The notes below the pieces were generated by a model that saw nothing but the letters and a program-made list of their open reading frames with translations, was not told the origin of the DNA and made no database searches. A DNA stretch of 64,000 bases from Prorocentrum cordatum (lineage: Eukaryota > Sar > Dinophyceae > Prorocentrales > Prorocentraceae). Made by a program: the position numbers and the translations under genes. The stretch spans positions 123,737-187,736 of the forward strand of contig CAUYUJ010019091.1 in NCBI GenBank assembly GCA_963575745.1, written 5' to 3'. Positions 1-64,000 of this stretch are shown piece by piece. Within the stretch, counting starts at the first letter, position 1, and the number at the start of each line of letters is the position of its first letter.

Positions 1-331
1 AGAAAACACACGGACGCCTAAACGCAAGTATTGAAATACGGTCTGTTGAAAAACTGGCTTTGATATTATGACGTTGTTGCCCTCTGATCACAACGCCAGC
101 CTGCTTGCAAGTAGAGAGATAAGATTCCCATCCCAACTTTCTAAAACTGATCGAATTATGTGAGAGGTTCTGGCACTCCTGCAGACACACGATATTTACC
201 CCCAGTGTCGACAGCAGGCGCATGCAACTAAATCCCCTGTCCTGACTCTTGCCGATCTTGTTCACATTCAAAGTCCCAAGCTGCATGAGTAGGGAGTCAG
301 GCAACCCACTCTTAGGACCCGTTGAGCCCCG
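1..331 (-). CDS. LINE-A ORF2, N-terminal fragment of EEP endonuclease
   Basis: Only the first 110 or so codons are present before the window edge. The translation matches the N-terminus of LINE-B ORF2, with the opening strand LGTLNVNK and the catalytic glutamate motif LQECQ that characterise exonuclease-endonuclease-phosphatase domains. The frame is open directly from the ORF1 stop codon at 332-334, and an ATG lies near 286. The rest of the endonuclease, the reverse transcriptase and RNase H would be to the left of the window. Confidence 0.8.
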
Positions 332-1729
332 TCAACGACTTGAATTGAGAGCGGCCGTGAAATCATCATACGTGCATGTGATATTTGTGTTGTGTTTAAT
401 CGTGCCATCCCATATGTCACGATGTACTTCCCAGTTGCCCGTCGCCACCTTGAATACAGCAACCTCAACCGGTCTGCGGCTCGCATCGGTAGGCTTCGTC
501 CAGATCGTACTCGTACCATTGCCCGACCCCGTCTCGGCCTTGATATCCATCGCTGGGTTATTGCCTATCTTCTCACGCCATGTGCCGTAGAATCTCCCGC
601 ATGCCGAGATGTGATCCTTCTTCCATGGAGGTGCTTCCAAGCGGACTCTGACTGTTGCTGGGGTGGCTGTCATATTTGCGAACATGCTGGCACGTGTGGG
701 TGGGCTACGTGCCGTCTGCTGTGGCGTGCGGGTGTTGTCAGGCGTGAAGGCATCTTCGAGAAGTTGCTTGATCTCCCAGAAAACTGAATCTTCTGTGCCC
801 GCAGTGAACTTCATCTTCACCGAGCTCAGCATCATGCGGCTGCCGTTCAAGCGTAGGGTTCCCATCGCATCGAATCGACTATCGATCTCGTTGGGAAGTA
901 TTGACCTGATATTAGTAATGAGCTGAGCAGCATCCGAATCCCTCATCATCGACTGTGAACGCTGAAGTGTTGACCCATTCCATTGTGTCCATCCAGTGAG
1001 CTCGACAAAGCTACGATGCCAAGAGAGCCTCTGTCCTCCCCCACCTCCCAGAGGATTGGCACCAGGGCCGGTACCGAAACCTCCAGAGGTGGATGCGCTG
1101 GCAGTGCTTGGTGGATTCGAACGGAGATCCCTCATCTGACGCTCTAGGTCACTCATGCGTTTGTCCTGCACCTCCTGATGGGTAGAAATGCGTGCGATAT
1201 CAGCTTTCATCATTCCCTGCTCGGCTGCTGCTACCGCCTGACCTGCCATGATTTCTTTGTGAAAGTTTTGCATCCATCCAGGCGCCTCGCTCGCTGTGGA
1301 CAAGCTGGCCGCCGCCTCAAGAGACTGGCGTGCCTGAGCAAGTGCATCCTGATATGCTCGTCCCTCCCCATCACGTCCCTCTGCCCCGCAATGACGAACC
1401 TGCCTCTGAAAATCCTCTCCTGCCCCCATGGCTGCATCCCTTCCTCCAGGCATGTTGGCAGCAATATTGGCCATATCTTCAGAGTCTGGGAACCCCCACC
1501 TTTGAAGAAAAGCACGATCTTGTAACACTTCACTTGCACGTTTGAAGCTGTGGCGTGAAGTCCCGAAATATTGATCCAAATCAACAGAAGGTATGTCCAA
1601 GGAAGGACCCTGTCTACGGCACCACTGTGATGTTGTCTCTCCCCAATGTTCGAGACCACACTGCCGACGAAAGACAACTTGTGAATCCCAGGAGTCTTCC
1701 GTCCTGAGTCTTCCAGATCGTACTCTCAC
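332..1729 (-). CDS. LINE-A ORF1, putative nucleic-acid-binding protein
   Basis: About 465 codons, almost identical to LINE-B ORF1 but lacking two residues (Lys-Ala) in the alanine-rich stretch around residue 140. It contains a predicted coiled coil around residues 178-205, a Gly/Ser-rich linker, then a conserved C-terminal block beginning SFVELTGW and including EAPPWKK. No CCHC knuckle is visible. By position it should be the RNA-binding chaperone of the element; that role is inferred. The open frame begins with GTG after an upstream stop and no early ATG is present, so the true start is unclear. Confidence 0.75.
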   Translation of the reverse strand: MRVRSGRLRTEDSWDSQVVFRRQCGLEHWGETTSQWCRRQGPSLDIPSVDLDQYFGTSRHSFKRASEVLQDRAFLQRWGFPDSEDMANIAANMPGGRDAAMGAGEDFQRQVRHCGAEGRDGEGRAYQDALAQARQSLEAAASLSTASEAPGWMQNFHKEIMAGQAVAAAEQGMMKADIARISTHQEVQDKRMSDLERQMRDLRSNPPSTASASTSGGFGTGPGANPLGGGGGQRLSWHRSFVELTGWTQWNGSTLQRSQSMMRDSDAAQLITNIRSILPNEIDSRFDAMGTLRLNGSRMMLSSVKMKFTAGTEDSVFWEIKQLLEDAFTPDNTRTPQQTARSPPTRASMFANMTATPATVRVRLEAPPWKKDHISACGRFYGTWREKIGNNPAMDIKAETGSGNGTSTIWTKPTDASRRPVEVAVFKVATGNWEVHRDIWDGTIKHNTNITCTYDDFTAALNSSR

Positions 1730-1893
1730 GATAACAATGAATCAATTATGCAAAGATATACGGTACTCAGGCAAAAACGACTCTGAGGCACCGTGTACAG
1801 TAAGTGGAACAAAGAACGCCTTACTGCACAATGCAGCTCGAGACGAGGGGGACCCCAGCGGTGAGACCAAGCCAAGCGGGAGGTAAGCTCCGC

Positions 1894-3589
1894 TCAACCT
1901 GGTCACCGCCGGGAACCTCGTAGAACTCCTAACACGCGTAAGAGTGCTCAGTATCAAAAGAGAGGGCTTCGGGAAGCATTTCTCGGAAAAGAGAAAACAT
2001 GATTTTTTTCATGTCGACACAGAATTGGTTTCGCGAAGTGTTTTGATTGTAAAAGTGCATGTAGAGAGCTCATATTAAGACGCTGAGGCCCTCATAATCG
2101 TCTACAGGTGCGAAAAATCTGCTTTCTCAAAATAAATGGTTAAATATCTTGCAAAAAATCGCAAAACGACCCAAAAAATGACACATTGTCCGCCTCAGCC
2201 GGGTGGGCCAACTAGCTCCACCCCGCGCCGGAATTCCTCTAGCTCATCGATGCCGAAGAGCTCTACGAGGTATTAAAACGCAGGAGCCATCATAGTCGTT
2301 TACAGGTGCGAAAAATATGGTTTCTAAAAATGAATTGTGAAATATCTTTCAAATCTGAGCAAAACCACCCAAAAGTTATCACTTTGTCCTTTCTGGCCGG
2401 GTCGGCCAACTAGCTCCACCCCGCGCCGGAATTCCTCTAGCTCATCGATGACGAAGAGCTCTACGGGGTATCTTAAACCCTTTAGCTCTCAGCGAGCCCT
2501 CCGAGAATTTTCCTTGCCCACTAGCTCTCCAGTGCGCCGGAATTTCTCTTAAGTTTCCAGGAACTGGGAGCCGGCGGTAAACCGTCAACCAGGTTACCGC
2601 CGGGACCCTCGTAGAGCTCTGACTAGACCAAGTCGGTTCTGAGATAACAGCAAAAAAACGCTTCTCAAAATACCAGCATGAAAAATAATGACATATTGTT
2701 CTCGGCCGTGCAGAATGTTGGTTCCCCCAAGTCTTTTGATCGAAATAATGCAGCTAGGGCCCTAAGGATTGCACCATCGAAAGCGCCACGATTCACTGCA
2801 TAGAATAAAAATTCAAATTTGCAAAACGAATTTCAAAATCTCTCGTCATCTTCGAAAAACCGACCCCAGGTCATCACATTGTCCGTCCGGGCCGGGTTGG
2901 CCAACTAGCTGCACCCCGCGCCGGAATTCCTCTAGCTCATCAATGCCGAAGAGCTCTACGAGGTACTAGCTAAGGGAAGCTCTACGAGTTAATTCGCCGA
3001 AAACTCAGAACCAGCGGTAAACCGTAAACCAGGTTACCGCCGGGACCCTCGTAGAGCTCCAGCTTGGTTCCGAGATAATAGCAGAAAAAAGCTTCTGGAT
3101 ACTAGCTTAAACATAAAGACATATTTTCTTTGGTCGTACACAATGGTGGTTCCCCCTAGTCTTTTAATCGGAATAATGCAGCTAGGGCCCTGAGAATTGC
3201 ACCATCGAAAGCGCCAGGATTCACTGCATAGAATGAAAATTCAAATTTGCAAAACGAATTTCAAAATCTCTCGCCATCTTCGAAAAACCGACCCCAGGTC
3301 ATCACACTGTCCGTCCGGGCCGGATTGACCAACTAGCTGCACCCCGCGCCGAAATTCCTCTAGCTCATCGATGCCGAAGAGCTCTACGAGGTACTAGCTC
3401 TCTAGCGCCCCGGAATTACTCTTAAGCTTCCATCAATAACTTGCTAAGAGAAGCTCTACGAGTTACTAGCTCCACTCCGCGCCGGAATTCCTCGGCCAAC
3501 TAGCTCCACCCTGCGCCCAAATTCCTCTTAGCTCGTCTTGCCGAAGAGCTCTACGAGGTACTGGCGCCGGCGGTGAACCGTCAACCTGG
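1894..3589. repeat. Array of short TIR modules (L family) with hairpins
   Basis: Non-coding. It holds consecutive and partial modules of about 300-400 bp that start CCTCGTAGAGCTC and end GAGCTCTACGAGG, so each has short terminal inverted repeats. A conserved internal core reads roughly GTGCGAAAAATCTGCTTTCT followed by a segment ending in GGGCCAACTAGCTCCACCCCGCGCCGG. Intact hairpins lie at 2571-2603 and 3011-3043 (GGTAA paired with TTACC). The left half of the hairpin occupied by LINE-B is at 3565-3589. Two sub-blocks (2640-2970 and 3065-3400) are close copies of each other. No ORF here looks coding. Confidence 0.75.
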
Positions 3590-3622
3590 TTTTTGGGTTT
3601 TCGGACCGATGCTCCAGCTGGG

Positions 3623-6600
3623 TCAACTGGCGGCCAGAATCTGCTGCGCCAAATGCACAACAGCGCTAGTAAGCGCCTCAGCAGCACTAAGTTCGGCGTC
3701 GGTTATCGTAGCACCCTCCAGGCACCACGCGGCTTCGCACACATCCCTCCAAACGAGAGGCATATTAGAGGACACGGAATAGGGGGAGGAGGAGGGGAGA
3801 GGAGAACACGAGACACACTTATTACAATCATATCTGTGATTGATGAAACCCACTTGAAGCCAAAAGCCGCACCCCGCCCCTTTGCTGCAAACTCCCCCAT
3901 CGTATCCACCACGACAGGCGATAGGTTGTAGAAAGTCCTCAAAGCTAAACATGTACTCATATTGGTTGTAGAAGCAGTGGCCCTCGCGGGCCAAATGTGT
4001 AAGTTCATCAGCTCGTGTGTTATCTTCCCTGAATTCATGCCTATATAAGTCTTTCCCCAATCCAGAACTTCGAATGCCCAGATCCCCCGCAGCTCGATCT
4101 AGAACGTTAATACATCGGTCCACACGTCTCTGGTATTGTTTGTTGTCGCATCGCCATCGTCCCGTCAACCAGTTATTCACAAGTAAACTATCCCCTTTGA
4201 TTTCTACCCCGAATCCTGGACTTACAATGTCCCACACCGTCTGCCTCTCGTAGATAATCGCCAACCTCTTAGCAAGTTTTTGTGTATCTTTCTCACTCGG
4301 TATACGCTCAGTATCCCCCACCATCTCGGGAGGTGTATAGTACGCCGCTGTGCCCTTCCAGTTCTGAACAAAATACAGGAATACCTTTGGTTTATCGTAC
4401 ATGCACAAAAGATTCTGCCACATCTCCAGGAAAGAACGATAGCTCGTCTCGACACTCGACCACCAGGAGCTGCCATATGTAAGAATGTATGGATACTGCC
4501 AGCTACGCTGGCCCACTCTCTCTGGACCAGCTCTCAACCTCTTGATCGTGGATGCCTGAGTACGGTTCCCGTGTAGTCGGCAACATTCTGCCATAATGTC
4601 CCTGCGCGTTGTCCACTCAACATTGTACATGAGCAATCCCCTTCTGCTGTCCACGAAAGCTCTGTTATCAGGACTGCAGTGATCAATATCATGACCTGGC
4701 AGGGAGAGTGCGGGCAGTAGAGCCGCCGACCCACTCCCTGAATCAATACTCTCAGAAGCCAAAGAATCACCGCCAAACCCTTGTCGTAGTCCCTGCAGTC
4801 GTCGTCTTTTCAAGGTCTGCCTGTTGAAGCTGGCGTCCTGGGTCGCAATGTGCCTGGCGAGCTCCTGTGAAACATCCTCCAGCCTATCACTCAATGCAAT
4901 ACTCTCAGCAACAACTTGTGAGATGGCTCCCGCGAAAGATTGCGAGGGTGTATCAGCAAAGCGTACTCTCTTCTGGGAAGGCTCAGGATCAGCACCAAAC
5001 GTGGCGACGTGTGCCTGGGGTGTTCCCTCGCATTCGGGGCTTCCCCAGGACTTGCGTCCTGACGCCTCCTGCAAAATTTGGCGACGTTGCCTGAGGTGTT
5101 CCCACGCACTCGGGGCTTCCTCAGGACTTGCGCTCTGACGCCGTTGAACATGTCGACGGTGACAATCTGACAAGATATACTCCTTGATACTTCTCATCAT
5201 CGTCCAGCTCTTCCAAGCAATCATCTGTACAGCTGATGGGAAATTGGCCTCAGCGAAATGCTGTCGCACCTTGTGGAGCATCTCAGGGCGCCAGACACCC
5301 CATGTTAGCGAAGACGGCTTGCGGCGGCACCACATACGCAGCAGACACATGCCCTCAAAAGCATGTATGGTTCGCACCGCCTCAGCATCAAGCGCGAACA
5401 TCTCTCCCGCATATAGCAGACGCGATTGGACCTGAGCTTGATAACGACGATATTTGTGTTTCAGCGGTACCGATCGGCACCCAAAATATGATATCTGAGC
5501 GAAAAAGGATCCTCTGGCGCATTTAAGTCGATGTGCTAGGTCCTCGTGTCCCTCGAGAAAGCTTTTGCAGACAACGCAGCCCAGAATGGAAAGCGACTCC
5601 ACCGGTGTGAAGGCAACTCGTTGGTCTCCGACTTGGGCCAGAATCGGCGTAGGGTCCTGGGTCCCGCATACGAGTATCTGCAAGGATGATGACTTCCAAC
5701 TCATTCCCCAGTCTGCTAAAGCAATGGTGAAAACATCAACGATCTTCTGGATTTCCTTAGCATTCCTCCCCACAAGGTACAGATTATCAGCCCAAAGCGC
5801 ATGGTTGTACGTGTGGTAGGTAGCGGGGTTGTGGGGGTCGGAGATCTCGTACCCTATGTTCTGAGCGTCCAGAGAGGCAACTACAGAGGCCCACATGGCG
5901 ATAACCACGATGTTGAAAGCTAGCGGGCTCTCAGTCCCGCCCGTCCTCAAGCTCTTATCCCAAGAAACCCCATCCAGTTGGATCCCTTCGAAGACGATGG
6001 TGCAATTTGTAATAGCGAGCGGCTCAATAAGTGCATATTGTAAGCGTGCTGGGATCTCAAGTTTATCCATTGCGCGTGCAAGCATACTGAGCGTGACATT
6101 GTCGAATGCTCGTGCAATATCTGCCGATGCAATATGTGCGCTCTGATCTTTGCCCCATATAGAAGCGTGCTGTGCAATACCTTTAAGTGCGGCCGCGATC
6201 TCCCATGTGTGCCGTCCCCCTGCAAAGCCGTAGATTCCCAACTTACTTTTCCACAAAGCCAGCCTGTCCTCAATAAGAATAGTGACTGCCGTGAGGTACC
6301 ACTTGCCTAGAGTGTTGGAAATTATCAAGTTCCTGGTGTCATCCAGGGACTCCATGTTGGACATCTTCGGCATGAGATTCAGATACACGTCACACCATGA
6401 GCTGGGAGTGCGCCGACGACCTGAATATATCTCCTGAAACACAGCAGTGATCCTGCGCATCGAGCGCCATGGCAGAACTTTGAGTAACTCAATGCTAACA
6501 CCATCGGGTCCACAAGCTTTGCCGCTACGAAGGCGAGCGCGGGCTCGATATATGACGGAAGGCGTGAGTGTGGGGCCAACTGCTTGGCTGTCAAGTGCTG

Positions 6601-7933
6601 CGCGACGGAGACGTGTAACAAGTTGTGCATTACGCTCACGCTCAGCAGGACATGTCATGGTACGTACAGCATGTGCCTGCACCTCCTCCTCCCAGGCCTC
6701 CCTGTCCTCCGTGACAATACCATCCACCTTCAATTTACGAACTCTCGTCCTCTTCCCCCTCCTAGTCGGTGCTACTGAATATTCAGCTGTCTGTCGATTG
6801 TATTCGTCTTGCAATGGTCGGAGTTGCCGTCTAAGTTCACGCTGTGCTTGCCGATTGCCTTTATGTTCACGAACTTGCTTTTCAAGTAGGGCGTGCTGTG
6901 GGGTCCTCGCAGGGGGTGACCTCTGGTGTCCAGGAGCACTCAGCAGGGGCAGGGCGTGATCACGAATTGTTCTTGCCATCTCCTCTGGGCCTACTACAGG
7001 TACCTGGATATCCACCAAAGCTCGAAACATATCCTCCTCCCTGTGGCTCTCGAACTGCTTATGGGCACGATGATGCCTAGGTGCAGGACGGTAACGTGAT
7101 GTAGGCTTCGCTGCAACATTCATCTCAACACGAACGAGAGCATGGTCGCTGAATCGGCTGTCGTGAGCCTCATACAACATGTCCACTCTACCATCTACAA
7201 TCATGTCAGACCAACTGGTGGGCACCATGATGTAATCAAGCACACGGGGAGCCGTCTGCCTGCCTAAAGGTTCAAAAGTAGGCACCCTCCGAGTCCCTAG
7301 TGTATTTGTCGCGCAGAGCCGCATCCGCTGCATGAAGCCCTCCATCTCCTCCCTCATGTGATCTTCCCTCCACCTCCTCTGTTCATGATCCCCTTTCACA
7401 CCATACCCTCTATGCATAGCAATGGACAGAGCTTGGCCTGTGTGGATCCCGAACCTGGTCTCAAGTCCAGGCGTCAACTCCACTTGGCAGTCCCCCGCCA
7501 GCACAAGTCTGTAGTCAGACCCATTCTTCGAACAAAAGTGTGCAAACGTCTGCCTAATATAACTAAGCATATTCTTCTGAACATCAAGTGCATCATCACG
7601 ATCGCAGTGCGGGAAATACGCCGACACCAAGAAAACACACGGACGCCTAAACGCAAGTATTGAAATACGGTCTGTTGAAAAACTGGCTTTGATATTATGA
7701 CGTTGTTGCCCTCTGATCACAACGCCAGCCTGCTTGCAAGTAGAGAGATAAGACTCCCATCCCAACTTTCTAAAACTGATCGAATTATGTGAGAGGTTCT
7801 GGCACTCCTGCAGACACACGATATTTACCCCCAGTGTCGACAGCAGGCGCATGCAACTAAATCCCCTGTCCTGACTCTTGCCGATCTTATTCACATTCAA
7901 AGTCCCAAGCTGCATGAGTAGGGAGTCAGGCAA
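3623..7933 (-). CDS. LINE-B ORF2: EEP endonuclease, reverse transcriptase, permuted RNase H
   Basis: 1436 codons, uninterrupted. Residues 1-270 are an EEP endonuclease: N14, LQECQ (E43), AGDCQVE (D148), VLDY (D233) and SDH (262-264). The reverse transcriptase spans about 450-760: motif A ADIARAFD (D605), motif B RTGGTESP (663-670), and motif C WADN (714-717) where YADD is expected. A charged linker follows. The last 220 residues carry RNase H motifs in unusual order: KGDS (D1248), REDNTRADEL (D1309), then YDGG (D1345) and TDAELSAAEAL (E1414). In normal RNase HI the last two come first. The frame is open from the ORF1 stop; an ATG lies near residue 7. The protein should nick the hairpin target and prime reverse transcription there. 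Confidence 0.92.
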   Translation of the reverse strand: MPDSLLMQLGTLNVNKIGKSQDRGFSCMRLLSTLGVNIVCLQECQNLSHNSISFRKLGWESYLSTCKQAGVVIRGQQRHNIKASFSTDRISILAFRRPCVFLVSAYFPHCDRDDALDVQKNMLSYIRQTFAHFCSKNGSDYRLVLAGDCQVELTPGLETRFGIHTGQALSIAMHRGYGVKGDHEQRRWREDHMREEMEGFMQRMRLCATNTLGTRRVPTFEPLGRQTAPRVLDYIMVPTSWSDMIVDGRVDMLYEAHDSRFSDHALVRVEMNVAAKPTSRYRPAPRHHRAHKQFESHREEDMFRALVDIQVPVVGPEEMARTIRDHALPLLSAPGHQRSPPARTPQHALLEKQVREHKGNRQAQRELRRQLRPLQDEYNRQTAEYSVAPTRRGKRTRVRKLKVDGIVTEDREAWEEEVQAHAVRTMTCPAERERNAQLVTRLRRAALDSQAVGPTLTPSVIYRARARLRSGKACGPDGVSIELLKVLPWRSMRRITAVFQEIYSGRRRTPSSWCDVYLNLMPKMSNMESLDDTRNLIISNTLGKWYLTAVTILIEDRLALWKSKLGIYGFAGGRHTWEIAAALKGIAQHASIWGKDQSAHIASADIARAFDNVTLSMLARAMDKLEIPARLQYALIEPLAITNCTIVFEGIQLDGVSWDKSLRTGGTESPLAFNIVVIAMWASVVASLDAQNIGYEISDPHNPATYHTYNHALWADNLYLVGRNAKEIQKIVDVFTIALADWGMSWKSSSLQILVCGTQDPTPILAQVGDQRVAFTPVESLSILGCVVCKSFLEGHEDLAHRLKCARGSFFAQISYFGCRSVPLKHKYRRYQAQVQSRLLYAGEMFALDAEAVRTIHAFEGMCLLRMWCRRKPSSLTWGVWRPEMLHKVRQHFAEANFPSAVQMIAWKSWTMMRSIKEYILSDCHRRHVQRRQSASPEEAPSAWEHLRQRRQILQEASGRKSWGSPECEGTPQAHVATFGADPEPSQKRVRFADTPSQSFAGAISQVVAESIALSDRLEDVSQELARHIATQDASFNRQTLKRRRLQGLRQGFGGDSLASESIDSGSGSAALLPALSLPGHDIDHCSPDNRAFVDSRRGLLMYNVEWTTRRDIMAECCRLHGNRTQASTIKRLRAGPERVGQRSWQYPYILTYGSSWWSSVETSYRSFLEMWQNLLCMYDKPKVFLYFVQNWKGTAAYYTPPEMVGDTERIPSEKDTQKLAKRLAIIYERQTVWDIVSPGFGVEIKGDSLLVNNWLTGRWRCDNKQYQRRVDRCINVLDRAAGDLGIRSSGLGKDLYRHEFREDNTRADELTHLAREGHCFYNQYEYMFSFEDFLQPIACRGGYDGGVCSKGAGCGFWLQVGFINHRYDCNKCVSCSPLPSSSPYSVSSNMPLVWRDVCEAAWCLEGATITDAELSAAEALTSAVVHLAQQILAAS

Positions 7934-7960
7934 CCCACTCTTAGGACCCGTTGAGCCCCG

Positions 7961-7963
7961 TCA
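7961..7963 (-). other. In-frame TGA between ORF1 and ORF2 (candidate readthrough)
   Basis: ORF1 ends CGT TGA, and the next codon CGG starts a stretch in the same frame that runs nine codons into the annotated ORF2 start without another stop. The context UGA CGG matches one described class of leaky stop codons used for readthrough in some RNA viruses. LINE-A has the same arrangement at 332-334. Confidence 0.65.
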
Positions 7964-9364
7964 ACGACTTGAATTGAGAGCGGCCGTGAAATCATCATAC
8001 GTGCATGTGATATTTGTGTTGTGTTTAATCGTGCCATCCCATATGTCACGATGTACTTCCCAGTTGCCCGTCGTCACCTTGAATACAGCAACCTCAACCG
8101 GTCTGCGGCTCGCATCGGCAGGCTTCGTCCAGATCGTACCCGTACCATTGCCCGACCCCGTCTCGGCCTTGATATCCATCGCTGGGTTATTGCCTATCTT
8201 CTCACGCCATGTGCCGTAGAATCTCCCGCATGCCGAGATGTGATCCTTCTTCCATGGAGGTGCTTCCAAGCGAACTCTGACTGTTGCTGGGGTGGCTGTC
8301 ATATTCGCGAACATGCTGGCACGTGTGGGTGGGCTCCGTGCCGTCTGCTGTGGCGTGCGGGTGTTGTCAGGCGTGAAGGCATCTTCGAGAAGTTGCTTGA
8401 TCTCCCAGAAAACTGAATCTTCTGTGCCCGCAGTGAACTTCATCTTCACCGAGCTCAGCATCATGCGGCTGCCGTTCAAGCGTAGGGTTCCCATCGCATC
8501 GAATCGACTATCGATCTCGTTGGGAAGTATTGACCTGATGTTAGTAATGAGCTGAGCGGCATCCGAATCCCTCATCATCGACTGTGAACGCTGAAGTGTT
8601 GACCCATTCCATTGTGTCCATCCAGTGAGCTCGACAAAGCTACGATGCCAAGAGAGCCTCTGTCCTCCCCCTCCTCCCAAAGGATTGGCACCAGGGCCGG
8701 TACCGAAACCTCCAGAGGTGGATGCGCTGGCAGTGCTTGGTGGATTCGAACGGAGATCCTTCATCTGACGCTCTAGGTCACTCATGCGTTTGTCCTGCAC
8801 CTCCTGATGGGTAGAAATGCGTGCAATATCAGCTTTCATCATTCCCTGCTCGGCTGCTGCTACCGCCTGACCTGCCATGATTTCTTTGTGAAAGTTTTGC
8901 ATCCATCCAGGCGCCTCGCTCGCTGTGGACAAGCTGGCCGCCTTGGCTGCCTCAAGAGACTGGCGTGCCTGTGCAAGCGCATCCTGATATGCTCGTCCCT
9001 CTCCATCACGTCCCTCTGCCCCGCAATGACGAACCTGCCTCTGAAAATCCTCTCCTGCTCCCATGACTGCATCCCCTCCTCCAGGCATGTTGGCAGCAAT
9101 ATTGGCCATATCTTCAGAGTCTGGGAACCCCCACCTTTGAAGAAAAGCACGATCTTGTAACACTTCACTTGCACGTTTGAAACTGTGGCGTGAAGTCCCG
9201 AAATATTGATCCAAATCAACAGAAGGTATGTCCAAGGAAGGACCCTGTCTACGGCACCACTGTGATGTTGTCTCTCCCCAATGTTCGAGACCACACTGCC
9301 GACGAAAGACAACTTGTGAATCCCAGGAGTCTTCCGTCCTGAGTCGTCCAGATCGTACTCTCAC
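7961..9364 (-). CDS. LINE-B ORF1, putative nucleic-acid-binding protein
   Basis: 467 codons ending LNSSR and a TGA. The N-terminal part (1-90) has scattered Trp and Cys (WDSQ, WCRRQ) and a basic stretch. Alanine- and glutamine-rich helices with a likely coiled coil cover about 130-205, and a Ser/Gly-rich linker covers 207-235. Residues 240-467 form a block shared with LINE-E ORF1: FVELTGW, a helical segment, SRFD, a predicted strand MMLSSVKMKF, and RLEAPPWKK at 365-373. I do not recognise a named family. RNA binding is inferred from position. The first codon of the open frame is GTG; no ATG occurs before residue 86. Confidence 0.8.
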   Translation of the reverse strand: MRVRSGRLRTEDSWDSQVVFRRQCGLEHWGETTSQWCRRQGPSLDIPSVDLDQYFGTSRHSFKRASEVLQDRAFLQRWGFPDSEDMANIAANMPGGGDAVMGAGEDFQRQVRHCGAEGRDGEGRAYQDALAQARQSLEAAKAASLSTASEAPGWMQNFHKEIMAGQAVAAAEQGMMKADIARISTHQEVQDKRMSDLERQMKDLRSNPPSTASASTSGGFGTGPGANPLGGGGGQRLSWHRSFVELTGWTQWNGSTLQRSQSMMRDSDAAQLITNIRSILPNEIDSRFDAMGTLRLNGSRMMLSSVKMKFTAGTEDSVFWEIKQLLEDAFTPDNTRTPQQTARSPPTRASMFANMTATPATVRVRLEAPPWKKDHISACGRFYGTWREKIGNNPAMDIKAETGSGNGTGTIWTKPADASRRPVEVAVFKVTTGNWEVHRDIWDGTIKHNTNITCTYDDFTAALNSSR

Positions 9365-9528
9365 GATAACAATGAATCAAGTATGCAAAGATGTACGGTA
9401 CTCAGGCAAAGACTACTCTGAGGCACCGTGTACAGTAAGTGGAACAAAGAACGCCTTACTGCACAATGCAGCTCGAGACGAGGGGGACCCCAGCGGTGAG
9501 ACCAAGCCAAGCGGGAGGTAAGCTCCGC

Positions 9529-10047
9529 TCAACCTGGTCACCGCCGGGAATCTCGTGGAGCTCATTTCGGAATCGAAAGAGAGAGCTTCTGGAAGCATTT
9601 CTCGAAAAAGAGAAAAAATGTTTTTTTTCGTGTCGACATGAAGATGGTTCCGCCAAGTGTTTTGGTAGTAAAAGTGTGCCTACGGAGCTCATACTGCACT
9701 GGCGCCGGCGGTGAACCGTAAACCTGGCGTAGAGCTCCTCTCACTGGTAAGAGTGCAGAGAAGCGAGACAGAGTGAAAAAATATAGATTTTTCGAACATC
9801 TTCAACTTCGATTTTTCCGATGTTCATATTCGCGCAGTTCCTGGAAGTCAACTCATGCAAAATGCACGGAGAAAGCTCAGCTGCTTTCAGAGAAGAGTTT
9901 ATATGCCAATGCGACGCGCAAAAATCTGCTTGCTTAAAATAAACGGTCAAATATCTTTCAAATTTTCGCGAAACCACCCAAAAGTTGTCACATTGTCCGC
10001 CTCGGCCGGGTGGGCCAACTGGCGCCGGCGGTGAACCGTCAACCTGG
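9529..10047. repeat. L-family TIR module remnants between LINE-B and LINE-C
   Basis: Non-coding. It begins with the right half of the hairpin disrupted by LINE-B (TCACCGCCGG, followed by a TIR mutated to CTCGTGGAGCT). A hairpin left half at 9704-9727 is fused directly to CGTAGAGCTCC, missing the right stem. A second module follows with the usual core (AAATCTGCTT...GGGCCAACT). It ends in the left half of the hairpin occupied by LINE-C (10025-10047). Confidence 0.7.
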
Positions 10048-10119
10048 TCTGCGGTCTGCGGGGCCCGATTCGAGCCCCCTTAGGGGGCAGGGCCAGCGGT
10101 AGGATTACCTACAGGCAAC

Positions 10120-10280
10120 CTAAGCACTAACAGCGGAGCTGTGCGATATACAAGTCAGCGTAGCTGTGCAGATATGATACAACAGCGTAGCTGCACAGGA
10201 ATATACACACATCAAAGAAACAGTGGGGCTAAGCATGTATCTTACAACAGCGGAGCTGTGCAGATATAATACACAAACAA
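10120..10280. repeat. Tandem repeats in LINE-C 3' UTR
   Basis: Four degenerate copies of a unit close to ACAGCGGAGCTGTGCAGATAT, spaced irregularly with AT-rich tails such as ATACAAC, fill the 3' UTR just downstream of the ORF2 stop. AGCGGAGCTGTGC has weak internal symmetry. The block may serve as a 3' recognition structure for the reverse transcriptase; that role is a guess. Confidence 0.6.
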
Positions 10281-13200
10281 TCACCGGCCAAGCTGTACGT
10301 GTATACACATCTCGGCAATGCCATTGAGAAGCGAATGTGCAGCTGCCAACTCAGCCTGTGTGATCGTGCAGTGGCTAGGGATCATGAAACCTCTGCGGCC
10401 AACTCCAGGGTGCCATCCGCCCTGCACAAGTCCAGGGGGAAGCTGGTGAGGAGGAAGAGAGGGAACAAGATAAGCATCCATAACCCAGCCACACGAAGTG
10501 CCACGTTCACACCGCCCACCGTCAAAAGCTCCTCTAAGTGCACGAACAATATAATGACCCGATCTAATATGATAAAGAGTGTTATGATTCCAACGAACAT
10601 CAGAAGTTACTTTACCCTCACGTGCAAGATGTGTCTCATGGTCCGCCTCATCGTTGCCCTCCCTATACACCCATTTCCACATATCCCTTCCCACTTCAGC
10701 CGTGACAAGATGATGGTCCTCACTCATTCTGTGAAGGCGGTTCTGCATACCCTTGATCGTGCGGCGGTATACTTCATTATGACAGCGATATCTTCCATTA
10801 AGCCAGCGCACAACACACTGGCTATCCCCACGGAGCTCCAAGCCATATCCACCCCCTTCCCCACGCCAAGTGGTTTCATCATCATTTATCGCGGCCAGTC
10901 GTTTCGCCACCCGTTCATTTTCCCGTCGTTGCTGCTCCTCAGACTTCTCCTCCCCCTCCTCCTCCTGCTTGAACTCACCCGTGAAGGGATCCCGAAGAAG
11001 GCAGAACTCGAGAAGATCATCCAAGTCCAGGGCGGCCAGGGTACCCACCAGGAAAGAACGCCAGCCAGTTTCATTCCAGACCATCGTGCGATCCCAATGA
11101 ACCCCGTGCGTGTGCTCGAAGACCTCGAACCAAGGCCTGAGTCCCGTCAAGACTCGATGACGACAGGCTCTAGTAAACCTTCGGCCCCCAGGGAGAGCTC
11201 TAACATGTACGTCACGCTGCTCAGTCCACTCCCCCGACGCGTGCATCATCGTCAAGGCGCTCTGCATACTGGCAGTGGGCAATCCTCCTTCCTCCTCCCG
11301 TGCATAGGTATGGCGTACCCGCTTACGAACAGGCCCATGTACATGTTGTGAATCATGATGCTCATGTGCCGTGTTCTCCGATATACGTCTGCGAACTGAC
11401 CTATTTTCCAAGGAAGATGCGCTCTGTGCCTTTCTCCTACACGAACTGTTGAGCTGTCTGGCATTCGGGGTAGGCGAGGGAACCGATAACTCCAAGGAAC
11501 GCTGCGAACCACCAAAAATATCAGGATCTCGTGGCTCATGATAAAGAATGCCCTGACTGAGTGCGTCCTCATCCACCCGACTATGTTCCTCATGGATCGT
11601 GCTCACAACATGTTTGGCGAAGAGCCACTGGCGATGAAGGGCGAGCTGGACCATCGAAGGCTTACGGGCCCACTTCAATAAGCGACGACCACCTTTAATC
11701 CTCCTGCCCCAGTACTCTCCCCAGGACTCCGTGATCTTCTTTTTGAGACGTCTCATGGTGGACAAGAAGTTGCCTTCAGCTGCATGTATCTGTTGGAGAC
11801 TACTCGAATCCAGAGTCGTACCCTCCAAACCGTACAGAAAGCAACTTCTGACCCTGCTATCATAACGCTGAAACTTACAACGAAGCGGAACCACGGGCGA
11901 CGAGTAAAAAGAAATCTCACTCATGAAGACCCGCCGTGCCTTCTCCAGTCGGTGCTTAATGTCGTCATGATCCTGAAATCGTACGTCCAATAGCGTGCCA
12001 AGAACCTCCATCCTCTCCACCTGCCTCACTATCATCTCCTCCGAAGGGCCTGCGGCGCTCTGGGAAGCCCCACGAGAACGCTTCCTACCCATCTCAGCAG
12101 GCAGGAGCCCCGGCACAGGCAGGCGGATATCCTGCAATGGACCTTGGACGCCACAAGCCAAGAACTCCATCGAAGATGCTTTCCAGTTGAAACCGAAGCG
12201 GTGGAGGACCCCAGTCAAGTCCTCGAGCATATGAGTCAATTCTCGCCTGGAAGCTGCTGCCAGCAAAATATTGTCTGCCCACAACCAGTGGTTGACCAAG
12301 AGATTGGATGCCTCATCAGTGAGCCTGACGCCGTATCCAGACTGCCTCCAACCTGCCGTCACTGGTGCAAGCATACGAAGTGTCTGGGCAACAAATAGCA
12401 AAGGCGCCTCCAAGGAACCTGTACGTATGCAAGTATCCCACGAGATGGTCGTAGAACACTGTTGGAAGCTGATCTCTGCCGCATTACAAGCATAACTCTC
12501 AAAGACAGCATACACAAGGGCAGGATGGACATGATGGAATAAAAGCGCCTCTGCTGCACATCTCACCGTGAAATTATCAAACGCCTTTTCAATATCAGCA
12601 CTTGCAAGATAAAGACTCTCCTCCTTCCCCCACACAACGCCGTGTTGAGCAAGACGTTTGAGGGGGGCCGTGACCTCATAATATTTGTGCCCCGCAATAA
12701 AGCCATATAAGTTGCAACCTGGCGGCGCAGCCTGCCGAACGCGGTGCTCTAGAAGTACACATAGACAACTGATATACCACTTACCAAAATGAGAAAGAAG
12801 TGAAAGGGCCCGCGTTTCTTCAAAATCACGAGCCTTGGGATTCTTAGGCATCAAGCATACCAAGATCTCTCTCCAGGACTTCGGTGAAACATGTTTCTGA
12901 TCATACAGCAAACGGAATAAGGTAAGTATGTGTCGGAGGGCTTCCCATGGCAATGCTTTGAGCACCGATGACGTCACCCCGTCTGCACCTGTTGCCCGTC
13001 CTTCCCTGAGTCTAGACCGTGCCTCCAGCAAGAGACCCATGTTGATCGGGTTGCGGTGGGGCTCTCCAGAGTCTCGCAGGGCCTTACACTGGTTCTTAAG
13101 CTCATCCAAGCACGCGTTGGTGTCCTGTCGGTGGGGATCGCTAGAGTACCTCAGGAGCCCATGACGCCGAAGGCCCTCAATCCACTTCTCCTGGTCACGC

Positions 13201-14510
13201 GTGAGGACCCCGTCCACATACATGTGCGTAATAACAGGCCTACGACGGACACCGTCACGAATACGGTAAAGCTCACATGCACGATCATGACGCTTACGTA
13301 CTCGACGCCACCTCCTGGCTGTCCCCTTGTACTCCTCCTGGACTCTCTCGTACTCCTCCTGTCCCACGTTAGCCCCGCCATATCGTGCCACCCTCCACCT
13401 CTTCCTGACCTTAAAGAACTCCTCCTTTATCAGTAAATCCTCCTCCGAATATCTGGGATAGTCTGAAACAGGCTGACCACGGGAACGGGAGATATCCAAA
13501 GTCTCACTGGCACCCTCAAGTATACTCTGTGTCATGACCTCAAAACCTACGTCCGTGTGGATCTGATTCACGAGCTCGGGCTGGCAGATCGCTCTCTCCA
13601 AGCCGGCTGTCTGCTGGAGCTCGAACCCTGGCTGAAGCTTCCAGGTCTTGAGCTGAGGCCGACGTCGATACCTCAACTGAGCATGCTGGGCGGGCATCTC
13701 GGCACACAAGAGCTTGTGATCGCTAAACGTCCTTTCCGTCGCCTCCGACCGTGGGACCTGGGACGGCACAACCCAAGAACAAGTCACCTCTGGAGTCATC
13801 CAAGAAGCTGGGACCGCAAGATAATCATAGACGTGCTCGTATGTGCTCGAATTGTGTCTCCAAGTAGGCTGACGATTCCCAAAAGTGTTGGCTAGCTGCA
13901 ACTTGAGGGCCCCCATGGTCTTCAGAAAGGCCCCCGAGTACATCTCCCTCATCCTGTTGGCTCTACTTTCGTCACCTCCACTAGACCTCCCCCTCTTACG
14001 TATAGGCCCATTCACCGCCTCCCCCGTAACCTCCACCCCATTGATCCTGTGGTGCGGGAAAACCTCCACGTTGGCGTCAGCCGAGATAACAACCTCCTCA
14101 ATGTGAAATCGCTTTTTGGCCGCAGAGACATGTGCAACAAGATCCGATAACACGTCCGTATAGAGCTTGAAACTAGCAAGAAACCCTTCAGGAGAACGGC
14201 GTGCTTCACCCTGTGCACCCCGCTCAGACTCCTTATGAGGGAGATAGACAGAAACGAAGATGAGCTTGCGAAAGATCGCAATGACCCAGCGACGACCACA
14301 CACAACATCGATAAGCAGATGTCTCCATACACCTCGGCACAAGATGGCAGCCCGTCTCCCCACGTTCTCCCCTTCATCTGCCGAGCGATGTATATCCCAA
14401 CCCGCATCTGCAAGATCCAAGTCGTGTAAGAACTGGCTCTCTTGGACCCCGACGATGGAAATCTTTAATTCGGCAATGTGATTCATGCACTCGGAGGTGT
14501 ATCTTCCCAA
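10281..14510 (-). CDS. LINE-C ORF2: EEP endonuclease, reverse transcriptase, permuted RNase H
   Basis: 1409 codons from the first near-cognate codon, with the frame open a further 13 codons to the ORF1 stop at 14550. Those codons include the endonuclease strand GGWNVRRLG, which precedes any ATG; the first ATG falls inside the domain at 14489-14487. Endonuclease motifs are VQESQ, SADANVE, YDYLAV and FSDHKLL. RT motif A is ADIEKAFD, motif B RTGSLEAP, motif C WADN. The RNase H motifs are permuted: RGDS (D1229), REGNDEAD, then AFDGG (D1330) and TQAELAAA (E1387). Sequence identity to LINE-B ORF2 is low, so shared peculiarities reflect selection or deep ancestry. Confidence 0.9.
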   Translation of the reverse strand: MGRYTSECMNHIAELKISIVGVQESQFLHDLDLADAGWDIHRSADEGENVGRRAAILCRGVWRHLLIDVVCGRRWVIAIFRKLIFVSVYLPHKESERGAQGEARRSPEGFLASFKLYTDVLSDLVAHVSAAKKRFHIEEVVISADANVEVFPHHRINGVEVTGEAVNGPIRKRGRSSGGDESRANRMREMYSGAFLKTMGALKLQLANTFGNRQPTWRHNSSTYEHVYDYLAVPASWMTPEVTCSWVVPSQVPRSEATERTFSDHKLLCAEMPAQHAQLRYRRRPQLKTWKLQPGFELQQTAGLERAICQPELVNQIHTDVGFEVMTQSILEGASETLDISRSRGQPVSDYPRYSEEDLLIKEEFFKVRKRWRVARYGGANVGQEEYERVQEEYKGTARRWRRVRKRHDRACELYRIRDGVRRRPVITHMYVDGVLTRDQEKWIEGLRRHGLLRYSSDPHRQDTNACLDELKNQCKALRDSGEPHRNPINMGLLLEARSRLREGRATGADGVTSSVLKALPWEALRHILTLFRLLYDQKHVSPKSWREILVCLMPKNPKARDFEETRALSLLSHFGKWYISCLCVLLEHRVRQAAPPGCNLYGFIAGHKYYEVTAPLKRLAQHGVVWGKEESLYLASADIEKAFDNFTVRCAAEALLFHHVHPALVYAVFESYACNAAEISFQQCSTTISWDTCIRTGSLEAPLLFVAQTLRMLAPVTAGWRQSGYGVRLTDEASNLLVNHWLWADNILLAAASRRELTHMLEDLTGVLHRFGFNWKASSMEFLACGVQGPLQDIRLPVPGLLPAEMGRKRSRGASQSAAGPSEEMIVRQVERMEVLGTLLDVRFQDHDDIKHRLEKARRVFMSEISFYSSPVVPLRCKFQRYDSRVRSCFLYGLEGTTLDSSSLQQIHAAEGNFLSTMRRLKKKITESWGEYWGRRIKGGRRLLKWARKPSMVQLALHRQWLFAKHVVSTIHEEHSRVDEDALSQGILYHEPRDPDIFGGSQRSLELSVPSPTPNARQLNSSCRRKAQSASSLENRSVRRRISENTAHEHHDSQHVHGPVRKRVRHTYAREEEGGLPTASMQSALTMMHASGEWTEQRDVHVRALPGGRRFTRACRHRVLTGLRPWFEVFEHTHGVHWDRTMVWNETGWRSFLVGTLAALDLDDLLEFCLLRDPFTGEFKQEEEGEEKSEEQQRRENERVAKRLAAINDDETTWRGEGGGYGLELRGDSQCVVRWLNGRYRCHNEVYRRTIKGMQNRLHRMSEDHHLVTAEVGRDMWKWVYREGNDEADHETHLAREGKVTSDVRWNHNTLYHIRSGHYIVRALRGAFDGGRCERGTSCGWVMDAYLVPSLPPHQLPPGLVQGGWHPGVGRRGFMIPSHCTITQAELAAAHSLLNGIAEMCIHVQLGR

Positions 14511-14549
14511 CCTCCGAACGTTCCAACCTCCAACAGAAGCTGGGCACCG

Positions 14550-14552
14550 TCA
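14550..14552 (-). other. In-frame TGA between ORF1 and ORF2 of LINE-C
   Basis: The last ORF1 codons read AGC TCG TGA CGG, and the CGG onward is in frame with ORF2. UGA CGG is the same stop context as in LINE-A and LINE-B although the surrounding proteins are unrelated at this point. The ORF2 endonuclease strand has no upstream ATG, so readthrough or a non-AUG start would be needed. Confidence 0.65.
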
Positions 14553-16049
14553 CGAGCTGCTATTCACCTGCCTCTCCCAAGTCTTGCAGTCCAGATCTGA
14601 ATCGATGTGCTGGACCCGCTCGGACACGAACTTCCATCCCACGGTATCCGTCCACGTACCTACACACACTTTATCACTCTGACTATCCTTCTGCAGGTAT
14701 GCCCAAGCCTTTGCAGGGCCTTCAGGCTCAAAAGTGATGAGAGCGGTGGCAACAGTCTTGAGCTTATGAAAGATCGCAGTCGCCTTGCGAGTCTCCCCCA
14801 CTCGACGTCGGTCCTGTGGTGCAGGTTGGACAAATCAACCGAGGTGTCGATCTTTGCATGGTCCAAAACTGTTCTGACAACCGACCAGATCAGGGCACGA
14901 ATTGGACCAGGCTGAGGCCCACTCGTTGCGCACTTCCCAGACCGTCTCTTTCGAAGTCCCTGGCATGAAGTATATGCGAAACTTGGTCACACCAAATCGA
15001 TTGGAAGCGATATCCCCGTCCGTCCTACCCCTGTCGAAGATCTTAGTAACGTCACTCTCCCGTGCTTGCGATAGTGTGTACAACTTACCTATCATGTTCC
15101 TAACCGTGGTGACCTGGATCTTGGCCTTATCTCGAGTTTCAACCTTTCGGGGGTCCTCTTGCGCGAGGCCGCTCACCTGGATCCAAGTCGGAACATGTGG
15201 TACAAAGGGCCTCTGGAAGTCCGCAGTACGAGAATCACGAGTAGACGCACCTCCCAGAGATGATGAATCTGCCCAGGGATCCCTAGAGTTCATCTGAGAC
15301 TGAAGTGCTTTGATCTCTTTCGCCTGGGCCTCCTGAGCTGAACGAATCTCCTGCACCGACGAAGCAATAGGGGCAACCTGCTCTGATACCCTCGTTTGAA
15401 TCTGCTCTTTGATGTCAACAGAGTTCTGCATAAGCATCCTCTGCATATCTTCACGCATGGCATCGAACTGTGCACGGAGCATAGTGGCCAGATCTCCAGC
15501 TTCACCTCCTCCTCCTCCACTACTACCACTTCCATTCCCACTACCTGCCCCTCCTCCACCACCCTCGGCATCACCAAGAAGACGTCTATCTTCCAGGAGC
15601 TTCCTCTGTCGCTTCTCTCCGTTGCCCTCAGTTCCCATATCATCATCAGAAGTCGGAACCATCTTTCTCTTAAGATCACACTGCCCACAACTGGAAGTAG
15701 AATACCGATAAGCTCGACAAGTAGGGCACCTACTAGCCTCCAGATCACGAGAGTGTTCGTCCTCGAGTTCTTCCAGAAACTTATCCCAACCCCGTGAAGG
15801 TGAATGTCGGTACGTGATGAAATCTGCTGCAACAAAAACGTTCAAAGTGTCCTTCTCAACTGCCAGAGCAAAACTGGTAAGTGCTGGGCTCCCAAGAGTA
15901 TCACAAGCAAACAGCAAAGATACAAGTGCAACAGGTAGCGGCCTTGCGCCTCCAGCGGCACGTGTGGGCTCACCCACTAACACAAGCAGAGAACAAATGC
16001 AGCGACCTATGCGCAGCACGTCCAGGAGGTTGCAGCCGACGAAGTACAC
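14550..16049 (-). CDS. LINE-C ORF1, zinc-ribbon/coiled-coil protein with two frame breaks
   Basis: The main frame (16049 to about 14900) holds a CxxC-x8-CxxC zinc-ribbon-like motif (RCPTC...CGQC), a basic segment, a Gly/Ser-rich linker, a coiled coil (around 15300-15450) and the start of the ORF1 core domain (PTWIQVSG, then RFGVTKFRIYF). The frame then moves near 14900 to a second frame (IWSVVRTVLDHAKID) and near 14800, at a run of five Gs, to a third (GETRKATAIFHKL) that ends QVNSSS at 14550. These look like two small indels in an otherwise conserved gene, from decay or sequencing error. The first codon of the open frame is GTG. Function is inferred from position. Confidence 0.7.
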
Positions 16050-16173
16050 AACTTATGGGCCAGCGCGCACCCACGCGCGCCCACGGCCGCCCAGGGGGCA
16101 GCCTGAGGAGACAGGCTTGAGGAGGCCCCCGACGGGCCAGGCCACCGCTGAGATCCCCGAGGAGGGACAGCAG

Positions 16174-16522
16174 CAACCTGGTCACCGCCGGGAACCTCGT
16201 AGAGCTCCTGACACGCGTAATAGTGCTCAGTATCAAAAGAGAGGGCTTCTGGAAGCATTTCTCGGAAAATAGAAAACATGAGTTTTTTTCATGTCGATAT
16301 AAAGTTGGTTTCGCCCAGTGTTTTCATAGTAAAAGTGAATCTAGAGAGCTCATATTAAGACGCTGAGGCCCTCATAGTCGTCTACAGGTGCGAAAAATCT
16401 GCTTTCTCAAAATAAATGGTCAAATATCTTTCAAAAAATCGCAAGACCACACAAAAGTTACCACTTTGTCCGTTCTGGCCGGGTCGGCCAACTGGGCGCC
16501 GGCGGTAAACCGTCAACCTTTC
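16174..16522. repeat. L-family TIR module between LINE-C and LINE-D
   Basis: One nearly complete module. It has the right half of the LINE-C hairpin (TCACCGCCGG), CCTCGTAGAGCTCC, the conserved body (CTTCTGGAAGCATTTCTCGG, then CAAATATCTTTCAAA), and ends GGGTCGGCCAACT joined straight to the left half of the LINE-D hairpin at 16497-16522. It contains no coding potential. Confidence 0.72.
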
Positions 16523-19500
16523 TTTTTTGCGTATTGCGTGCCGCCACAGCAGGGTCGGGTCACCGCCCAGGCGATAGCCACACAAGGAGGCCTAGTATCC
16601 TGCCAAATGCAGGCATTCCTCCACTCCCAAAAGGAGTTGTCGGGCAGACTCTAACTCAGCTGCAGTGATAGTGCTCGAGGGGGGAAGGAGGAAAGAGGAA
16701 GAGGCCACGTTGGGCTCCCACACGCCACTCGGAAGAGTGACTGGATACTCAGCAACAGAAGAGGAGCACAAATGAAAATCAATCTGCCAGCCACAGCCTA
16801 CACCCAGATAGGATCTTCCACCATCGAAGCTTCCCCGAATGGCGTCGATCAGAATAGCGTGAGCTTTAATATGGGATAGTAAATCATGCCTAAAACGTGT
16901 TCTACAAATGCCCTGCCTAGCTCTGTGTGTTAACTCATCCGCAGCAGTGTTGTCCTCTCTGTATACCCACTTGAAGATATGTCTCCCAAGACAGGCCGCC
17001 TGCACACCACATCTCTTAGCTAGAATGTCTAACTTATTCTGAATGCCGCCCACAATCTTGTCATAATGCACATTGGCAGTAAAGTACAAGCCTTGGATCC
17101 ACCGCACAACGCATTGAGAGTCTCCCTTCAGTTCAATGGCAATCCTCCCCACCTGGAACTCCCACTCCGTGTAATCCTCCAATATCTTAGCATACCGTTT
17201 GGACAACACCTCCTCCTTCTTCCTGCTGAGCTCCTCCGAAAGTACCTCCTCCTCCCTCTCTTCCATAGGCTTCCAAGGAATAGGATCTTTAAGAACCAGG
17301 AAATCAGAAACACCAGGAACCTGTAGAAGCGTAAAAACTTCACGAGCAAACTTGACCCAGGCCTCCTCGGTCCATTCCAGAACATGGTACCAGTACTTCC
17401 CTCCCACGAGCTCAAAAGGTGTTCTCCACGGGCGCATGCCGATAGGAGCTCCGACAGTCCTCACACGAGTTCCAGCACGTCCAGCCTGGCTTCCTAAAGA
17501 TAATATCAGATCATCTCGCCTGGATTCCCACTCCCCTCCTCCGTGCAACATGGACAGTCGTGCCTGCAGGTAGCCGTTGACAGCAGTGCCCGTGTCCACC
17601 ACCGTGGGCTGATTGTAATAGCGGGTTGGGTCCTCGAACCTGTCTCTGAGTCTCGCCGTGTTCTGGGAAAGTTGGGTCCTCTGACGTTTGGCCTCATTCA
17701 CGCACATCGTTTTTCTTTTCCGTCGGTTCGTGGGCTCGGAGGGCGTCGCATCATCAACAGGAGCCCCAGGAGCATGCGAGGGAGGCGGCACCAATTGTGA
17801 GCCACCCACCACAGAGATCTCATCCACGCCTCCTCCGTCCCTGCCAAAACAAGACAATGCAATATCCTTCGCCCATTTCCACTGCCGATATAGGAAGACC
17901 TGTGCGAGTGGAGGTCTGCCAGCTTCATAAAAAGCTTGCCTCCCTCTTTTGTACATGCGCGACATGAATACAGCCCACCCCTCCTCCTCCCTCTTTGCTC
18001 TCCACGTCATCCTGCTCAACATCTTCCCCTCCTCCTTGTGTATAAATGCAATCGTAGAACTGTCAACTGTGGCTCCTTCCAAGCCGAAAAGAAACTTAGA
18101 TCTCACTCTAGACTCACATCGTGCAAATTTATTCTTCCAAGCAATCCTCCTGGAGGTGTAAAACGCTCGATCATTCCAGAAAGCACGAATAGCTTTTGCC
18201 ATACGGTATCGCACATCATCGTGATCCCTGAACTTCCTCGCAATCTTAGTCCCCAGCACAATAATCTCATCCACCTGCGGAATGGTGATGTTCTCGGGGA
18301 GAGACACATTGGGCCCCCTGGACATACCTGGCGGGAACAACGTCACCATGAGAGGCTCCGTCACACCGGTGGTAGAGCCCACGTCCATGAACTCAAGACT
18401 GCTCTGCTTCCAACGAAAGCCGTGGTCGTGGAGAGCCCACGTCAACTGTAAGATCATTTTAGCCAGTGTGGGGCGATCAGGAGCTGTGAGAAGCACGTTG
18501 TCCGCCCATATGAAGTGACTCACAACAATACCTCCTGCTTCACCCGAGAGTACAACACCGACAGCATCTCTCGCCCAAGCAGACGTAATGTCACCAAACA
18601 TGACCAGAGATTGAGCAGTCCACAGATCAGGTCCTTCCTTGGAACCTGTTTTCACACACGTTGTCCAATGGAGCGTATCAGTGCAGACACCCTCAAACTG
18701 GAAGACCGCCTCATTACCAACAGAGTTCTCAATAAGACCATACCGAAGCTCCACATCAACACACAAACGCTCAAGTGTAGAAGAAGCAACTTGGACAGTG
18801 AGAGAGTCAAATGCAGTGGCAACATCCAGGGAAGCAAAAACAATATTCTCCTCCTTCCCCCACAGTCTGGCATGTCTGCACATCGCCTTCAATCCCGACG
18901 TTACCTCATGTGTCTTACGACCTTGCTGGAAACCATACAAACACAGAGACGGAGCAACAACCGGAGCAATAGACACCAAATGCGAACTGAGTAGAATACA
19001 CAAGCAGCCCATGTACCATGTGTTAACGACAGAATTCACAGCAAGAGTACGACTGTCATCAAACCTCTTATTCTTGCCGTTCTTCAACATAATGGATGCA
19101 CGAATGAACTTCCAAGACTCAGGTGCCTCTGCCATTCGCCAGAAGCGGCGCTGGAAGCAGTCAAGCACCACACGGAGTGCTTCCCAGGACAAAGAACGTA
19201 ACATGCGTGCACTGATACCGTCAGCGCCTACCGCCTTGCCTTCACGAAGCCTGGAACGAGCACGACAGAGAACATGCATGGTAATAGGAGAAGAAGTGTG
19301 AGTGCTGCGCGCACGTGCCTCATCAGCTTGAACCCGAAGCTGCTCCAGAGTCGCCAAGTTCATAGCAAGACGTTCCGACTTAGAGTACTTAGCCCTGACC
19401 ACCCTCGTCATATCCTCCTTCCACTTACTGCGGTCTTCACACCATTCCCCGTCGATCATCATAGAGTTAGTAACAGTCTTAGTCTTGACCCCATCCCGAT

Positions 19501-20793
19501 AACGATAAAGAAGTAGACGTTTCATGAACTGCCTTCGAACACGATTCCAACGACGACGACTATCCTTGAACGTAGCCTCATCGATCTGACCAGATTTCCA
19601 GAGTTTGTGAACTCTGTAGTGGGCCTCTTTCACCTGAGCTTCCTCCTGGGTCAACTTCGGGACGAGTGAAGCCGATTTAAAGCCATAACAGCGTTTGTCG
19701 GCAACAGCCCCCTCCTTCAATCGTGATTCCAGGTCAGCTAGAGAAATGGATCTCCACCTAGTATGCCAGATCACCCTTCCCTCAGACTCCTCCATGCAGT
19801 ACTGATTTTTGCGTTTTTTGTTTTGGCCGCTACCCCCACCAGACTTCCACCCAGCCACCTGTGTGACGGCCATATCAAACTCTCTGCACTGTTTCACCTC
19901 CTTACCCTCCAGCACAAACCACGAGGCGAACGATCGACTGCCAGTGGCCTTCGTCCTACCAGAGGACTTCCCCCGCAGCAAACTTGGGAGATCAAAACAT
20001 ATCATCTTGTGGTCACTCCATTCAGTGTCCCGAGAGCCAGGAGGGTGCGCATACATAACGTGCAACTTAGAACACATAACATGAGTCTCCCAGGTCACAG
20101 GACACGCAACATAGTCGATGACGTGTTTTGTCCTAGCACCTCCACCACACCAGGTAAACTCACGGTCAATGAATGTGTTGATCAGCTTCAGACGTAGCTG
20201 GGCCATACAAACACACCAGGCACGCGCACATGCACCCTGCAACACATTCCTCTGCCTCTCCTCCCTCACAGTACGCTCGTTCACACCACCACCAGAGATA
20301 CGAAGTCGATCGATCTCAACATGAGGCTGCACTTCAACATTGGCGTCGGCACAAACAACAACATCATGAATACTGTACTTTTGACGCATGCGCACCACAG
20401 CACTCGATAATTCAAGAAGAACGTTCTGGTACAGCTGGAACGTGGCCTGGTACCCCTCAGACGTTGTCCCAAAGAATCCTTGCTGAGGAAGATACACGCT
20501 AGCATAGATGAATGCGCCCACTTCTGGCCCACGGAAGGCACAGACCGCAAATCTTCTACCAGCAGCGTGTCCCAAGAAACAGGAGTTGAGAGTAGACGAG
20601 AATAGTACACCTGCTTGGCCCTCAATCGAGCCACTGTCAAGCTTTACTTCAGCCGAGCTGCGATAGTGAAAACCAGACTCATTCAACGTATCACGTCTGA
20701 GAAACTGGCACTCCTGGAGCCCGACAAGTTGCACTCCCAGCTCACGCAGGTAAGGAAGAGCAGATAGGGAAGTAGCATCACTCATCATTCTGA
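16523..20793 (-). mobile_element. LINE-D, 5'-truncated site-specific non-LTR retrotransposon
   Basis: The element starts at the same hairpin-loop position as the others (left flank CGTCAACCTTTC, 16511-16522) but its 5' end stops at the beginning of ORF2. The right flank resumes at GGGGGACTCGTAGAGCTTCC, so the hairpin right stem TTACCGCC was lost. ORF1 is absent. 5' truncation with a small target deletion is typical of target-primed reverse transcription. The 3' tail on the coding strand includes GGCGGCACGCAATACGCAAAAAAG. Confidence 0.87.
16592..20788 (-). CDS. LINE-D ORF2: EEP endonuclease, reverse transcriptase, permuted RNase H
   Basis: 1398 codons, intact apart from loss of the first endonuclease strand (the WN segment present in LINE-C and E) at the truncation point. 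The remaining endonuclease has LQECQ, CADANVE, VIDYVAC and WSDHKMI. RT motif A is LDVATAFD, motif B KTGSKEGP, motif C WADN. The RNase H motifs are permuted as in the other families: KGDS (D1223), REDNTAADEL, then SFDGG (D1322) and TAAELESA (E1378). Because the element is truncated it has no ORF1 and probably cannot move on its own. Confidence 0.88.
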   Translation of the reverse strand: MMSDATSLSALPYLRELGVQLVGLQECQFLRRDTLNESGFHYRSSAEVKLDSGSIEGQAGVLFSSTLNSCFLGHAAGRRFAVCAFRGPEVGAFIYASVYLPQQGFFGTTSEGYQATFQLYQNVLLELSSAVVRMRQKYSIHDVVVCADANVEVQPHVEIDRLRISGGGVNERTVREERQRNVLQGACARAWCVCMAQLRLKLINTFIDREFTWCGGGARTKHVIDYVACPVTWETHVMCSKLHVMYAHPPGSRDTEWSDHKMICFDLPSLLRGKSSGRTKATGSRSFASWFVLEGKEVKQCREFDMAVTQVAGWKSGGGSGQNKKRKNQYCMEESEGRVIWHTRWRSISLADLESRLKEGAVADKRCYGFKSASLVPKLTQEEAQVKEAHYRVHKLWKSGQIDEATFKDSRRRWNRVRRQFMKRLLLYRYRDGVKTKTVTNSMMIDGEWCEDRSKWKEDMTRVVRAKYSKSERLAMNLATLEQLRVQADEARARSTHTSSPITMHVLCRARSRLREGKAVGADGISARMLRSLSWEALRVVLDCFQRRFWRMAEAPESWKFIRASIMLKNGKNKRFDDSRTLAVNSVVNTWYMGCLCILLSSHLVSIAPVVAPSLCLYGFQQGRKTHEVTSGLKAMCRHARLWGKEENIVFASLDVATAFDSLTVQVASSTLERLCVDVELRYGLIENSVGNEAVFQFEGVCTDTLHWTTCVKTGSKEGPDLWTAQSLVMFGDITSAWARDAVGVVLSGEAGGIVVSHFIWADNVLLTAPDRPTLAKMILQLTWALHDHGFRWKQSSLEFMDVGSTTGVTEPLMVTLFPPGMSRGPNVSLPENITIPQVDEIIVLGTKIARKFRDHDDVRYRMAKAIRAFWNDRAFYTSRRIAWKNKFARCESRVRSKFLFGLEGATVDSSTIAFIHKEEGKMLSRMTWRAKREEEGWAVFMSRMYKRGRQAFYEAGRPPLAQVFLYRQWKWAKDIALSCFGRDGGGVDEISVVGGSQLVPPPSHAPGAPVDDATPSEPTNRRKRKTMCVNEAKRQRTQLSQNTARLRDRFEDPTRYYNQPTVVDTGTAVNGYLQARLSMLHGGGEWESRRDDLILSLGSQAGRAGTRVRTVGAPIGMRPWRTPFELVGGKYWYHVLEWTEEAWVKFAREVFTLLQVPGVSDFLVLKDPIPWKPMEEREEEVLSEELSRKKEEVLSKRYAKILEDYTEWEFQVGRIAIELKGDSQCVVRWIQGLYFTANVHYDKIVGGIQNKLDILAKRCGVQAACLGRHIFKWVYREDNTAADELTHRARQGICRTRFRHDLLSHIKAHAILIDAIRGSFDGGRSYLGVGCGWQIDFHLCSSSVAEYPVTLPSGVWEPNVASSSFLLPPSSTITAAELESARQLLLGVEECLHLAGY

Positions 20794-21758
20794 GGGGGAC
20801 TCGTAGAGCTTCCTGACAACATATAATGTCGAAAGAAATTACACCGAAAAAATATGTTTTTCAGCCCAGGCAATTTGAGACCTCTCGGATGCAAAAGACG
20901 AACGCCGCCCATGCTTCTAGATTGTCTTCTGTACGAGCCCTGTAGCTCTCCTACAGCCCGAGTTACGTGCGTAAATCGACAGCACCTCTGAAGATGACTC
21001 GAACAATACGAATAGTTTGGCAAACCTAGTTCGAGCATCAGACCGAGTTCAGACCTCTGCATGCGACACGCGGACGCGTCTGATGTCTCTGAATCGATCC
21101 CTGTGATTACCAGCCCTGCAGCCCCCCGAGTTAAGTGCAGGAAACCGACAGCATCTCTCAGGATGACTCGAACAATACGAATAGTTTCGCGGACCTAGTT
21201 CGGGCAACAGACCGAGGTCGGAGCTCTGGATTCCGCAGGCGAACGCGCCTGATGTCTCCGAATCGATTCCAGTGATTACCAGCCATGCAGCCCCCCTACA
21301 GCCCGAGTTAAGTGCAGAGAACCGACAGTATCCCGCAAGTGACTGCGTGACAAGATGACTCGAAACGGCCGATCCCGCCTGTGTGCTTTTTGGCAGTAAA
21401 AGGTACCCGATCGAGCTGAGATCAAGATGGCGAGCGGGAATAAGATCGAATATCACGGGAAAAAATACTAGAGCTCAAACGAATTGTTGAATTTCGAGAA
21501 CAAAATTTTCAACCGACCAAAAGTCAGCAAAAGGTCCGTCGAGATTTTTCTTGCCAACTAGCTCTCCAGCGCCCCGGAATTACTCTTAAGCTTCCAGCAA
21601 TAACTTGCTAAGGGAAGCTCTACGAGTTACTAGCTCCACCCCGCGCCGGAATTCCTCTAGCTCATCGATGCCGAAGAGCTCTACGAGGTACGAGCTCCAC
21701 CCCGCGCCGGAATTCCTCTAGCTCATCGACGACGACGAGCTCTACGAGGTACTGGGCG
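20794..21758 (+). repeat. Composite TIR element (S family) with internal tandem monomers
   Basis: A non-coding element starting GGGGGACTCGTAGAGCTTCC and ending GGGAAGCTCTACGAGTTAC near 21630, so its ends are inverted repeats. It holds two to three tandem monomers of the roughly 178-bp repeat, then the conserved terminal module (ACCCGATCGAGCTGAGATC, AAGATGGCGAGCGGGAATAAG). It is followed by two short L-type ends in tandem (21631-21755). ORFs reported in such modules are conserved only as DNA. Confidence 0.75.
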
Positions 21759-21992
21759 CCGGCGGTAAACCGTCAACCTTTCTTACCGCCTGGGGACTCG
21801 TAGAGCTTTCTGATAATATATAATGTGGGAAAAAATCCAGAGAACGAATAGTTTTCAGCCCAAGCGATTTCAGACCTCTCAATATGACTCCCCCCAAAAA
21901 AAAAAAAAAAAAAACAAAAAAAAAAAATGGCAACCCAGCTCGAGTATCAAACTGGGCGCCGGCGGTAAACCGTCAACCTTGGCTACCGCCGG
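21759..21992 (+). repeat. Truncated S element with poly(A)-like tract between two hairpins
   Basis: The hairpin at 21759-21790 (GTAA/TTAC) is followed by an S-family start (ACTCGTAGAGCTTTC), then ACTCCCCCC and about 35 adenines interrupted by one C (21898-21927). A second hairpin at 21959-21992 has one stem mismatch (GTAA opposite CTAC). The A-run replaces part of the normal S body. Confidence 0.7.
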
Positions 21993-24081
21993 GAACTCGT
22001 AGAGCTTCCTAGCTCGACTTAAACTGAAAAAACCGACAGCACCTACCAACATTCCGACTCATAGTGAATATTGTTTGACCTCTGAATGCGACAGGCGGAC
22101 GTGTCTGATGTCTGCGAATCGACTCCTGTCATTACCAGGCTTGCAGCCCCCTACAGCCCGAGTTAGGTGCAGAAAACCGACAGAACCTCTCAGGATGACT
22201 CGAACACTACAGTAGTTTTGCAGACCTAATTCGGGCAGCAGACCGAGGTCCGAGCTCTCGATTCGACAGGCGGGCGCACCTGGTCTTCAAATCGATTCCT
22301 CTGATTACCAGCCCTGTAGCCCTCCTGAGCGCGAGATGAGTGAAGAAAACCGAGAGCACTTCTCAAGATGACTCGAACAATACGAACAGTTTTGCGATTC
22401 TAGATCGGGCAGCAGACCGAGTTCCGAGCTCGGGATTCAGACAACGGCCAATGATGATTCTGAATCAGATTCTGTACGTATCAGCTCGGTAGCTGTCCTA
22501 GAGCTCGAGTTGAGTACAGAAAACCAAGAGTTCTTGTCAATATGACTCGAATAATACGAATAGGTTTGCGGACCTAGCTCGGCTAACAGACCGAGTTCAG
22601 ACCTCTGGATTGGAAAGGCGAACGCGCCTAATCATTCTACATCGATTAGCTGTGCTTACCAGCTCTGTGGCTGTCCTAAAGCTCGAGTTATGTTAAGAAA
22701 ACCGTCAGCGCGTATCAAGATGACTCAAAACGGCCGATCCCGCCACAGTACTTTTCGATAATAATATTCACACGATCGAGCTGAGATCAAGATGGCGAGC
22801 GGGAAAAAGATCGAATATCACGGTAAAAAATACTAGAGCTCTACCGAATTGTTTAATTTCGAGAAAAAAATTCAACCGAGCCAAAGTTGTGAAAAGTTTA
22901 GTTCTTTTTTTTTGAGCCAACTAGCCTGCCAGCGTTTTCGAATTACTCTTAAGCTGCGCCGCTACGCTCTCAGGGAAGCCCTACGAGTCACTGAGTTCAG
23001 ACCCTCTGAATGCGACAGGCGGACGCGTCTGATGTCCCCGAATCGATTCCTGTGGTTACCAGCCCTGTAGCCCCCCTACAGCCCGAGTTAAGTGCAGAAA
23101 ACCGACAGCACCTCTCTGGATGACCCGAATCATACAATAGTTTCGCGAACCTAGCTCAGGTAGCAGGCCGAGTTCAGATCTCTCGATTTAACAGATGAAC
23201 GTGCCTGTTGGTTCCCAGAGAGCTCGCCGAGAGCTAAAGGGTTTAAGATTAGAAGCCGGACGGTGGTGGTGCCCGCCAGCAGCCCATCTCCGCCGCTCCA
23301 GAATCCTCGCAGCAGCTCGTTCGACCCGGCAGCGCGTCCGGGAGAGCTTTCGGCAAGCTTCCACGCGTGCCCGCACGCGCGCAGGCACGCGTGGAAGCGT
23401 TTCTGGCAGCGCTTCGGAAGCGCTGCCGGGGAGCGCCCCAGAGCCCAAGAAGAGCTTCACGCGAGCTTCCGTGGGCTTGCCAGGAAGGTTTTCCGGTGTG
23501 TGTCTCTTTGCTCTCCGGGTTTTGGACGCTACCAAGTTCCTAATCGGTTTCTGTGATTCTGAGCTCTGCAGCTGCGCTACAGCTCGAGTCAGGTACAGAA
23601 AACCGAAAGCGTCTGCTAAGATGACTCGAATAATACGAATAGGTTTGCGGACCTAGCTCGGCTAGCAGACCGAGTTCACGCCTCTGGATTCAACAGGCGA
23701 ACGCGCCTGATCATTCTGAATAGATTAGCTGTGCTTACCAGCTCTGCAGCTGTCCTAAAGCTCGAGTTATGTTCAGAAAACCGCCATCGCGTATCAAGAT
23801 GACCCGAAACAGCCAATCCCGCCTGCCTGCTTTTTGGCAGTAAAAGGTACCCGATCGAGCTGAGATCAAGATGGCGAGCGGGAATAAGATCGAATATCAT
23901 GGGAAAAAAAAACTAGAGCCCAAACGAATGTTCAAATTTCGAGAACAAAATTTTCGACATACCAAAAGTCACCAAAAGGTCTGTCGAGATTTTTCTTGCC
24001 AACTAGCTCTCCGGCGCCCCGGAATTACTCTATAGCTTCAAGCAACAACTTGCAAAGCGAAGCTCTACGAGTTACTGGGAT
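21993..24081 (+). repeat. S-family array, about 178-bp monomers
   Basis: Non-coding. It begins GGAACTCGTAGAGCTTCC and carries about ten degenerate monomers, each with CCGAGTTCAGACCTCTG-like and CTGTAGCTGCCCTACAG-like segments. There are two terminal modules (near 22730-22990 and 23800-24080), each ending in a GGGAAGC-CTACGAGT type inverted end. A GC-rich element (23212-23550) interrupts the second half. Confidence 0.72.
23212..23550 (-). repeat. GC-rich 0.34-kb element, copy 1 (reverse orientation)
   Basis: Strongly GC-rich sequence unlike its neighbours, bounded by GTTCCCAGAGAGCTC on the left and CTCCGGGTTTTGGACGCTACC on the right. These are the reversed ends of the copies at 40384, 43348, 46373 and 50921. 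It has diverged internally from those four. It contains a perfect palindromic segment around CCACGCGTGCC...GGCACGCGTGG (23370-23396). Open frames on both strands arise from GC richness. Confidence 0.65.
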
Positions 24082-25665
24082 CCGGCGGTAAACCGTCAAC
24101 CAGGCAACCGCCGGCAGCCTCGTAGAGCTCTATTCTGGCGCGGCGCTGCTCGAAGCACACAAAAGCACCTTTTGAAGAAGAAATATCGGAAAATATCTGT
24201 TTTTTCAATTTTGCATCTTCGCTTAAATCTAGCTACCAGACCGAGTTCGGACCTCTCGATGCGAGAAACATCGCGCCGGGTGATACTAGGTCGGTTCATA
24301 GGCGTGCCATTCCTGTAGCTCTTCTAAATCTTCAGTTAAGAGAAACCGACAACACCCGTCAAAATGATCGTATGTTACAAATAGTTGTGCGGGCCTAGCT
24401 CGAGCAGCAGACTGAGTTCAGACCTCTCGATGGGACAGACGAACGCATCGGATAATTCTCAATCAGTTTCTGTAAGTATCAGTGTAGTTCTCCTAAATCT
24501 CGAGTTAAGTACAGAAAACCGTCAACGCGTGTCAAGGTGACTCGAAACGACCGACGGTTCCCTCAAGTCTCTTGATAGTAATATTACAGCTACAGACCTG
24601 GGAAATTAACTGGCAGACGCGGCATAATTCGCTACAGATGGGAAAAATACCTGTTTGTAAAACGATTTTTCAAAGTTTGCACAAAGATATAATAATTGAC
24701 CCCAAGTCGTCACATTGTCTCTCCAGGTCGAGTCGGCCAACTAGCTGCACCTGCGCCCGAACTGGCGCCGGCGTTGAACCGTCAACCTGGTCACCGCCGG
24801 GAACCTCGTAGAGCTCCTTCCACGCGTAAGAGTGCTCAGAGACGAAAGAGAGAGCTTCTGAGAGCATTTCTCGAAAAGGGGAAAAATTCATTTTTTCATG
24901 TCGACATGAAGATGGTTGCTCCAAGTGGTTTGATAGTAAAAGTGCGCCTACGGAGCTCATACTAAGACACAGAGAGGCCCCCATAGTCGTTTACAGGTGC
25001 GAAAAATCTGCTTTCTTAAAATAAATGGTCAAATATCTTTCAAATATTCCCAAAACCACCCAAAAGTTACCACATTGTCCGCCTCGGCCGGGTGGGCCAA
25101 CTGGGAACCGGCGTTAAACCGTCAACCAAGTTACCGCCGGGCACCTCGTAGAGCTCTCTTGTTGTACAGCGCTTCTCCAAACATATGAGAAAGCTTCTGA
25201 AGCAAGAGCAGAAAAACTCGAAAAAACACGATTTTTTGGTTTTCATCCAAAGTCGGTTCCCTCAAGTCTTTTGATGGTAATACTGTAGCTACGAACCTGA
25301 GAATTTTACTGGCAGACGCGGCACAACCCACTACACGTGAGAAAAATACTGGTTCTGAAAAACGAATTTCAAATTTCTGCATACAGAGACAACAACCGAC
25401 CCCCCGTTACCACATCCTCTCTTTTGGTCGGGCCCGCCAACTAGCTCTACTCTGCGCCGGAATTCCTCTTAGCTCTTTGCTGAAGAGCTCTACGAGGTAC
25501 TAGCTCCACCCCGCGCCGGAATTCCTCTAGCTCATCGATGCCGAAGAGCTCTACGAGGTATTTCTCTAGCTGATCCTGCCGAAGAGCTCTACGAGGTACT
25601 TGCTTAGGGAAGCTCTTCGAGTTACTTGGTAGCGTCCAAAACCCGGAGAGCGAAGAGACTGGGCG
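24082..25665 (+). repeat. Mixed L-family modules with three hairpins
   Basis: Non-coding. Hairpins lie at 24082-24114 (right stem degraded), 24768-24800 (GTTGA opposite TCACC) and 25108-25140 (GTTAA opposite TTACC). Each is followed by a CCTCGTAGAGCTC start. The bodies at 24800-25095 and 25140-25560 show the L core; the second includes a variant with GGCAGACGCGGCACAACCC. It ends in tandem GAGCTCTACGAGGTA ends at about 25490-25600, then ACTTGGTAGCGTCCAAAACCCGG, a fragment of the GC-rich element border. Confidence 0.68.
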
Positions 25666-27333
25666 CCAGCGGTAAACCGTCAACATTTCTTACCGCCGGG
25701 GGACTCGTAGAGCTTCCTGAGAATATATAACGTGGGAAAGAATTTCAGAGAACGACTAGGTCTTCAGCCCAAGCGATTATAGACCTCTCAGGATGACTCT
25801 AACAAAACAAACGAATAGTTTTCCAATCGAGCTCGAGTATGAAACCGAGTTCGGACCTCTGAATGCGACAGGCGGACGCGTCTGATGTCTGCGGATCGAT
25901 TCCTGTGATTACCAGCTCTGCAGCCCCCCATAGTTAAGTGCAGAAAACCGAGAGTACCTCTCAGGATGACTCGAATAATACAACAGTTTCGCGGATCTCG
26001 TTCGAGCGGCAGACCGAGTTTCGAGCTCTCGGTTCGACAAACGAACGCGCCTGATGTCTCGAGATCGATTCCTCTGACCAGCAGCACTGTAGCCCTCCCC
26101 CAGCACGATTTAAGTACAGAAAAATCGAGAGCACTTCTCAAGATGACTCGAACAATACCAATAGGTTTGCGAACCTAGCTCGGGGAGCAGGCCGAGTTCA
26201 GAGCTATTGATTCAACATACGAACGCGCCTGATAATTCTCAATCGATTTCTGTGATTATCAGCTCTGTAACTGCCCCACAGATCGAGTTAAGTACGAAAA
26301 ACCGAGAGCGTCTGCTACAATGACTCGAATGATACGAATAGGTTTGCGACCATAGATCGGCTAGCAGACCGAGTTCAGACCTCTGGATTCAACAGGCGAA
26401 CGCGCCTAATCATTCTGAATACATTAGCTGTGCTGACCAGCTCTGTAAATGTCCTGAAGCTCGAGTTATCTTGAGAATACCGACAGTGCGTATCAAGATG
26501 ACTCGAAACGGCCGTTTCCGCCTGCCTGCTTTTTGGCAGTAGAAGGTCAAGATGGCGAGCGGGAATAAGATCGAATATTAAGGGAAGCTCTCACGAATTG
26601 TTGAATTTCGAGAGCAAAATTTTCAACCGACCACTTGGTAGCGTCCACTTGTTCGACTGAGCGCCGGCGGTAAACCGTCAACCTTTGTTACCGCCGGGGG
26701 ACTCGTAGAGCTTCCTGACAACACATAATGTCGAAAAAAATATACAGAAAAATACTTTTTCAGCGATGCTGAACAAAAAAGAATAGTTTTGCAAACCTCT
26801 GCATGCGACAGGCGTCTATTGTCTCTGAATCGATCCCTGTGATTTCCAGCCCAACAGCCCCCCCCCCCAGCCCGAGTCAAGTGCAGGAAACCGAGAGCAT
26901 CTCTGAGAATGATTCGAATAATACGAATAGTTTTGCGAAGCTAGTTCGAGCAGCAGACAGAGTTCGGAGCTCTGGATTCGAGGGGCGGACGCGTCCGAAT
27001 CGATTCCAGTGGTTACCAGCCCTGCAGCACCCCTACAGCCCGAGTTAAGCGCAGAGAACCGACAGTATCTCTCAAGATGACTCGAACAATACGAATATTT
27101 TTCGCGATTCTAGATCGGGCAGCAGATCGAGTTCAGAGCTCTGTATTCAACAGACAACGGTCACTAATAATTCTGAATCAGATTCTGTACGCATCAGCTC
27201 TGTAGCTGTCCCGTAGCTCGAGATAAGTACAGAAAACCGAGAGCGTCTGTCAAAATGACTCGAATACTACGAATAGGTTTGCGGATCTAGCTCGGCAAAC
27301 AGACCGAATTCAGACCTCTGCTTTCAACTAGCG
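25666..27333 (+). repeat. S-family arrays, two units
   Basis: Hairpins at 25666-25699 and 26664-26697 (both GTAA/TTAC) each introduce an S-family start (GGGGGACTCGTAGAGCTTCC). The monomers carry the three recurring inverted segments. The first unit reaches the terminal module (GATGGCGAGCGGGAATAAG) before breaking off near 26640. The second lacks a terminal module and stops at 27330. A run of ten Cs at 26861-26870 is a local oddity. Confidence 0.7.
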
Positions 27334-27730
27334 CCGGCGGTAAACCGTCAATCTGGTCACCGCCGGGACCCTCGTAGAGCTTCTCTCACTGGTAAGAGTG
27401 CAGAGAATCGACACAGACTCAAGAAAAATTAGATTTTTCGAAGATCTTCAAATTCGATTTTTTCAATGTTCATATTCGCTCAGTTCCTGGAAGTCAACTC
27501 ATGCAAAAATGCATCGAGAGAGCTGAGCTGCTGTAAGAGAGAAGTTCATATGCCAATGCTCGGCGTGAAAATCTGCTTTCTAAAAATGAATGGTCAAATA
27601 TCTTGCGAATTTTCGCAAAACCACCCAAATGTTACCACATTGTCCGCCTCGGCCGGCTGGACCAACTAGCTCCACCCCGCGCCGGAATTCCTCTAGCGCA
27701 TCGATGCCGAAGAGCTCTACGAGGTACAAG
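27334..27730 (+). repeat. L-family module with discordant hairpin
   Basis: The hairpin at 27334-27365 pairs GTAA with TCAC, giving an A-C mismatch; it looks like a recombinant between the two stem types. A complete L module follows, from CCTCGTAGAGCTT to GAGCTCTACGAGGTAC (27707-27725), with the core AAATCTGCTTTCTAAAAATG. Confidence 0.68.
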
Positions 27731-30498
27731 CGAACGCGGCTCATCATTCTGAATCGATTAGCTGTGCTTATCAGCTCTGTACCTGTCCTAAAGCTCGAGT
27801 TATCTTGAGAAAACCGACAATGCGTATCAAGATGAGTCAAAACAGCCGATCCCGCCACTGGGCGCCGGCGGTAAACCGTCAACCTTTCTTACCGCCGGGG
27901 GACTCGTAGAGCTTCTTGACAATATACACTGTGGGGAAACACTCCAAAGAACGACTATTTTTTAAGCCCAAGCGATTTCAGACCTCTCAAGATAACGCTA
28001 AAAAAACAAAACAGTTTCGCAACCCAGTTCGAGTATCAAACCGAGTTCAGACCTCTGAATGCGACAGGCGCGCGCGTCTGATGTCTGCGAATCCACTCAT
28101 GTGATTCCCAGCCCTGAAGCCCCCCTACAGCCCGAGTTAAGTGCAGAAAACCGACAGTATAATATAATAGTTTTGCGAACCTAGTTCGAGCAGCAGACCG
28201 AGTTCCGAGCTCTGGAATCGACCAACAGACGCGCCTGATGTGTCCAAATCGATATATGTCATCTGCAGCACTCTAGCCCTCCCTCAACACGAGTTCAGTG
28301 CAGAAAATTGAGAGCACGTCTCAAGATCATTCGGACAATCGAACAGCTTCGCGAACCTAGCTCGGGCAGCAGGCCGATTTCAGAGCTCTCGGTGCGATAG
28401 ACGAACGCAACTGATGATTCCCCATCGATGTCTGGCACAATGAGCCCTTTAGCTGCCCTACAGCTCGAGTTAAGTACGGAAAACCGAGAGCGTCATCAAG
28501 ATGACTCGAATAATACGAATAGGTTTGCGGACCTAGCTCGGCTAGCAGACCGAGTTCAGACCTCTGGATTCGACAGGCGAACGCGCGTGATGATTCTGAG
28601 TGCGATAGGTGTGCTTACCAGCACTGTAGCAGCTCGAGTTAAGTACAGAAAACCGAGAGTGTCTATCAAGATGACTCGAATAATATGAATAGGTTTGCGG
28701 ACCTAGCTCGGCTGGCAGACCGAGTTGAGACCTCTGGATTCAACAGGCGGACGCGCGTGATGATTCTGAGTGCGATAGCTGTGCTGACCAGCTCTGTAGC
28801 TGCCCTACAGCTCGAGTTAAGTAGAAAATACCGACAGCGCGTATCAAGATGACTCGAAACGTTCGTTCCCGCCGGGACGCTTTTTGGCCTTCAAAATTAC
28901 CCGATCGAGCTGAGATCAAGATGGCGAGCGGGAATTAGATCGAATATCATGGGAAAAAATACTAGAGCTCTAACGAATGTTCAAATTCTGAGAACAAAAT
29001 TTTCAACCGACCAAAAGTCAGCAAAAGGACCGTCGAGATTTTTCTTGCCAACTAGCCCTCCAGCGCTCCGGAATTACTCTTAAGCTTCCAGCAATAACTT
29101 GCTAAGGGAAGCTCTACGAGTTACAGTGCTTTTCGATAGTAATATTCACTCGATCGAGCTGAGATCAAGATGGCGAGCGGGAATGAGATCGAATATCACG
29201 GGAAACTGGGCGCCGGCGGTGAACCGTCAACCTTCCTTACCGCCGGGGGACTCGTAGAGCTTCCTGACAATATATAATGTGGAAAAGTATTTCAGAGAAC
29301 GACTAGTTTTTCAGCCCAAGCGATTATAGACCTCTCAAGATGACTCTAACAAAACAAACGAACAGTTTTCGAATCGAGCTCGAGTATGAAACCGAGTTCA
29401 GACCTCTCAATGCGACAGGCGGACGCGTCTGATGTCTGCGGATCGATTCCTGTGCTTACCAGCTCTGCAGCCCCCCATACAGCCTGAGTTGAGTGCAGAA
29501 AACCGAGAGCATCTCTCAGGATGACTCGAATAATACAACAGTTTCGCGGATCTTGTTCGAGCAGCAGACCGAGTTCCGAGCTCTCGGTTCGACGAACGGA
29601 CGCGCCTGATGTCTCGAAATCGATTCCTGTGTCCAGCAGCACTGTAGCCCTGCCCCAGCACGATTTGAGTACAGAAAACCGAGAGCACGTCTCAAGATGA
29701 CTCGAACAATACCAATAGGTTCGCGAACCTAGCTCGGGGAACAGGCCGAGTTCAGAGCTCTTGATACAACAGAGCTCTTGATAATTCTCAATCGATTTCT
29801 GTGATTATCAGTCTGTGGCTGCCCTACAAATCGAGTTCAGTACGAAAAACCGAGAGCGTCTGTTACAATGACTCGAATAATACGAACAGGTTTGCGACTC
29901 TAGCTCGGCTAGCAGACCGAGTTCAGACCTCTGGATTCAACAGACGAACGCGCCTGATCATTCTGAATGCATTAGCTGTGCTGACCAGCTCTCTAGTTGT
30001 CCTGAAGCTCGAGTTATCTTGAGAAAACCGACAGCGCGCATCAAGATGACTCGAAACGGCCGTTCCCGCCCGTGTGCTTTTTGGCCTTCAAAGTTACCCG
30101 ATCGAGCTGAGATCAAGATGGCGAGCGAGAATAAGATCGAATATAATGGGAAAAAATACTAGAGCTCTAACGAATGGTCAAATTTTGAGAACAAAATTTT
30201 CAACCGACCAAAAGTCACCAAAAGGTCCGTCGAGATTTTTCTTGCCAACTATTCGCAGAAGGCATCTATACACCACCACCGTGCCAAGGCAGGGCCATCC
30301 TGGGCCCCAGGATGGTGTATGCGCCCTCCTGGTCGAGGCCAAGAGGGTCTATACACCACCCTGGGGCCCAGGATGGCCCTGCCTTGGCACGGTGGTGGTG
30401 TATAGATGCCTTCGTCGGAAACTAGCTCTCCAGCTCCCCAGAATTACTCTTAAGCTTCAGCAATAACTTGCTAAGGGAAGCTCTACGAGTTACTGGCG
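27731..30498 (+). repeat. S-family arrays, two complete units
   Basis: Two hairpins (27865-27898, GTAA/TTAC; 29213-29246, GTGA/TTAC with a G-U pair) start units that each run through five to seven monomers of about 178 bp. Both end in the terminal module with GGGAAGCTCTACGAGTTAC at 29105-29125 and 30476-30495. A small extra terminal-module fragment lies at 29125-29205. A foldback insertion sits at 30252-30419. Confidence 0.72.
30252..30419. mobile_element. Foldback insertion with perfect 51-bp inverted repeats
   Basis: Arms at 30259-30309 and 30362-30412 are exact reverse complements over 51 bp, starting AAGGCATCTATACACCACCA, with a 52-bp loop. The insertion interrupts the usual TTGCCAACTAGCTCTCCAG of the S terminal module. 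AACTA occurs on both sides (30247-30251 and 30419-30423), consistent with a 5-bp target-site duplication. The loop begins and ends with further short matches to the arms. It has no coding capacity, so it would be a non-autonomous element of unknown family. Confidence 0.82.
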
Positions 30499-30836
30499 CC
30501 GGCGGTGAACCGTCAACCTGGTCACCGCCGGGAGCCTCGTAGAGCTCCTCTTACTAGTGAGAGTGCAGAGAATCGACACAGAATCAAAAAATTAAGATTT
30601 TTCGGAAATCTTGAAATTCGATTTTTTCGATGTTCATATTCGCTCAGTTCCCGGAAGTCAACTCATGCAAAACTGCATCGAGAGAGCTGAGCTGCTATCA
30701 GAGACGAGTTCATATGCCAATGCTCGGCGTAAAAATCTGCTTTCTCAAAATAAATGGTCAAATATCTTTCAAATATTCGGAAAACCACCCAAAAGTTGTC
30801 ACATTGTCCGTTCTGGCCGGGTCGGCCAACTGGGCG
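30499..30836 (+). repeat. L-family module with intact GTGA/TCAC hairpin
   Basis: The hairpin at 30499-30531 (loop CCGTCAACCTGG) is a perfect empty copy of the LINE-B and LINE-C target. The module body (CTCAGTTCCCGGAAGTCAAC, then AAATCTGCTTTCTC) matches those at 9820-10010 and 27460-27660. It runs straight into the next hairpin without a GAGCTCTACGAGG end. Confidence 0.72.
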
Positions 30837-32054
30837 CCGGCGGTAAACCGTCAACCTTTCTTACCGCCGGGGGACTCGTAGAGCTTCCTGACAATATATA
30901 CCGTGGGAAAAAACTCCTAAGAACGACTATTTTTTAAGCCCAAGCAATTTCAGACCTCTCAAGATAACGCTAACAAAAAACAAAGAGTTTCGCAACCCAG
31001 TTCGAGTATCAAACCGAGTTCAGACCTCTGAATGCGACAGGCGGGCGCGTCTGATGTCTGCGAATCCACTCATGTGATTCCCAGCCCTGAAGCCCCCTAC
31101 AGCCCGAGTTAAGTGCAGAAAACCGACAGTATCGACTCGAATAATATAATAGTTTTGCGAACCTAGTTCGAGCAGCAGACCGAGTTCCGAGCTCTGGAAT
31201 CGACCGAAAGACGCGCCTGATGTGTGCAAATCGATATATGTGACCTGCAGCACTGTAGCCCTCCCCCAGCACGAGTTGAGTGCAGAAAATTGAGAGCACG
31301 TCTCAAGATCATTCGGACAATACGAACAGTTTCGCGAACCTAGTTCGGGCAGCAGGCCGAGTTCAGAGCTCTCGGTTCAATAGACGAACGCGACTGATGA
31401 TCCCTCATCGATGTCTGTCACAATGAAACCTGTAGCTGCCCTACAGCTCGAGTTAAGTACAGAAAACCGAGAGCGTCTATCAAGATGACTCGAATAATAC
31501 GAATAGATTTGCGGACCTAGCTCGGCTAGCAGACCGAGTTCAGACCTCGGCTGGCAGACCGAGTTCAGACCTCTGGATTCAACAGGCGAACGCGCGTGAT
31601 AATTCTGAGTGCGATAGGTGTGCTTACCAGCTCTGTAGCTGCCCTAAAGCTCGAGTTAAGTACAAAATACCGACAGCGCGTATCAAGATGACTCGAAACG
31701 GTCGTTCCCGCCGGGACGCTTTTTGGCCTTCAAAGTTACCCGATCGAGCTGAGATCAAGATGGCGAGCGGGAATAAGATCGAATATCATGGGAAAAAATA
31801 CTAGAGCTCTAACGAATGGTCAAATTTCGAGAACAAAATTTTCAACCGACCAAAAGTCAGCAAAAGGTCCGTCGAGATTTTTCTTGCCAACTAGCTCTCC
31901 AGCGCTCCGGAATTACTCTTAAGCTTCCAGCAATAACTTGCTAAGGGAAGCTCTACGAGTTACTAGCTGCACTCCGCGCCGGAATTCCTCTAGCTCATCA
32001 ATGCCGAAGAGCTCTACGAGGTACTGGGCGCCGGCGGTAAACCGTCAACCTTGG
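30837..32054 (+). repeat. S-family array unit upstream of LINE-E
   Basis: The hairpin at 30837-30870 (GTAA/TTAC) starts an S unit with about five monomers and the full terminal module, ending GGGAAGCTCTACGAGTTAC near 31945-31964. A short L-type end (31966-32023) follows, then the left half of the hairpin occupied by LINE-E (32031-32054). Confidence 0.72.
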
Positions 32055-32130
32055 TTTTTTTGCGGTTTGCGGTCCGCCACTAGAATCCGAATCCGAATCG
32101 GCGGAGCAGTGCAACTGAGCCCCCACCATC

Positions 32131-35100
32131 TTAGGTAGGTCGTAGCAGAGCGCACGCCACCTTAGCAGCAGCTCTCGTCAGGGCAGCGCAGGCAGCTAGT
32201 TCACAGCAGGTTACCGTGCTACCAGGAGGCAAGCTCATCGCCTCCTCGGCCACATCGTGCCAATGGAAGCTGTGCGAGCTGGTGCAGGAGGAAGAGGAGG
32301 AGGAGGAGGAGGAGGAGGAGATGGGAAAATCAACCTGCACGCTGGAACCCCTACCTACAACGCCAATCTGAAGCCACCACCCACCTCCACATCCTTCATT
32401 ACTGACACCCCCATCGAATGCACCACGGAGAGCAGTCTTACGAGTACTGAGGAACTTATCATATGCAAACCAGCGAGTAATAGTTTGGCCACCTCTGGCC
32501 TCCCACGACAATTTATCCGCACGCTCATTACCCTCACGAAAGAAATGCTTATACAGATTCTGTCCCGATGCAGGTGAGGTCAGTCCCCATCCAGACAGCA
32601 TCGATACCGTATTTTGTAGTGTTCCCACCAGTCGTACATACTGCTTGTTGCGAATCTGCCACTCACCACACATCCAGTTTACAACAGTCTTACTATCTCC
32701 CAAGATCTCCATCCCAAGACGCTCAATATTCTCACACCTCCACTCCGTTTCATTCTCAAAATTAGCGGCAATACGTTTGCTCATCCTCTCATTCATCTCA
32801 CTCTCCTCCTCCTCCTCTGCCTTCACATGTCTCACACCAGGCGGCCTGGGTAGAACAAACAAGTCGAACAAGTGTTGCATACCAATCACAGTCAGCAAAT
32901 GCTTGCAGTATTTCTCACGGGACCCAGCGGAACTGTCGAATGAGAGGTACCACTCACAACCAAAGAGATCGCACAAGCACCAGTCCCACGCAGTATGTCC
33001 ACGGGGGCGGCCGCCTATGTTCATGCGTGTCAGCTGCTTCCTATCTTTTACAGGCAATGCTAGAATACATGTGTCACGATGTTCCGTCCACTTCCCCCTT
33101 CCATGTAACATGGCCAGCCTAGATATCATCCATTCACGTGACATGTCCGACTCCTCAGGTATGGCAGGCTGATCATCTGGTGTACGCCGGCGACAGCCAC
33201 TCGACATCTGGGATATCTGAGATACATGATATGTTTGAGAAGTCGCCGCCGCCGCCATCGCCCGAGTTTTCCTCTGACGCCGATTTGGTACCGTCTCTCC
33301 CTCCTCCTCCTCTGTGTGTGTTGTGTATCTCCTCATACGAATACTTGCAGCAACTGAGACATCCTTAGCCCAATCCCAACAACGAAATATCCATATCTGC
33401 ACCGCACTTCGGAATCCAAGTCCAGCAAAACTCTGTCGTCCCGCTTTGTATCGCCTACGTTGAAACTCAGACCAGCCTTCAGTTCTCCGCTTGCGTATAC
33501 CTGACATTATAGCTAGACATCTGCCTTCAAAATAGTGAACAGCAGCAATGGTAGAATAGTCGGGCGTTCTGCCCTCACAGTTGAATAATAATGCAGCAAT
33601 CACTTTAGCTTGATAGCGAGTAAATCTTTCAGCCAAGTCAATCCCAGAACAGCGGTAATACGCGATTTCCCCAAAGAACATCCTCTGGGCTTTCTGGAGC
33701 ATGGCCTCTGAGTCCGAGTGGTCCTTCCAGGTCTCCTCCAGAGTGGCTCCCAGGATCTCAAACGCTTGAACACGCGGTAGGACCACTTCTCGGGTCCCAA
33801 GAGCGGCGTCACTAGACGGCACCAGCACACGGATATCCTGCTCAGGGGACGGCGGGATGCCAGGCGGCGCACCAAAGTAAATATACATCAAAGATTTCGG
33901 CTTCCAGGTCACTCCTGCATTCATCAGGGGGATGCTCATGTCACGCACCATCAACTCAAGGTCAGTGCGGGTCTTCGCGTACAGCAAGAGATTATCTGCC
34001 CAGAAACTGTGGGTCATACGCTCCCCATTGAACATGCGCTCATCATTTTCCAGTTTGATGCCGTACTGCGTTTCTCGCCTCCACCTGTCGATAACATCTC
34101 TCCAGAGTACAATAGAAACTGCCAGAAAAATCATAGGTCCCTCTACTCCTCCCGTTCGAATAGATTTGTCCCAATAGACCGCTGACGATGCCTCGATGCC
34201 CTCGAAGCTGGCCACGCACTGATTATCCATCATGGGTTCAATCAACGCCACAATGAGATCAGCTGGTATGTCAAGAGCACGAAGACAGCGCATGGCGAGG
34301 CACGGAGTAACATTATCGAAAGCTTGTAAGATATCAAGATTGGCAAGCCACAAACTGTCTCCTTTGCCCCAGACAGCGGAGTGCTGGCTGAGCCTCTTGG
34401 CAACGCTGGTGATTTCCGATGTTTTACGTCCCGATCTGAATCCGTACAGGCATACATAGTGTCGGTGCTCCTCAATCCTCTTCTCAATCAACATCACAAT
34501 ACATGTCATGTACCATTTCATAAGACACGACTGTAGACATAGCATACGTGTATCTGTCAAATGTTTTATGTCCATTTCTTTTGGCATGAGTGTGGCAGCT
34601 AGTTGACGCCAACTGTCAGGACAACATAACCTTCTGGAATACACACCTTGGAAGCTCACCAGAACACGTCGCACAGATGCCCACGAGAGCTGTTTCAACA
34701 TCGTGACAGTCACGTTGTCGGGACCTGGGGCCTTTCCCGTGGACAGCTTCGCCCTCGCCCGCAGCAGGAGCGACATCGAGAAAACCTCTGAGGATCCGCT
34801 TTCCGAACATAGACCACGCAGCGACTGAAGCTCACGCAGGGTCACCTCTCTGGCCTCGGGGTCCTCCACCTTAGACTTCATGTGCCCCAATATCTCGTCC
34901 CCCCACTCCTCGCGGTTCTTAGACTCCATCCCGTTGGCAAGGATCAACGTCTCCGTCTTGGCCCTCCTCCTCCTCCTCGTGTTCATTTCCGTCCTCCACC
35001 TCTGTACTCTTGCCTCAAGCCTCCTTCTTTCTCTCCTCACAATCTTTGAGCACCGTTTAGCCTCCTCTCTATCCCCCCGACGAAGAGCTTCACGTTTACT

Positions 35101-36279
35101 TGCCTGGGCGGCCCAGTGGATCTCGGATTTCTTTGGCACATTATTCCTGGGATTGATATCTTTCTGGGGGGTCTCCTCGGCGGCCTTTATGAGGTCAGGT
35201 CCCAGCGTATCCAACATCTCCTGTCGATCCTCTGGGTCAGCATTTTCCTGGCACAGAGCACGGTAACGACTGCCCCGATCGTCCATGTTCTTCGCAAACT
35301 CCAGCTGTGACACCGGTTGCAAGTGGATGAATTTTCGAGCAGGCTGGGTCCGTCTCTTCGCAGACGGTGCACAAGACAAGCGAACAACTATGCAGGCGTG
35401 GTCAGACAGCGCACGCTCGTATCTGCTGCAAGGGTGCTCCGTCCAGGCGTGGCCGACTTCCGAAGGCAGCATCCAGCCAACGGTGAGCTCCTGCCTGTGT
35501 AAACGACGGCTGACACCAACATAGTCGAGTACCTTCTCCACCCCCGTACCTGATTTGAAAGTAACCCTCCTCTGCCCAAATGTGTTCTCCATCCTGATGC
35601 CCCAGAGCCCGCAGAAGTCCAGTAGGGCCCTCCTCATAGATTGCAGCCTAGACGCCCGTCGAATTTCGAAGCCCGAGACAAGCCTATGAGGTCTGGCTTT
35701 TCGTGCACCACGTTTTGTTTGAGTCATATACGGGTTGCCGTCATCCGCTCCCTCCTCCATCCCAGTATCAATCTCCGTAGACTCCCCAGCAATCCCAGAC
35801 GCCTCCAGAAGCCCTGATCCAGTAACTCTAAAGCCGTTGACCTCCGAATCTGGCTCGAGTTCGACGTTAGCATCTGTCAAGAAGACCAGGTCCCGCGGCT
35901 GCTTCGGGAACTTAGACCTATGTGTGCGAAGCACTTGGGATATTTCAAACAATATCTGCTCATACACATCATGCTCATACTGTTCTTCCGTAAGGGCATT
36001 GATACTCTCATGTGGCATATATGCAACAATAACCGTAACACTAGAATAACTACAAATGACAAAACCTTTGCCACGATATGTGGCTCTGAGCGAGTCTCTC
36101 CAAGACTTAGACATAATCACCGCAGCCTTCCGACAAGTACTCCGAAAAATTGTGTAACCTCGCATGCTGAGATCACGAACTGAAAGGAACTGACACTCGC
36201 ACAACCCCGCGAGTCCCACATCTAAACGACGTAGTGAATTAATTATGTCATGGCCGTTCTCTGCACCTGCCCGACGCAC
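32131..36279 (-). CDS. LINE-E ORF2: EEP endonuclease, reverse transcriptase, permuted RNase H
   Basis: 1382 codons from the first near-cognate codon; the frame is open ten more codons to the ORF1 stop and includes the endonuclease strand IASWNVRRAG. The first ATG lies only after the catalytic CECQ motif, at LSMRGY. Further motifs: TDANVE, VLDYVGV, LSDHACI (endonuclease); LDILQAFD, RTGGVEGP, WADN (RT motifs A, B, C). RNase H is permuted: LGDS (D1195), REGNERAD, then AFDGG (D1289) and CCELAAC (E1360). A run of serines encoded by TCC/TCT repeats sits between the last two motifs. There are no frameshifts or stops. Confidence 0.91.
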   Translation of the reverse strand: MRRAGAENGHDIINSLRRLDVGLAGLCECQFLSVRDLSMRGYTIFRSTCRKAAVIMSKSWRDSLRATYRGKGFVICSYSSVTVIVAYMPHESINALTEEQYEHDVYEQILFEISQVLRTHRSKFPKQPRDLVFLTDANVELEPDSEVNGFRVTGSGLLEASGIAGESTEIDTGMEEGADDGNPYMTQTKRGARKARPHRLVSGFEIRRASRLQSMRRALLDFCGLWGIRMENTFGQRRVTFKSGTGVEKVLDYVGVSRRLHRQELTVGWMLPSEVGHAWTEHPCSRYERALSDHACIVVRLSCAPSAKRRTQPARKFIHLQPVSQLEFAKNMDDRGSRYRALCQENADPEDRQEMLDTLGPDLIKAAEETPQKDINPRNNVPKKSEIHWAAQASKREALRRGDREEAKRCSKIVRRERRRLEARVQRWRTEMNTRRRRRAKTETLILANGMESKNREEWGDEILGHMKSKVEDPEAREVTLRELQSLRGLCSESGSSEVFSMSLLLRARAKLSTGKAPGPDNVTVTMLKQLSWASVRRVLVSFQGVYSRRLCCPDSWRQLAATLMPKEMDIKHLTDTRMLCLQSCLMKWYMTCIVMLIEKRIEEHRHYVCLYGFRSGRKTSEITSVAKRLSQHSAVWGKGDSLWLANLDILQAFDNVTPCLAMRCLRALDIPADLIVALIEPMMDNQCVASFEGIEASSAVYWDKSIRTGGVEGPMIFLAVSIVLWRDVIDRWRRETQYGIKLENDERMFNGERMTHSFWADNLLLYAKTRTDLELMVRDMSIPLMNAGVTWKPKSLMYIYFGAPPGIPPSPEQDIRVLVPSSDAALGTREVVLPRVQAFEILGATLEETWKDHSDSEAMLQKAQRMFFGEIAYYRCSGIDLAERFTRYQAKVIAALLFNCEGRTPDYSTIAAVHYFEGRCLAIMSGIRKRRTEGWSEFQRRRYKAGRQSFAGLGFRSAVQIWIFRCWDWAKDVSVAASIRMRRYTTHTEEEEGETVPNRRQRKTRAMAAAATSQTYHVSQISQMSSGCRRRTPDDQPAIPEESDMSREWMISRLAMLHGRGKWTEHRDTCILALPVKDRKQLTRMNIGGRPRGHTAWDWCLCDLFGCEWYLSFDSSAGSREKYCKHLLTVIGMQHLFDLFVLPRPPGVRHVKAEEEEESEMNERMSKRIAANFENETEWRCENIERLGMEILGDSKTVVNWMCGEWQIRNKQYVRLVGTLQNTVSMLSGWGLTSPASGQNLYKHFFREGNERADKLSWEARGGQTITRWFAYDKFLSTRKTALRGAFDGGVSNEGCGGGWWLQIGVVGRGSSVQVDFPISSSSSSSSSSSCTSSHSFHWHDVAEEAMSLPPGSTVTCCELAACAALTRAAAKVACALLRPT
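32281..32325. repeat. GGA/GAG microsatellite encoding a serine run in LINE-E ORF2
   Basis: About 13 trinucleotide units (AGGAGGAGG...) on the plus strand encode consecutive serines on the coding strand. They lie in the loop between the first strand and first helix of the RNase H N-terminal half, a place where length variation should be tolerated. Confidence 0.85.
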
Positions 36280-36309
36280 ATTCCATGACGCAATGGTGTC
36301 GTGGCACCT

Positions 36310-36312
36310 CTA
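36310..36312 (-). other. In-frame TAG between ORF1 and ORF2 of LINE-E
   Basis: ORF1 ends AGT ACG AAC TAG and the following AGG TGC CAC continues in the same frame into ORF2 with no further stop. The stop is TAG here, not TGA as in LINE-A, B and C, yet the single-stop, same-frame arrangement is kept. Confidence 0.62.
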
Positions 36313-37857
36313 GTTCGTACTGGAAATCCTCGCTCGCAACTCATCAATGTTGATCCCTGGCTCAAGCTGATTCATTGCACGAGTAATCTCCCAGCCATTC
36401 TGCAGAGAGAACTTGGCCACAATCTTCCCTGGAGGTGGTAAGTGGTCACTGGAGCCCCACATGAACGTAATCGGTGGTCCCGTCTCAGCCCTGAGATTCG
36501 AATGATGCTTCTTGAAACTCTTGAACTTGGCCTGAAAGATCCCAGCGGCATCCAGATGGGGCTTCTTCCAGGGGGGGGCCTCCACGTGGACCTTGAGGGC
36601 CCTGGGAGCGTGCTGGAGTTTGTTGTCGGCGATCGCGGCAACGAGTCGACGACGAAGATCCCACAGCTGGTCACTGGTAACCCCATTCTGGAAATAGAGC
36701 CGAGCACGCGAATACCCCCACGCCTCTCTACCTGTGTTGAACCTCTTGGATTGGTTCAGGTCCAGAAACTCCTTCACACCACTGAACCATTCTCCAGCCA
36801 GGACCTCATTCAGCAGTGAATTCAACGCCTGCTGTGATAACATCTCCTCCTGACGCTTCTCTGCATCCCTCCAGTCCGTCACCCATCCCTTGAGCTCGAC
36901 GAACGATGGGGTGAAATTCTGCACTGACTGCCGAGTTTCCGCCGAGGACGCTGTCGTAGAGGTGCCTGCTCTGGGGGCCCCACCTGCAGGAGCCTGCTGG
37001 AGCTGGATTATCTGGAGCCTCTGATCCTCAACCTTCTTAGTAATAGCATCTATGTCCGTCATCGCCTGCTGTACATTTTTCTCCACCGAATCAACACGAG
37101 CATTGAGCTGGGTGCCGAGATCCGCGATGCTTCGATGTGTTGATTGGAAGCCCTCCGTCATCTTACCTCCCAGAGATGCAACAAGCGTCGTGATCTTGTC
37201 CATCCCCTTTGTCATGGCCTCCTCGAGGCCTTCAACCGTCTGAATTTTGACACGTTTCCCCTCTGGGACCTCCTCCTCCTTGGCTCCTGGAACGGGCATA
37301 TCAGTGGCGTCCATAGCGAAAACCTCGGGGACCGCAGCAGCTGATGAGGCAGCCATCTTGCCGTCTGAGATACTACAAGGGATATTCCACTTCGCACAGA
37401 ACGATCGATCTTCTCGAGTACGTTTGTGATGTGCACTCAACTGATGAAAGTTATATGGGGCAACAGGATGGTGGGGTAAAGTGGGAGAAAGATCAGGTGG
37501 CCCAGATGGTATGTCGACTAGAGAATCCTTATCGTCGTGTCGGGCTCTACCAACCTGTCTGGCAAGATACTCCCACTCCCAATGTCCGAAGTTGGCTCCC
37601 CAGCGGTCCAAATCGATCGATTGACTCTGGCTCGTCCCGTCCAGCTCGACGCGGCAAAATGCCGCAACAATGCACACAAACAAATGCAGGCGGCCTGCTT
37701 GCCTCGGACTTGCCGAAGTCGCCGAAGTGGCCCGATCGCCACGCGCCCCCCGCGCGGCGGGCCAGGGGCAGGCTGCCTGACTGCACGATGCAGCTCGAGT
37801 GAGCCCCCCGACGGGCCAAGGCCGAGGGAGAGCGGGAGGTAAACTCCGCTTCCTCAA
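36310..37857 (-). CDS. LINE-E ORF1, putative nucleic-acid-binding protein
   Basis: The open frame has 515 codons and begins inside the target-site duplication, so the first part is probably 5' UTR. A plausible ATG start is at DGKMAASSAAA, after the basic segment HHKRTREDRSFCAKW. Downstream come an acidic stretch, a KRVK basic patch, a long coiled coil (about 37230-37000 on the genome, EGLEEAMTKGMDKI and onward), an Ala/Gly linker, then the ORF1 core: FVELKGW, RARLYFQNG, and VEAPPWKKPH shared with LINE-B. The C-terminus is RISSTN. I do not recognise a named family. Confidence 0.77.
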   Translation of the reverse strand: MRKRSLPPALPRPWPVGGLTRAASCSQAACPWPAARGARGDRATSATSASPRQAGRLHLFVCIVAAFCRVELDGTSQSQSIDLDRWGANFGHWEWEYLARQVGRARHDDKDSLVDIPSGPPDLSPTLPHHPVAPYNFHQLSAHHKRTREDRSFCAKWNIPCSISDGKMAASSAAAVPEVFAMDATDMPVPGAKEEEVPEGKRVKIQTVEGLEEAMTKGMDKITTLVASLGGKMTEGFQSTHRSIADLGTQLNARVDSVEKNVQQAMTDIDAITKKVEDQRLQIIQLQQAPAGGAPRAGTSTTASSAETRQSVQNFTPSFVELKGWVTDWRDAEKRQEEMLSQQALNSLLNEVLAGEWFSGVKEFLDLNQSKRFNTGREAWGYSRARLYFQNGVTSDQLWDLRRRLVAAIADNKLQHAPRALKVHVEAPPWKKPHLDAAGIFQAKFKSFKKHHSNLRAETGPPITFMWGSSDHLPPPGKIVAKFSLQNGWEITRAMNQLEPGINIDELRARISSTN

Positions 37858-40327
37858 CCTTGGTTACCGCCGGGGAACTCGTAGAGCTTCCAAGCTGAGA
37901 AAACCGAGAGCACCTACCAACATTCTGACTCATAGTGAATATTGTTTGACCTCTGAATACGACAAGCGGACGCGTCTCATCAGACCGAGTTCAGACCTCT
38001 GAATGCGACAGGCGGGCGCGTCTGATATCTGCGAATCCACTCATGTGATTACCAGCCCTGCAGCCCCCCTACAGCCCGAGTTAAGTGCAGGAAACAGACA
38101 GCATCTCTCAGGATGACCGAATAATATAATAGTTTCGCAGACCTGTTTCGAGCAGTAGACCAAGTTCTGAGCTCGCGAATCGACCAACGGACGCGCCTGA
38201 TGTGTGCAAATCGATTTCTATGACCCGCAGCACTGTAGCCCTCCCGCAGCACGAGTTGAGTGCAGAAAATTGAGAGCAATAGACACGATGATTCGACGAA
38301 TAGTTTCGAACCGAGCTCGCACAGCAGGCCGAGTTCAGAGCTCTCGATACAACAGACAAACGCGCCCGATAATTCTGAATCGATTTACGTGGCTGTAGGC
38401 TCTGTAGCTGCCTACAGCTCGAGTTAAGTACAGAAAATACCGAGAGCGTTTGTGAAGATGACTTGAAAAATAAGAATAGATTTGCGGACCTAGCTCGGCT
38501 AGCAGACCGAGTTCAGACCTCTGGATTCAAGAGGCGAACGCGTCTGATGATTGTGAGTGCGATAGCTGTGCTTACCAGCACTGTATCTGCCCTGAAGATC
38601 GGATTAAGTACAAAATACCCACCACGCGTATTAAGTTGAATCGAATAATACGAATAGGTTTGCAAACCTAGCTCGGCTAGCAGAGCGAATTCAGACCTAT
38701 AGATTCAACAGGCGAACGCGCCTAATGATTTTGAGTGCAATAGGCGTGCTTACCAGCACTGTAGCTGCCCCACAGCTCGAGCTAAGTAGAAAATACCGAC
38801 AACGCGTATTAAGTTGACTCGAATAATACGAATAAGTTTGCGGACCTAGCTCGGCTAGCAGAGCGAGTTCAGACCTCTGGATTCAACAGGCGAACGCGCC
38901 TCATGATTCTGAGTGCGATAGCTGTGCTTACCAGCTCCGTAGCTGTCCTACAGCTGGAGTTAAGTACAAAATACCGACAACGCGTATCAAGATGACTCGA
39001 AACGGCCGATCCCGCCAGTATGCTTTTTGGCAGTAACAGATACCCGATCGAGCTGAGGTCAAGATGGCGAGCGGGAATAAGATCGATTATCATGAGAAAA
39101 AATACTAGAGCTCAAACGAATTGTTGAATTTCGAGAACATAATTTTCAACCGACCAAAAGTTGTGAAAAGTTCAGTTCTTTTTTTTTGAGCCAACTAGCT
39201 GTGGGGCGCGCCGGAATTACTGGGCGCCGGCGGTAAACCGTCAACCTTTGTTACCGCCGGGGGACTCGTAGAGCTTCCTGACAACATATACTGTCGGAAA
39301 AAATTGCAGAGAACGAATAGTTTTTGAGCCCAACTCGAGTATCAGACCGAGTTCAGACCTCTGAATGCGACAGACGCACGCGTCTGATGTCTTCGAATCG
39401 ATTCCTGTGATTACCCGCCCTGCAGCCTCCCTACAGCCCGAATTAAGTGCAGAACGCCGACAGTAGCTCTCAAGATGACTGGAAGAATACGAACAGTTTC
39501 GTGATTCTGGATCGCGCAACAGACCGAGTTCAGAGCTCTGGATTCAACAGGCGAACGCCCCTGCTGATTCTGAGTGCGGTAAGTGTGCTTACCAACACTG
39601 TAGCTGCCCTACAGCTCGAGTTAAGTAGAAAATACCGACAACGCGTATCGAGTTGACTCGAATAATACGAATAGGTTTGCGGACCTAGCTCGGCTAGGAG
39701 ACCGAGTTTAGACCTATGGATTCAACAAGCGAACGCGTCTGATCATTCTGAGTGCGACAGGAGTGCTTAACAGCTCTGTAGCTGCCCTACAGCTCGAGTT
39801 AAGTAGAAAATACCGACAACGCGTATCAAGTTGACTCGAATAATACAAACAGGTTTGCGGACCTAGCTCGGCTGACAGACCGAGTTCAGACCTCTGGGTT
39901 CAACAGGCGAACGCGCCTGATCATTCTGCATGCGTTAGCTGTGCTTACCAGCTCTGTAGCTGCCCTAGAGCTCGAGTTATGTTCAGAAAACCGACAGCGC
40001 GTATCAAGATGACTCGAAACGGCCGTTCCCGCCAGAGTGCTTTTTGGCCTTCAAAGTTACCCGATCGAGCTGAGATCAAGATGGCGAGCGGGAATAAGAT
40101 CGAATATCACGGGAAAAAATACTAGAGCTCTAACGAATTGTCAAATTTCGAGAACGAAATTTTCAACCGAGCAAAAGTCATCAAAAGTTCCGTCGAGATT
40201 TTTCTTGCCAACTAGCTCTGGGGCGCGCCGGAATTACTCTTAGCTTCCAGCTATAACTAGCTAAGGGAAGCTCTACGAGTTACTCTTAGCTTGCAGCTAT
40301 AACTAGCTAAGGGAAACTCTACGAGTT
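37854..40327 (+). repeat. S-family arrays forming left arm of a large inverted repeat
   Basis: The first unit starts with the right half of the LINE-E hairpin (GGTTACCGCCGGGGAACTCG) and runs through about seven monomers and a terminal module to 39220. The second starts at the hairpin 39227-39260 and ends at 40325 (AAGCTCTACGAGTTACT). The order and sequence of both units recur in reverse complement between about 40.74 and 46.34 kb. Confidence 0.75.
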
Positions 40328-40383
40328 ACTTGTAAGCGTCCACTTGTAAGCGTCCACTTGTAAGCGTCCACTTGTAAGCGTCT
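40328..40383 (+). repeat. 14-bp tandem repeat, four copies
   Basis: ACTTGTAAGCGTCC is repeated four times, the last copy ending in T, immediately before AAAACCCGGATAGC of a GC-rich element. Single or double copies of the same 14-mer occur at 49517-49543 and at 50921-50934, again next to that element or to a hairpin. Confidence 0.85.
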
Positions 40384-40765
40384 AAAACCCGGATAGCGAA
40401 GCCAAACGCGAAACGCCGCACGGGGACCTCTGCCAGGCCGCTTGAAACGATGCGCGGGACGCTGGAAACCTCGCAGGAAACGCTTGCAGGGGCGCCGTTT
40501 ACGATGCGTGGGGCCCTGCAAAGCGCGCAAGGAAGATCTCCCTAGGAGCCTGGAAGAACTGCCGAAGCTCTTCCGAAGCTCTGCCGAAGCGCTTTGCGCA
40601 CCCTGGAGCCACGCGTATTGGGAAACGCTAGGAAGCCACGCTCCCGGACCCGCTGCAAGCTCCGGCAACCTGCTGCGGGGATCGTGGACCGGCGGAGGTG
40701 GGCGTGTCCCCCTCACCACCCACCTCCGGCTTCTTATCTGTAACCCTTAGCTCTCCAAGGAGCTA
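40384..40765 (+). repeat. GC-rich element, copy 2, in the centre of the inverted repeat
   Basis: It starts AAAACCCGGATAGCGAAGCC and ends CTTAGCTCTCCAAGGAGCTAT. The interior is highly GC-rich and shared with the copies at 43348, 46373 and 50921 (for example TTTACGATGCGTGGGGCCC and CACGCGTATTGGGAAACGC). It forms the spacer between the two arms of the large inverted repeat. Confidence 0.78.
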
Positions 40766-43700
40766 TAACTCGTAGAGCTTCCCTTAGCTAGTTATAGCTG
40801 GAAGCTAAGAGTAATTCCGGCGCGCCCCAGAGCTAGTTGGCAAGAAAAATCTCGACGGAACTTTTGATGACTTTTGCTCGGTTGAAAATTTTGTTCTCGA
40901 AATTTGACAATTCGTTAGAGCTCTAGTATTTTTTCCCGTGATATTCGATCTTATTCCCGCTCGCCATCTTGATCTCAGCTCGATCGGGTAACTTTGAAGG
41001 CCAAAAAGCACTCTGGCGGGAACGGCCGTTTCGAGTCATCTTGATACGCGCTGTCGGTTTTCTGAACATAACTCGAGCTCTAGGGCAGCTACAGAGCTGG
41101 TAAGCACAGCTTATGCATGCAGAATGATCAGGCGCGTTCGCTGTTGAACCCAGAGGTCTGAACTCGGTCTGTGAGCCGAGCTAGGTCCGGAAACCTGTTC
41201 GTATTATTCGAGTCATCTTGACAGAAACTCTCGGTTTTCTGGTCTTAACTCGAGCTGTAAGACAGCTACAGAGCTGGCAAGCACATCTATCGCAGTCAGA
41301 ATCATTAGGCGCGTTCGCCTGTTAAATCTAGAGGTCTGAACTCGGTCTGCTAGCCGAGCTAGGTCCGCAAACCTATTCGTATTATTTGGATCATCTTGAT
41401 AGGCGCCCTCGGTTTTCTGTACTTAACTCGAGCCGTAGGGCAGCTACAGAGCTCGTAGTCACAGAAATCTATTGGAAATCACCAGGCGCCTTTGTTCGTT
41501 GACTCGAGAGCACTGAACTTGGCCTGCTGCCCGAGCTAGATTCGCAAAACTATTCGTATTGTTCGAGTCATCCTGAGAAGTGCTGTCGGTATTTCGTGCT
41601 GGGGGGAGGCTACAGTGCTGCTGGGGTCAGCAATCGATTTAGAGACATCAGGCGCATCCGCCTGCGGAGACCAGAGCTCGGAACTCGTCTGCTGCCTGAA
41701 TTAGGTCTGCGAAACTACTGTATTGTTGGAGTCATCCTGAGAGGTGCTGTCAGTTTTCTGCACTCAACTCGGGCTGTAGGGGGGCTGCAGGGCTGGTAAT
41801 GATAGAAGTCGGCTCGCAGACATCAGACGCGTCCGCCTGTCGGATTGAGAGGACACAAAATATTTACTATGAGTCGGAATGTTGGGACCGATGAGCTAGA
41901 GGAATTCCGGCGCGGGGTGGAGCTAGTAACTCGTAGAGCTTCCCAAAGCTAGTTATAGCTGGAAGCTAAGAGTAATTCCGGCGCGATGGAGAGCTAGTTG
42001 GCAAGAAAAATATCGACGAAACTTTTGGTGACTTTTAGTCGGTTGAAAATTTTGTTCTCGAAATTTGACAATTCGTTTGAGCTCTAGTATTTTTTCCCGT
42101 GATATTCGATCTTATTCCCGCTCGCCATCTTGATCTCAGCTCGATCGGGTAACTTTGAAGGCCAAAAAGCACTCTGGCGGGAACGGCCGTTTCGAGTCAT
42201 GTTGATATGCGCTGTCGGTATTTTGTATTCAACTCGAGCTGTAGGGCAGCTACAGAGCTTGTAAGCACAGCTATCGCACTCAGAATCATCAGGCGCGTTC
42301 GCCTGTTGAATCCATAGGGCTGAACTCGGTCTGCTAGCCGAGCTAGGTCCGCAAACCTATTCGTATTATTCGAGTCAACTTGATACGCGTTGTCGGCATT
42401 TTCTACTTAACGCGAGCTGTAGGGCAGCTACAGTGCTGGTAAGCACGCCTATCGCACGAAAAATGATCAGGCGCGGTCGTCTGTTGAATTCATAGGTCTG
42501 AACTCGGTCTGCTAGCCGAGCTAGGTTCGCAAACCTATTCGTATTATTCGAGTCAACTTGATACGCGTTGTCGGTATTTTCTACTTAACTCGAGCTGTAG
42601 AGCAGCTACAGTGCTGGTAAGCACACCTATCACACTCAGAATAATCAGGCGCGTTCGCCTGTTGAATCCATAAGTTTGAACTCGGTCTGCTAGCCGAGCT
42701 AGGTCCGCAAACCTATTCGTATTATTGGAGTCAACTTGATACGCGTTGTCGGTATTTTCTACTTAACTCGAGCTGTAGGGCAGCTACAGTGCTGGTAAGC
42801 ACACCTATCGCACTCAGAATCATCAGGCGCGTTCGCCTGTTGAATCCATAGGTATGAACTCGGTCTGCTAGCCGAGCTAGGTCCGCAAACCTATTCGTAT
42901 TATTCGAGTCAACTTGAGACGCGTTGTCGGTATTTTCTACTTCACACGAGCTGTAGGCCAGCTACAGTGCTGGTAAGCACACCTATCACACTCAGAATAA
43001 TCAGGCGCGTTCGGCTGTTGAATCGAGAGCTCTGAACTCGGTCTGCTGCGCGATCCAGAATCACGAAACTCGTCGTATTCTTCCAGTCATCTTGAGAGCT
43101 ACTGTCGGCGTTCTGCACTTAACTCGGGCAGTAGGGGGGCTGCAGGGCGGTTAATCACAGGAATCGATTCGGAGACATCAGACGCGTCCGTCTGTCGCAT
43201 TCAGAGGTCCGAACTCGGTCTGATACTCGAGTCGGGCTGAAAAACTATTCATTCTCTGCAATGTTTTTCGACATTATATGTTGTCAGGAAGCTCTAGTCC
43301 CCCGGCGGTAACAAAGGTTGACGGTTTACCGCCGGCGCCCAGTCCGGGAAAAACCCGGATAGCGAAGCCAAGCGCGGAACGCCGCACGAGGACCTCTGCC
43401 AGGCCGCCTGAAACGATGCGCGGGACGCTGGAAACCTCGGAGGAGACGCTTGGAGGGGCGCCGTTTACGATGCGTGGGGCCCTTCAAAGCGCGCAAGGAA
43501 GATCTGCCTAGGAGCCTGCGAGCACTGGCGAAGCTCTGCCGAAGCTCTGCCGAAGCGCTTCGCGCACCCTGGAGCCAGGCGTATTGGGAAACGCTAGGAA
43601 GCCACGCTCCCGGACCCGCTGCAAGCTCCGGCAACCTGCTCCGGGGATCGTGGACCGGCGGAGGTGGGCGTGTCCTCCTCACCACCCACCGCCGGCTTCT

Positions 43701-46340
43701 TATAACTCGTAGAGCTTCCCTAAGCTAGTTATAGCTGGAAGCTAAGAGTAATTCCGGCGCGCCGGAGAGCTAGTTGGCTCGAAAAAAAAGACTGAACTTT
43801 TCACAACTTTTGGTCGGTTCAAAATTATGTTCTCGAAATTCAACAATTCGTTTGAGCTCTAGTATTTTTTCTCATCATATTCGATCTTATTCCCGCTCGC
43901 CATCTTGATCTCAGCTCGATCGGGTACCTTTTACTGCCAAAAAGCATACTGGCGGGAACGGCCGTTTCGAGTCATCTTGACACGCGTTCTCGGTATTTTG
44001 TACTTAACTCCAGCTGTAGGACAGCTACAGAGCTGGTAAGCACAGCTATCGCACTCAGAATCATCAGGCGCGTTCGCCTGTTGAATCCAGAGGTCTGAAC
44101 TCGCTCTGCTAGCCGAGCTAGGTCCGCAAACCTATTCGTATTATTCGAGTCAACTTAATACGCGTTGTCGGTATTTTCTACTTAGCTCGAGCTGTGGGGC
44201 AGCTACAGTGCTGGTAAGCACACCTATTGCACTCAGAATCATTAGGCGCGTTCGCCTGTTGAATCCATAGATCTGAAATCGGTCTGCTAGCCGAGCTAGG
44301 TCTGGAAACCTATTCGTATTATTCGATTCAACTTGATACGCGTGGTGGGTATTTCCTACTTAATCCGAGCTGCAGGGCAGCTACAGTGCTGGTAAGCACA
44401 GCTATCGCACTCAGAATCATCAGACGCGTTCGCCTCTTGACTCCAGAGGTCTGAACTCGGTCTGCTAGCCGTCCGCAAATCTATTCTTATTATTCGAGTC
44501 ATCTTCACAAACGCTCTCGGTATTTTCTGTACTTAACTCGAGCTGTAGGCAGCTACAGAGTCACAGCCACATAAATCGATTGAGAATTATCGGGCGCGTT
44601 TGTCCGTCGTATCGAGAGCTCTGAACTCGGCCTGCTGTGCGAGCTCGGTTCGCGAAACTATTCGTCGAATCATCGTGAACATTGCTCTCAATTTTCTGCA
44701 CTCAACTCGTGCTGCCGGAGAGCTACAGTGCTGCGGGTCATGCACTTAACTCGGGCTGTAGGGGGGCTGCAGGGCTGGTAATCACATGAGTGGATTCGCA
44801 GATATCAGACGCGCCCGCCTGTCGCATTCAGAGGTCTGAACTCGGTCTGATGAGACGCGTCTGCTTGTCGCATTCAGAGGTCAAACAATATTCACTATGA
44901 GTCAGAATGTTGGTAGGTGCTCTCGGTTTTCTCAGCTTGGAAGCTCTACGAGTTCCCCGACGGTAAGAGCTAGTTGGCTCGAAAAAAAAGAACTGAACTT
45001 TTCACAACTTTTGGTCGGTTGAAAATTATGTTCTCGAAATTCAACAAGTACAAGTCGTTTGAGCTCTAGTATTTTTTCTCGTGATATTCGATCTTATTCA
45101 CGCTCGCCATCTTGATCTCAGCTCGATCGGGTACCTTTTACTGCCAAAAAGCACACTGGCGGGAACAGCCGTTTCGAGTCATCTTGATACGCGTTGTCGG
45201 TATTTTGTACTTAACTCGTGCTGTAGGACAGCTACAGAGCTGGTAAGCACAGCTATCGCACTCACAATCATCAGGCGCGTTCGCCTGTTCAATCCAGAGG
45301 TCTGAACTCGCTCTGCTAGCCGAGCTAGGTCCGCAAACCTATTCGTATTATTCGAGTCAACTTAATACGCGTTGTCGGTATTTTCTACTTAGCTCGAGCT
45401 GTGGGGCAGCTACAGTGCTGGTAAGCACACCTATTGCACTCAGAATCATTAGGCGCGTTCGCCTGTTGAATCCATAGGTCTGAATTCGGTCTGCTAGCCG
45501 AGCTAGGTCCGTAAACCTATTCGTATTATTCGATTCAACTTAATACGCGTGGTGGGTATTTTGTACTGAATTCGAGCTGCAGGGCAGCTACAGTGCTGGT
45601 AAGCACAGCTATCGCACTCAGAATCATGAGACGCGTTCGCCTCTTGACTCCAGAGGTCTGAACTCGGTCTGCTAGCCGAGCTAGGTCCGCAAATCTATTC
45701 TTATTATTCGAGTCATCTTCACAAACGCTCTCGGTATTTTCTGTACTTCACTCGAGCTGTAGGCAGCTACAGAGTCACATCCACATAAATCGATTGAGAA
45801 TTATCGGGCGCGTTTGTCCGTCGTATCGAGAGCTCTGAACTCGGCCTGCTGTGCGAGCTCGGTTCGCGAAACTATTCGTCGGATCATCGTGAACATTGCT
45901 CTCAATTTTCTGCACTCAACTCGTGCTGCGGGAGGGCTACAGTGCTGCAGGTCATAGACATCGATTTGCACACATCAGGCGCGTTCCTTGGTCGATTCAC
46001 GAGCTCAGAACTTGCTCTACTGCTCGAAACAGGTCTGCGAAACTATATATTATTCGAGTCATCCTGAGAGATGCTGTAAGTTTCCTGCACTTAACTCGGG
46101 CTGTAGGGGGGGCTGCAGGGCTGGTAATCACATGAGTGGATTCGGAGATATCAGACGCGCCCGCCTGTCGCATTCAGAGGTCTGAACTCGGTCTGATCAG
46201 ACGCGCTTGCTTGTCGCATTCAGAGGTCAAACAATATTCACTATGAGTCAGAATGTTGGTAGGTGCTCTCGGTTTTCTCAGCTTGGAAGCTCTACGAGTT
46301 CCCCGGCGGTAACCAAGGTTGACGGATTACCGCCGGCTCC
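40740..46340 (-). repeat. S-family arrays in reverse orientation, right arm of the inverted repeat
   Basis: The terminal module, monomers and hairpins occur here on the opposite strand. From 40750 to about 41220 the sequence is almost the exact reverse complement of 39830-40325; a 207-nt stretch (40805-41011 against 40037-40243) translates identically. Reverse hairpins lie at 43302-43335 and 46303-46336. The 43760-44940 segment is repeated in tandem at 44970-46260. Nothing coding is seen. Confidence 0.78.
43348..43705 (+). repeat. GC-rich element, copy 3
   Basis: It begins TCCGGGAAAAACCCGGATAGCG and ends GGTGGGCGTGTCCTCCTCACC plus CTTCTTATAACTCG, lacking the usual GGAGCTATCCGGG terminus. The interior is closely similar to copies 2 and 4. 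It follows directly on a reverse-oriented hairpin. Confidence 0.75.
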
Positions 46341-46372
46341 CAGTCTGAAACCCTCAGCTCTCCAAGGAGCTA

Positions 46373-46778
46373 TCCGGGAAAAAACCCGGATAGCGAAGCC
46401 AGGCGCGGAACGCCGCACGGGGACCTTTGCCAGGCTGCCTGAAACGATGCGCGGGACGCTGGAAACCTCGCAGGAGACGCTTGCAGGGGCGCCGTTTACG
46501 ATGCGTGGGGCCCTGCAAAGCGCGCAAAAGCGCGCAAGGAAGATCTGTCTCGGAGCCTGGAAGAACTGCCGAAGCTCTTCCGAAGCTCTGCCGAGGCGCT
46601 TCGCGCACACTGGAGCCACGCGTATTGGGAAACGCTAGGAAGCCACGCTCCCGGACCCGCTGCAAGCTCCGGCAACCTGCTCCGGGGATCGTGGACCGGC
46701 GGAGGTGGGCGTGTCCTCCTCACCACCCACCGCCGGTTTCTTCTCTGAAACCCTCAGCTCTCCAAGGAGCTATCCGGG
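46373..46778 (+). repeat. GC-rich element, copy 4, with both inverted ends
   Basis: The left end is ACCCGGATAGCGAAGCC and the right end is CTCCAAGGAGCTATCCGGG, so CCCGGATAGC and GCTATCCGGG form terminal inverted repeats. An internal duplication of GCGCGCAAAAGCGCGCAAGG is present. This is the most complete copy and best defines the element. Confidence 0.76.
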
Positions 46779-48250
46779 AAAAATACTAGAGCTCTAACGA
46801 ATTGTTAAATTTCGAGAATAAAACTGGGCGCCGGCGGTAAACCGTCAACCTTGGTTACCGCCGGGGAACTCGTAGAGCTTCCAAGCTCGACTTGAATTGA
46901 GAAAACCGAGAGCACCTACCAACATTCTGACTCATAGTAAATATTGTTTGACCTCTGAATGCGACAAGCGGACGCGTCTGATCAGACCGAGTTCAGGCCT
47001 CTCAATGCGACAGGCGGACGCGTCTGATGTCTGCGAATCGACTCATGTGATTATCCGCCCTGCAGCCCCCCTACAGCCCGAGTTAAGTGCAGAAAACCGA
47101 CAGCATCTCTCAGGATGACTCGAATAATATAATAGTTTTGCAGAGCTGTTTCGAGCAGCAGACCAAGTTCTGAGCTCTCGAATCGACCAACGAATGCGCC
47201 TGATGTGTGCAAATCGCACTGTAGCCCTCCCCCAGCACGAGTTGAGTGCAGAAAATTGAGAGCACTGTTCACGATGATTCGGACAATACGAATAGTTTCG
47301 CGAACCTAGCTCGGGCAGCAGGCCGAGTTCAGAGCTCTCGATACAACTCTACGAGGTACAGACAAACGCGCCCGATAATTTTTAATCGATTTCTGTGACT
47401 GTAGGCTCTGTAGCTGCCTACAGCTCGAGTTAAGTACAGGAAATACCGAGAACGTTTGTCAAGATGACTCCAACAATACGAATAGGTTTGCGGACCTAGC
47501 TCGGCTAGCAGACCGAGTTCAGACCTATGGATTCAACAGGCGAACGCGCCTGATAATTCTGAATGCCATAGGTGTGCTTACTAGCACTGTAGCTGCCCTA
47601 CAGCTCGAATTGAGTAGAAAATACCGACAACGCGTATCAAGTTGACTCCAATAATACGAATAGGTGTGCGGACCTAGCTCGGCTAGCAGACCGAGTTCAG
47701 ACCTCTGGATTCAACAGGCGAACGCGCGTGATAATTCTGAATGCGATATGTGTGCTGACCAGCTCTGTAGCTGCCCTACAGCTCGAGTTAAGTACAGAAA
47801 ACCGAGAGCGTCGATCAAGATGACTCGAATAATACGAATAGGTTTGCGGACCTAGCTCGGCTAGCAGACCGAGTTCAGACCTATGGATTCAACAAGCGAA
47901 CGCGCCTGATGATTCTGAGTGCGATAGCTGTGCTTACCAGCTCTGTAGCTGTTCTACAGCTCGTTAAGTACAAAATACCGACAACGCGTATCAAGATGAC
48001 TCGAAACGGCCGATCCCGCCAGTGTGCTTTTTGGCCTTCAAAGTTACCCGATCGAGCTGAGATCAAGATGGCGAGCGGGAATAAGATCGAATATCACGGG
48101 AAAAAATACTAGAGCTCTAACGAATTGTCAAATTTCGAGAACATAATTTTCAACCGACCAAAAGTTGTGAAAACTTCAGTTCTTTTTTTTCGAGCCAACT
48201 AGCTCTTCAGCGCGCCGGAATTACTCTTAGCTTCCAGCTATAACTGGGCG
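46779..48250 (+). repeat. S-family array unit after the inverted repeat
   Basis: Orientation returns to plus. The hairpin at 46831-46864 (GTAA/TTAC, loop containing TCAACCTTGG) is the empty counterpart of the LINE-E site. About seven monomers follow at a spacing of 178 bp (TCGGCTAGCA starts at 47501, 47679 and 47857), then a terminal module (48040-48240). Confidence 0.75.
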
Positions 48251-49548
48251 CCGGCGGTAAACCGTCAACCTTTCTTACCGCCGGGGGACTCGTAGAGCTT
48301 CCTGACAATATATAATGTGGGGAAAAACTCAAAAAGACGACTATTTTTTAAGCCCAAGCGATTTCAGACCTCTCAAGATAACACTAACAAAAAAACAAAC
48401 AGTTTCGCAACCCAGTTCAAACCGAGTTCAGACCTCTCCATGCGACATGCGGGCGCGTCTGATGTCTGCGAATCCACTCATGTGATCCCCAGCCCTGAAG
48501 CCCCCCTACAGCCCGAGTTAAGTGCAGAAAACCGACAGTATCGACTCGAATAATATAATAGTTTTCCAAATCTAGTTCGAGCAGCAGACCGAGTTCCGAG
48601 CTCTGCAATCGACCGAAAGACGCGCCTGATGTGTGCAAATCGATATATGTGACCTGAAGCACTGAAGCCCTCCCCCAGCACAAGTTGAGTGCAGAAAATT
48701 GAGAGCACGTCTCAAGATCATTCGGACAATACGAATAGTTTCGCGAACCTAGCTCGGGCAGCAGGCCCTGTTCAGAGCTCTCGGTTCGATAGACGAACGC
48801 GACAGATAATTTCCCATCGATGTCTGTCACAATGAGCCCTGTAGCTGCCCTACAGCTCGAGTTAAGTACAGAAAACCGAGAGCGACTATGAAGATGACTC
48901 GAATAATACGAATAGGTTTAGCAGACCGAGTTCAGACCTCTGGATTCAACAGGCGAACGCGCCTGGTGATTCTGAATGCGATAGCTGTGTTTACCAGCTC
49001 TGTAGCTGTCCTACAGCTCGAGTTAAGTACAGAAAACCGATAGCTTCTATCAAGATGACTCGAATAATACGACTAGGTGGACCTAGCTCGGCTAGCAGAC
49101 CGAGTTCAGACCTCTGTATTCAACAGGCAAACGCGCCTGCTCATTCTGAGTGCGATAGCTGTGCTTACCAGCTCTGTAGCTGCCCTACAGCTCGAGTTAA
49201 GTACAAAATACCGACAGCGCGTATCAAGATGACTCGAAACGGCCGTTCCCGCCTGCCTGCTTTTTGGCCTTCAAAGTTACCCGATCGAGCTGAGATCAAG
49301 ATGGCGAGCGGGAATAAGATCGAATATCATGAGAAAAAATACTAGAGCTCAAACGAATTGTTGAATTTCGAGAACATAATTTTCAACCGACCAAAAGTCA
49401 GCAAAAGGTCCGTCGAGATTTTTGTTGCCAACTAGCTCTCCGGCGCGCCGGAATTACTCTTAGCTTCCAGCTATAACTAGCTAAGGGAAGCTCTACGAGT
49501 TATTTTCAACCGAGCAGTAAGCGTCCACTTGTAAGCGTCCACTGGGAA
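48251..49548 (+). repeat. S-family array unit
   Basis: The hairpin at 48251-48284 (GTAA/TTAC) begins a unit with about five monomers and a terminal module ending GGGAAGCTCTACGAGTTA near 49501. It is followed by two copies of the 14-mer ACTTGTAAGCGTCC-like repeat. Confidence 0.72.
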
Positions 49549-50920
49549 CCGGCGGTAAACCGTCAACCAGGTTACCGCCGGGACCCTCGTAGAGCTCTTT
49601 TCTCACACCGCACTCCCCAGAACACAGGTAGTAAGCTTCTGGAGCGAGTAACGAAAAAATCGAAAAATCGTGTTTTTCTGTTTCTATCCAAGATTGGTTG
49701 CTCCAAGTGTTTTGATAGTAATACTGCAGCTACGGACCTGAAAATTTTACTGGCAGACGCGTCTCAACCCACTACAGGTGCGAAAAATCTGTTTTCTCAA
49801 AATGAATTGTCAAATATCTCTGAAATATTTGCAAAACCACCCAAAAGTTACCACTTTGTCCTTTCTCGCCGGATCGACCAACTAGCTGCACCCCGCGCCG
49901 GAATTCCTCTAGCTCGTCGATGGCGAAGAGCTCTACGAGGTACTGGGGGGGGTAGAGAAGGCGGGAGGGGAGGGGGTTGTGTTTTTTTTACTAAAAAAGG
50001 GAAAGGAGTACTAAAGAGCCGAACTTTTTTTTTGGAATGACCGCCGCCATGGAGAAGAAGGAAAAGGGATGGGGGACTAAGTACTGTTGGGCGCCGGCGG
50101 TGAACCGTCAAACCTGGTCACCGCCGGGACCCGTAGAGCTCCTTGAATACGTGGCAAGCTAGCATCGATTGGTAGCCTCTGGGAGACTTTTCTCCCAGGC
50201 TACTGCTGGTCTCCAGTTTCGAGTTCAACATGTGGTCGGTTTGCTCCAAGTGAACTGGTACTGAAAATCACTCTAGAGAGCTGAGCTGCTCAGGGAACGA
50301 AGTTTATATCTCAATGCTCGGAGTAAAAATCTGCTTTCTCAAAATGAATTGTCAAATATCTTACAAAAAATTACAAAACCACCCAAAAGTTATCACATTG
50401 TCCGCCTCCGCCGGGTGGGCCAACTAGCTCCACCCCGCGCCGGAATTCCTCTAGCTCATCGATGCCGAAGAGCTCTACGAGCCACTGGCGCCGGCGGTGA
50501 ACCGTCAACCTGGTCACCGCCGGGAACCTCGTAGAGCTCCTTGAATCCGTGAGAAAGCTCAGCATCAAAGCGGGAGCTTCTGGGAGCTTTTCTACAAAAA
50601 CTTCAAGTTGAGATTTTTCGGAGTCAACATGAAGTCGGTTGCTCCAAGTGAACTGGCATTAAAAATGGCTCTAGAGAGCTGAGCTGCTCAGGGAACGAAG
50701 TTTATATCTCAATGCTCGGAGTAAAAATCTGCTTTCTCAAAATGAATTGTCAAATAACTTTCAAAAATAGATGGGTTGTTAATAACAAACCACCCAAAGT
50801 TGCCACAATTGTCCGCTCGGGCCGGGTCGACCACGAGCTCCACGCTGGGCGAAAATTCCTCTAGCCTCATCGATGCCGAAGAGCTCTACGCGTATACGAA
50901 AGAGGCTCTAACGAGGTGAC
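49549..50920 (+). repeat. L-family modules with three intact hairpins
   Basis: Hairpins at 49549-49581 (GTAA/TTAC), 50094-50127 (GTGA/TCAC, one extra A in the loop) and 50491-50523 (GTGA/TCAC). The last is the cleanest empty LINE-B/C site, flanked by AGCTCTACGAG (50471-50481) and CTCGTAGAGCT (50528-50538). Each hairpin is followed by a module body with GTAAAAATCTGCTTTCTC or a variant. An insertion occupies 49946-50080. Confidence 0.75.
49946..50086. mobile_element. Small G-rich insertion with possible 6-bp target duplication
   Basis: The usual junction CGAGGTACTGGGCGCC is split. GTACTG (49940-49945) is followed by 135 bp rich in G-runs and T-runs, then GTACTG again (50081-50086) and TTGGGCGCC. 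The inserted sequence resembles nothing else in the window and has no ORF of note. Confidence 0.55.
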
Positions 50921-51350
50921 TTGTAAGCGTCCAAAACCCGGATAGCGAAGCCAAGCGCGGAACGCCGTACGGGGACCTCCGCCAGGCTACCTGGAACGAT
51001 GCGCGAGACGCTGGAAACCCCGCAGCAGACGCTTGCAGGGACGCCGTTTACGATGCGTGGGGCACTGCAAGGCGCGCAAGGAAGATCTGCCTAGGAGCCT
51101 GCGAGCTCCCGCGAAGCTCTGCCGAAGCTCTGCCGAAGCGCTTCGCGCACCCTGGAGCCACGCGTATTGGGAAACGCTAGGAAGCCACGCTCCCGGACCC
51201 GCTGCAAGTTCCGGCGAGTCTCTGCGAGTAACGTGGACCGGCGTGGAGGAGCTCCTGGCGGGCACCACCACCGTCCGGCTTCTAATCTTAAACCCTTAGC
51301 TCTCCAAGGAGCTATCCGGGAACTTGGTAGCGTCCAAAACCCGGATAGCA
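50921..51350 (+). repeat. GC-rich element, copy 5, at the edge of the array
   Basis: It starts ACTTGTAAGCGTCCAAAACC then CCGGATAGCGAAGCC, and ends CTCCAAGGAGCTATCCGGGAAC. It is immediately followed by a second start (CTTGGTAGCGTCCAAAACCC) that runs into the CA-rich block, so a second copy may have been replaced by simple repeats. It marks the right border of the hairpin array. Confidence 0.72.
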
Positions 51351-52836
51351 AAGAGGCACTCACACAAACGAGCACACGCACATAAGCACGCACACACGAA
51401 CACACACACACACACACATACAAACACATATACATACACAAGAACGCACACATACGCCAGCATGTTCCACACACACACGCACACACACACACACACACAC
51501 ACGCACACACTCACACACACACACGCACACGCAACACATCCACGCGCAAAGGGCGACACACACGCGCAAACGCGCACACACGAACACACAGCACATCTCA
51601 CATACACACAGGGACGCGCACACGCACACTGATCACACAAGCACATAGACACACGGGGGCACACACAAACACCCACACGCACACACGCACACACACACAC
51701 ACACACACTCGCGCACGCACAACCCACGCACACAGACGCACACGCAAGCATCCATGGAAACCTACGCACTGACGACCACACGATGACGCACGCACCGCAG
51801 CCAACTCGGCCCCCCCCCCCCGCGCTCCCCTGCCGCCCCCACGCACCCCCGCCCTCCTCGCCGGCGCTCCGGAGGGGGGGGGCACCGCCCCATTTTGGGG
51901 CCGGCCCTCCCTCCGCTCCAACCACTCCGCCCTCGCGGAGCGCCAGAGGAGGGGGAGGGGGGAGGGGCGGGGGGCGCGCGGACGGCGGCAGCACCGCGCG
52001 CACGCACGCGCACACGCACATGCGCAGACGAACAACGAACAGGATGGCAAAGAGGATATCACACAAGCAAGCACACGCACACACACACACAGACTCGCAC
52101 ACAAGAGCACACACGTACGCCAGCATGCTCCACACACATGCGCACATACACACATGCACACACACGCACACACACACACACGCAAAGGTCCACACACACA
52201 CACGCGCAAACGCACACACGCAGAGCACCCAGACACGCACGCGCACACGCACACACGGTCGCGCACACACACACACACACACATACGAGACACGCGCGAG
52301 CCCCCCCCACCACCACCACCACAAACACACACACACACACAAGCGCACACACAGACGCAATCGCGAACACCCGCGGCAAACCACGCACAGACGACAACGC
52401 GGTGACAGACCCATTCCCCGACTAAGCAGCGCACTCTACCCCCGCGCCCCCCAGCCGCCCCCAAGCGCCACCGCCCTCCCCGCCGGCGCTCCGGAGGGGG
52501 GAGGCACCGCCCCATGTAGGGGCCGGCCCTCCCTCCACTCCAGCCACTCCGCCCTCGCGGAGCGCCGAAGAGATGGGGGGGGGAGAAGGGGGAAGGGGGC
52601 GGCGGGGGTGCCAGCGCCGTGCTCGCACACAGACCCACACACACGCACACACAAGGATGCACGTTTCCTCAGGAAGCGCGCCGCGTCGCAGGCGCGAGCG
52701 CGGGTCTCAAGTGCACACGCGGACATACACGCGCACACTAAGACACACAGACACACATACACACACACGAATACACAAACGCACGCCCGCACACTCAATG
52801 AGGGACGCCCTGGCAAGCGGCCACGGAGGGGCGATC
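51351..52836. repeat. CA/ACGC low-complexity block with a duplicated G/C-rich segment
   Basis: The plus strand is dominated by degenerate CACACACGCACA repeats in three blocks (51351-51780, 52003-52430 and 52620-52800). Between them are two related G/C-rich segments of about 150-200 bp (51810-51980 and 52440-52600), each with CGCCGGCGCTCCGGAGGGG, GGGGCCGGCCCTCCCTCC and CGCCCTCGCGGAGCGCC. Long open frames here encode His/Thr or Cys/Val strings and are artefacts. The alternating purine-pyrimidine composition could adopt Z-DNA. Confidence 0.8.
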
Positions 52837-53467
52837 TCATCCCAACCTGTGTGGATCAGAGCGGGGTAGGTCTACGCCTGTCCTGTCTGTCACGCGGCCC
52901 CGTTCGCCCTCTTCGCGTCGCCTGCGCGCGGTCTCCGCCTCCCTCGCCTGCTGCGCCTTCTCGTGAGCCTCCACGTCCGGAATCCCGATTGTGGCGATGC
53001 GCGGGCGCGCTTGAGGGCGCGGCGGTTCGGTGGACGCCGTGCCAGCGCCGGCGCCCACACGAACGACAACGCCAGCCACAATCCTCGTCGTCGCCCCGCC
53101 TCCACCGCCCACTGACGGGGCCGAAGCCCCACCGTGCGCGCCAGCATCCCCAGCACCCTCGGACGCGGCGGCCTCTCGCGCACCCTCGAAGCCGCCCTGG
53201 GCGAACACCTCTGGAGGCGCAGCCGCGGGCGAAGCCTCGGGCAGGGTCCCCGCCGCTGGAACCACCGGCGCAGAAACAGCGCCCGACGCACTGCGCGCCG
53301 CTTGCTCCTGGAACTCCTTCAACTTTGCCTCCGGGATTGCCCCGTCCACGCGCCCATGCCACCCCTTTGCCCCTTGCTGGCCGAAGTGCCTCTTGCAGAA
53401 CACGCCGCATCCCTCCGCGGGGAAACTGCGGCACTGCGCACCCACTCCATCCCCCAAGTACGAGCCA
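52837..53467 (-). CDS. Helitron-like C-terminal Cys/His tail
   Basis: Directly after KCLARTWG of the previous piece, this frame continues GDGVGAQCRSF, GCGVFCKRH, GWHGRVDGAIPEAKLKEF, then an Ala/Gly-rich region and a charged end (EAETARRRREEGERGR). The spacing of four Cys and two His suggests a small zinc-binding module followed by an HGRVDG-IP motif. I do not know a named family. The break at the five-G run needs one extra G to be repaired, so an error or single-base deletion there is likely. Confidence 0.65.
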
Positions 53468-54361
53468 AACATTTCCTTTCATCGATCGTCTTCGGCGTAA
53501 AGCGATGCCACTCGCGGTCGGCAGGTGGCGCCCCCACGCCTGGCTCGACCGCGGCAGGAGCCGGGCCCGCGGACGGGACGCCCGAGGCCCTGCCAGCGTC
53601 GTCGTCCTCGCCGCCCGTGCTGCCCAGAGCAGGCGGGGACAGCCCGCGCTTCATGCCCCTGCGCAACGGCGGCTGCGGCTGCCCCGAAGCGCCGGGGTCC
53701 CCGTCGCCAGCGCCAGGATCCCCGCCACCCGCCCGACGCCGCTTGCCCGGTGGCTCGCCACCCGACGCCTGCTGCCCGGCGGGCGCACTCGGCGGCGCAG
53801 ACGGCGCGGCAGACGTGCTGGAAGCAGCGCCGCCGCCGCCATCGCCGCTCCCCGCCGACCCCGCCGCGCGCCCGCCTGCATGCCCGAGAGGCGCAGTCGG
53901 CGGAGCCGGCGGCGCACCAGACGGTCCCGCACCAGCGCTGCCGCCGGCGCCCCCCGCAGACCCCGCCGCCGCGCGCCCGCCGCCTCCGCCCCGCGGTCCC
54001 GCCCTGCGCACATACGCAAACACATACGCGCCCATGTGCACCTGGTGGTTTCTGGCGATCTGCGCCCAAGTCTGGAGGTGGACAGTACTGTCGTCGAATT
54101 TGGCGTATTCGTTCACGCCCACGGATGCATACGCATAGTAGTGTCCTCTCGTCGCGCTTTCGCCCTGGTGCACCACGACCCCCGAGAAATCGTACTCGCA
54201 CTCGGAATCCACAGGCCGCAGAATCTGAGGAAAGCGCACAGGGCGTCTGTCGTACCACTCGCCTATCACCCGCTGCACGATCACGAAGAGCACGGGCGGC
54301 GACCGCTCCAGCGATTGCCTGTATATACCCTGATGCCTTGACAGACCCCGGCCGCCGCCCT
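53467..54361 (-). CDS. USP C-terminal half with His/Asp catalytic box
   Basis: The frame reads SPPVLFVIVQRV, FPQIL, YDFSGVVVHQGE, TRGHYYAY and YAKFDDSTV. This is the standard second half of a C19 ubiquitin-specific protease, with catalytic His (GHYYAY) and Asp (FDDS). Together with Cys1833 upstream the triad is complete. It is out of frame with the long ORF; a 50-nt GT...AG interval at 54362-54411 would join the two in frame. After the protease comes a Gly/Ala-rich linker, then WHRFTPKTIDERKCLARTWG, where the frame breaks at a run of five Gs near 53467. Confidence 0.8.
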
Positions 54362-57300
54362 CTGAGCATCATCGAGGTGAGCGTGCGCCGGACATCCTTG
54401 CCCTGGCTCACCGACATGCCTTAATTCCAGCCGGATCAACTCCTCCAGATCGCTCGGCCCCCGGTAGTCGGGGCCGAGCAATTCGGAAGGCACCACCTTG
54501 AGAAACGTCTTAATTTCCCCCTTGTCCGAACTTGCTGTGCACGCGGCGCATCGCCACCGCTGCCGAAACGCAATGCCGCAGACGTGCTGCTGGAGCACAC
54601 TGCGCTGCCCGTGAGCCCCCCCTGCGGTGCAAACGGGTTGTTCGGCCGCGGTAACGGCATGGAGGGCGGCCAGGAAGAACTCTGACGCGTCGCATTGCTT
54701 CGGTCTCCCTTGCTGATCGAATTCTGCAAATTCTCGCTCACCAAAGAGCCCCTTGCGCGCGGCTATAGCGAGTGGCGCGACGGCGTCGACCCCCTGGTCA
54801 GAGAGAGCCGCGGCCTGAGCTCCGAGCGCGCACGCCGCGCAAGAGTCTGCACCCAGAGGGCACCGGCCGTGCTCGTGGAGAAGCCGACGGCAGGGAGCCA
54901 GGCGCAGCAGCACCTGCGCGACTGAGCTCACGAAGCAAGTATTGCCGAGGTTTGCGATGCCCACGCCAGAGCCGCGGCCGCAGTGCCACTGCAGCTCCCT
55001 GGTGACCTCCTCCTGGGACACGCCGTAAGCTGCCATGCACAGATCCCGGTCCAGCGGGCGCAGCTCTGGCGGTTCTGCACCATCGCCAACAGTCGCCGCC
55101 GTGCGAAACATTTCCCCCCAAAGATCCCTCGGCACGACGGTGCCCCTACCGGCGCCGCGGCCGGCACCCCCGCGCCCACGCCCCCGCGAAGCAGCGCTCC
55201 CAGTGGACGGTGCCGCCGCCGCATCTGCGGCCCCCGTCGCGTCGCCGCCGCGGCCGCGGCCCCTGCCCCGCCCCGCAGGCCCCGCGCCCGGCGCAATGAA
55301 TGCCGGCGGCACCGTCAGAGCCTGGCCCGGGCGCAGCGCATGCGAGGGCAGAGGCGTCTGCACAGACGCCGCAGGGGCCACCTCCCCGTCCGAAGGCGCT
55401 GATCCAGTGGCGTCGTCGTCGTCGTCGTCGTCGCCCACCTCGTCACCGACGCCCGCTGAGCTCCCCACGGCGCGAGGCGGGCCTGGCGGCGACGCCCGAG
55501 GCCCCGTCGGCGGCGCGGGCGCCGAGCTCGACTCCGGGTTGCCCCGTCCCGCGGGCCCATCCCCCACGTCCCAGCCGTACTCCTGCGCCCTCTGCTTGGC
55601 GATTTCGTAACTCGCTTTGAAAATCCTGCCTTCGAAGCGTTGGACCCCCTCGCGGACGTACTGGGGCGGGCCCCGCTGCAGGATTTCCCAGGGCGGCAGG
55701 TTGTAGACGAGGACGCGATGGGCCACGCGAACGCGACTGAGCATGACGTACAGGTGCAGCCACCAGTCATCGGCGCCCATGGTCATGGGCTTCTGGAGCA
55801 CCATGGTGGCCGCATCCATGCCCAAGCCCTGCGCCGTCTGCACGGTGCGAACTTTCTCTGGCAGCAACGGGATCTGGTACCTCGTAACCTTCCCCTTCCG
55901 AAGCTTTCGCTCGCCATCGTCTTCGTAGTAGTGATGGTTCCACTCCCAGGACGCCCTGTGCGGCGCGATCTGCACGACCCCTGCTCCGAACCCTAGGTCC
56001 TCCGTGAAGTCATCAAACTTGACGAGGACACCGCGAGGCACACGCTTGCATCGATAATAACCGAGCCTGTGGGCGTCGTGAGTCTTCTTTTCGCGCCAAT
56101 CCGCGCCCGGCGTCTCGAACTCTCGCGGGTGGAACCGCACGTCCTTGACTACCCCCACGGCGTCCTGGACGATCGGGTGCTTCGCCGACAACTTCACGGT
56201 CAGCCGCACACGCATGCCGATGTACAGCGGGCACATGCCGATGAGGTGACCAGTGTTGTTCACGTTCGGCACCTGCAGCATGGCCTTGTAATGCTCCTCA
56301 ACGAAGGCCGCGGGGGTTGGAGGCAGGTCCACGGCCTGTACGTACAGCAGCATCTGCCCCTTCTCCCTGGCCTCTCGCACGGCCCGATACTGTATCTGCC
56401 TGTGCACGGCCTCCCAGGCGATGCCCATCTCGAACCCGTCTTTGACAGCGGGGTCCTGCAGCCGCTTGTCGTTCTTACCGGGTCGGACCACCCACCCTTG
56501 CACCACCCTTTTCTGCTCGGCCGTCAACTTCTTGCCCTCCCTCATGGTCTTCAAGAACCCCGGCATGAAAGGGCAGGGCGCGTGCGGAGTAACGAGCCTG
56601 TCCTTGAAGCGGTGCGTCTCGTACAGAAACATCGCGTGGGTCACGCCGTCCAAGAATATGGACTGCCCATTGCGGACGTGAACCCACTGGTCGGGCGCCT
56701 CACGCTGCAGCAGGGAAGACCTCTTGCCTTTGCCGCTGACAGGGCCCAGCTGATAAAAGTCACCCAGGAACATGACAATCGGAGCCTTCCCGAACATGTG
56801 GCCCCGCTCCATGTACAGATCCACATCGCAATTGTGTGTCGCCTTACGGGCTTTGCACATGCGAAACGATGCAGCGCCGAGAAGCGCAGGCGGCACCATG
56901 GACACCTCCTCCACGATGACGGCCTTGAGAGCGCTCATGCGGTCCACGAAATCATCCTCGACTTTCTGCCCGGAGAGCCTAGCGATGGTCAAGGCCTGCT
57001 GGCCGCTCAGACCGAAGCCGCTGTGGATCGTCTCCCCCTCGATGACGCGCGCAGCGCTGTTCGACGAGGCCACGGCGATCTCCGATCCCTTGCCGAACAC
57101 CTCGGCGAACAGACGCCGCAGCAGTTTCACCACCTCCGTCTTCCCCGTCCCGCCCTCCCCGTGCAACAGGAGAGCCATCTGCTCCACTGGCTTGGGGCTT
57201 TTTCCGCTGCTCAGGTCTTCCTCGTATGCCACGATGGCCTCCACCTGGCCCACGACCAGGGCGACCACCGCCTTCTGCTCCTTATTGAACGTCACCGGGT

Positions 57301-60300
57301 TGACCGCCCTGGTCGCCCACTCGTCCAACAGCCTCTGCGCGATGTCGCGCGCCCGCGGCGGCCGCTTCTCGTCGCCGGCAACCGCGGGCGCCGGCGGCCG
57401 ACCAGGCACGATCACGGCAGGCGCCGAACCCACGAGGCCGCCCCCCCCGTCGCCATCCGCAGGCAAGCCCTCAGCTCCCTTTTTCCTGTATCGGAACGCC
57501 TCCCTCTGCTGTGCTTTGCCTTCCTCGAACTGAGAGTCGTCCAAGTCGAGACCACCGAAGCCGGTCGTCCTTCCAGTACTCGCGGCAGCAGGCTGCGGCT
57601 TATGGTCTTTCGCATAACCCTCAAGGAAGATGTTCTTATAGACCAGGCTTTGTGACGACCCACGAATCTGCTCCAACTGGGCCACCGCGGGCACCTCGCT
57701 ATCCGGCACGGCGAACCTGGCCTTCTGTCGGTGCGCCGCCCACGCTTCGTCCGCCTCGCCCTCGTCCACCTCCTCAGCAAAACCGTCGAAGGCTCCGCCA
57801 CCAGCGCCCGCCCCCTCCTCCTCGTCCGCCTCCCCGGCAGGCCGATTCTCCGCTGGCTCCAGCTCAGAGTACACAAAGTCCTTGGCCTCCGGACGGACCT
57901 TCGTTCGCGGCCGCCCTTTCGCCTCCGCCTCCACGTCGAGGTTCGTCGCGACCTGGACGGTCCAGCGCGCCATGAACTCGGCGGCGCTTGGGCGCTGTGC
58001 AAAGTGGCCTGGACGCTCGTCTGGGCCCCGGTTCACATCGATGTCCTCGATCGTGAACCACTTTCCAGCTCGCCGCTCGCACTCCTCGTACTGCCTGGAC
58101 AACGCCACCTGCTTCGCCCACCACTCCTCCCAGGCAGGCTCATGCTTCCCGAGCGCGTCGACACCGGCCCTGTAGGGCGCCCAGGCCGCCGCCCCCTTCT
58201 CAGCCGGCTGCAACGGACGAAAGATCACAGACTTGAACAGCGCGTTCACCTCTTTGTCTTTCTCCTTCGAAGGCATCGCGAAGCCGAAGAACTTGGGCAC
58301 CCTGAACGGCGCGCCGACGCGGAGCTTCTGCACTCGGGAGGCGGCGGCCGGGAGCGAGTCTGCGAACGCGTACGTCTCGAAGTCCTGCGCGTCGAAGTGG
58401 AGCGGGTTGGCCTGAGCTGTGTACACGTACATGGCGTAATGGTACATGCCCATGGACTTCAGGGGCTCCCTGTCGCCGCGATGCAGCCAGTCCATCCTCA
58501 TGTCGTGCTCCTGCCGTGCCCGGTATTCGACGGCCTGCTGCTGCTGCTCCTGCTCGGGCTGGCCCTCCCCAGCAGCACCGGCACCCGCGCCCTCCCCGAC
58601 GACGCCGTTGACGACCTCGGCGCGAAGCGTTGCGCGCCCCTCGCCCAGCGCTTCCATGATACCGCCCCCCCCCTCGCCGTCCTCTTCTCCCGCGGCCGGC
58701 TGGTCCACCTCGATGTCCTCTGCGCGGGGGTCGGTCCAGAAGTCGTCCCTTTTCTCGTGAACGGCGTGGCTTGCCTGGAACGCCAGCGCCACGATCCCCT
58801 TGCAATTCAGAGTCCAGGTGTCATGGGAGCAGTAGCACTCGTGGCCATACTGCATCTGAAACATCATCTCGGGCAACTTCTTCAGGAGCGCCCGGTGCGA
58901 GCTGGTCGTGAGCTTGATGAGAGTTCGCCTGGCAGAGTCGAGCACTCCGCCCCAGCCGCTGCGACGAGCGACAGCAGCGGCCCGGGCCCCGTCGACGTCC
59001 TCCTTGCCCTCCTCCTCCGCCGCCTCATCCGACTCCCGCTCCGCCCTCTGCTGGAGTCGGAGCCACTCCAACCCGGTGCTCTGCGCGTGCAGCACTCCGA
59101 GGTCTCCCGCGATCGGCCCCGCCTTGGTCGTGTAGTCCGTCTGGTAGTGCGCCATATTGATGGCGTCCATGAACACGGCCTCCAGGGAATGCAAAACGTG
59201 CTCCCGCAGGCTGCCCGGCGGACCGCTGCCGCTCGCGCCAGCAGCTGACGCGGAGGCGGCGATCGAGGCGGGCGCGCTCGATGCAGGGCCGCCAGACGCA
59301 GCGCTCGATGCGGCGCGGCCCGGCGCCCGCGACCTCGGCTCTGTCTCGACGGCTGATTCTGCCAGCTCGCGCTCCGCGCGCCCGTCGCTGTAGTAGCCCA
59401 GGCCCTGCTCCCCGTTTTTGAACACGAACCCGGGCCGGCTGCCGTCGTAACACGAAGCCGCGCTGAACCTCGCGGTGTCCTCGCCCGGTGGATCTGCTGG
59501 CCCGACTGCCTGCTTTCCGCCGCTCTGTTCCGGCGTCGGCGGAGGCGGCGGACCCAGGTCATCCGCATCGGCCAAATCGAACACATCTTCATCGCCCCCA
59601 CCCATGTCCCAGATGTCCCCCGCGTCGGGATCGTCCATCGTGGTGGTCGGGGCCCCGCCGAGCAAGCCTCCTCCCCTGGGCAGGCCAAGGCGGCGGCCCA
59701 CGGGCAGGCGCGCCCCCCCCGCCGCAGGCGCGCGCGCCGACCCCTCGCCCGCTCCGCCCCCGCCCTGCGTTGCGGCCGACACCCCTGAACCCGCGGACCC
59801 TCCGCTCTGCCCGGCGCCCTCGTCGCAACCGGTGCCGCCAGTCTCGGCCCCAGCCAGCGCCTCCGACGCGACGCCGACCGGCTCGGCGAACGCACCAGGC
59901 TCCGGAGGCGGCGGCACGGCCGGGTCGCCGTCGGCCGCGGACGCGCCCCTGACGCTGTCGTCGCCGGGCAGGTCGAGCACCACGCGGTCCAGACACTGAA
60001 CGTCCAGGTTGCTCCGCAGACACACCTGGCCCACAGGGTTCGTGCTCCCGTGGTACGGGTGGTACCGCACCACGTCGACGCGACCAGCTCTGCCGTACCG
60101 GTTGCAGCGGTGCGCCCACGGGCCGTAGCCTTCAGCCGGAACGTCGCCCAGATCCAGGCGCTCGCAAGGCGGGTTCCACTGCCCCTCCTCCAACGGGCCG
60201 CACGCGTACTGAACCTTCGCACCTTCCGGAAGCACCAAATCCTTCCCCTTGCGCAGGCGCCGCCAGACGAGAGAGGCGGCCGGGCGCTTCCTGGACGGGT

Positions 60301-60433
60301 GGCTGTACACCGCAGTCTCGTACTCGTGGTAGAAGCCAAGCCGGCACACCTTGCAGTGCTGAGGCACATCGTCGTTCGTCTTGTGCTTCCAGCACGTGGG
60401 ACCGCACCTGTGCAGGTGGCACGGATGATACAC
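54281..60433 (-). CDS. Helitron-like Rep Y2, PIF1 helicase and USP N-terminal half
   Basis: 2050 codons without a stop. Residues 5-30 hold CHLHRCGPTC and CKVC, typical of the Cys/His segment before Rep tyrosines, followed by SNLDVQ (141-146). After about 280 residues of Gly/Ala/Pro-rich and acidic linker come the Rep tyrosines YQTDYTTK (Y430, Y434). The PIF1 helicase spans about 1045-1590: Walker A GEGGTGKT (1092-1099), VIVEEVSM (1172-1179), GDFYQLGPV (1224-1232), VQTAQGLGMD (1531-1540) and YVMLSRVR (1562-1569). After an RGRGRG linker, a USP catalytic-core start appears: GIANLGNTCF (Cys1833), QCDASEFF (1913-1920) and CAAC. The frame ends before the USP histidine box, which lies in the next frame. 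Confidence 0.88.
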   Translation of the reverse strand: MYHPCHLHRCGPTCWKHKTNDDVPQHCKVCRLGFYHEYETAVYSHPSRKRPAASLVWRRLRKGKDLVLPEGAKVQYACGPLEEGQWNPPCERLDLGDVPAEGYGPWAHRCNRYGRAGRVDVVRYHPYHGSTNPVGQVCLRSNLDVQCLDRVVLDLPGDDSVRGASAADGDPAVPPPPEPGAFAEPVGVASEALAGAETGGTGCDEGAGQSGGSAGSGVSAATQGGGGAGEGSARAPAAGGARLPVGRRLGLPRGGGLLGGAPTTTMDDPDAGDIWDMGGGDEDVFDLADADDLGPPPPPTPEQSGGKQAVGPADPPGEDTARFSAASCYDGSRPGFVFKNGEQGLGYYSDGRAERELAESAVETEPRSRAPGRAASSAASGGPASSAPASIAASASAAGASGSGPPGSLREHVLHSLEAVFMDAINMAHYQTDYTTKAGPIAGDLGVLHAQSTGLEWLRLQQRAERESDEAAEEEGKEDVDGARAAAVARRSGWGGVLDSARRTLIKLTTSSHRALLKKLPEMMFQMQYGHECYCSHDTWTLNCKGIVALAFQASHAVHEKRDDFWTDPRAEDIEVDQPAAGEEDGEGGGGIMEALGEGRATLRAEVVNGVVGEGAGAGAAGEGQPEQEQQQQAVEYRARQEHDMRMDWLHRGDREPLKSMGMYHYAMYVYTAQANPLHFDAQDFETYAFADSLPAAASRVQKLRVGAPFRVPKFFGFAMPSKEKDKEVNALFKSVIFRPLQPAEKGAAAWAPYRAGVDALGKHEPAWEEWWAKQVALSRQYEECERRAGKWFTIEDIDVNRGPDERPGHFAQRPSAAEFMARWTVQVATNLDVEAEAKGRPRTKVRPEAKDFVYSELEPAENRPAGEADEEEGAGAGGGAFDGFAEEVDEGEADEAWAAHRQKARFAVPDSEVPAVAQLEQIRGSSQSLVYKNIFLEGYAKDHKPQPAAASTGRTTGFGGLDLDDSQFEEGKAQQREAFRYRKKGAEGLPADGDGGGGLVGSAPAVIVPGRPPAPAVAGDEKRPPRARDIAQRLLDEWATRAVNPVTFNKEQKAVVALVVGQVEAIVAYEEDLSSGKSPKPVEQMALLLHGEGGTGKTEVVKLLRRLFAEVFGKGSEIAVASSNSAARVIEGETIHSGFGLSGQQALTIARLSGQKVEDDFVDRMSALKAVIVEEVSMVPPALLGAASFRMCKARKATHNCDVDLYMERGHMFGKAPIVMFLGDFYQLGPVSGKGKRSSLLQREAPDQWVHVRNGQSIFLDGVTHAMFLYETHRFKDRLVTPHAPCPFMPGFLKTMREGKKLTAEQKRVVQGWVVRPGKNDKRLQDPAVKDGFEMGIAWEAVHRQIQYRAVREAREKGQMLLYVQAVDLPPTPAAFVEEHYKAMLQVPNVNNTGHLIGMCPLYIGMRVRLTVKLSAKHPIVQDAVGVVKDVRFHPREFETPGADWREKKTHDAHRLGYYRCKRVPRGVLVKFDDFTEDLGFGAGVVQIAPHRASWEWNHHYYEDDGERKLRKGKVTRYQIPLLPEKVRTVQTAQGLGMDAATMVLQKPMTMGADDWWLHLYVMLSRVRVAHRVLVYNLPPWEILQRGPPQYVREGVQRFEGRIFKASYEIAKQRAQEYGWDVGDGPAGRGNPESSSAPAPPTGPRASPPGPPRAVGSSAGVGDEVGDDDDDDDATGSAPSDGEVAPAASVQTPLPSHALRPGQALTVPPAFIAPGAGPAGRGRGRGRGGDATGAADAAAAPSTGSAASRGRGRGGAGRGAGRGTVVPRDLWGEMFRTAATVGDGAEPPELRPLDRDLCMAAYGVSQEEVTRELQWHCGRGSGVGIANLGNTCFVSSVAQVLLRLAPCRRLLHEHGRCPLGADSCAACALGAQAAALSDQGVDAVAPLAIAARKGLFGEREFAEFDQQGRPKQCDASEFFLAALHAVTAAEQPVCTAGGAHGQRSVLQQHVCGIAFRQRWRCAACTASSDKGEIKTFLKVVPSELLGPDYRGPSDLEELIRLELRHVGEPGQGCPAHAHLDDAQRAAAGVCQGIRVYTGNRWSGRRPCSS
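54362..54411 (-). other. Candidate 50-nt spliceosomal intron in the USP domain
   Basis: On the coding strand the interval begins GTGAGCCAGG and ends GATGATGCTCAG, with a possible branch region CTCACCTCGATGA. Removing it joins codon GTC-G to AG-GGC and moves the reading frame from the long helicase ORF to the frame that holds the USP histidine box. The alternative explanation is a simple indel in the adjacent GGCGGCGGC run. Confidence 0.45.
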
Positions 60434-60434
60434 T

Positions 60435-61060
60435 TGCGCGCGTCCCGCGCGAAGCAGCCCGCCCAGGTGCGCGCCTCCTCGTCCGGGCGGTCCGCAAAGT
60501 GCATGGCCGCGGTGCCGCCCGCGCGCTCGCGGTACGCAGGCTTGCGGTGTACTGCGGCTGCAGCGTCACGTGCGCACCCGTGAGAGGCTCGCCAAAGACC
60601 GCCGGGTACTGTGCCCGCTGCTCATGGGGATCGGGCTCTGGAACTGCCAACGGCGCGAACGGGCGCTGCCGGCGCGGACCCTCAATTGCGGGCTGCTCCT
60701 CCAGCATCGCTCGCTCCTCTGCGAGATCGATCTTCATCATGGCCGCAACCTCGTTCCGCAGCTCTTCTGTGGACAATTTCTTGTCATCACGGACAGAGCG
60801 GCGCCCCGCGTCGCACTCCGGCTTGAGAAGCTTCCCGAGCTGGCGGCGCGAGGCGCCAGCGATCGTATGGTACTGCAAGGAGAGGTCGCTCTCCTCCAGC
60901 TTCCCGTCCGCGAACGCGAGACGTCGATCCCGCGGGGCGAGCGGAAGCGGCGGCAGCCACTCCCGCCCGTCCCGCCCGTCCAAGCCCAGCTGCCGGCCCA
61001 CCTCCTCCGCCGCGTCGAACTGCACGCTGCCAACCCGGGCGAGCACGCCTCCCTCCACTT
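60435..61060 (-). CDS. Helitron-like Rep region, middle pieces (two frame breaks)
   Basis: From about 61060 the coherent frame reads EEVEGGVLARVGSVQFDAAEE, then SLQYHTIAGASRRQLGKLLKPEC, and ends near QPQYTASLR at 60535. A shift leads to RKPAYRERAGG, AAMHFADRPDEEARTWAGCF and ARDARK at 60435, after which a one-base shift enters the long helicase frame at VYHPCHLH. The segment connects HUH and Y2 motifs and has no low-complexity features, so it is genuinely coding. Without the shifts it would be one protein with the flanking pieces. Confidence 0.7.
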
Positions 61061-62863
61061 CCTCAGACGCTCCTCGAGGCCATCGACGTCCCCCGCGCGC
61101 AGCTTCGCGAGGAACGCGCCAGTCATCGGGCGCAGGCGCCACAGGTGGATGTGCGGATGGATGCCGCCGCGCCCCTGCGACTCCACGGGGCCGAAATACG
61201 CGCGGACGAGCCCGAACGCTCCACACGCCCCCGTGGCGGCCACGCCGTCGGAGACGCCCGTGGCCCCGCGCCGCGGCGTGACGCCGACGACATGCTCCAG
61301 GAACAGTTCCAGCATGAGGTTCGTGACCATGGCCTGCGACACCAAGTCTGCGGCCACCCGCCGCAGCATCTCCCGAGTCGAGGGCATCACGGGAGCAGTC
61401 TCCTCCAGCAGCCGCCATTGCTGCACGGAGGCGCCCTCGTACATCAGGGACACCATCAGGTTCCGAGTGTCCGCGATGTTCGGCGTCGTGAACACCAGGG
61501 GCGGCCCGAAGAGCCGGGTGTAGCTGGTACTGATGTGCCGCAGCGTGGTCCGGTGCGCGTCGGAGCCGACGACATCGCGGTTGCTGAGCAGCATGCTGCG
61601 CAGCGCGCTCTTGACATTCCGGGGCACGCCCTCGTGGCCCAGGGCCTGCTTCAGGCCCGCCCCCCTGCCGAGCTCGGCCACGACCAGCGCCAGGTCCTCC
61701 GGCGACAAAGCGGCGAGGTCCGCGATGCTTTCCCCGAGGCGCTGCTTGCGCACGAATAACCTGGCCGACTGAAAGATTGCCTTTCTGCGCCAGAGGCAAT
61801 ACTGGGCCGTGAGCAGGTCTGCGTGGCGACGCCAGCGCGGCACGGGCGACTCAGACGCGGCGGGCGCCTTCGCAGCGTCGGGCGCGGGCGCCCGCGCAGC
61901 GTCGGGCGCCGAGACGTCGTCGGGGACCGCGTACTCGAGCTCCTCGCGAGCCATGAGGCACCGGCACCACTCGTCGCACGTCAACTTGGCGTCCCTCTCG
62001 AGTCCGAAGACGCCGTCCCCATACGGAAACGCGACGGGGTCGAAGGCGCTCCAGAAACCGGGCGAGAACATGCTGACAGGCTCCGTTCCAGTGGGCACGA
62101 CGACCCGCACCGCGCGCCTCGCCCCCCCGGCCTCGGGGCCCCCGGCCGGCGCGCCGCCGCCGCCGCCGCCGGCCGCGCGCTTCCCGGCAACTCCTGGAGG
62201 AGGCCGAGTGGCCTGAATCTTCTGCTCCGTCTGCTCCAGCTTCTTTGTGAGCGCCTCCTTCTTGCAGTTGGTGAGCAACTTCGCAGCCTTGCGGGCCTCT
62301 TCCGCGGCCTCCGCCAAGCGCCGGTCGAGATCTCGGTCCTGGAAATTATCCATGCCGTCGAACTGCCGCGTTTCTGCCTCCGCGCGCTGCTTCTCGCGCG
62401 CAATCTCCTCCGCCTTCTGGAGGCTGAGGTGCACATTCGCCCACTGCTTGTCCAGATCGGCCATGATGTCGGCGTCCGCGACGGCGGCGCAGTACTCGCC
62501 CTCCTCGACACCCTCGCCGCCCTCTCCCTCGCCAGCCTCGCCCTCGTCGCCCTCTGCATCCTCCCCACCGGCGCCAGTAGCGTCCTCGCCGCTGGCCCCT
62601 GCCTCGCCCCCTGCCTCGCCCCCGCCGTCTGCCGCCGCATTCGCGTCGCCCTCCGCGCTCGCAGCGCCTGCACTCGTCCGCTTCGGCGGGGCCGAGCCCA
62701 CGCTGGGCTGCACGGCATCGGCCGGGCCCTCCTGGCGAGCGTCGCCACCCTCACCCCCCATGGCCACGCACGCCGCGAGACAGCGAGGCAGGCCCAGGAG
62801 CGAGGAGCCGTCGCCATCGCCGTCGCCCTCGGGGTCCGCAAAGTTTCGCGCTGCCTCTTCGTC
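61055..62863 (-). CDS. Helitron_like_N / HUH Rep region
   Basis: Continues in the frame of the preceding piece after the TGA. It has an acidic Gly/Glu-rich spacer, a coiled-coil segment (LDKQWANVHLSLQKAEEIA...), and then the Helitron_like_N fold: FWSAFDPVAFPYGDG, a basic helix region (YCLWRRKAIF), LVFTTPNIADTRNLM, DLVSQAMVTNLMLELFL and AYFGPVESQGRGGIHPHIHLW. The last segment, at about 61139-61175, contains the HUH motif (HPHIH) for metal binding in the rolling-circle nuclease. The coherent frame ends near 61060 and moves to another. Confidence 0.82.
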
Positions 62864-63855
62864 TCACCGCACTGCGGCGTACTGCTCGTTCGTGTCGCGG
62901 AGGTAATCGTAAGCGCGCTTGAAATCGTCGAGGGGCACGCCGAGCTCCTCCAACCGCGCCTTCTGCAGAGTGGCGGGATCGGACCCCGCGAAGACAATCT
63001 GCACAAACTCGACAAGGTCGCTCTCCCGCGGCGGCAGCGACAGCACCTGCCGACCGCCGTCCGCCTGCGGGAACGCCACGAAGTTCCCCACGTACGCCTT
63101 GATCTGCTGTCGATTGGAGCCCACTGGCCAGAATCGGCCTTGCAGTTGAACCGCCGCACGATGCCCCGCGCGATGGGCAGCAGAAGCTTCGCGCCCAGCG
63201 TGAGGTTCCGCAGCGGCGGTGGCAGCCGACCGATCCAGAGATCGTTGGCCAGCGCGCAGGGCGGCATCGTGGGCAAACTCTTGGTGATCGCGCCGTGACA
63301 CCCCGCGCAGATGGGCACCTTCTGCGTCGCGTCGGCCACGAGCACTCCGTCTGACTCGCGCTTGTCAATCTTGAAGCACTTCTTGTGCAAGAGCCACAGC
63401 TTCCCGTCGGGGCCAGGGTCGCGCACTGCGGACGCCTCCAGCTCCTCGAGGGGGTTGCCGCCCGGGTGCTCGGCGCCGTCGGGGCCCTCGCGCACGAAGC
63501 GCCACCGGGCGTAGTACCGCGCCGGGTCCAGGAGCGCGTGGGCGCGCTGCCGCTGCGTCAGGCGCATGGCCTGCGCCTGCGCGCCCGCGGCCTCCGATGC
63601 CTCTCCACTCGCCGCCTCGAGCTCGGCGCGCGCGGGCCGCTTCGGCACCTCGTCGCAGAGCAGCGAACGCTCCCCGGCGCCGTCCGGCTGCTGCCAGAAG
63701 TGCACGCGCTGCAGCTCGTCCGCCCAGTGGAGACGAGCACAGACGCAGCAGGCCACTCTCGAGCGCACGGCGCGGCGACTCTGCCCGGGCTCGGGCCCCT
63801 CGGCGTCCGACGCCGCCGGAGCAGCGCCCAGCGCGTCCATGTCCACGGGCGGCAT
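62864..63855 (-). CDS. Helitron-like N-terminus with DUF6570-type region (one frame break)
   Basis: Starting at ATG 63855 (an in-frame TAG lies near 63897), the frame carries CCVC...HW (a possible zinc site), a Lys/Arg-rich middle, KKCFKIDK, CAGCHGAI, and LANDLWIGRLPPPLRNLTL. This pattern (metal cysteines, then Ala-Asn-x-Leu-Trp-x-Gly-x-x-Pro-x-x-Leu) is characteristic of the DUF6570 region found N-terminal in many Helitron helicases. Near 63130 the coherent frame shifts, continuing QQIKAYVGNFVAFPQ, LSLPPRESDLVEFVQIVF and ending at NEQYAAVR with a TGA at 62864. The next piece follows in the same frame after that stop. Confidence 0.75.
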
Positions 63856-64000
63856 GTCCACGCCCGCGGGCGGCGCGGCCCCGTCCGCGCCGGACGGCTA
63901 CCACCAGGCGCGCGGCGCGTCCGGCGCGGCAGCGGCGGCGGCGGCCTCCCCCGAATCGGCGGGCGCTGCGCAGGCCCGCCAGTCGTGAGACCCCGTGACG

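Follow-up and report, generated by a model that had tools for sequence, protein, structure and literature searches.

The RNase H fold is a reference for nucleases, integrases, Argonautes and the reverse transcriptases (RTs) of retroelements. Among the described systems, the closest to the elements reported here are the L1 elements of plants (Ta11) and oomycetes, which carry an aRNH domain at the C-terminus of ORF2, and retrotransposons have acquired aRNH repeatedly according to the available part of the same source (PMC5348765). That part also places an Arg at the variable active-site position of aRNH and a His in the RNase H of Fungi and Metazoa. In the accessible sections of PMC10830420, the RTs of viruses and LTR elements, which encode their own RNase H, are set against non-LTR RTs such as that of human L1, and L1 is described as recruiting RNase H2 via PCNA.

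The RNase H-like superfamily is known to include a circular permutation, detected by automated structure comparison; in the accessible portion of that report neither the protein, nor a retroelement, nor the catalytic site is named, and overlap with the LINE case cannot be judged from it. The available text of PMC5348765 makes no mention of a permutation of aRNH in the plant and oomycete L1s and contains no word starting with "permut", and neither "permut" nor "circular" begins any word in the available text of the 2014 survey of the RNase H superfamily (PMC3985635). A permuted LINE RNase H is likewise undescribed in the accessible parts of PMC5408684, PMC3578095 and PMC10830420, and no description of a permuted RNase H was found in the open-licence literature, which is weak evidence of absence. 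A C-terminal aRNH in L1 ORF2 is already known, and what would be new in the LINEs described here is the exchanged order of its halves.

LINE ORF2s in the window

The window analysed here is a stretch of 64,000 nucleotides from an assembly of Prorocentrum cordatum (4.13 Gb in 21,875 contigs). The ORF list together with a motif check revealed four uninterrupted ORFs of 1436, 1409, 1398 and 1382 amino acids on the minus strand, designated LINE-B, LINE-C, LINE-D and LINE-E, which are LINE ORF2s and share pairwise identities of 26.6-36.0%. A profile of their four RT regions (Table 1) matched LINE-1 ORF2p (E 1.5e-11) and R2 (E 4.5e-5) in the PDB, and by this comparison LINE-B to LINE-E appear to possess the L1-type RT of L1-like non-LTR retrotransposons. 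An L1-like RT and a C-terminal aRNH in ORF2 would be common to the window LINEs and the plant and oomycete elements; in the latter a CCHC motif precedes the RNase H (available part of PMC5348765), whereas a loose CCHC pattern returned a single candidate among the four ORF2s, in LINE-B.

Other LINEs of the same genome (L063, L064, L068 and L072) also combine RT and RNase H in one ORF, but their RNase H has the canonical order; it precedes the RT in L063, L064 and L072 and follows it in L068. RT motif C reads WADN in LINE-B, -C, -D and -E, with Asn replacing the second Asp of the usual xxDD. Among the LINE ORFs of this genome with canonical RNase H, motif C is [WF]SDN in L063, L064 and L071 and YVDD in L068.

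At the N-termini of the four ORF2s, E43, D148, D233-Y and SDH are conserved, motifs which we take to resemble those of APE endonuclease. Pfam gave no APE endonuclease match at the N-terminus of any of the four, and in a PDB search with this region the APE-like 2jc5 appeared at a weak E of 0.11, ranked behind unrelated matches.

Motif order of the C-terminal domain

All four ORF2s end in a domain in which the motifs GDS, RExNxxAD, [FY]DGG and [AC]EL follow one another in this order. The acids of a D-E-D-D site are present in their motif contexts (DG, E in alphaA, DS and NxxAD) in each of the four proteins, and their linear order is D(beta4)-D(alphaE)-D(beta1)-E(alphaA), unlike the D(beta1)-E(alphaA)-D(beta4)-D(alphaE) of RNase HI, from which the strand and helix names were assigned by homology. 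Because the linear order of RNase HI is not kept, the domain was filed as a permuted variant. From the sequence comparisons given below, the C-terminal ~200 residues of these ORF2s are very probably a circularly permuted type 1 RNase H of the aRNH subgroup, in which the chain would run from beta4 to alphaE (GDS, RExNxxAD), through a linker, and on to beta1-beta2-beta3-alphaA (FDGG, AEL).

The residue numbers of the acids in the preliminary description of this DNA were exact on recheck, and the shared order that it reported for divergent, uninterrupted ORF2s holds in the four window proteins and extends to database relatives, where the permuted order was present in 31/31 proteins with both context motifs (7 of 38 lack one or both). 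An automatic count of the order that did without the context motifs gave 26/31 and 12/15, owing to chance repeats of the motifs. The interval 3623-4000 in which the domain had been placed is too short, and covers just the last part of the LINE-B domain.

Table 1. Features of the four LINE ORF2s and of three further LINE ORFs of the same genome. Positions in the LINE-B to LINE-E rows are those of the window.
Feature	Position	Strand	Residues	Catalytic acids	Basis or remark
LINE-B N-terminal 300 residues, probable APE-like endonuclease region	7034..7933	-			motif resemblance
LINE-B RT, RVT_1	5675..6232	-	568-753		Pfam 37.8 bits, cut-off 29.6
LINE-B RT motif C, WADN	5783-5794
LINE-B whole domain	~4222 down to 3626	-
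LINE-B second half, beta4 to alphaE	3971..4222	-	1238-1321	D1248, D1309	aligns with RNase HI C-terminal half
LINE-B linker, joins old C- and N-termini	3923..3970	-	1322-1337
LINE-B first half, beta1 to alphaA	3626..3922	-	1338-1436	D1345, E1414	motifs
LINE-C RT, RVT_1	12177..12812	-	567-778		Pfam 27.8 bits, below cut-off 29.6
LINE-C RT motif C, WADN	12270-12281
LINE-C domain	10284-10856
LINE-C second half	10605..10856	-	1219-1302	D1229, D1290	motifs and canonical HMM
LINE-C first half	10284..10544	-	1323-1409	D1330, E1387	motifs
LINE-D RT, RVT_1	18386..18940	-	617-801		Pfam 20.3 bits, below cut-off 29.6
LINE-D RT motif C, WADN	18497-18508
LINE-D domain	16595-17152
LINE-D second half	16901..17152	-	1213-1296	D1223, D1284	motifs and canonical HMM
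LINE-D first half	16595..16846	-	1315-1398	D1322, E1378	motifs
LINE-E RT, RVT_1	33907..34560	-	574-791		Pfam 44.9 bits, cut-off 29.6
LINE-E RT motif C, WADN	33991-34002
LINE-E domain	32134-32727
LINE-E second half	32479..32727	-	1185-1267	D1195, D1255	motifs and canonical HMM
LINE-E first half	32134..32436	-	1282-1382	D1289, E1360	motifs
L063 LINE ORF	2251-5991				RNase H 526-647, RT 771-995
L064 LINE ORF	1981-5976				RNase H before RT
L072 LINE ORF	3187-7497				RNase H before RT (RT match weak)

Relationship to RNase H

The top match of a four-domain profile in the PDB was the RNase HI of Sulfolobus tokodaii (E 1.5e-3), and a 17-sequence profile retrieved five RNase H chains (E 6.9e-4 to 0.02), with the next match not below E 1.4. 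These alignments spanned residues 70-134 of chains 140-149 residues long (134-160 of the 199-residue 4e19), which is the C-terminal half. All matches of the profile at E<=0.1 in 5.77 billion proteins were either members of the family (20 proteins) or carried RNase H Pfam domains (12 proteins, E 6e-6 to 0.057); of the latter, 11 have both RNase H Pfam domains and P0039 just RVT_3. Short patterns from the second half had one match each in prokaryote and viral contigs, both in an RNase H of canonical order, and a protein search with the full LINE-B ORF2 as query gave no match at E<=0.001 in region 1090-1436.

Pfam found RVT_1 alone and no RNase H in the four full ORF2s, and on the isolated domains it gave half-matches only, all sub-threshold, so that such LINEs would be annotated without an RNase H. 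Swapping the two halves raised the RVT_3 score by 0.6-1.3 bits, with the match still in the second half and below the cut-off, and this gain is insufficient by itself as proof of permutation.

The RE of RExNxxAD was aligned with the RE of archaeal RNase HI, and its Arg is conserved at more than 90% across the aligned family. Cellular aRNH sets gave the family profile, in its written order, scores of 105.0-106.9, and a 5-sequence set of the Fungi/Metazoa type gave 31.2; by these scores the domain appears closer to aRNH than to the RNase H of Fungi and Metazoa. Compared with aRNH (S. tokodaii ST0753, PDB 3ALY/2EHG; Pfam RVT_3 PF13456), the second half of the LINE domain aligns directly and the whole domain aligns once read in tandem, with the same four acids and with Arg, not His, at the variable active-site position; the domain differs from aRNH in the exchanged order of its halves and in a Ser-rich variable loop between beta2 and beta3.

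It had been set out beforehand that a second, conventional RNase H elsewhere in ORF2 would speak against the permutation, and none was found by Pfam, by an unfiltered HMM or by profile comparison. The unfiltered canonical RNase H HMM marked one stretch per ORF2, the C-terminal one, and the part of ORF2 before LINE-B residue 1205 reached probabilities of just 0.1-0.4% against four RNase H profiles.

Permutation assessed with tandem profiles

As written, the family profile aligns with canonical RNase H over the second half only (61 columns with a 12-sequence canonical set, 64 with cellular RNase HI). The profile was doubled in tandem, whereby no cut point had to be chosen, and the best local alignment was read across the junction. 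It was built from the 21 of 42 sequences (4 from the window and 38 from databases) that had both halves, the remainder being excluded, and in the rows of P0009 and P0011 the second half was cut short by an earlier NxxAD-like string.

Against a 12-sequence canonical set, the tandem profile scored 113.05 over 119/132 columns, as compared with 95.4 over 61 columns as written, and all four catalytic columns were in register in the tandem alignment. Shuffling the columns of the first half 400 times gave a mean of 95.8 and a maximum of 102.5, none as high as the real score, with one shuffle attaining 119 aligned columns, and reversing the first half gave 95.8. After removal of loops, where columns in at least 85% of rows were kept (a rule picked after the no-gain result given below), the tandem score rose from 105.0 to 115.9 with 11 cellular sequences, four of them from solved structures (121/131 columns), from 58.6 to 84.2 with 18 canonical RNase H sequences of the same genome, and from 88.3 to 111.8 with these 29 sequences pooled; column-shuffles as high as the real score numbered 0/60 in each of the three sets. 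Over the four sets together, tandem coverage was 119/132, 121/131, 114/121 and 119/121 columns. A LINE RNase H reference set gave 62.3 in tandem and 43.3 as written (0/100 shuffles as high), and a Fungi/Metazoa-type set gave a marginal gain (3/100 shuffles as high).

When the profile was restricted to the four window proteins, three of four sets matched its halves separately, in the permuted order. When a canonical HMM was run on the 21 members singly, with 50 shuffles each, the permuted score was reached by 0/50 shuffles in LINE-C, LINE-D, P0008 and P0030, by 1-7/50 in ten members, and by 16-50/50 in seven (LINE-E, P0002, P0009, P0011, P0012, P0013 and P0021). For the first half of LINE-B, alignment to the N-terminal half of RNase HI required a tandem or permuted profile; taken alone, it matched weakly. 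With most reference sets, and with the four catalytic columns in register against the 12-sequence set, the profile comparison supports a true circular permutation and the reading of the domain as a permuted RNase H proposed earlier.

A half RNase H (beta4 to alphaE, perhaps binding nucleic acid) joined to an unrelated FDGG..AEL domain, with chance motifs and no active site, is an improbable alternative. It would account for a first half that is nearly invisible in single sequences (about -1 to 3.5 bits), that is a weak match when taken alone from the four-protein profile (probability 2.5-41% with three sets) and that adds nothing with one narrow cellular reference set (7 sequences, loop columns kept; 96/100 shuffles as high), but it does not account for the failure of shuffled first halves to reach the real score in the 12-sequence and the three loop-removed sets, nor for the alignment of the first-half Asp and Glu with canonical catalytic columns. 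D1345 and E1414 are moreover kept in all 40 LINE-B copies examined, and the length after the Glu matches alphaA.

Geometry and permutation point

ORF2 stops 20-22 residues past the catalytic Glu in LINE-B, -C, -D and -E, approximately the length of alphaA, and on the N-terminal side of the domain homology starts at beta4, which together place the permutation point in the connection between alphaA and beta4. In 9 of 11 cellular RNase HI sequences the spacing from the Glu to the GDS Asp is 24 residues, the Glu coming first. The linker between the old C- and N-termini is 14-20 residues long in the four window proteins. GDS and NxxAD are 60-61 residues apart in the LINEs, compared with 49-51 in the 11 cellular sequences.

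A helix-like stretch, KRLAxI....TxW, is conserved across the family just before beta4 (LINE-B 1215-1235). As a candidate relic of alphaA it was rejected, since it showed no alignment to alphaA (the row of P0003 was misplaced on an earlier GDS).

Selection, copies and relatives

Two LINE-B subfamilies of 20 copies each gave a pooled dN of 0.132, a dS of 1.77 and a dN/dS of 0.074 between them, and all four acids were intact in the 40 copies. Within the subfamilies dN/dS was 0.026 and 0.172, ratios biased low because the copies were top or hand-picked high-scoring matches; the large dS between the subfamilies is less affected by this bias in the choice of copies. The ratio between the subfamilies indicates that purifying selection acts on the LINE-B C-terminal domain, and its maintenance by selection suggests that the rearranged chain still forms a working enzyme. 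On this basis the domain is presumably functional. It is predicted to fold as other RNases H do, with its acids forming a single two-metal DEDD site.

A permuted fold that no longer catalyses and instead has a structural role or binds the hybrid, as does the tether RNase H in retroviruses and some Ty3/Gypsy elements, is in our judgement improbable as well. Retroelement RNase H domains lacking catalytic residues are known (available part of PMC5348765), but the known tethers have lost those residues, whereas here the four acids are present in 4/4 proteins and 40/40 copies, and the unfiltered HMM and the profile comparison gave no second RNase H in ORF2.

Candidates for the domain in the same genome numbered 5560 for LINE-B, 5287 for LINE-D and 27,177 for LINE-E at a first look, of which 150 each were scored. 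Among the matches listed, copies were spread over many contigs, many with long open frames, and a frame of 1390-1393 codons was kept in more than 30 LINE-E copies. A fifth family, 50% identical to LINE-D, had the same motif order in two copies (L087 and L088). In this genome the clade comprises at least five families, with ORF2 identity down to 27%, some of them with many near-identical intact copies. Four of 29 database proteins (P0004, P0026, P0027 and P0028) came from a Pyramimonas transcriptome (eukprot Pyramimonas_sp.AAC.1), and P0004 was 81% identical to LINE-D over 151 amino acids; these family members in a green-alga data set reflect either contamination or horizontal transfer.

That the order stems from a local rearrangement, an assembly artefact or a decayed copy confined to the window is highly implausible: the close head-to-tail LINE-B pairs and the apparent ~74.2 kb duplication indicate that rearrangement is common on the contig of the window, but the copies on many contigs with long open frames (among the matches listed), the fifth family, the permuted order of proteins from other data sets and the purifying selection on the domain all stand against it.

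The last ~45 codons of LINE-B ORF2 show 79-96% DNA identity between the subfamilies, compared with 60-83% upstream, and residues 1393-1426 have a dS of 0.30 between subfamilies. Window positions ~3550-3760, the end of LINE-B ORF2 and ~75 nt beyond, perhaps constitute a conserved 3' RNA end overlapping the coding sequence.

Proposed mechanism and evolutionary origin

The cycle of these elements may be depicted as follows: The endonuclease-like region would nick the target, the RT would copy the element RNA from the nick by target-primed reverse transcription, and the putative C-terminal RNase H would degrade the RNA strand of the RNA:DNA hybrid that the RT has produced, freeing the way for the second strand. 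If the domain is a permuted and active RNase H as proposed, these LINEs would bring their own RNase H, unlike human L1, and would provide the first description in a retroelement of an RNase H that is circularly permuted by nature and catalytically competent. With termini in the alphaA-beta4 loop, the RT side would be joined at beta4, and the passage of the hybrid from RT to RNase H would be altered.

A single origin is envisaged, for which the likely route would be a tandem duplication of a C-terminal aRNH, after which copy one lost its first half and copy two its second. The linker is compatible with an inter-copy linker of such a duplication. Among the close relatives found, none had the canonical order or a tandem duplication, though the duplication route predicts such forms. 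The database protein P0042 has two canonical RNase H domains in tandem, which demonstrates that such duplicates exist, irrespective of any kinship to these LINEs. Tentatively, and at somewhat less than even chances, one ancient circular permutation of an active aRNH may have become fixed in a large clade of L1-like LINEs.

If RNase H occurs naturally in permuted form and under selection, the order of its chain can be changed while the active site is retained, and such a domain would be a ready test system. Order-blind profiles of the tandem kind may uncover more permuted domains.

Other features of the window and its contig

On the contig of the window (C18242, in which the window occupies 123737-187736), LINE-B domains form two head-to-tail pairs with spacings of 7627 and 7629 bp, and the members of three pairs of copies are 74,220-74,223 bp from each other. 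The contig thus displays tandem LINEs inside an apparent duplication of ~74 kb, either real or of the assembly. At the other end of the window, positions 52001-64000 have a G+C content rising to 0.67-0.71 and long overlapping ORFs. In one of these, 2050 amino acids long (54281-60433), a Walker A-like helicase motif was recognised by eye, and this region is perhaps another large mobile element.
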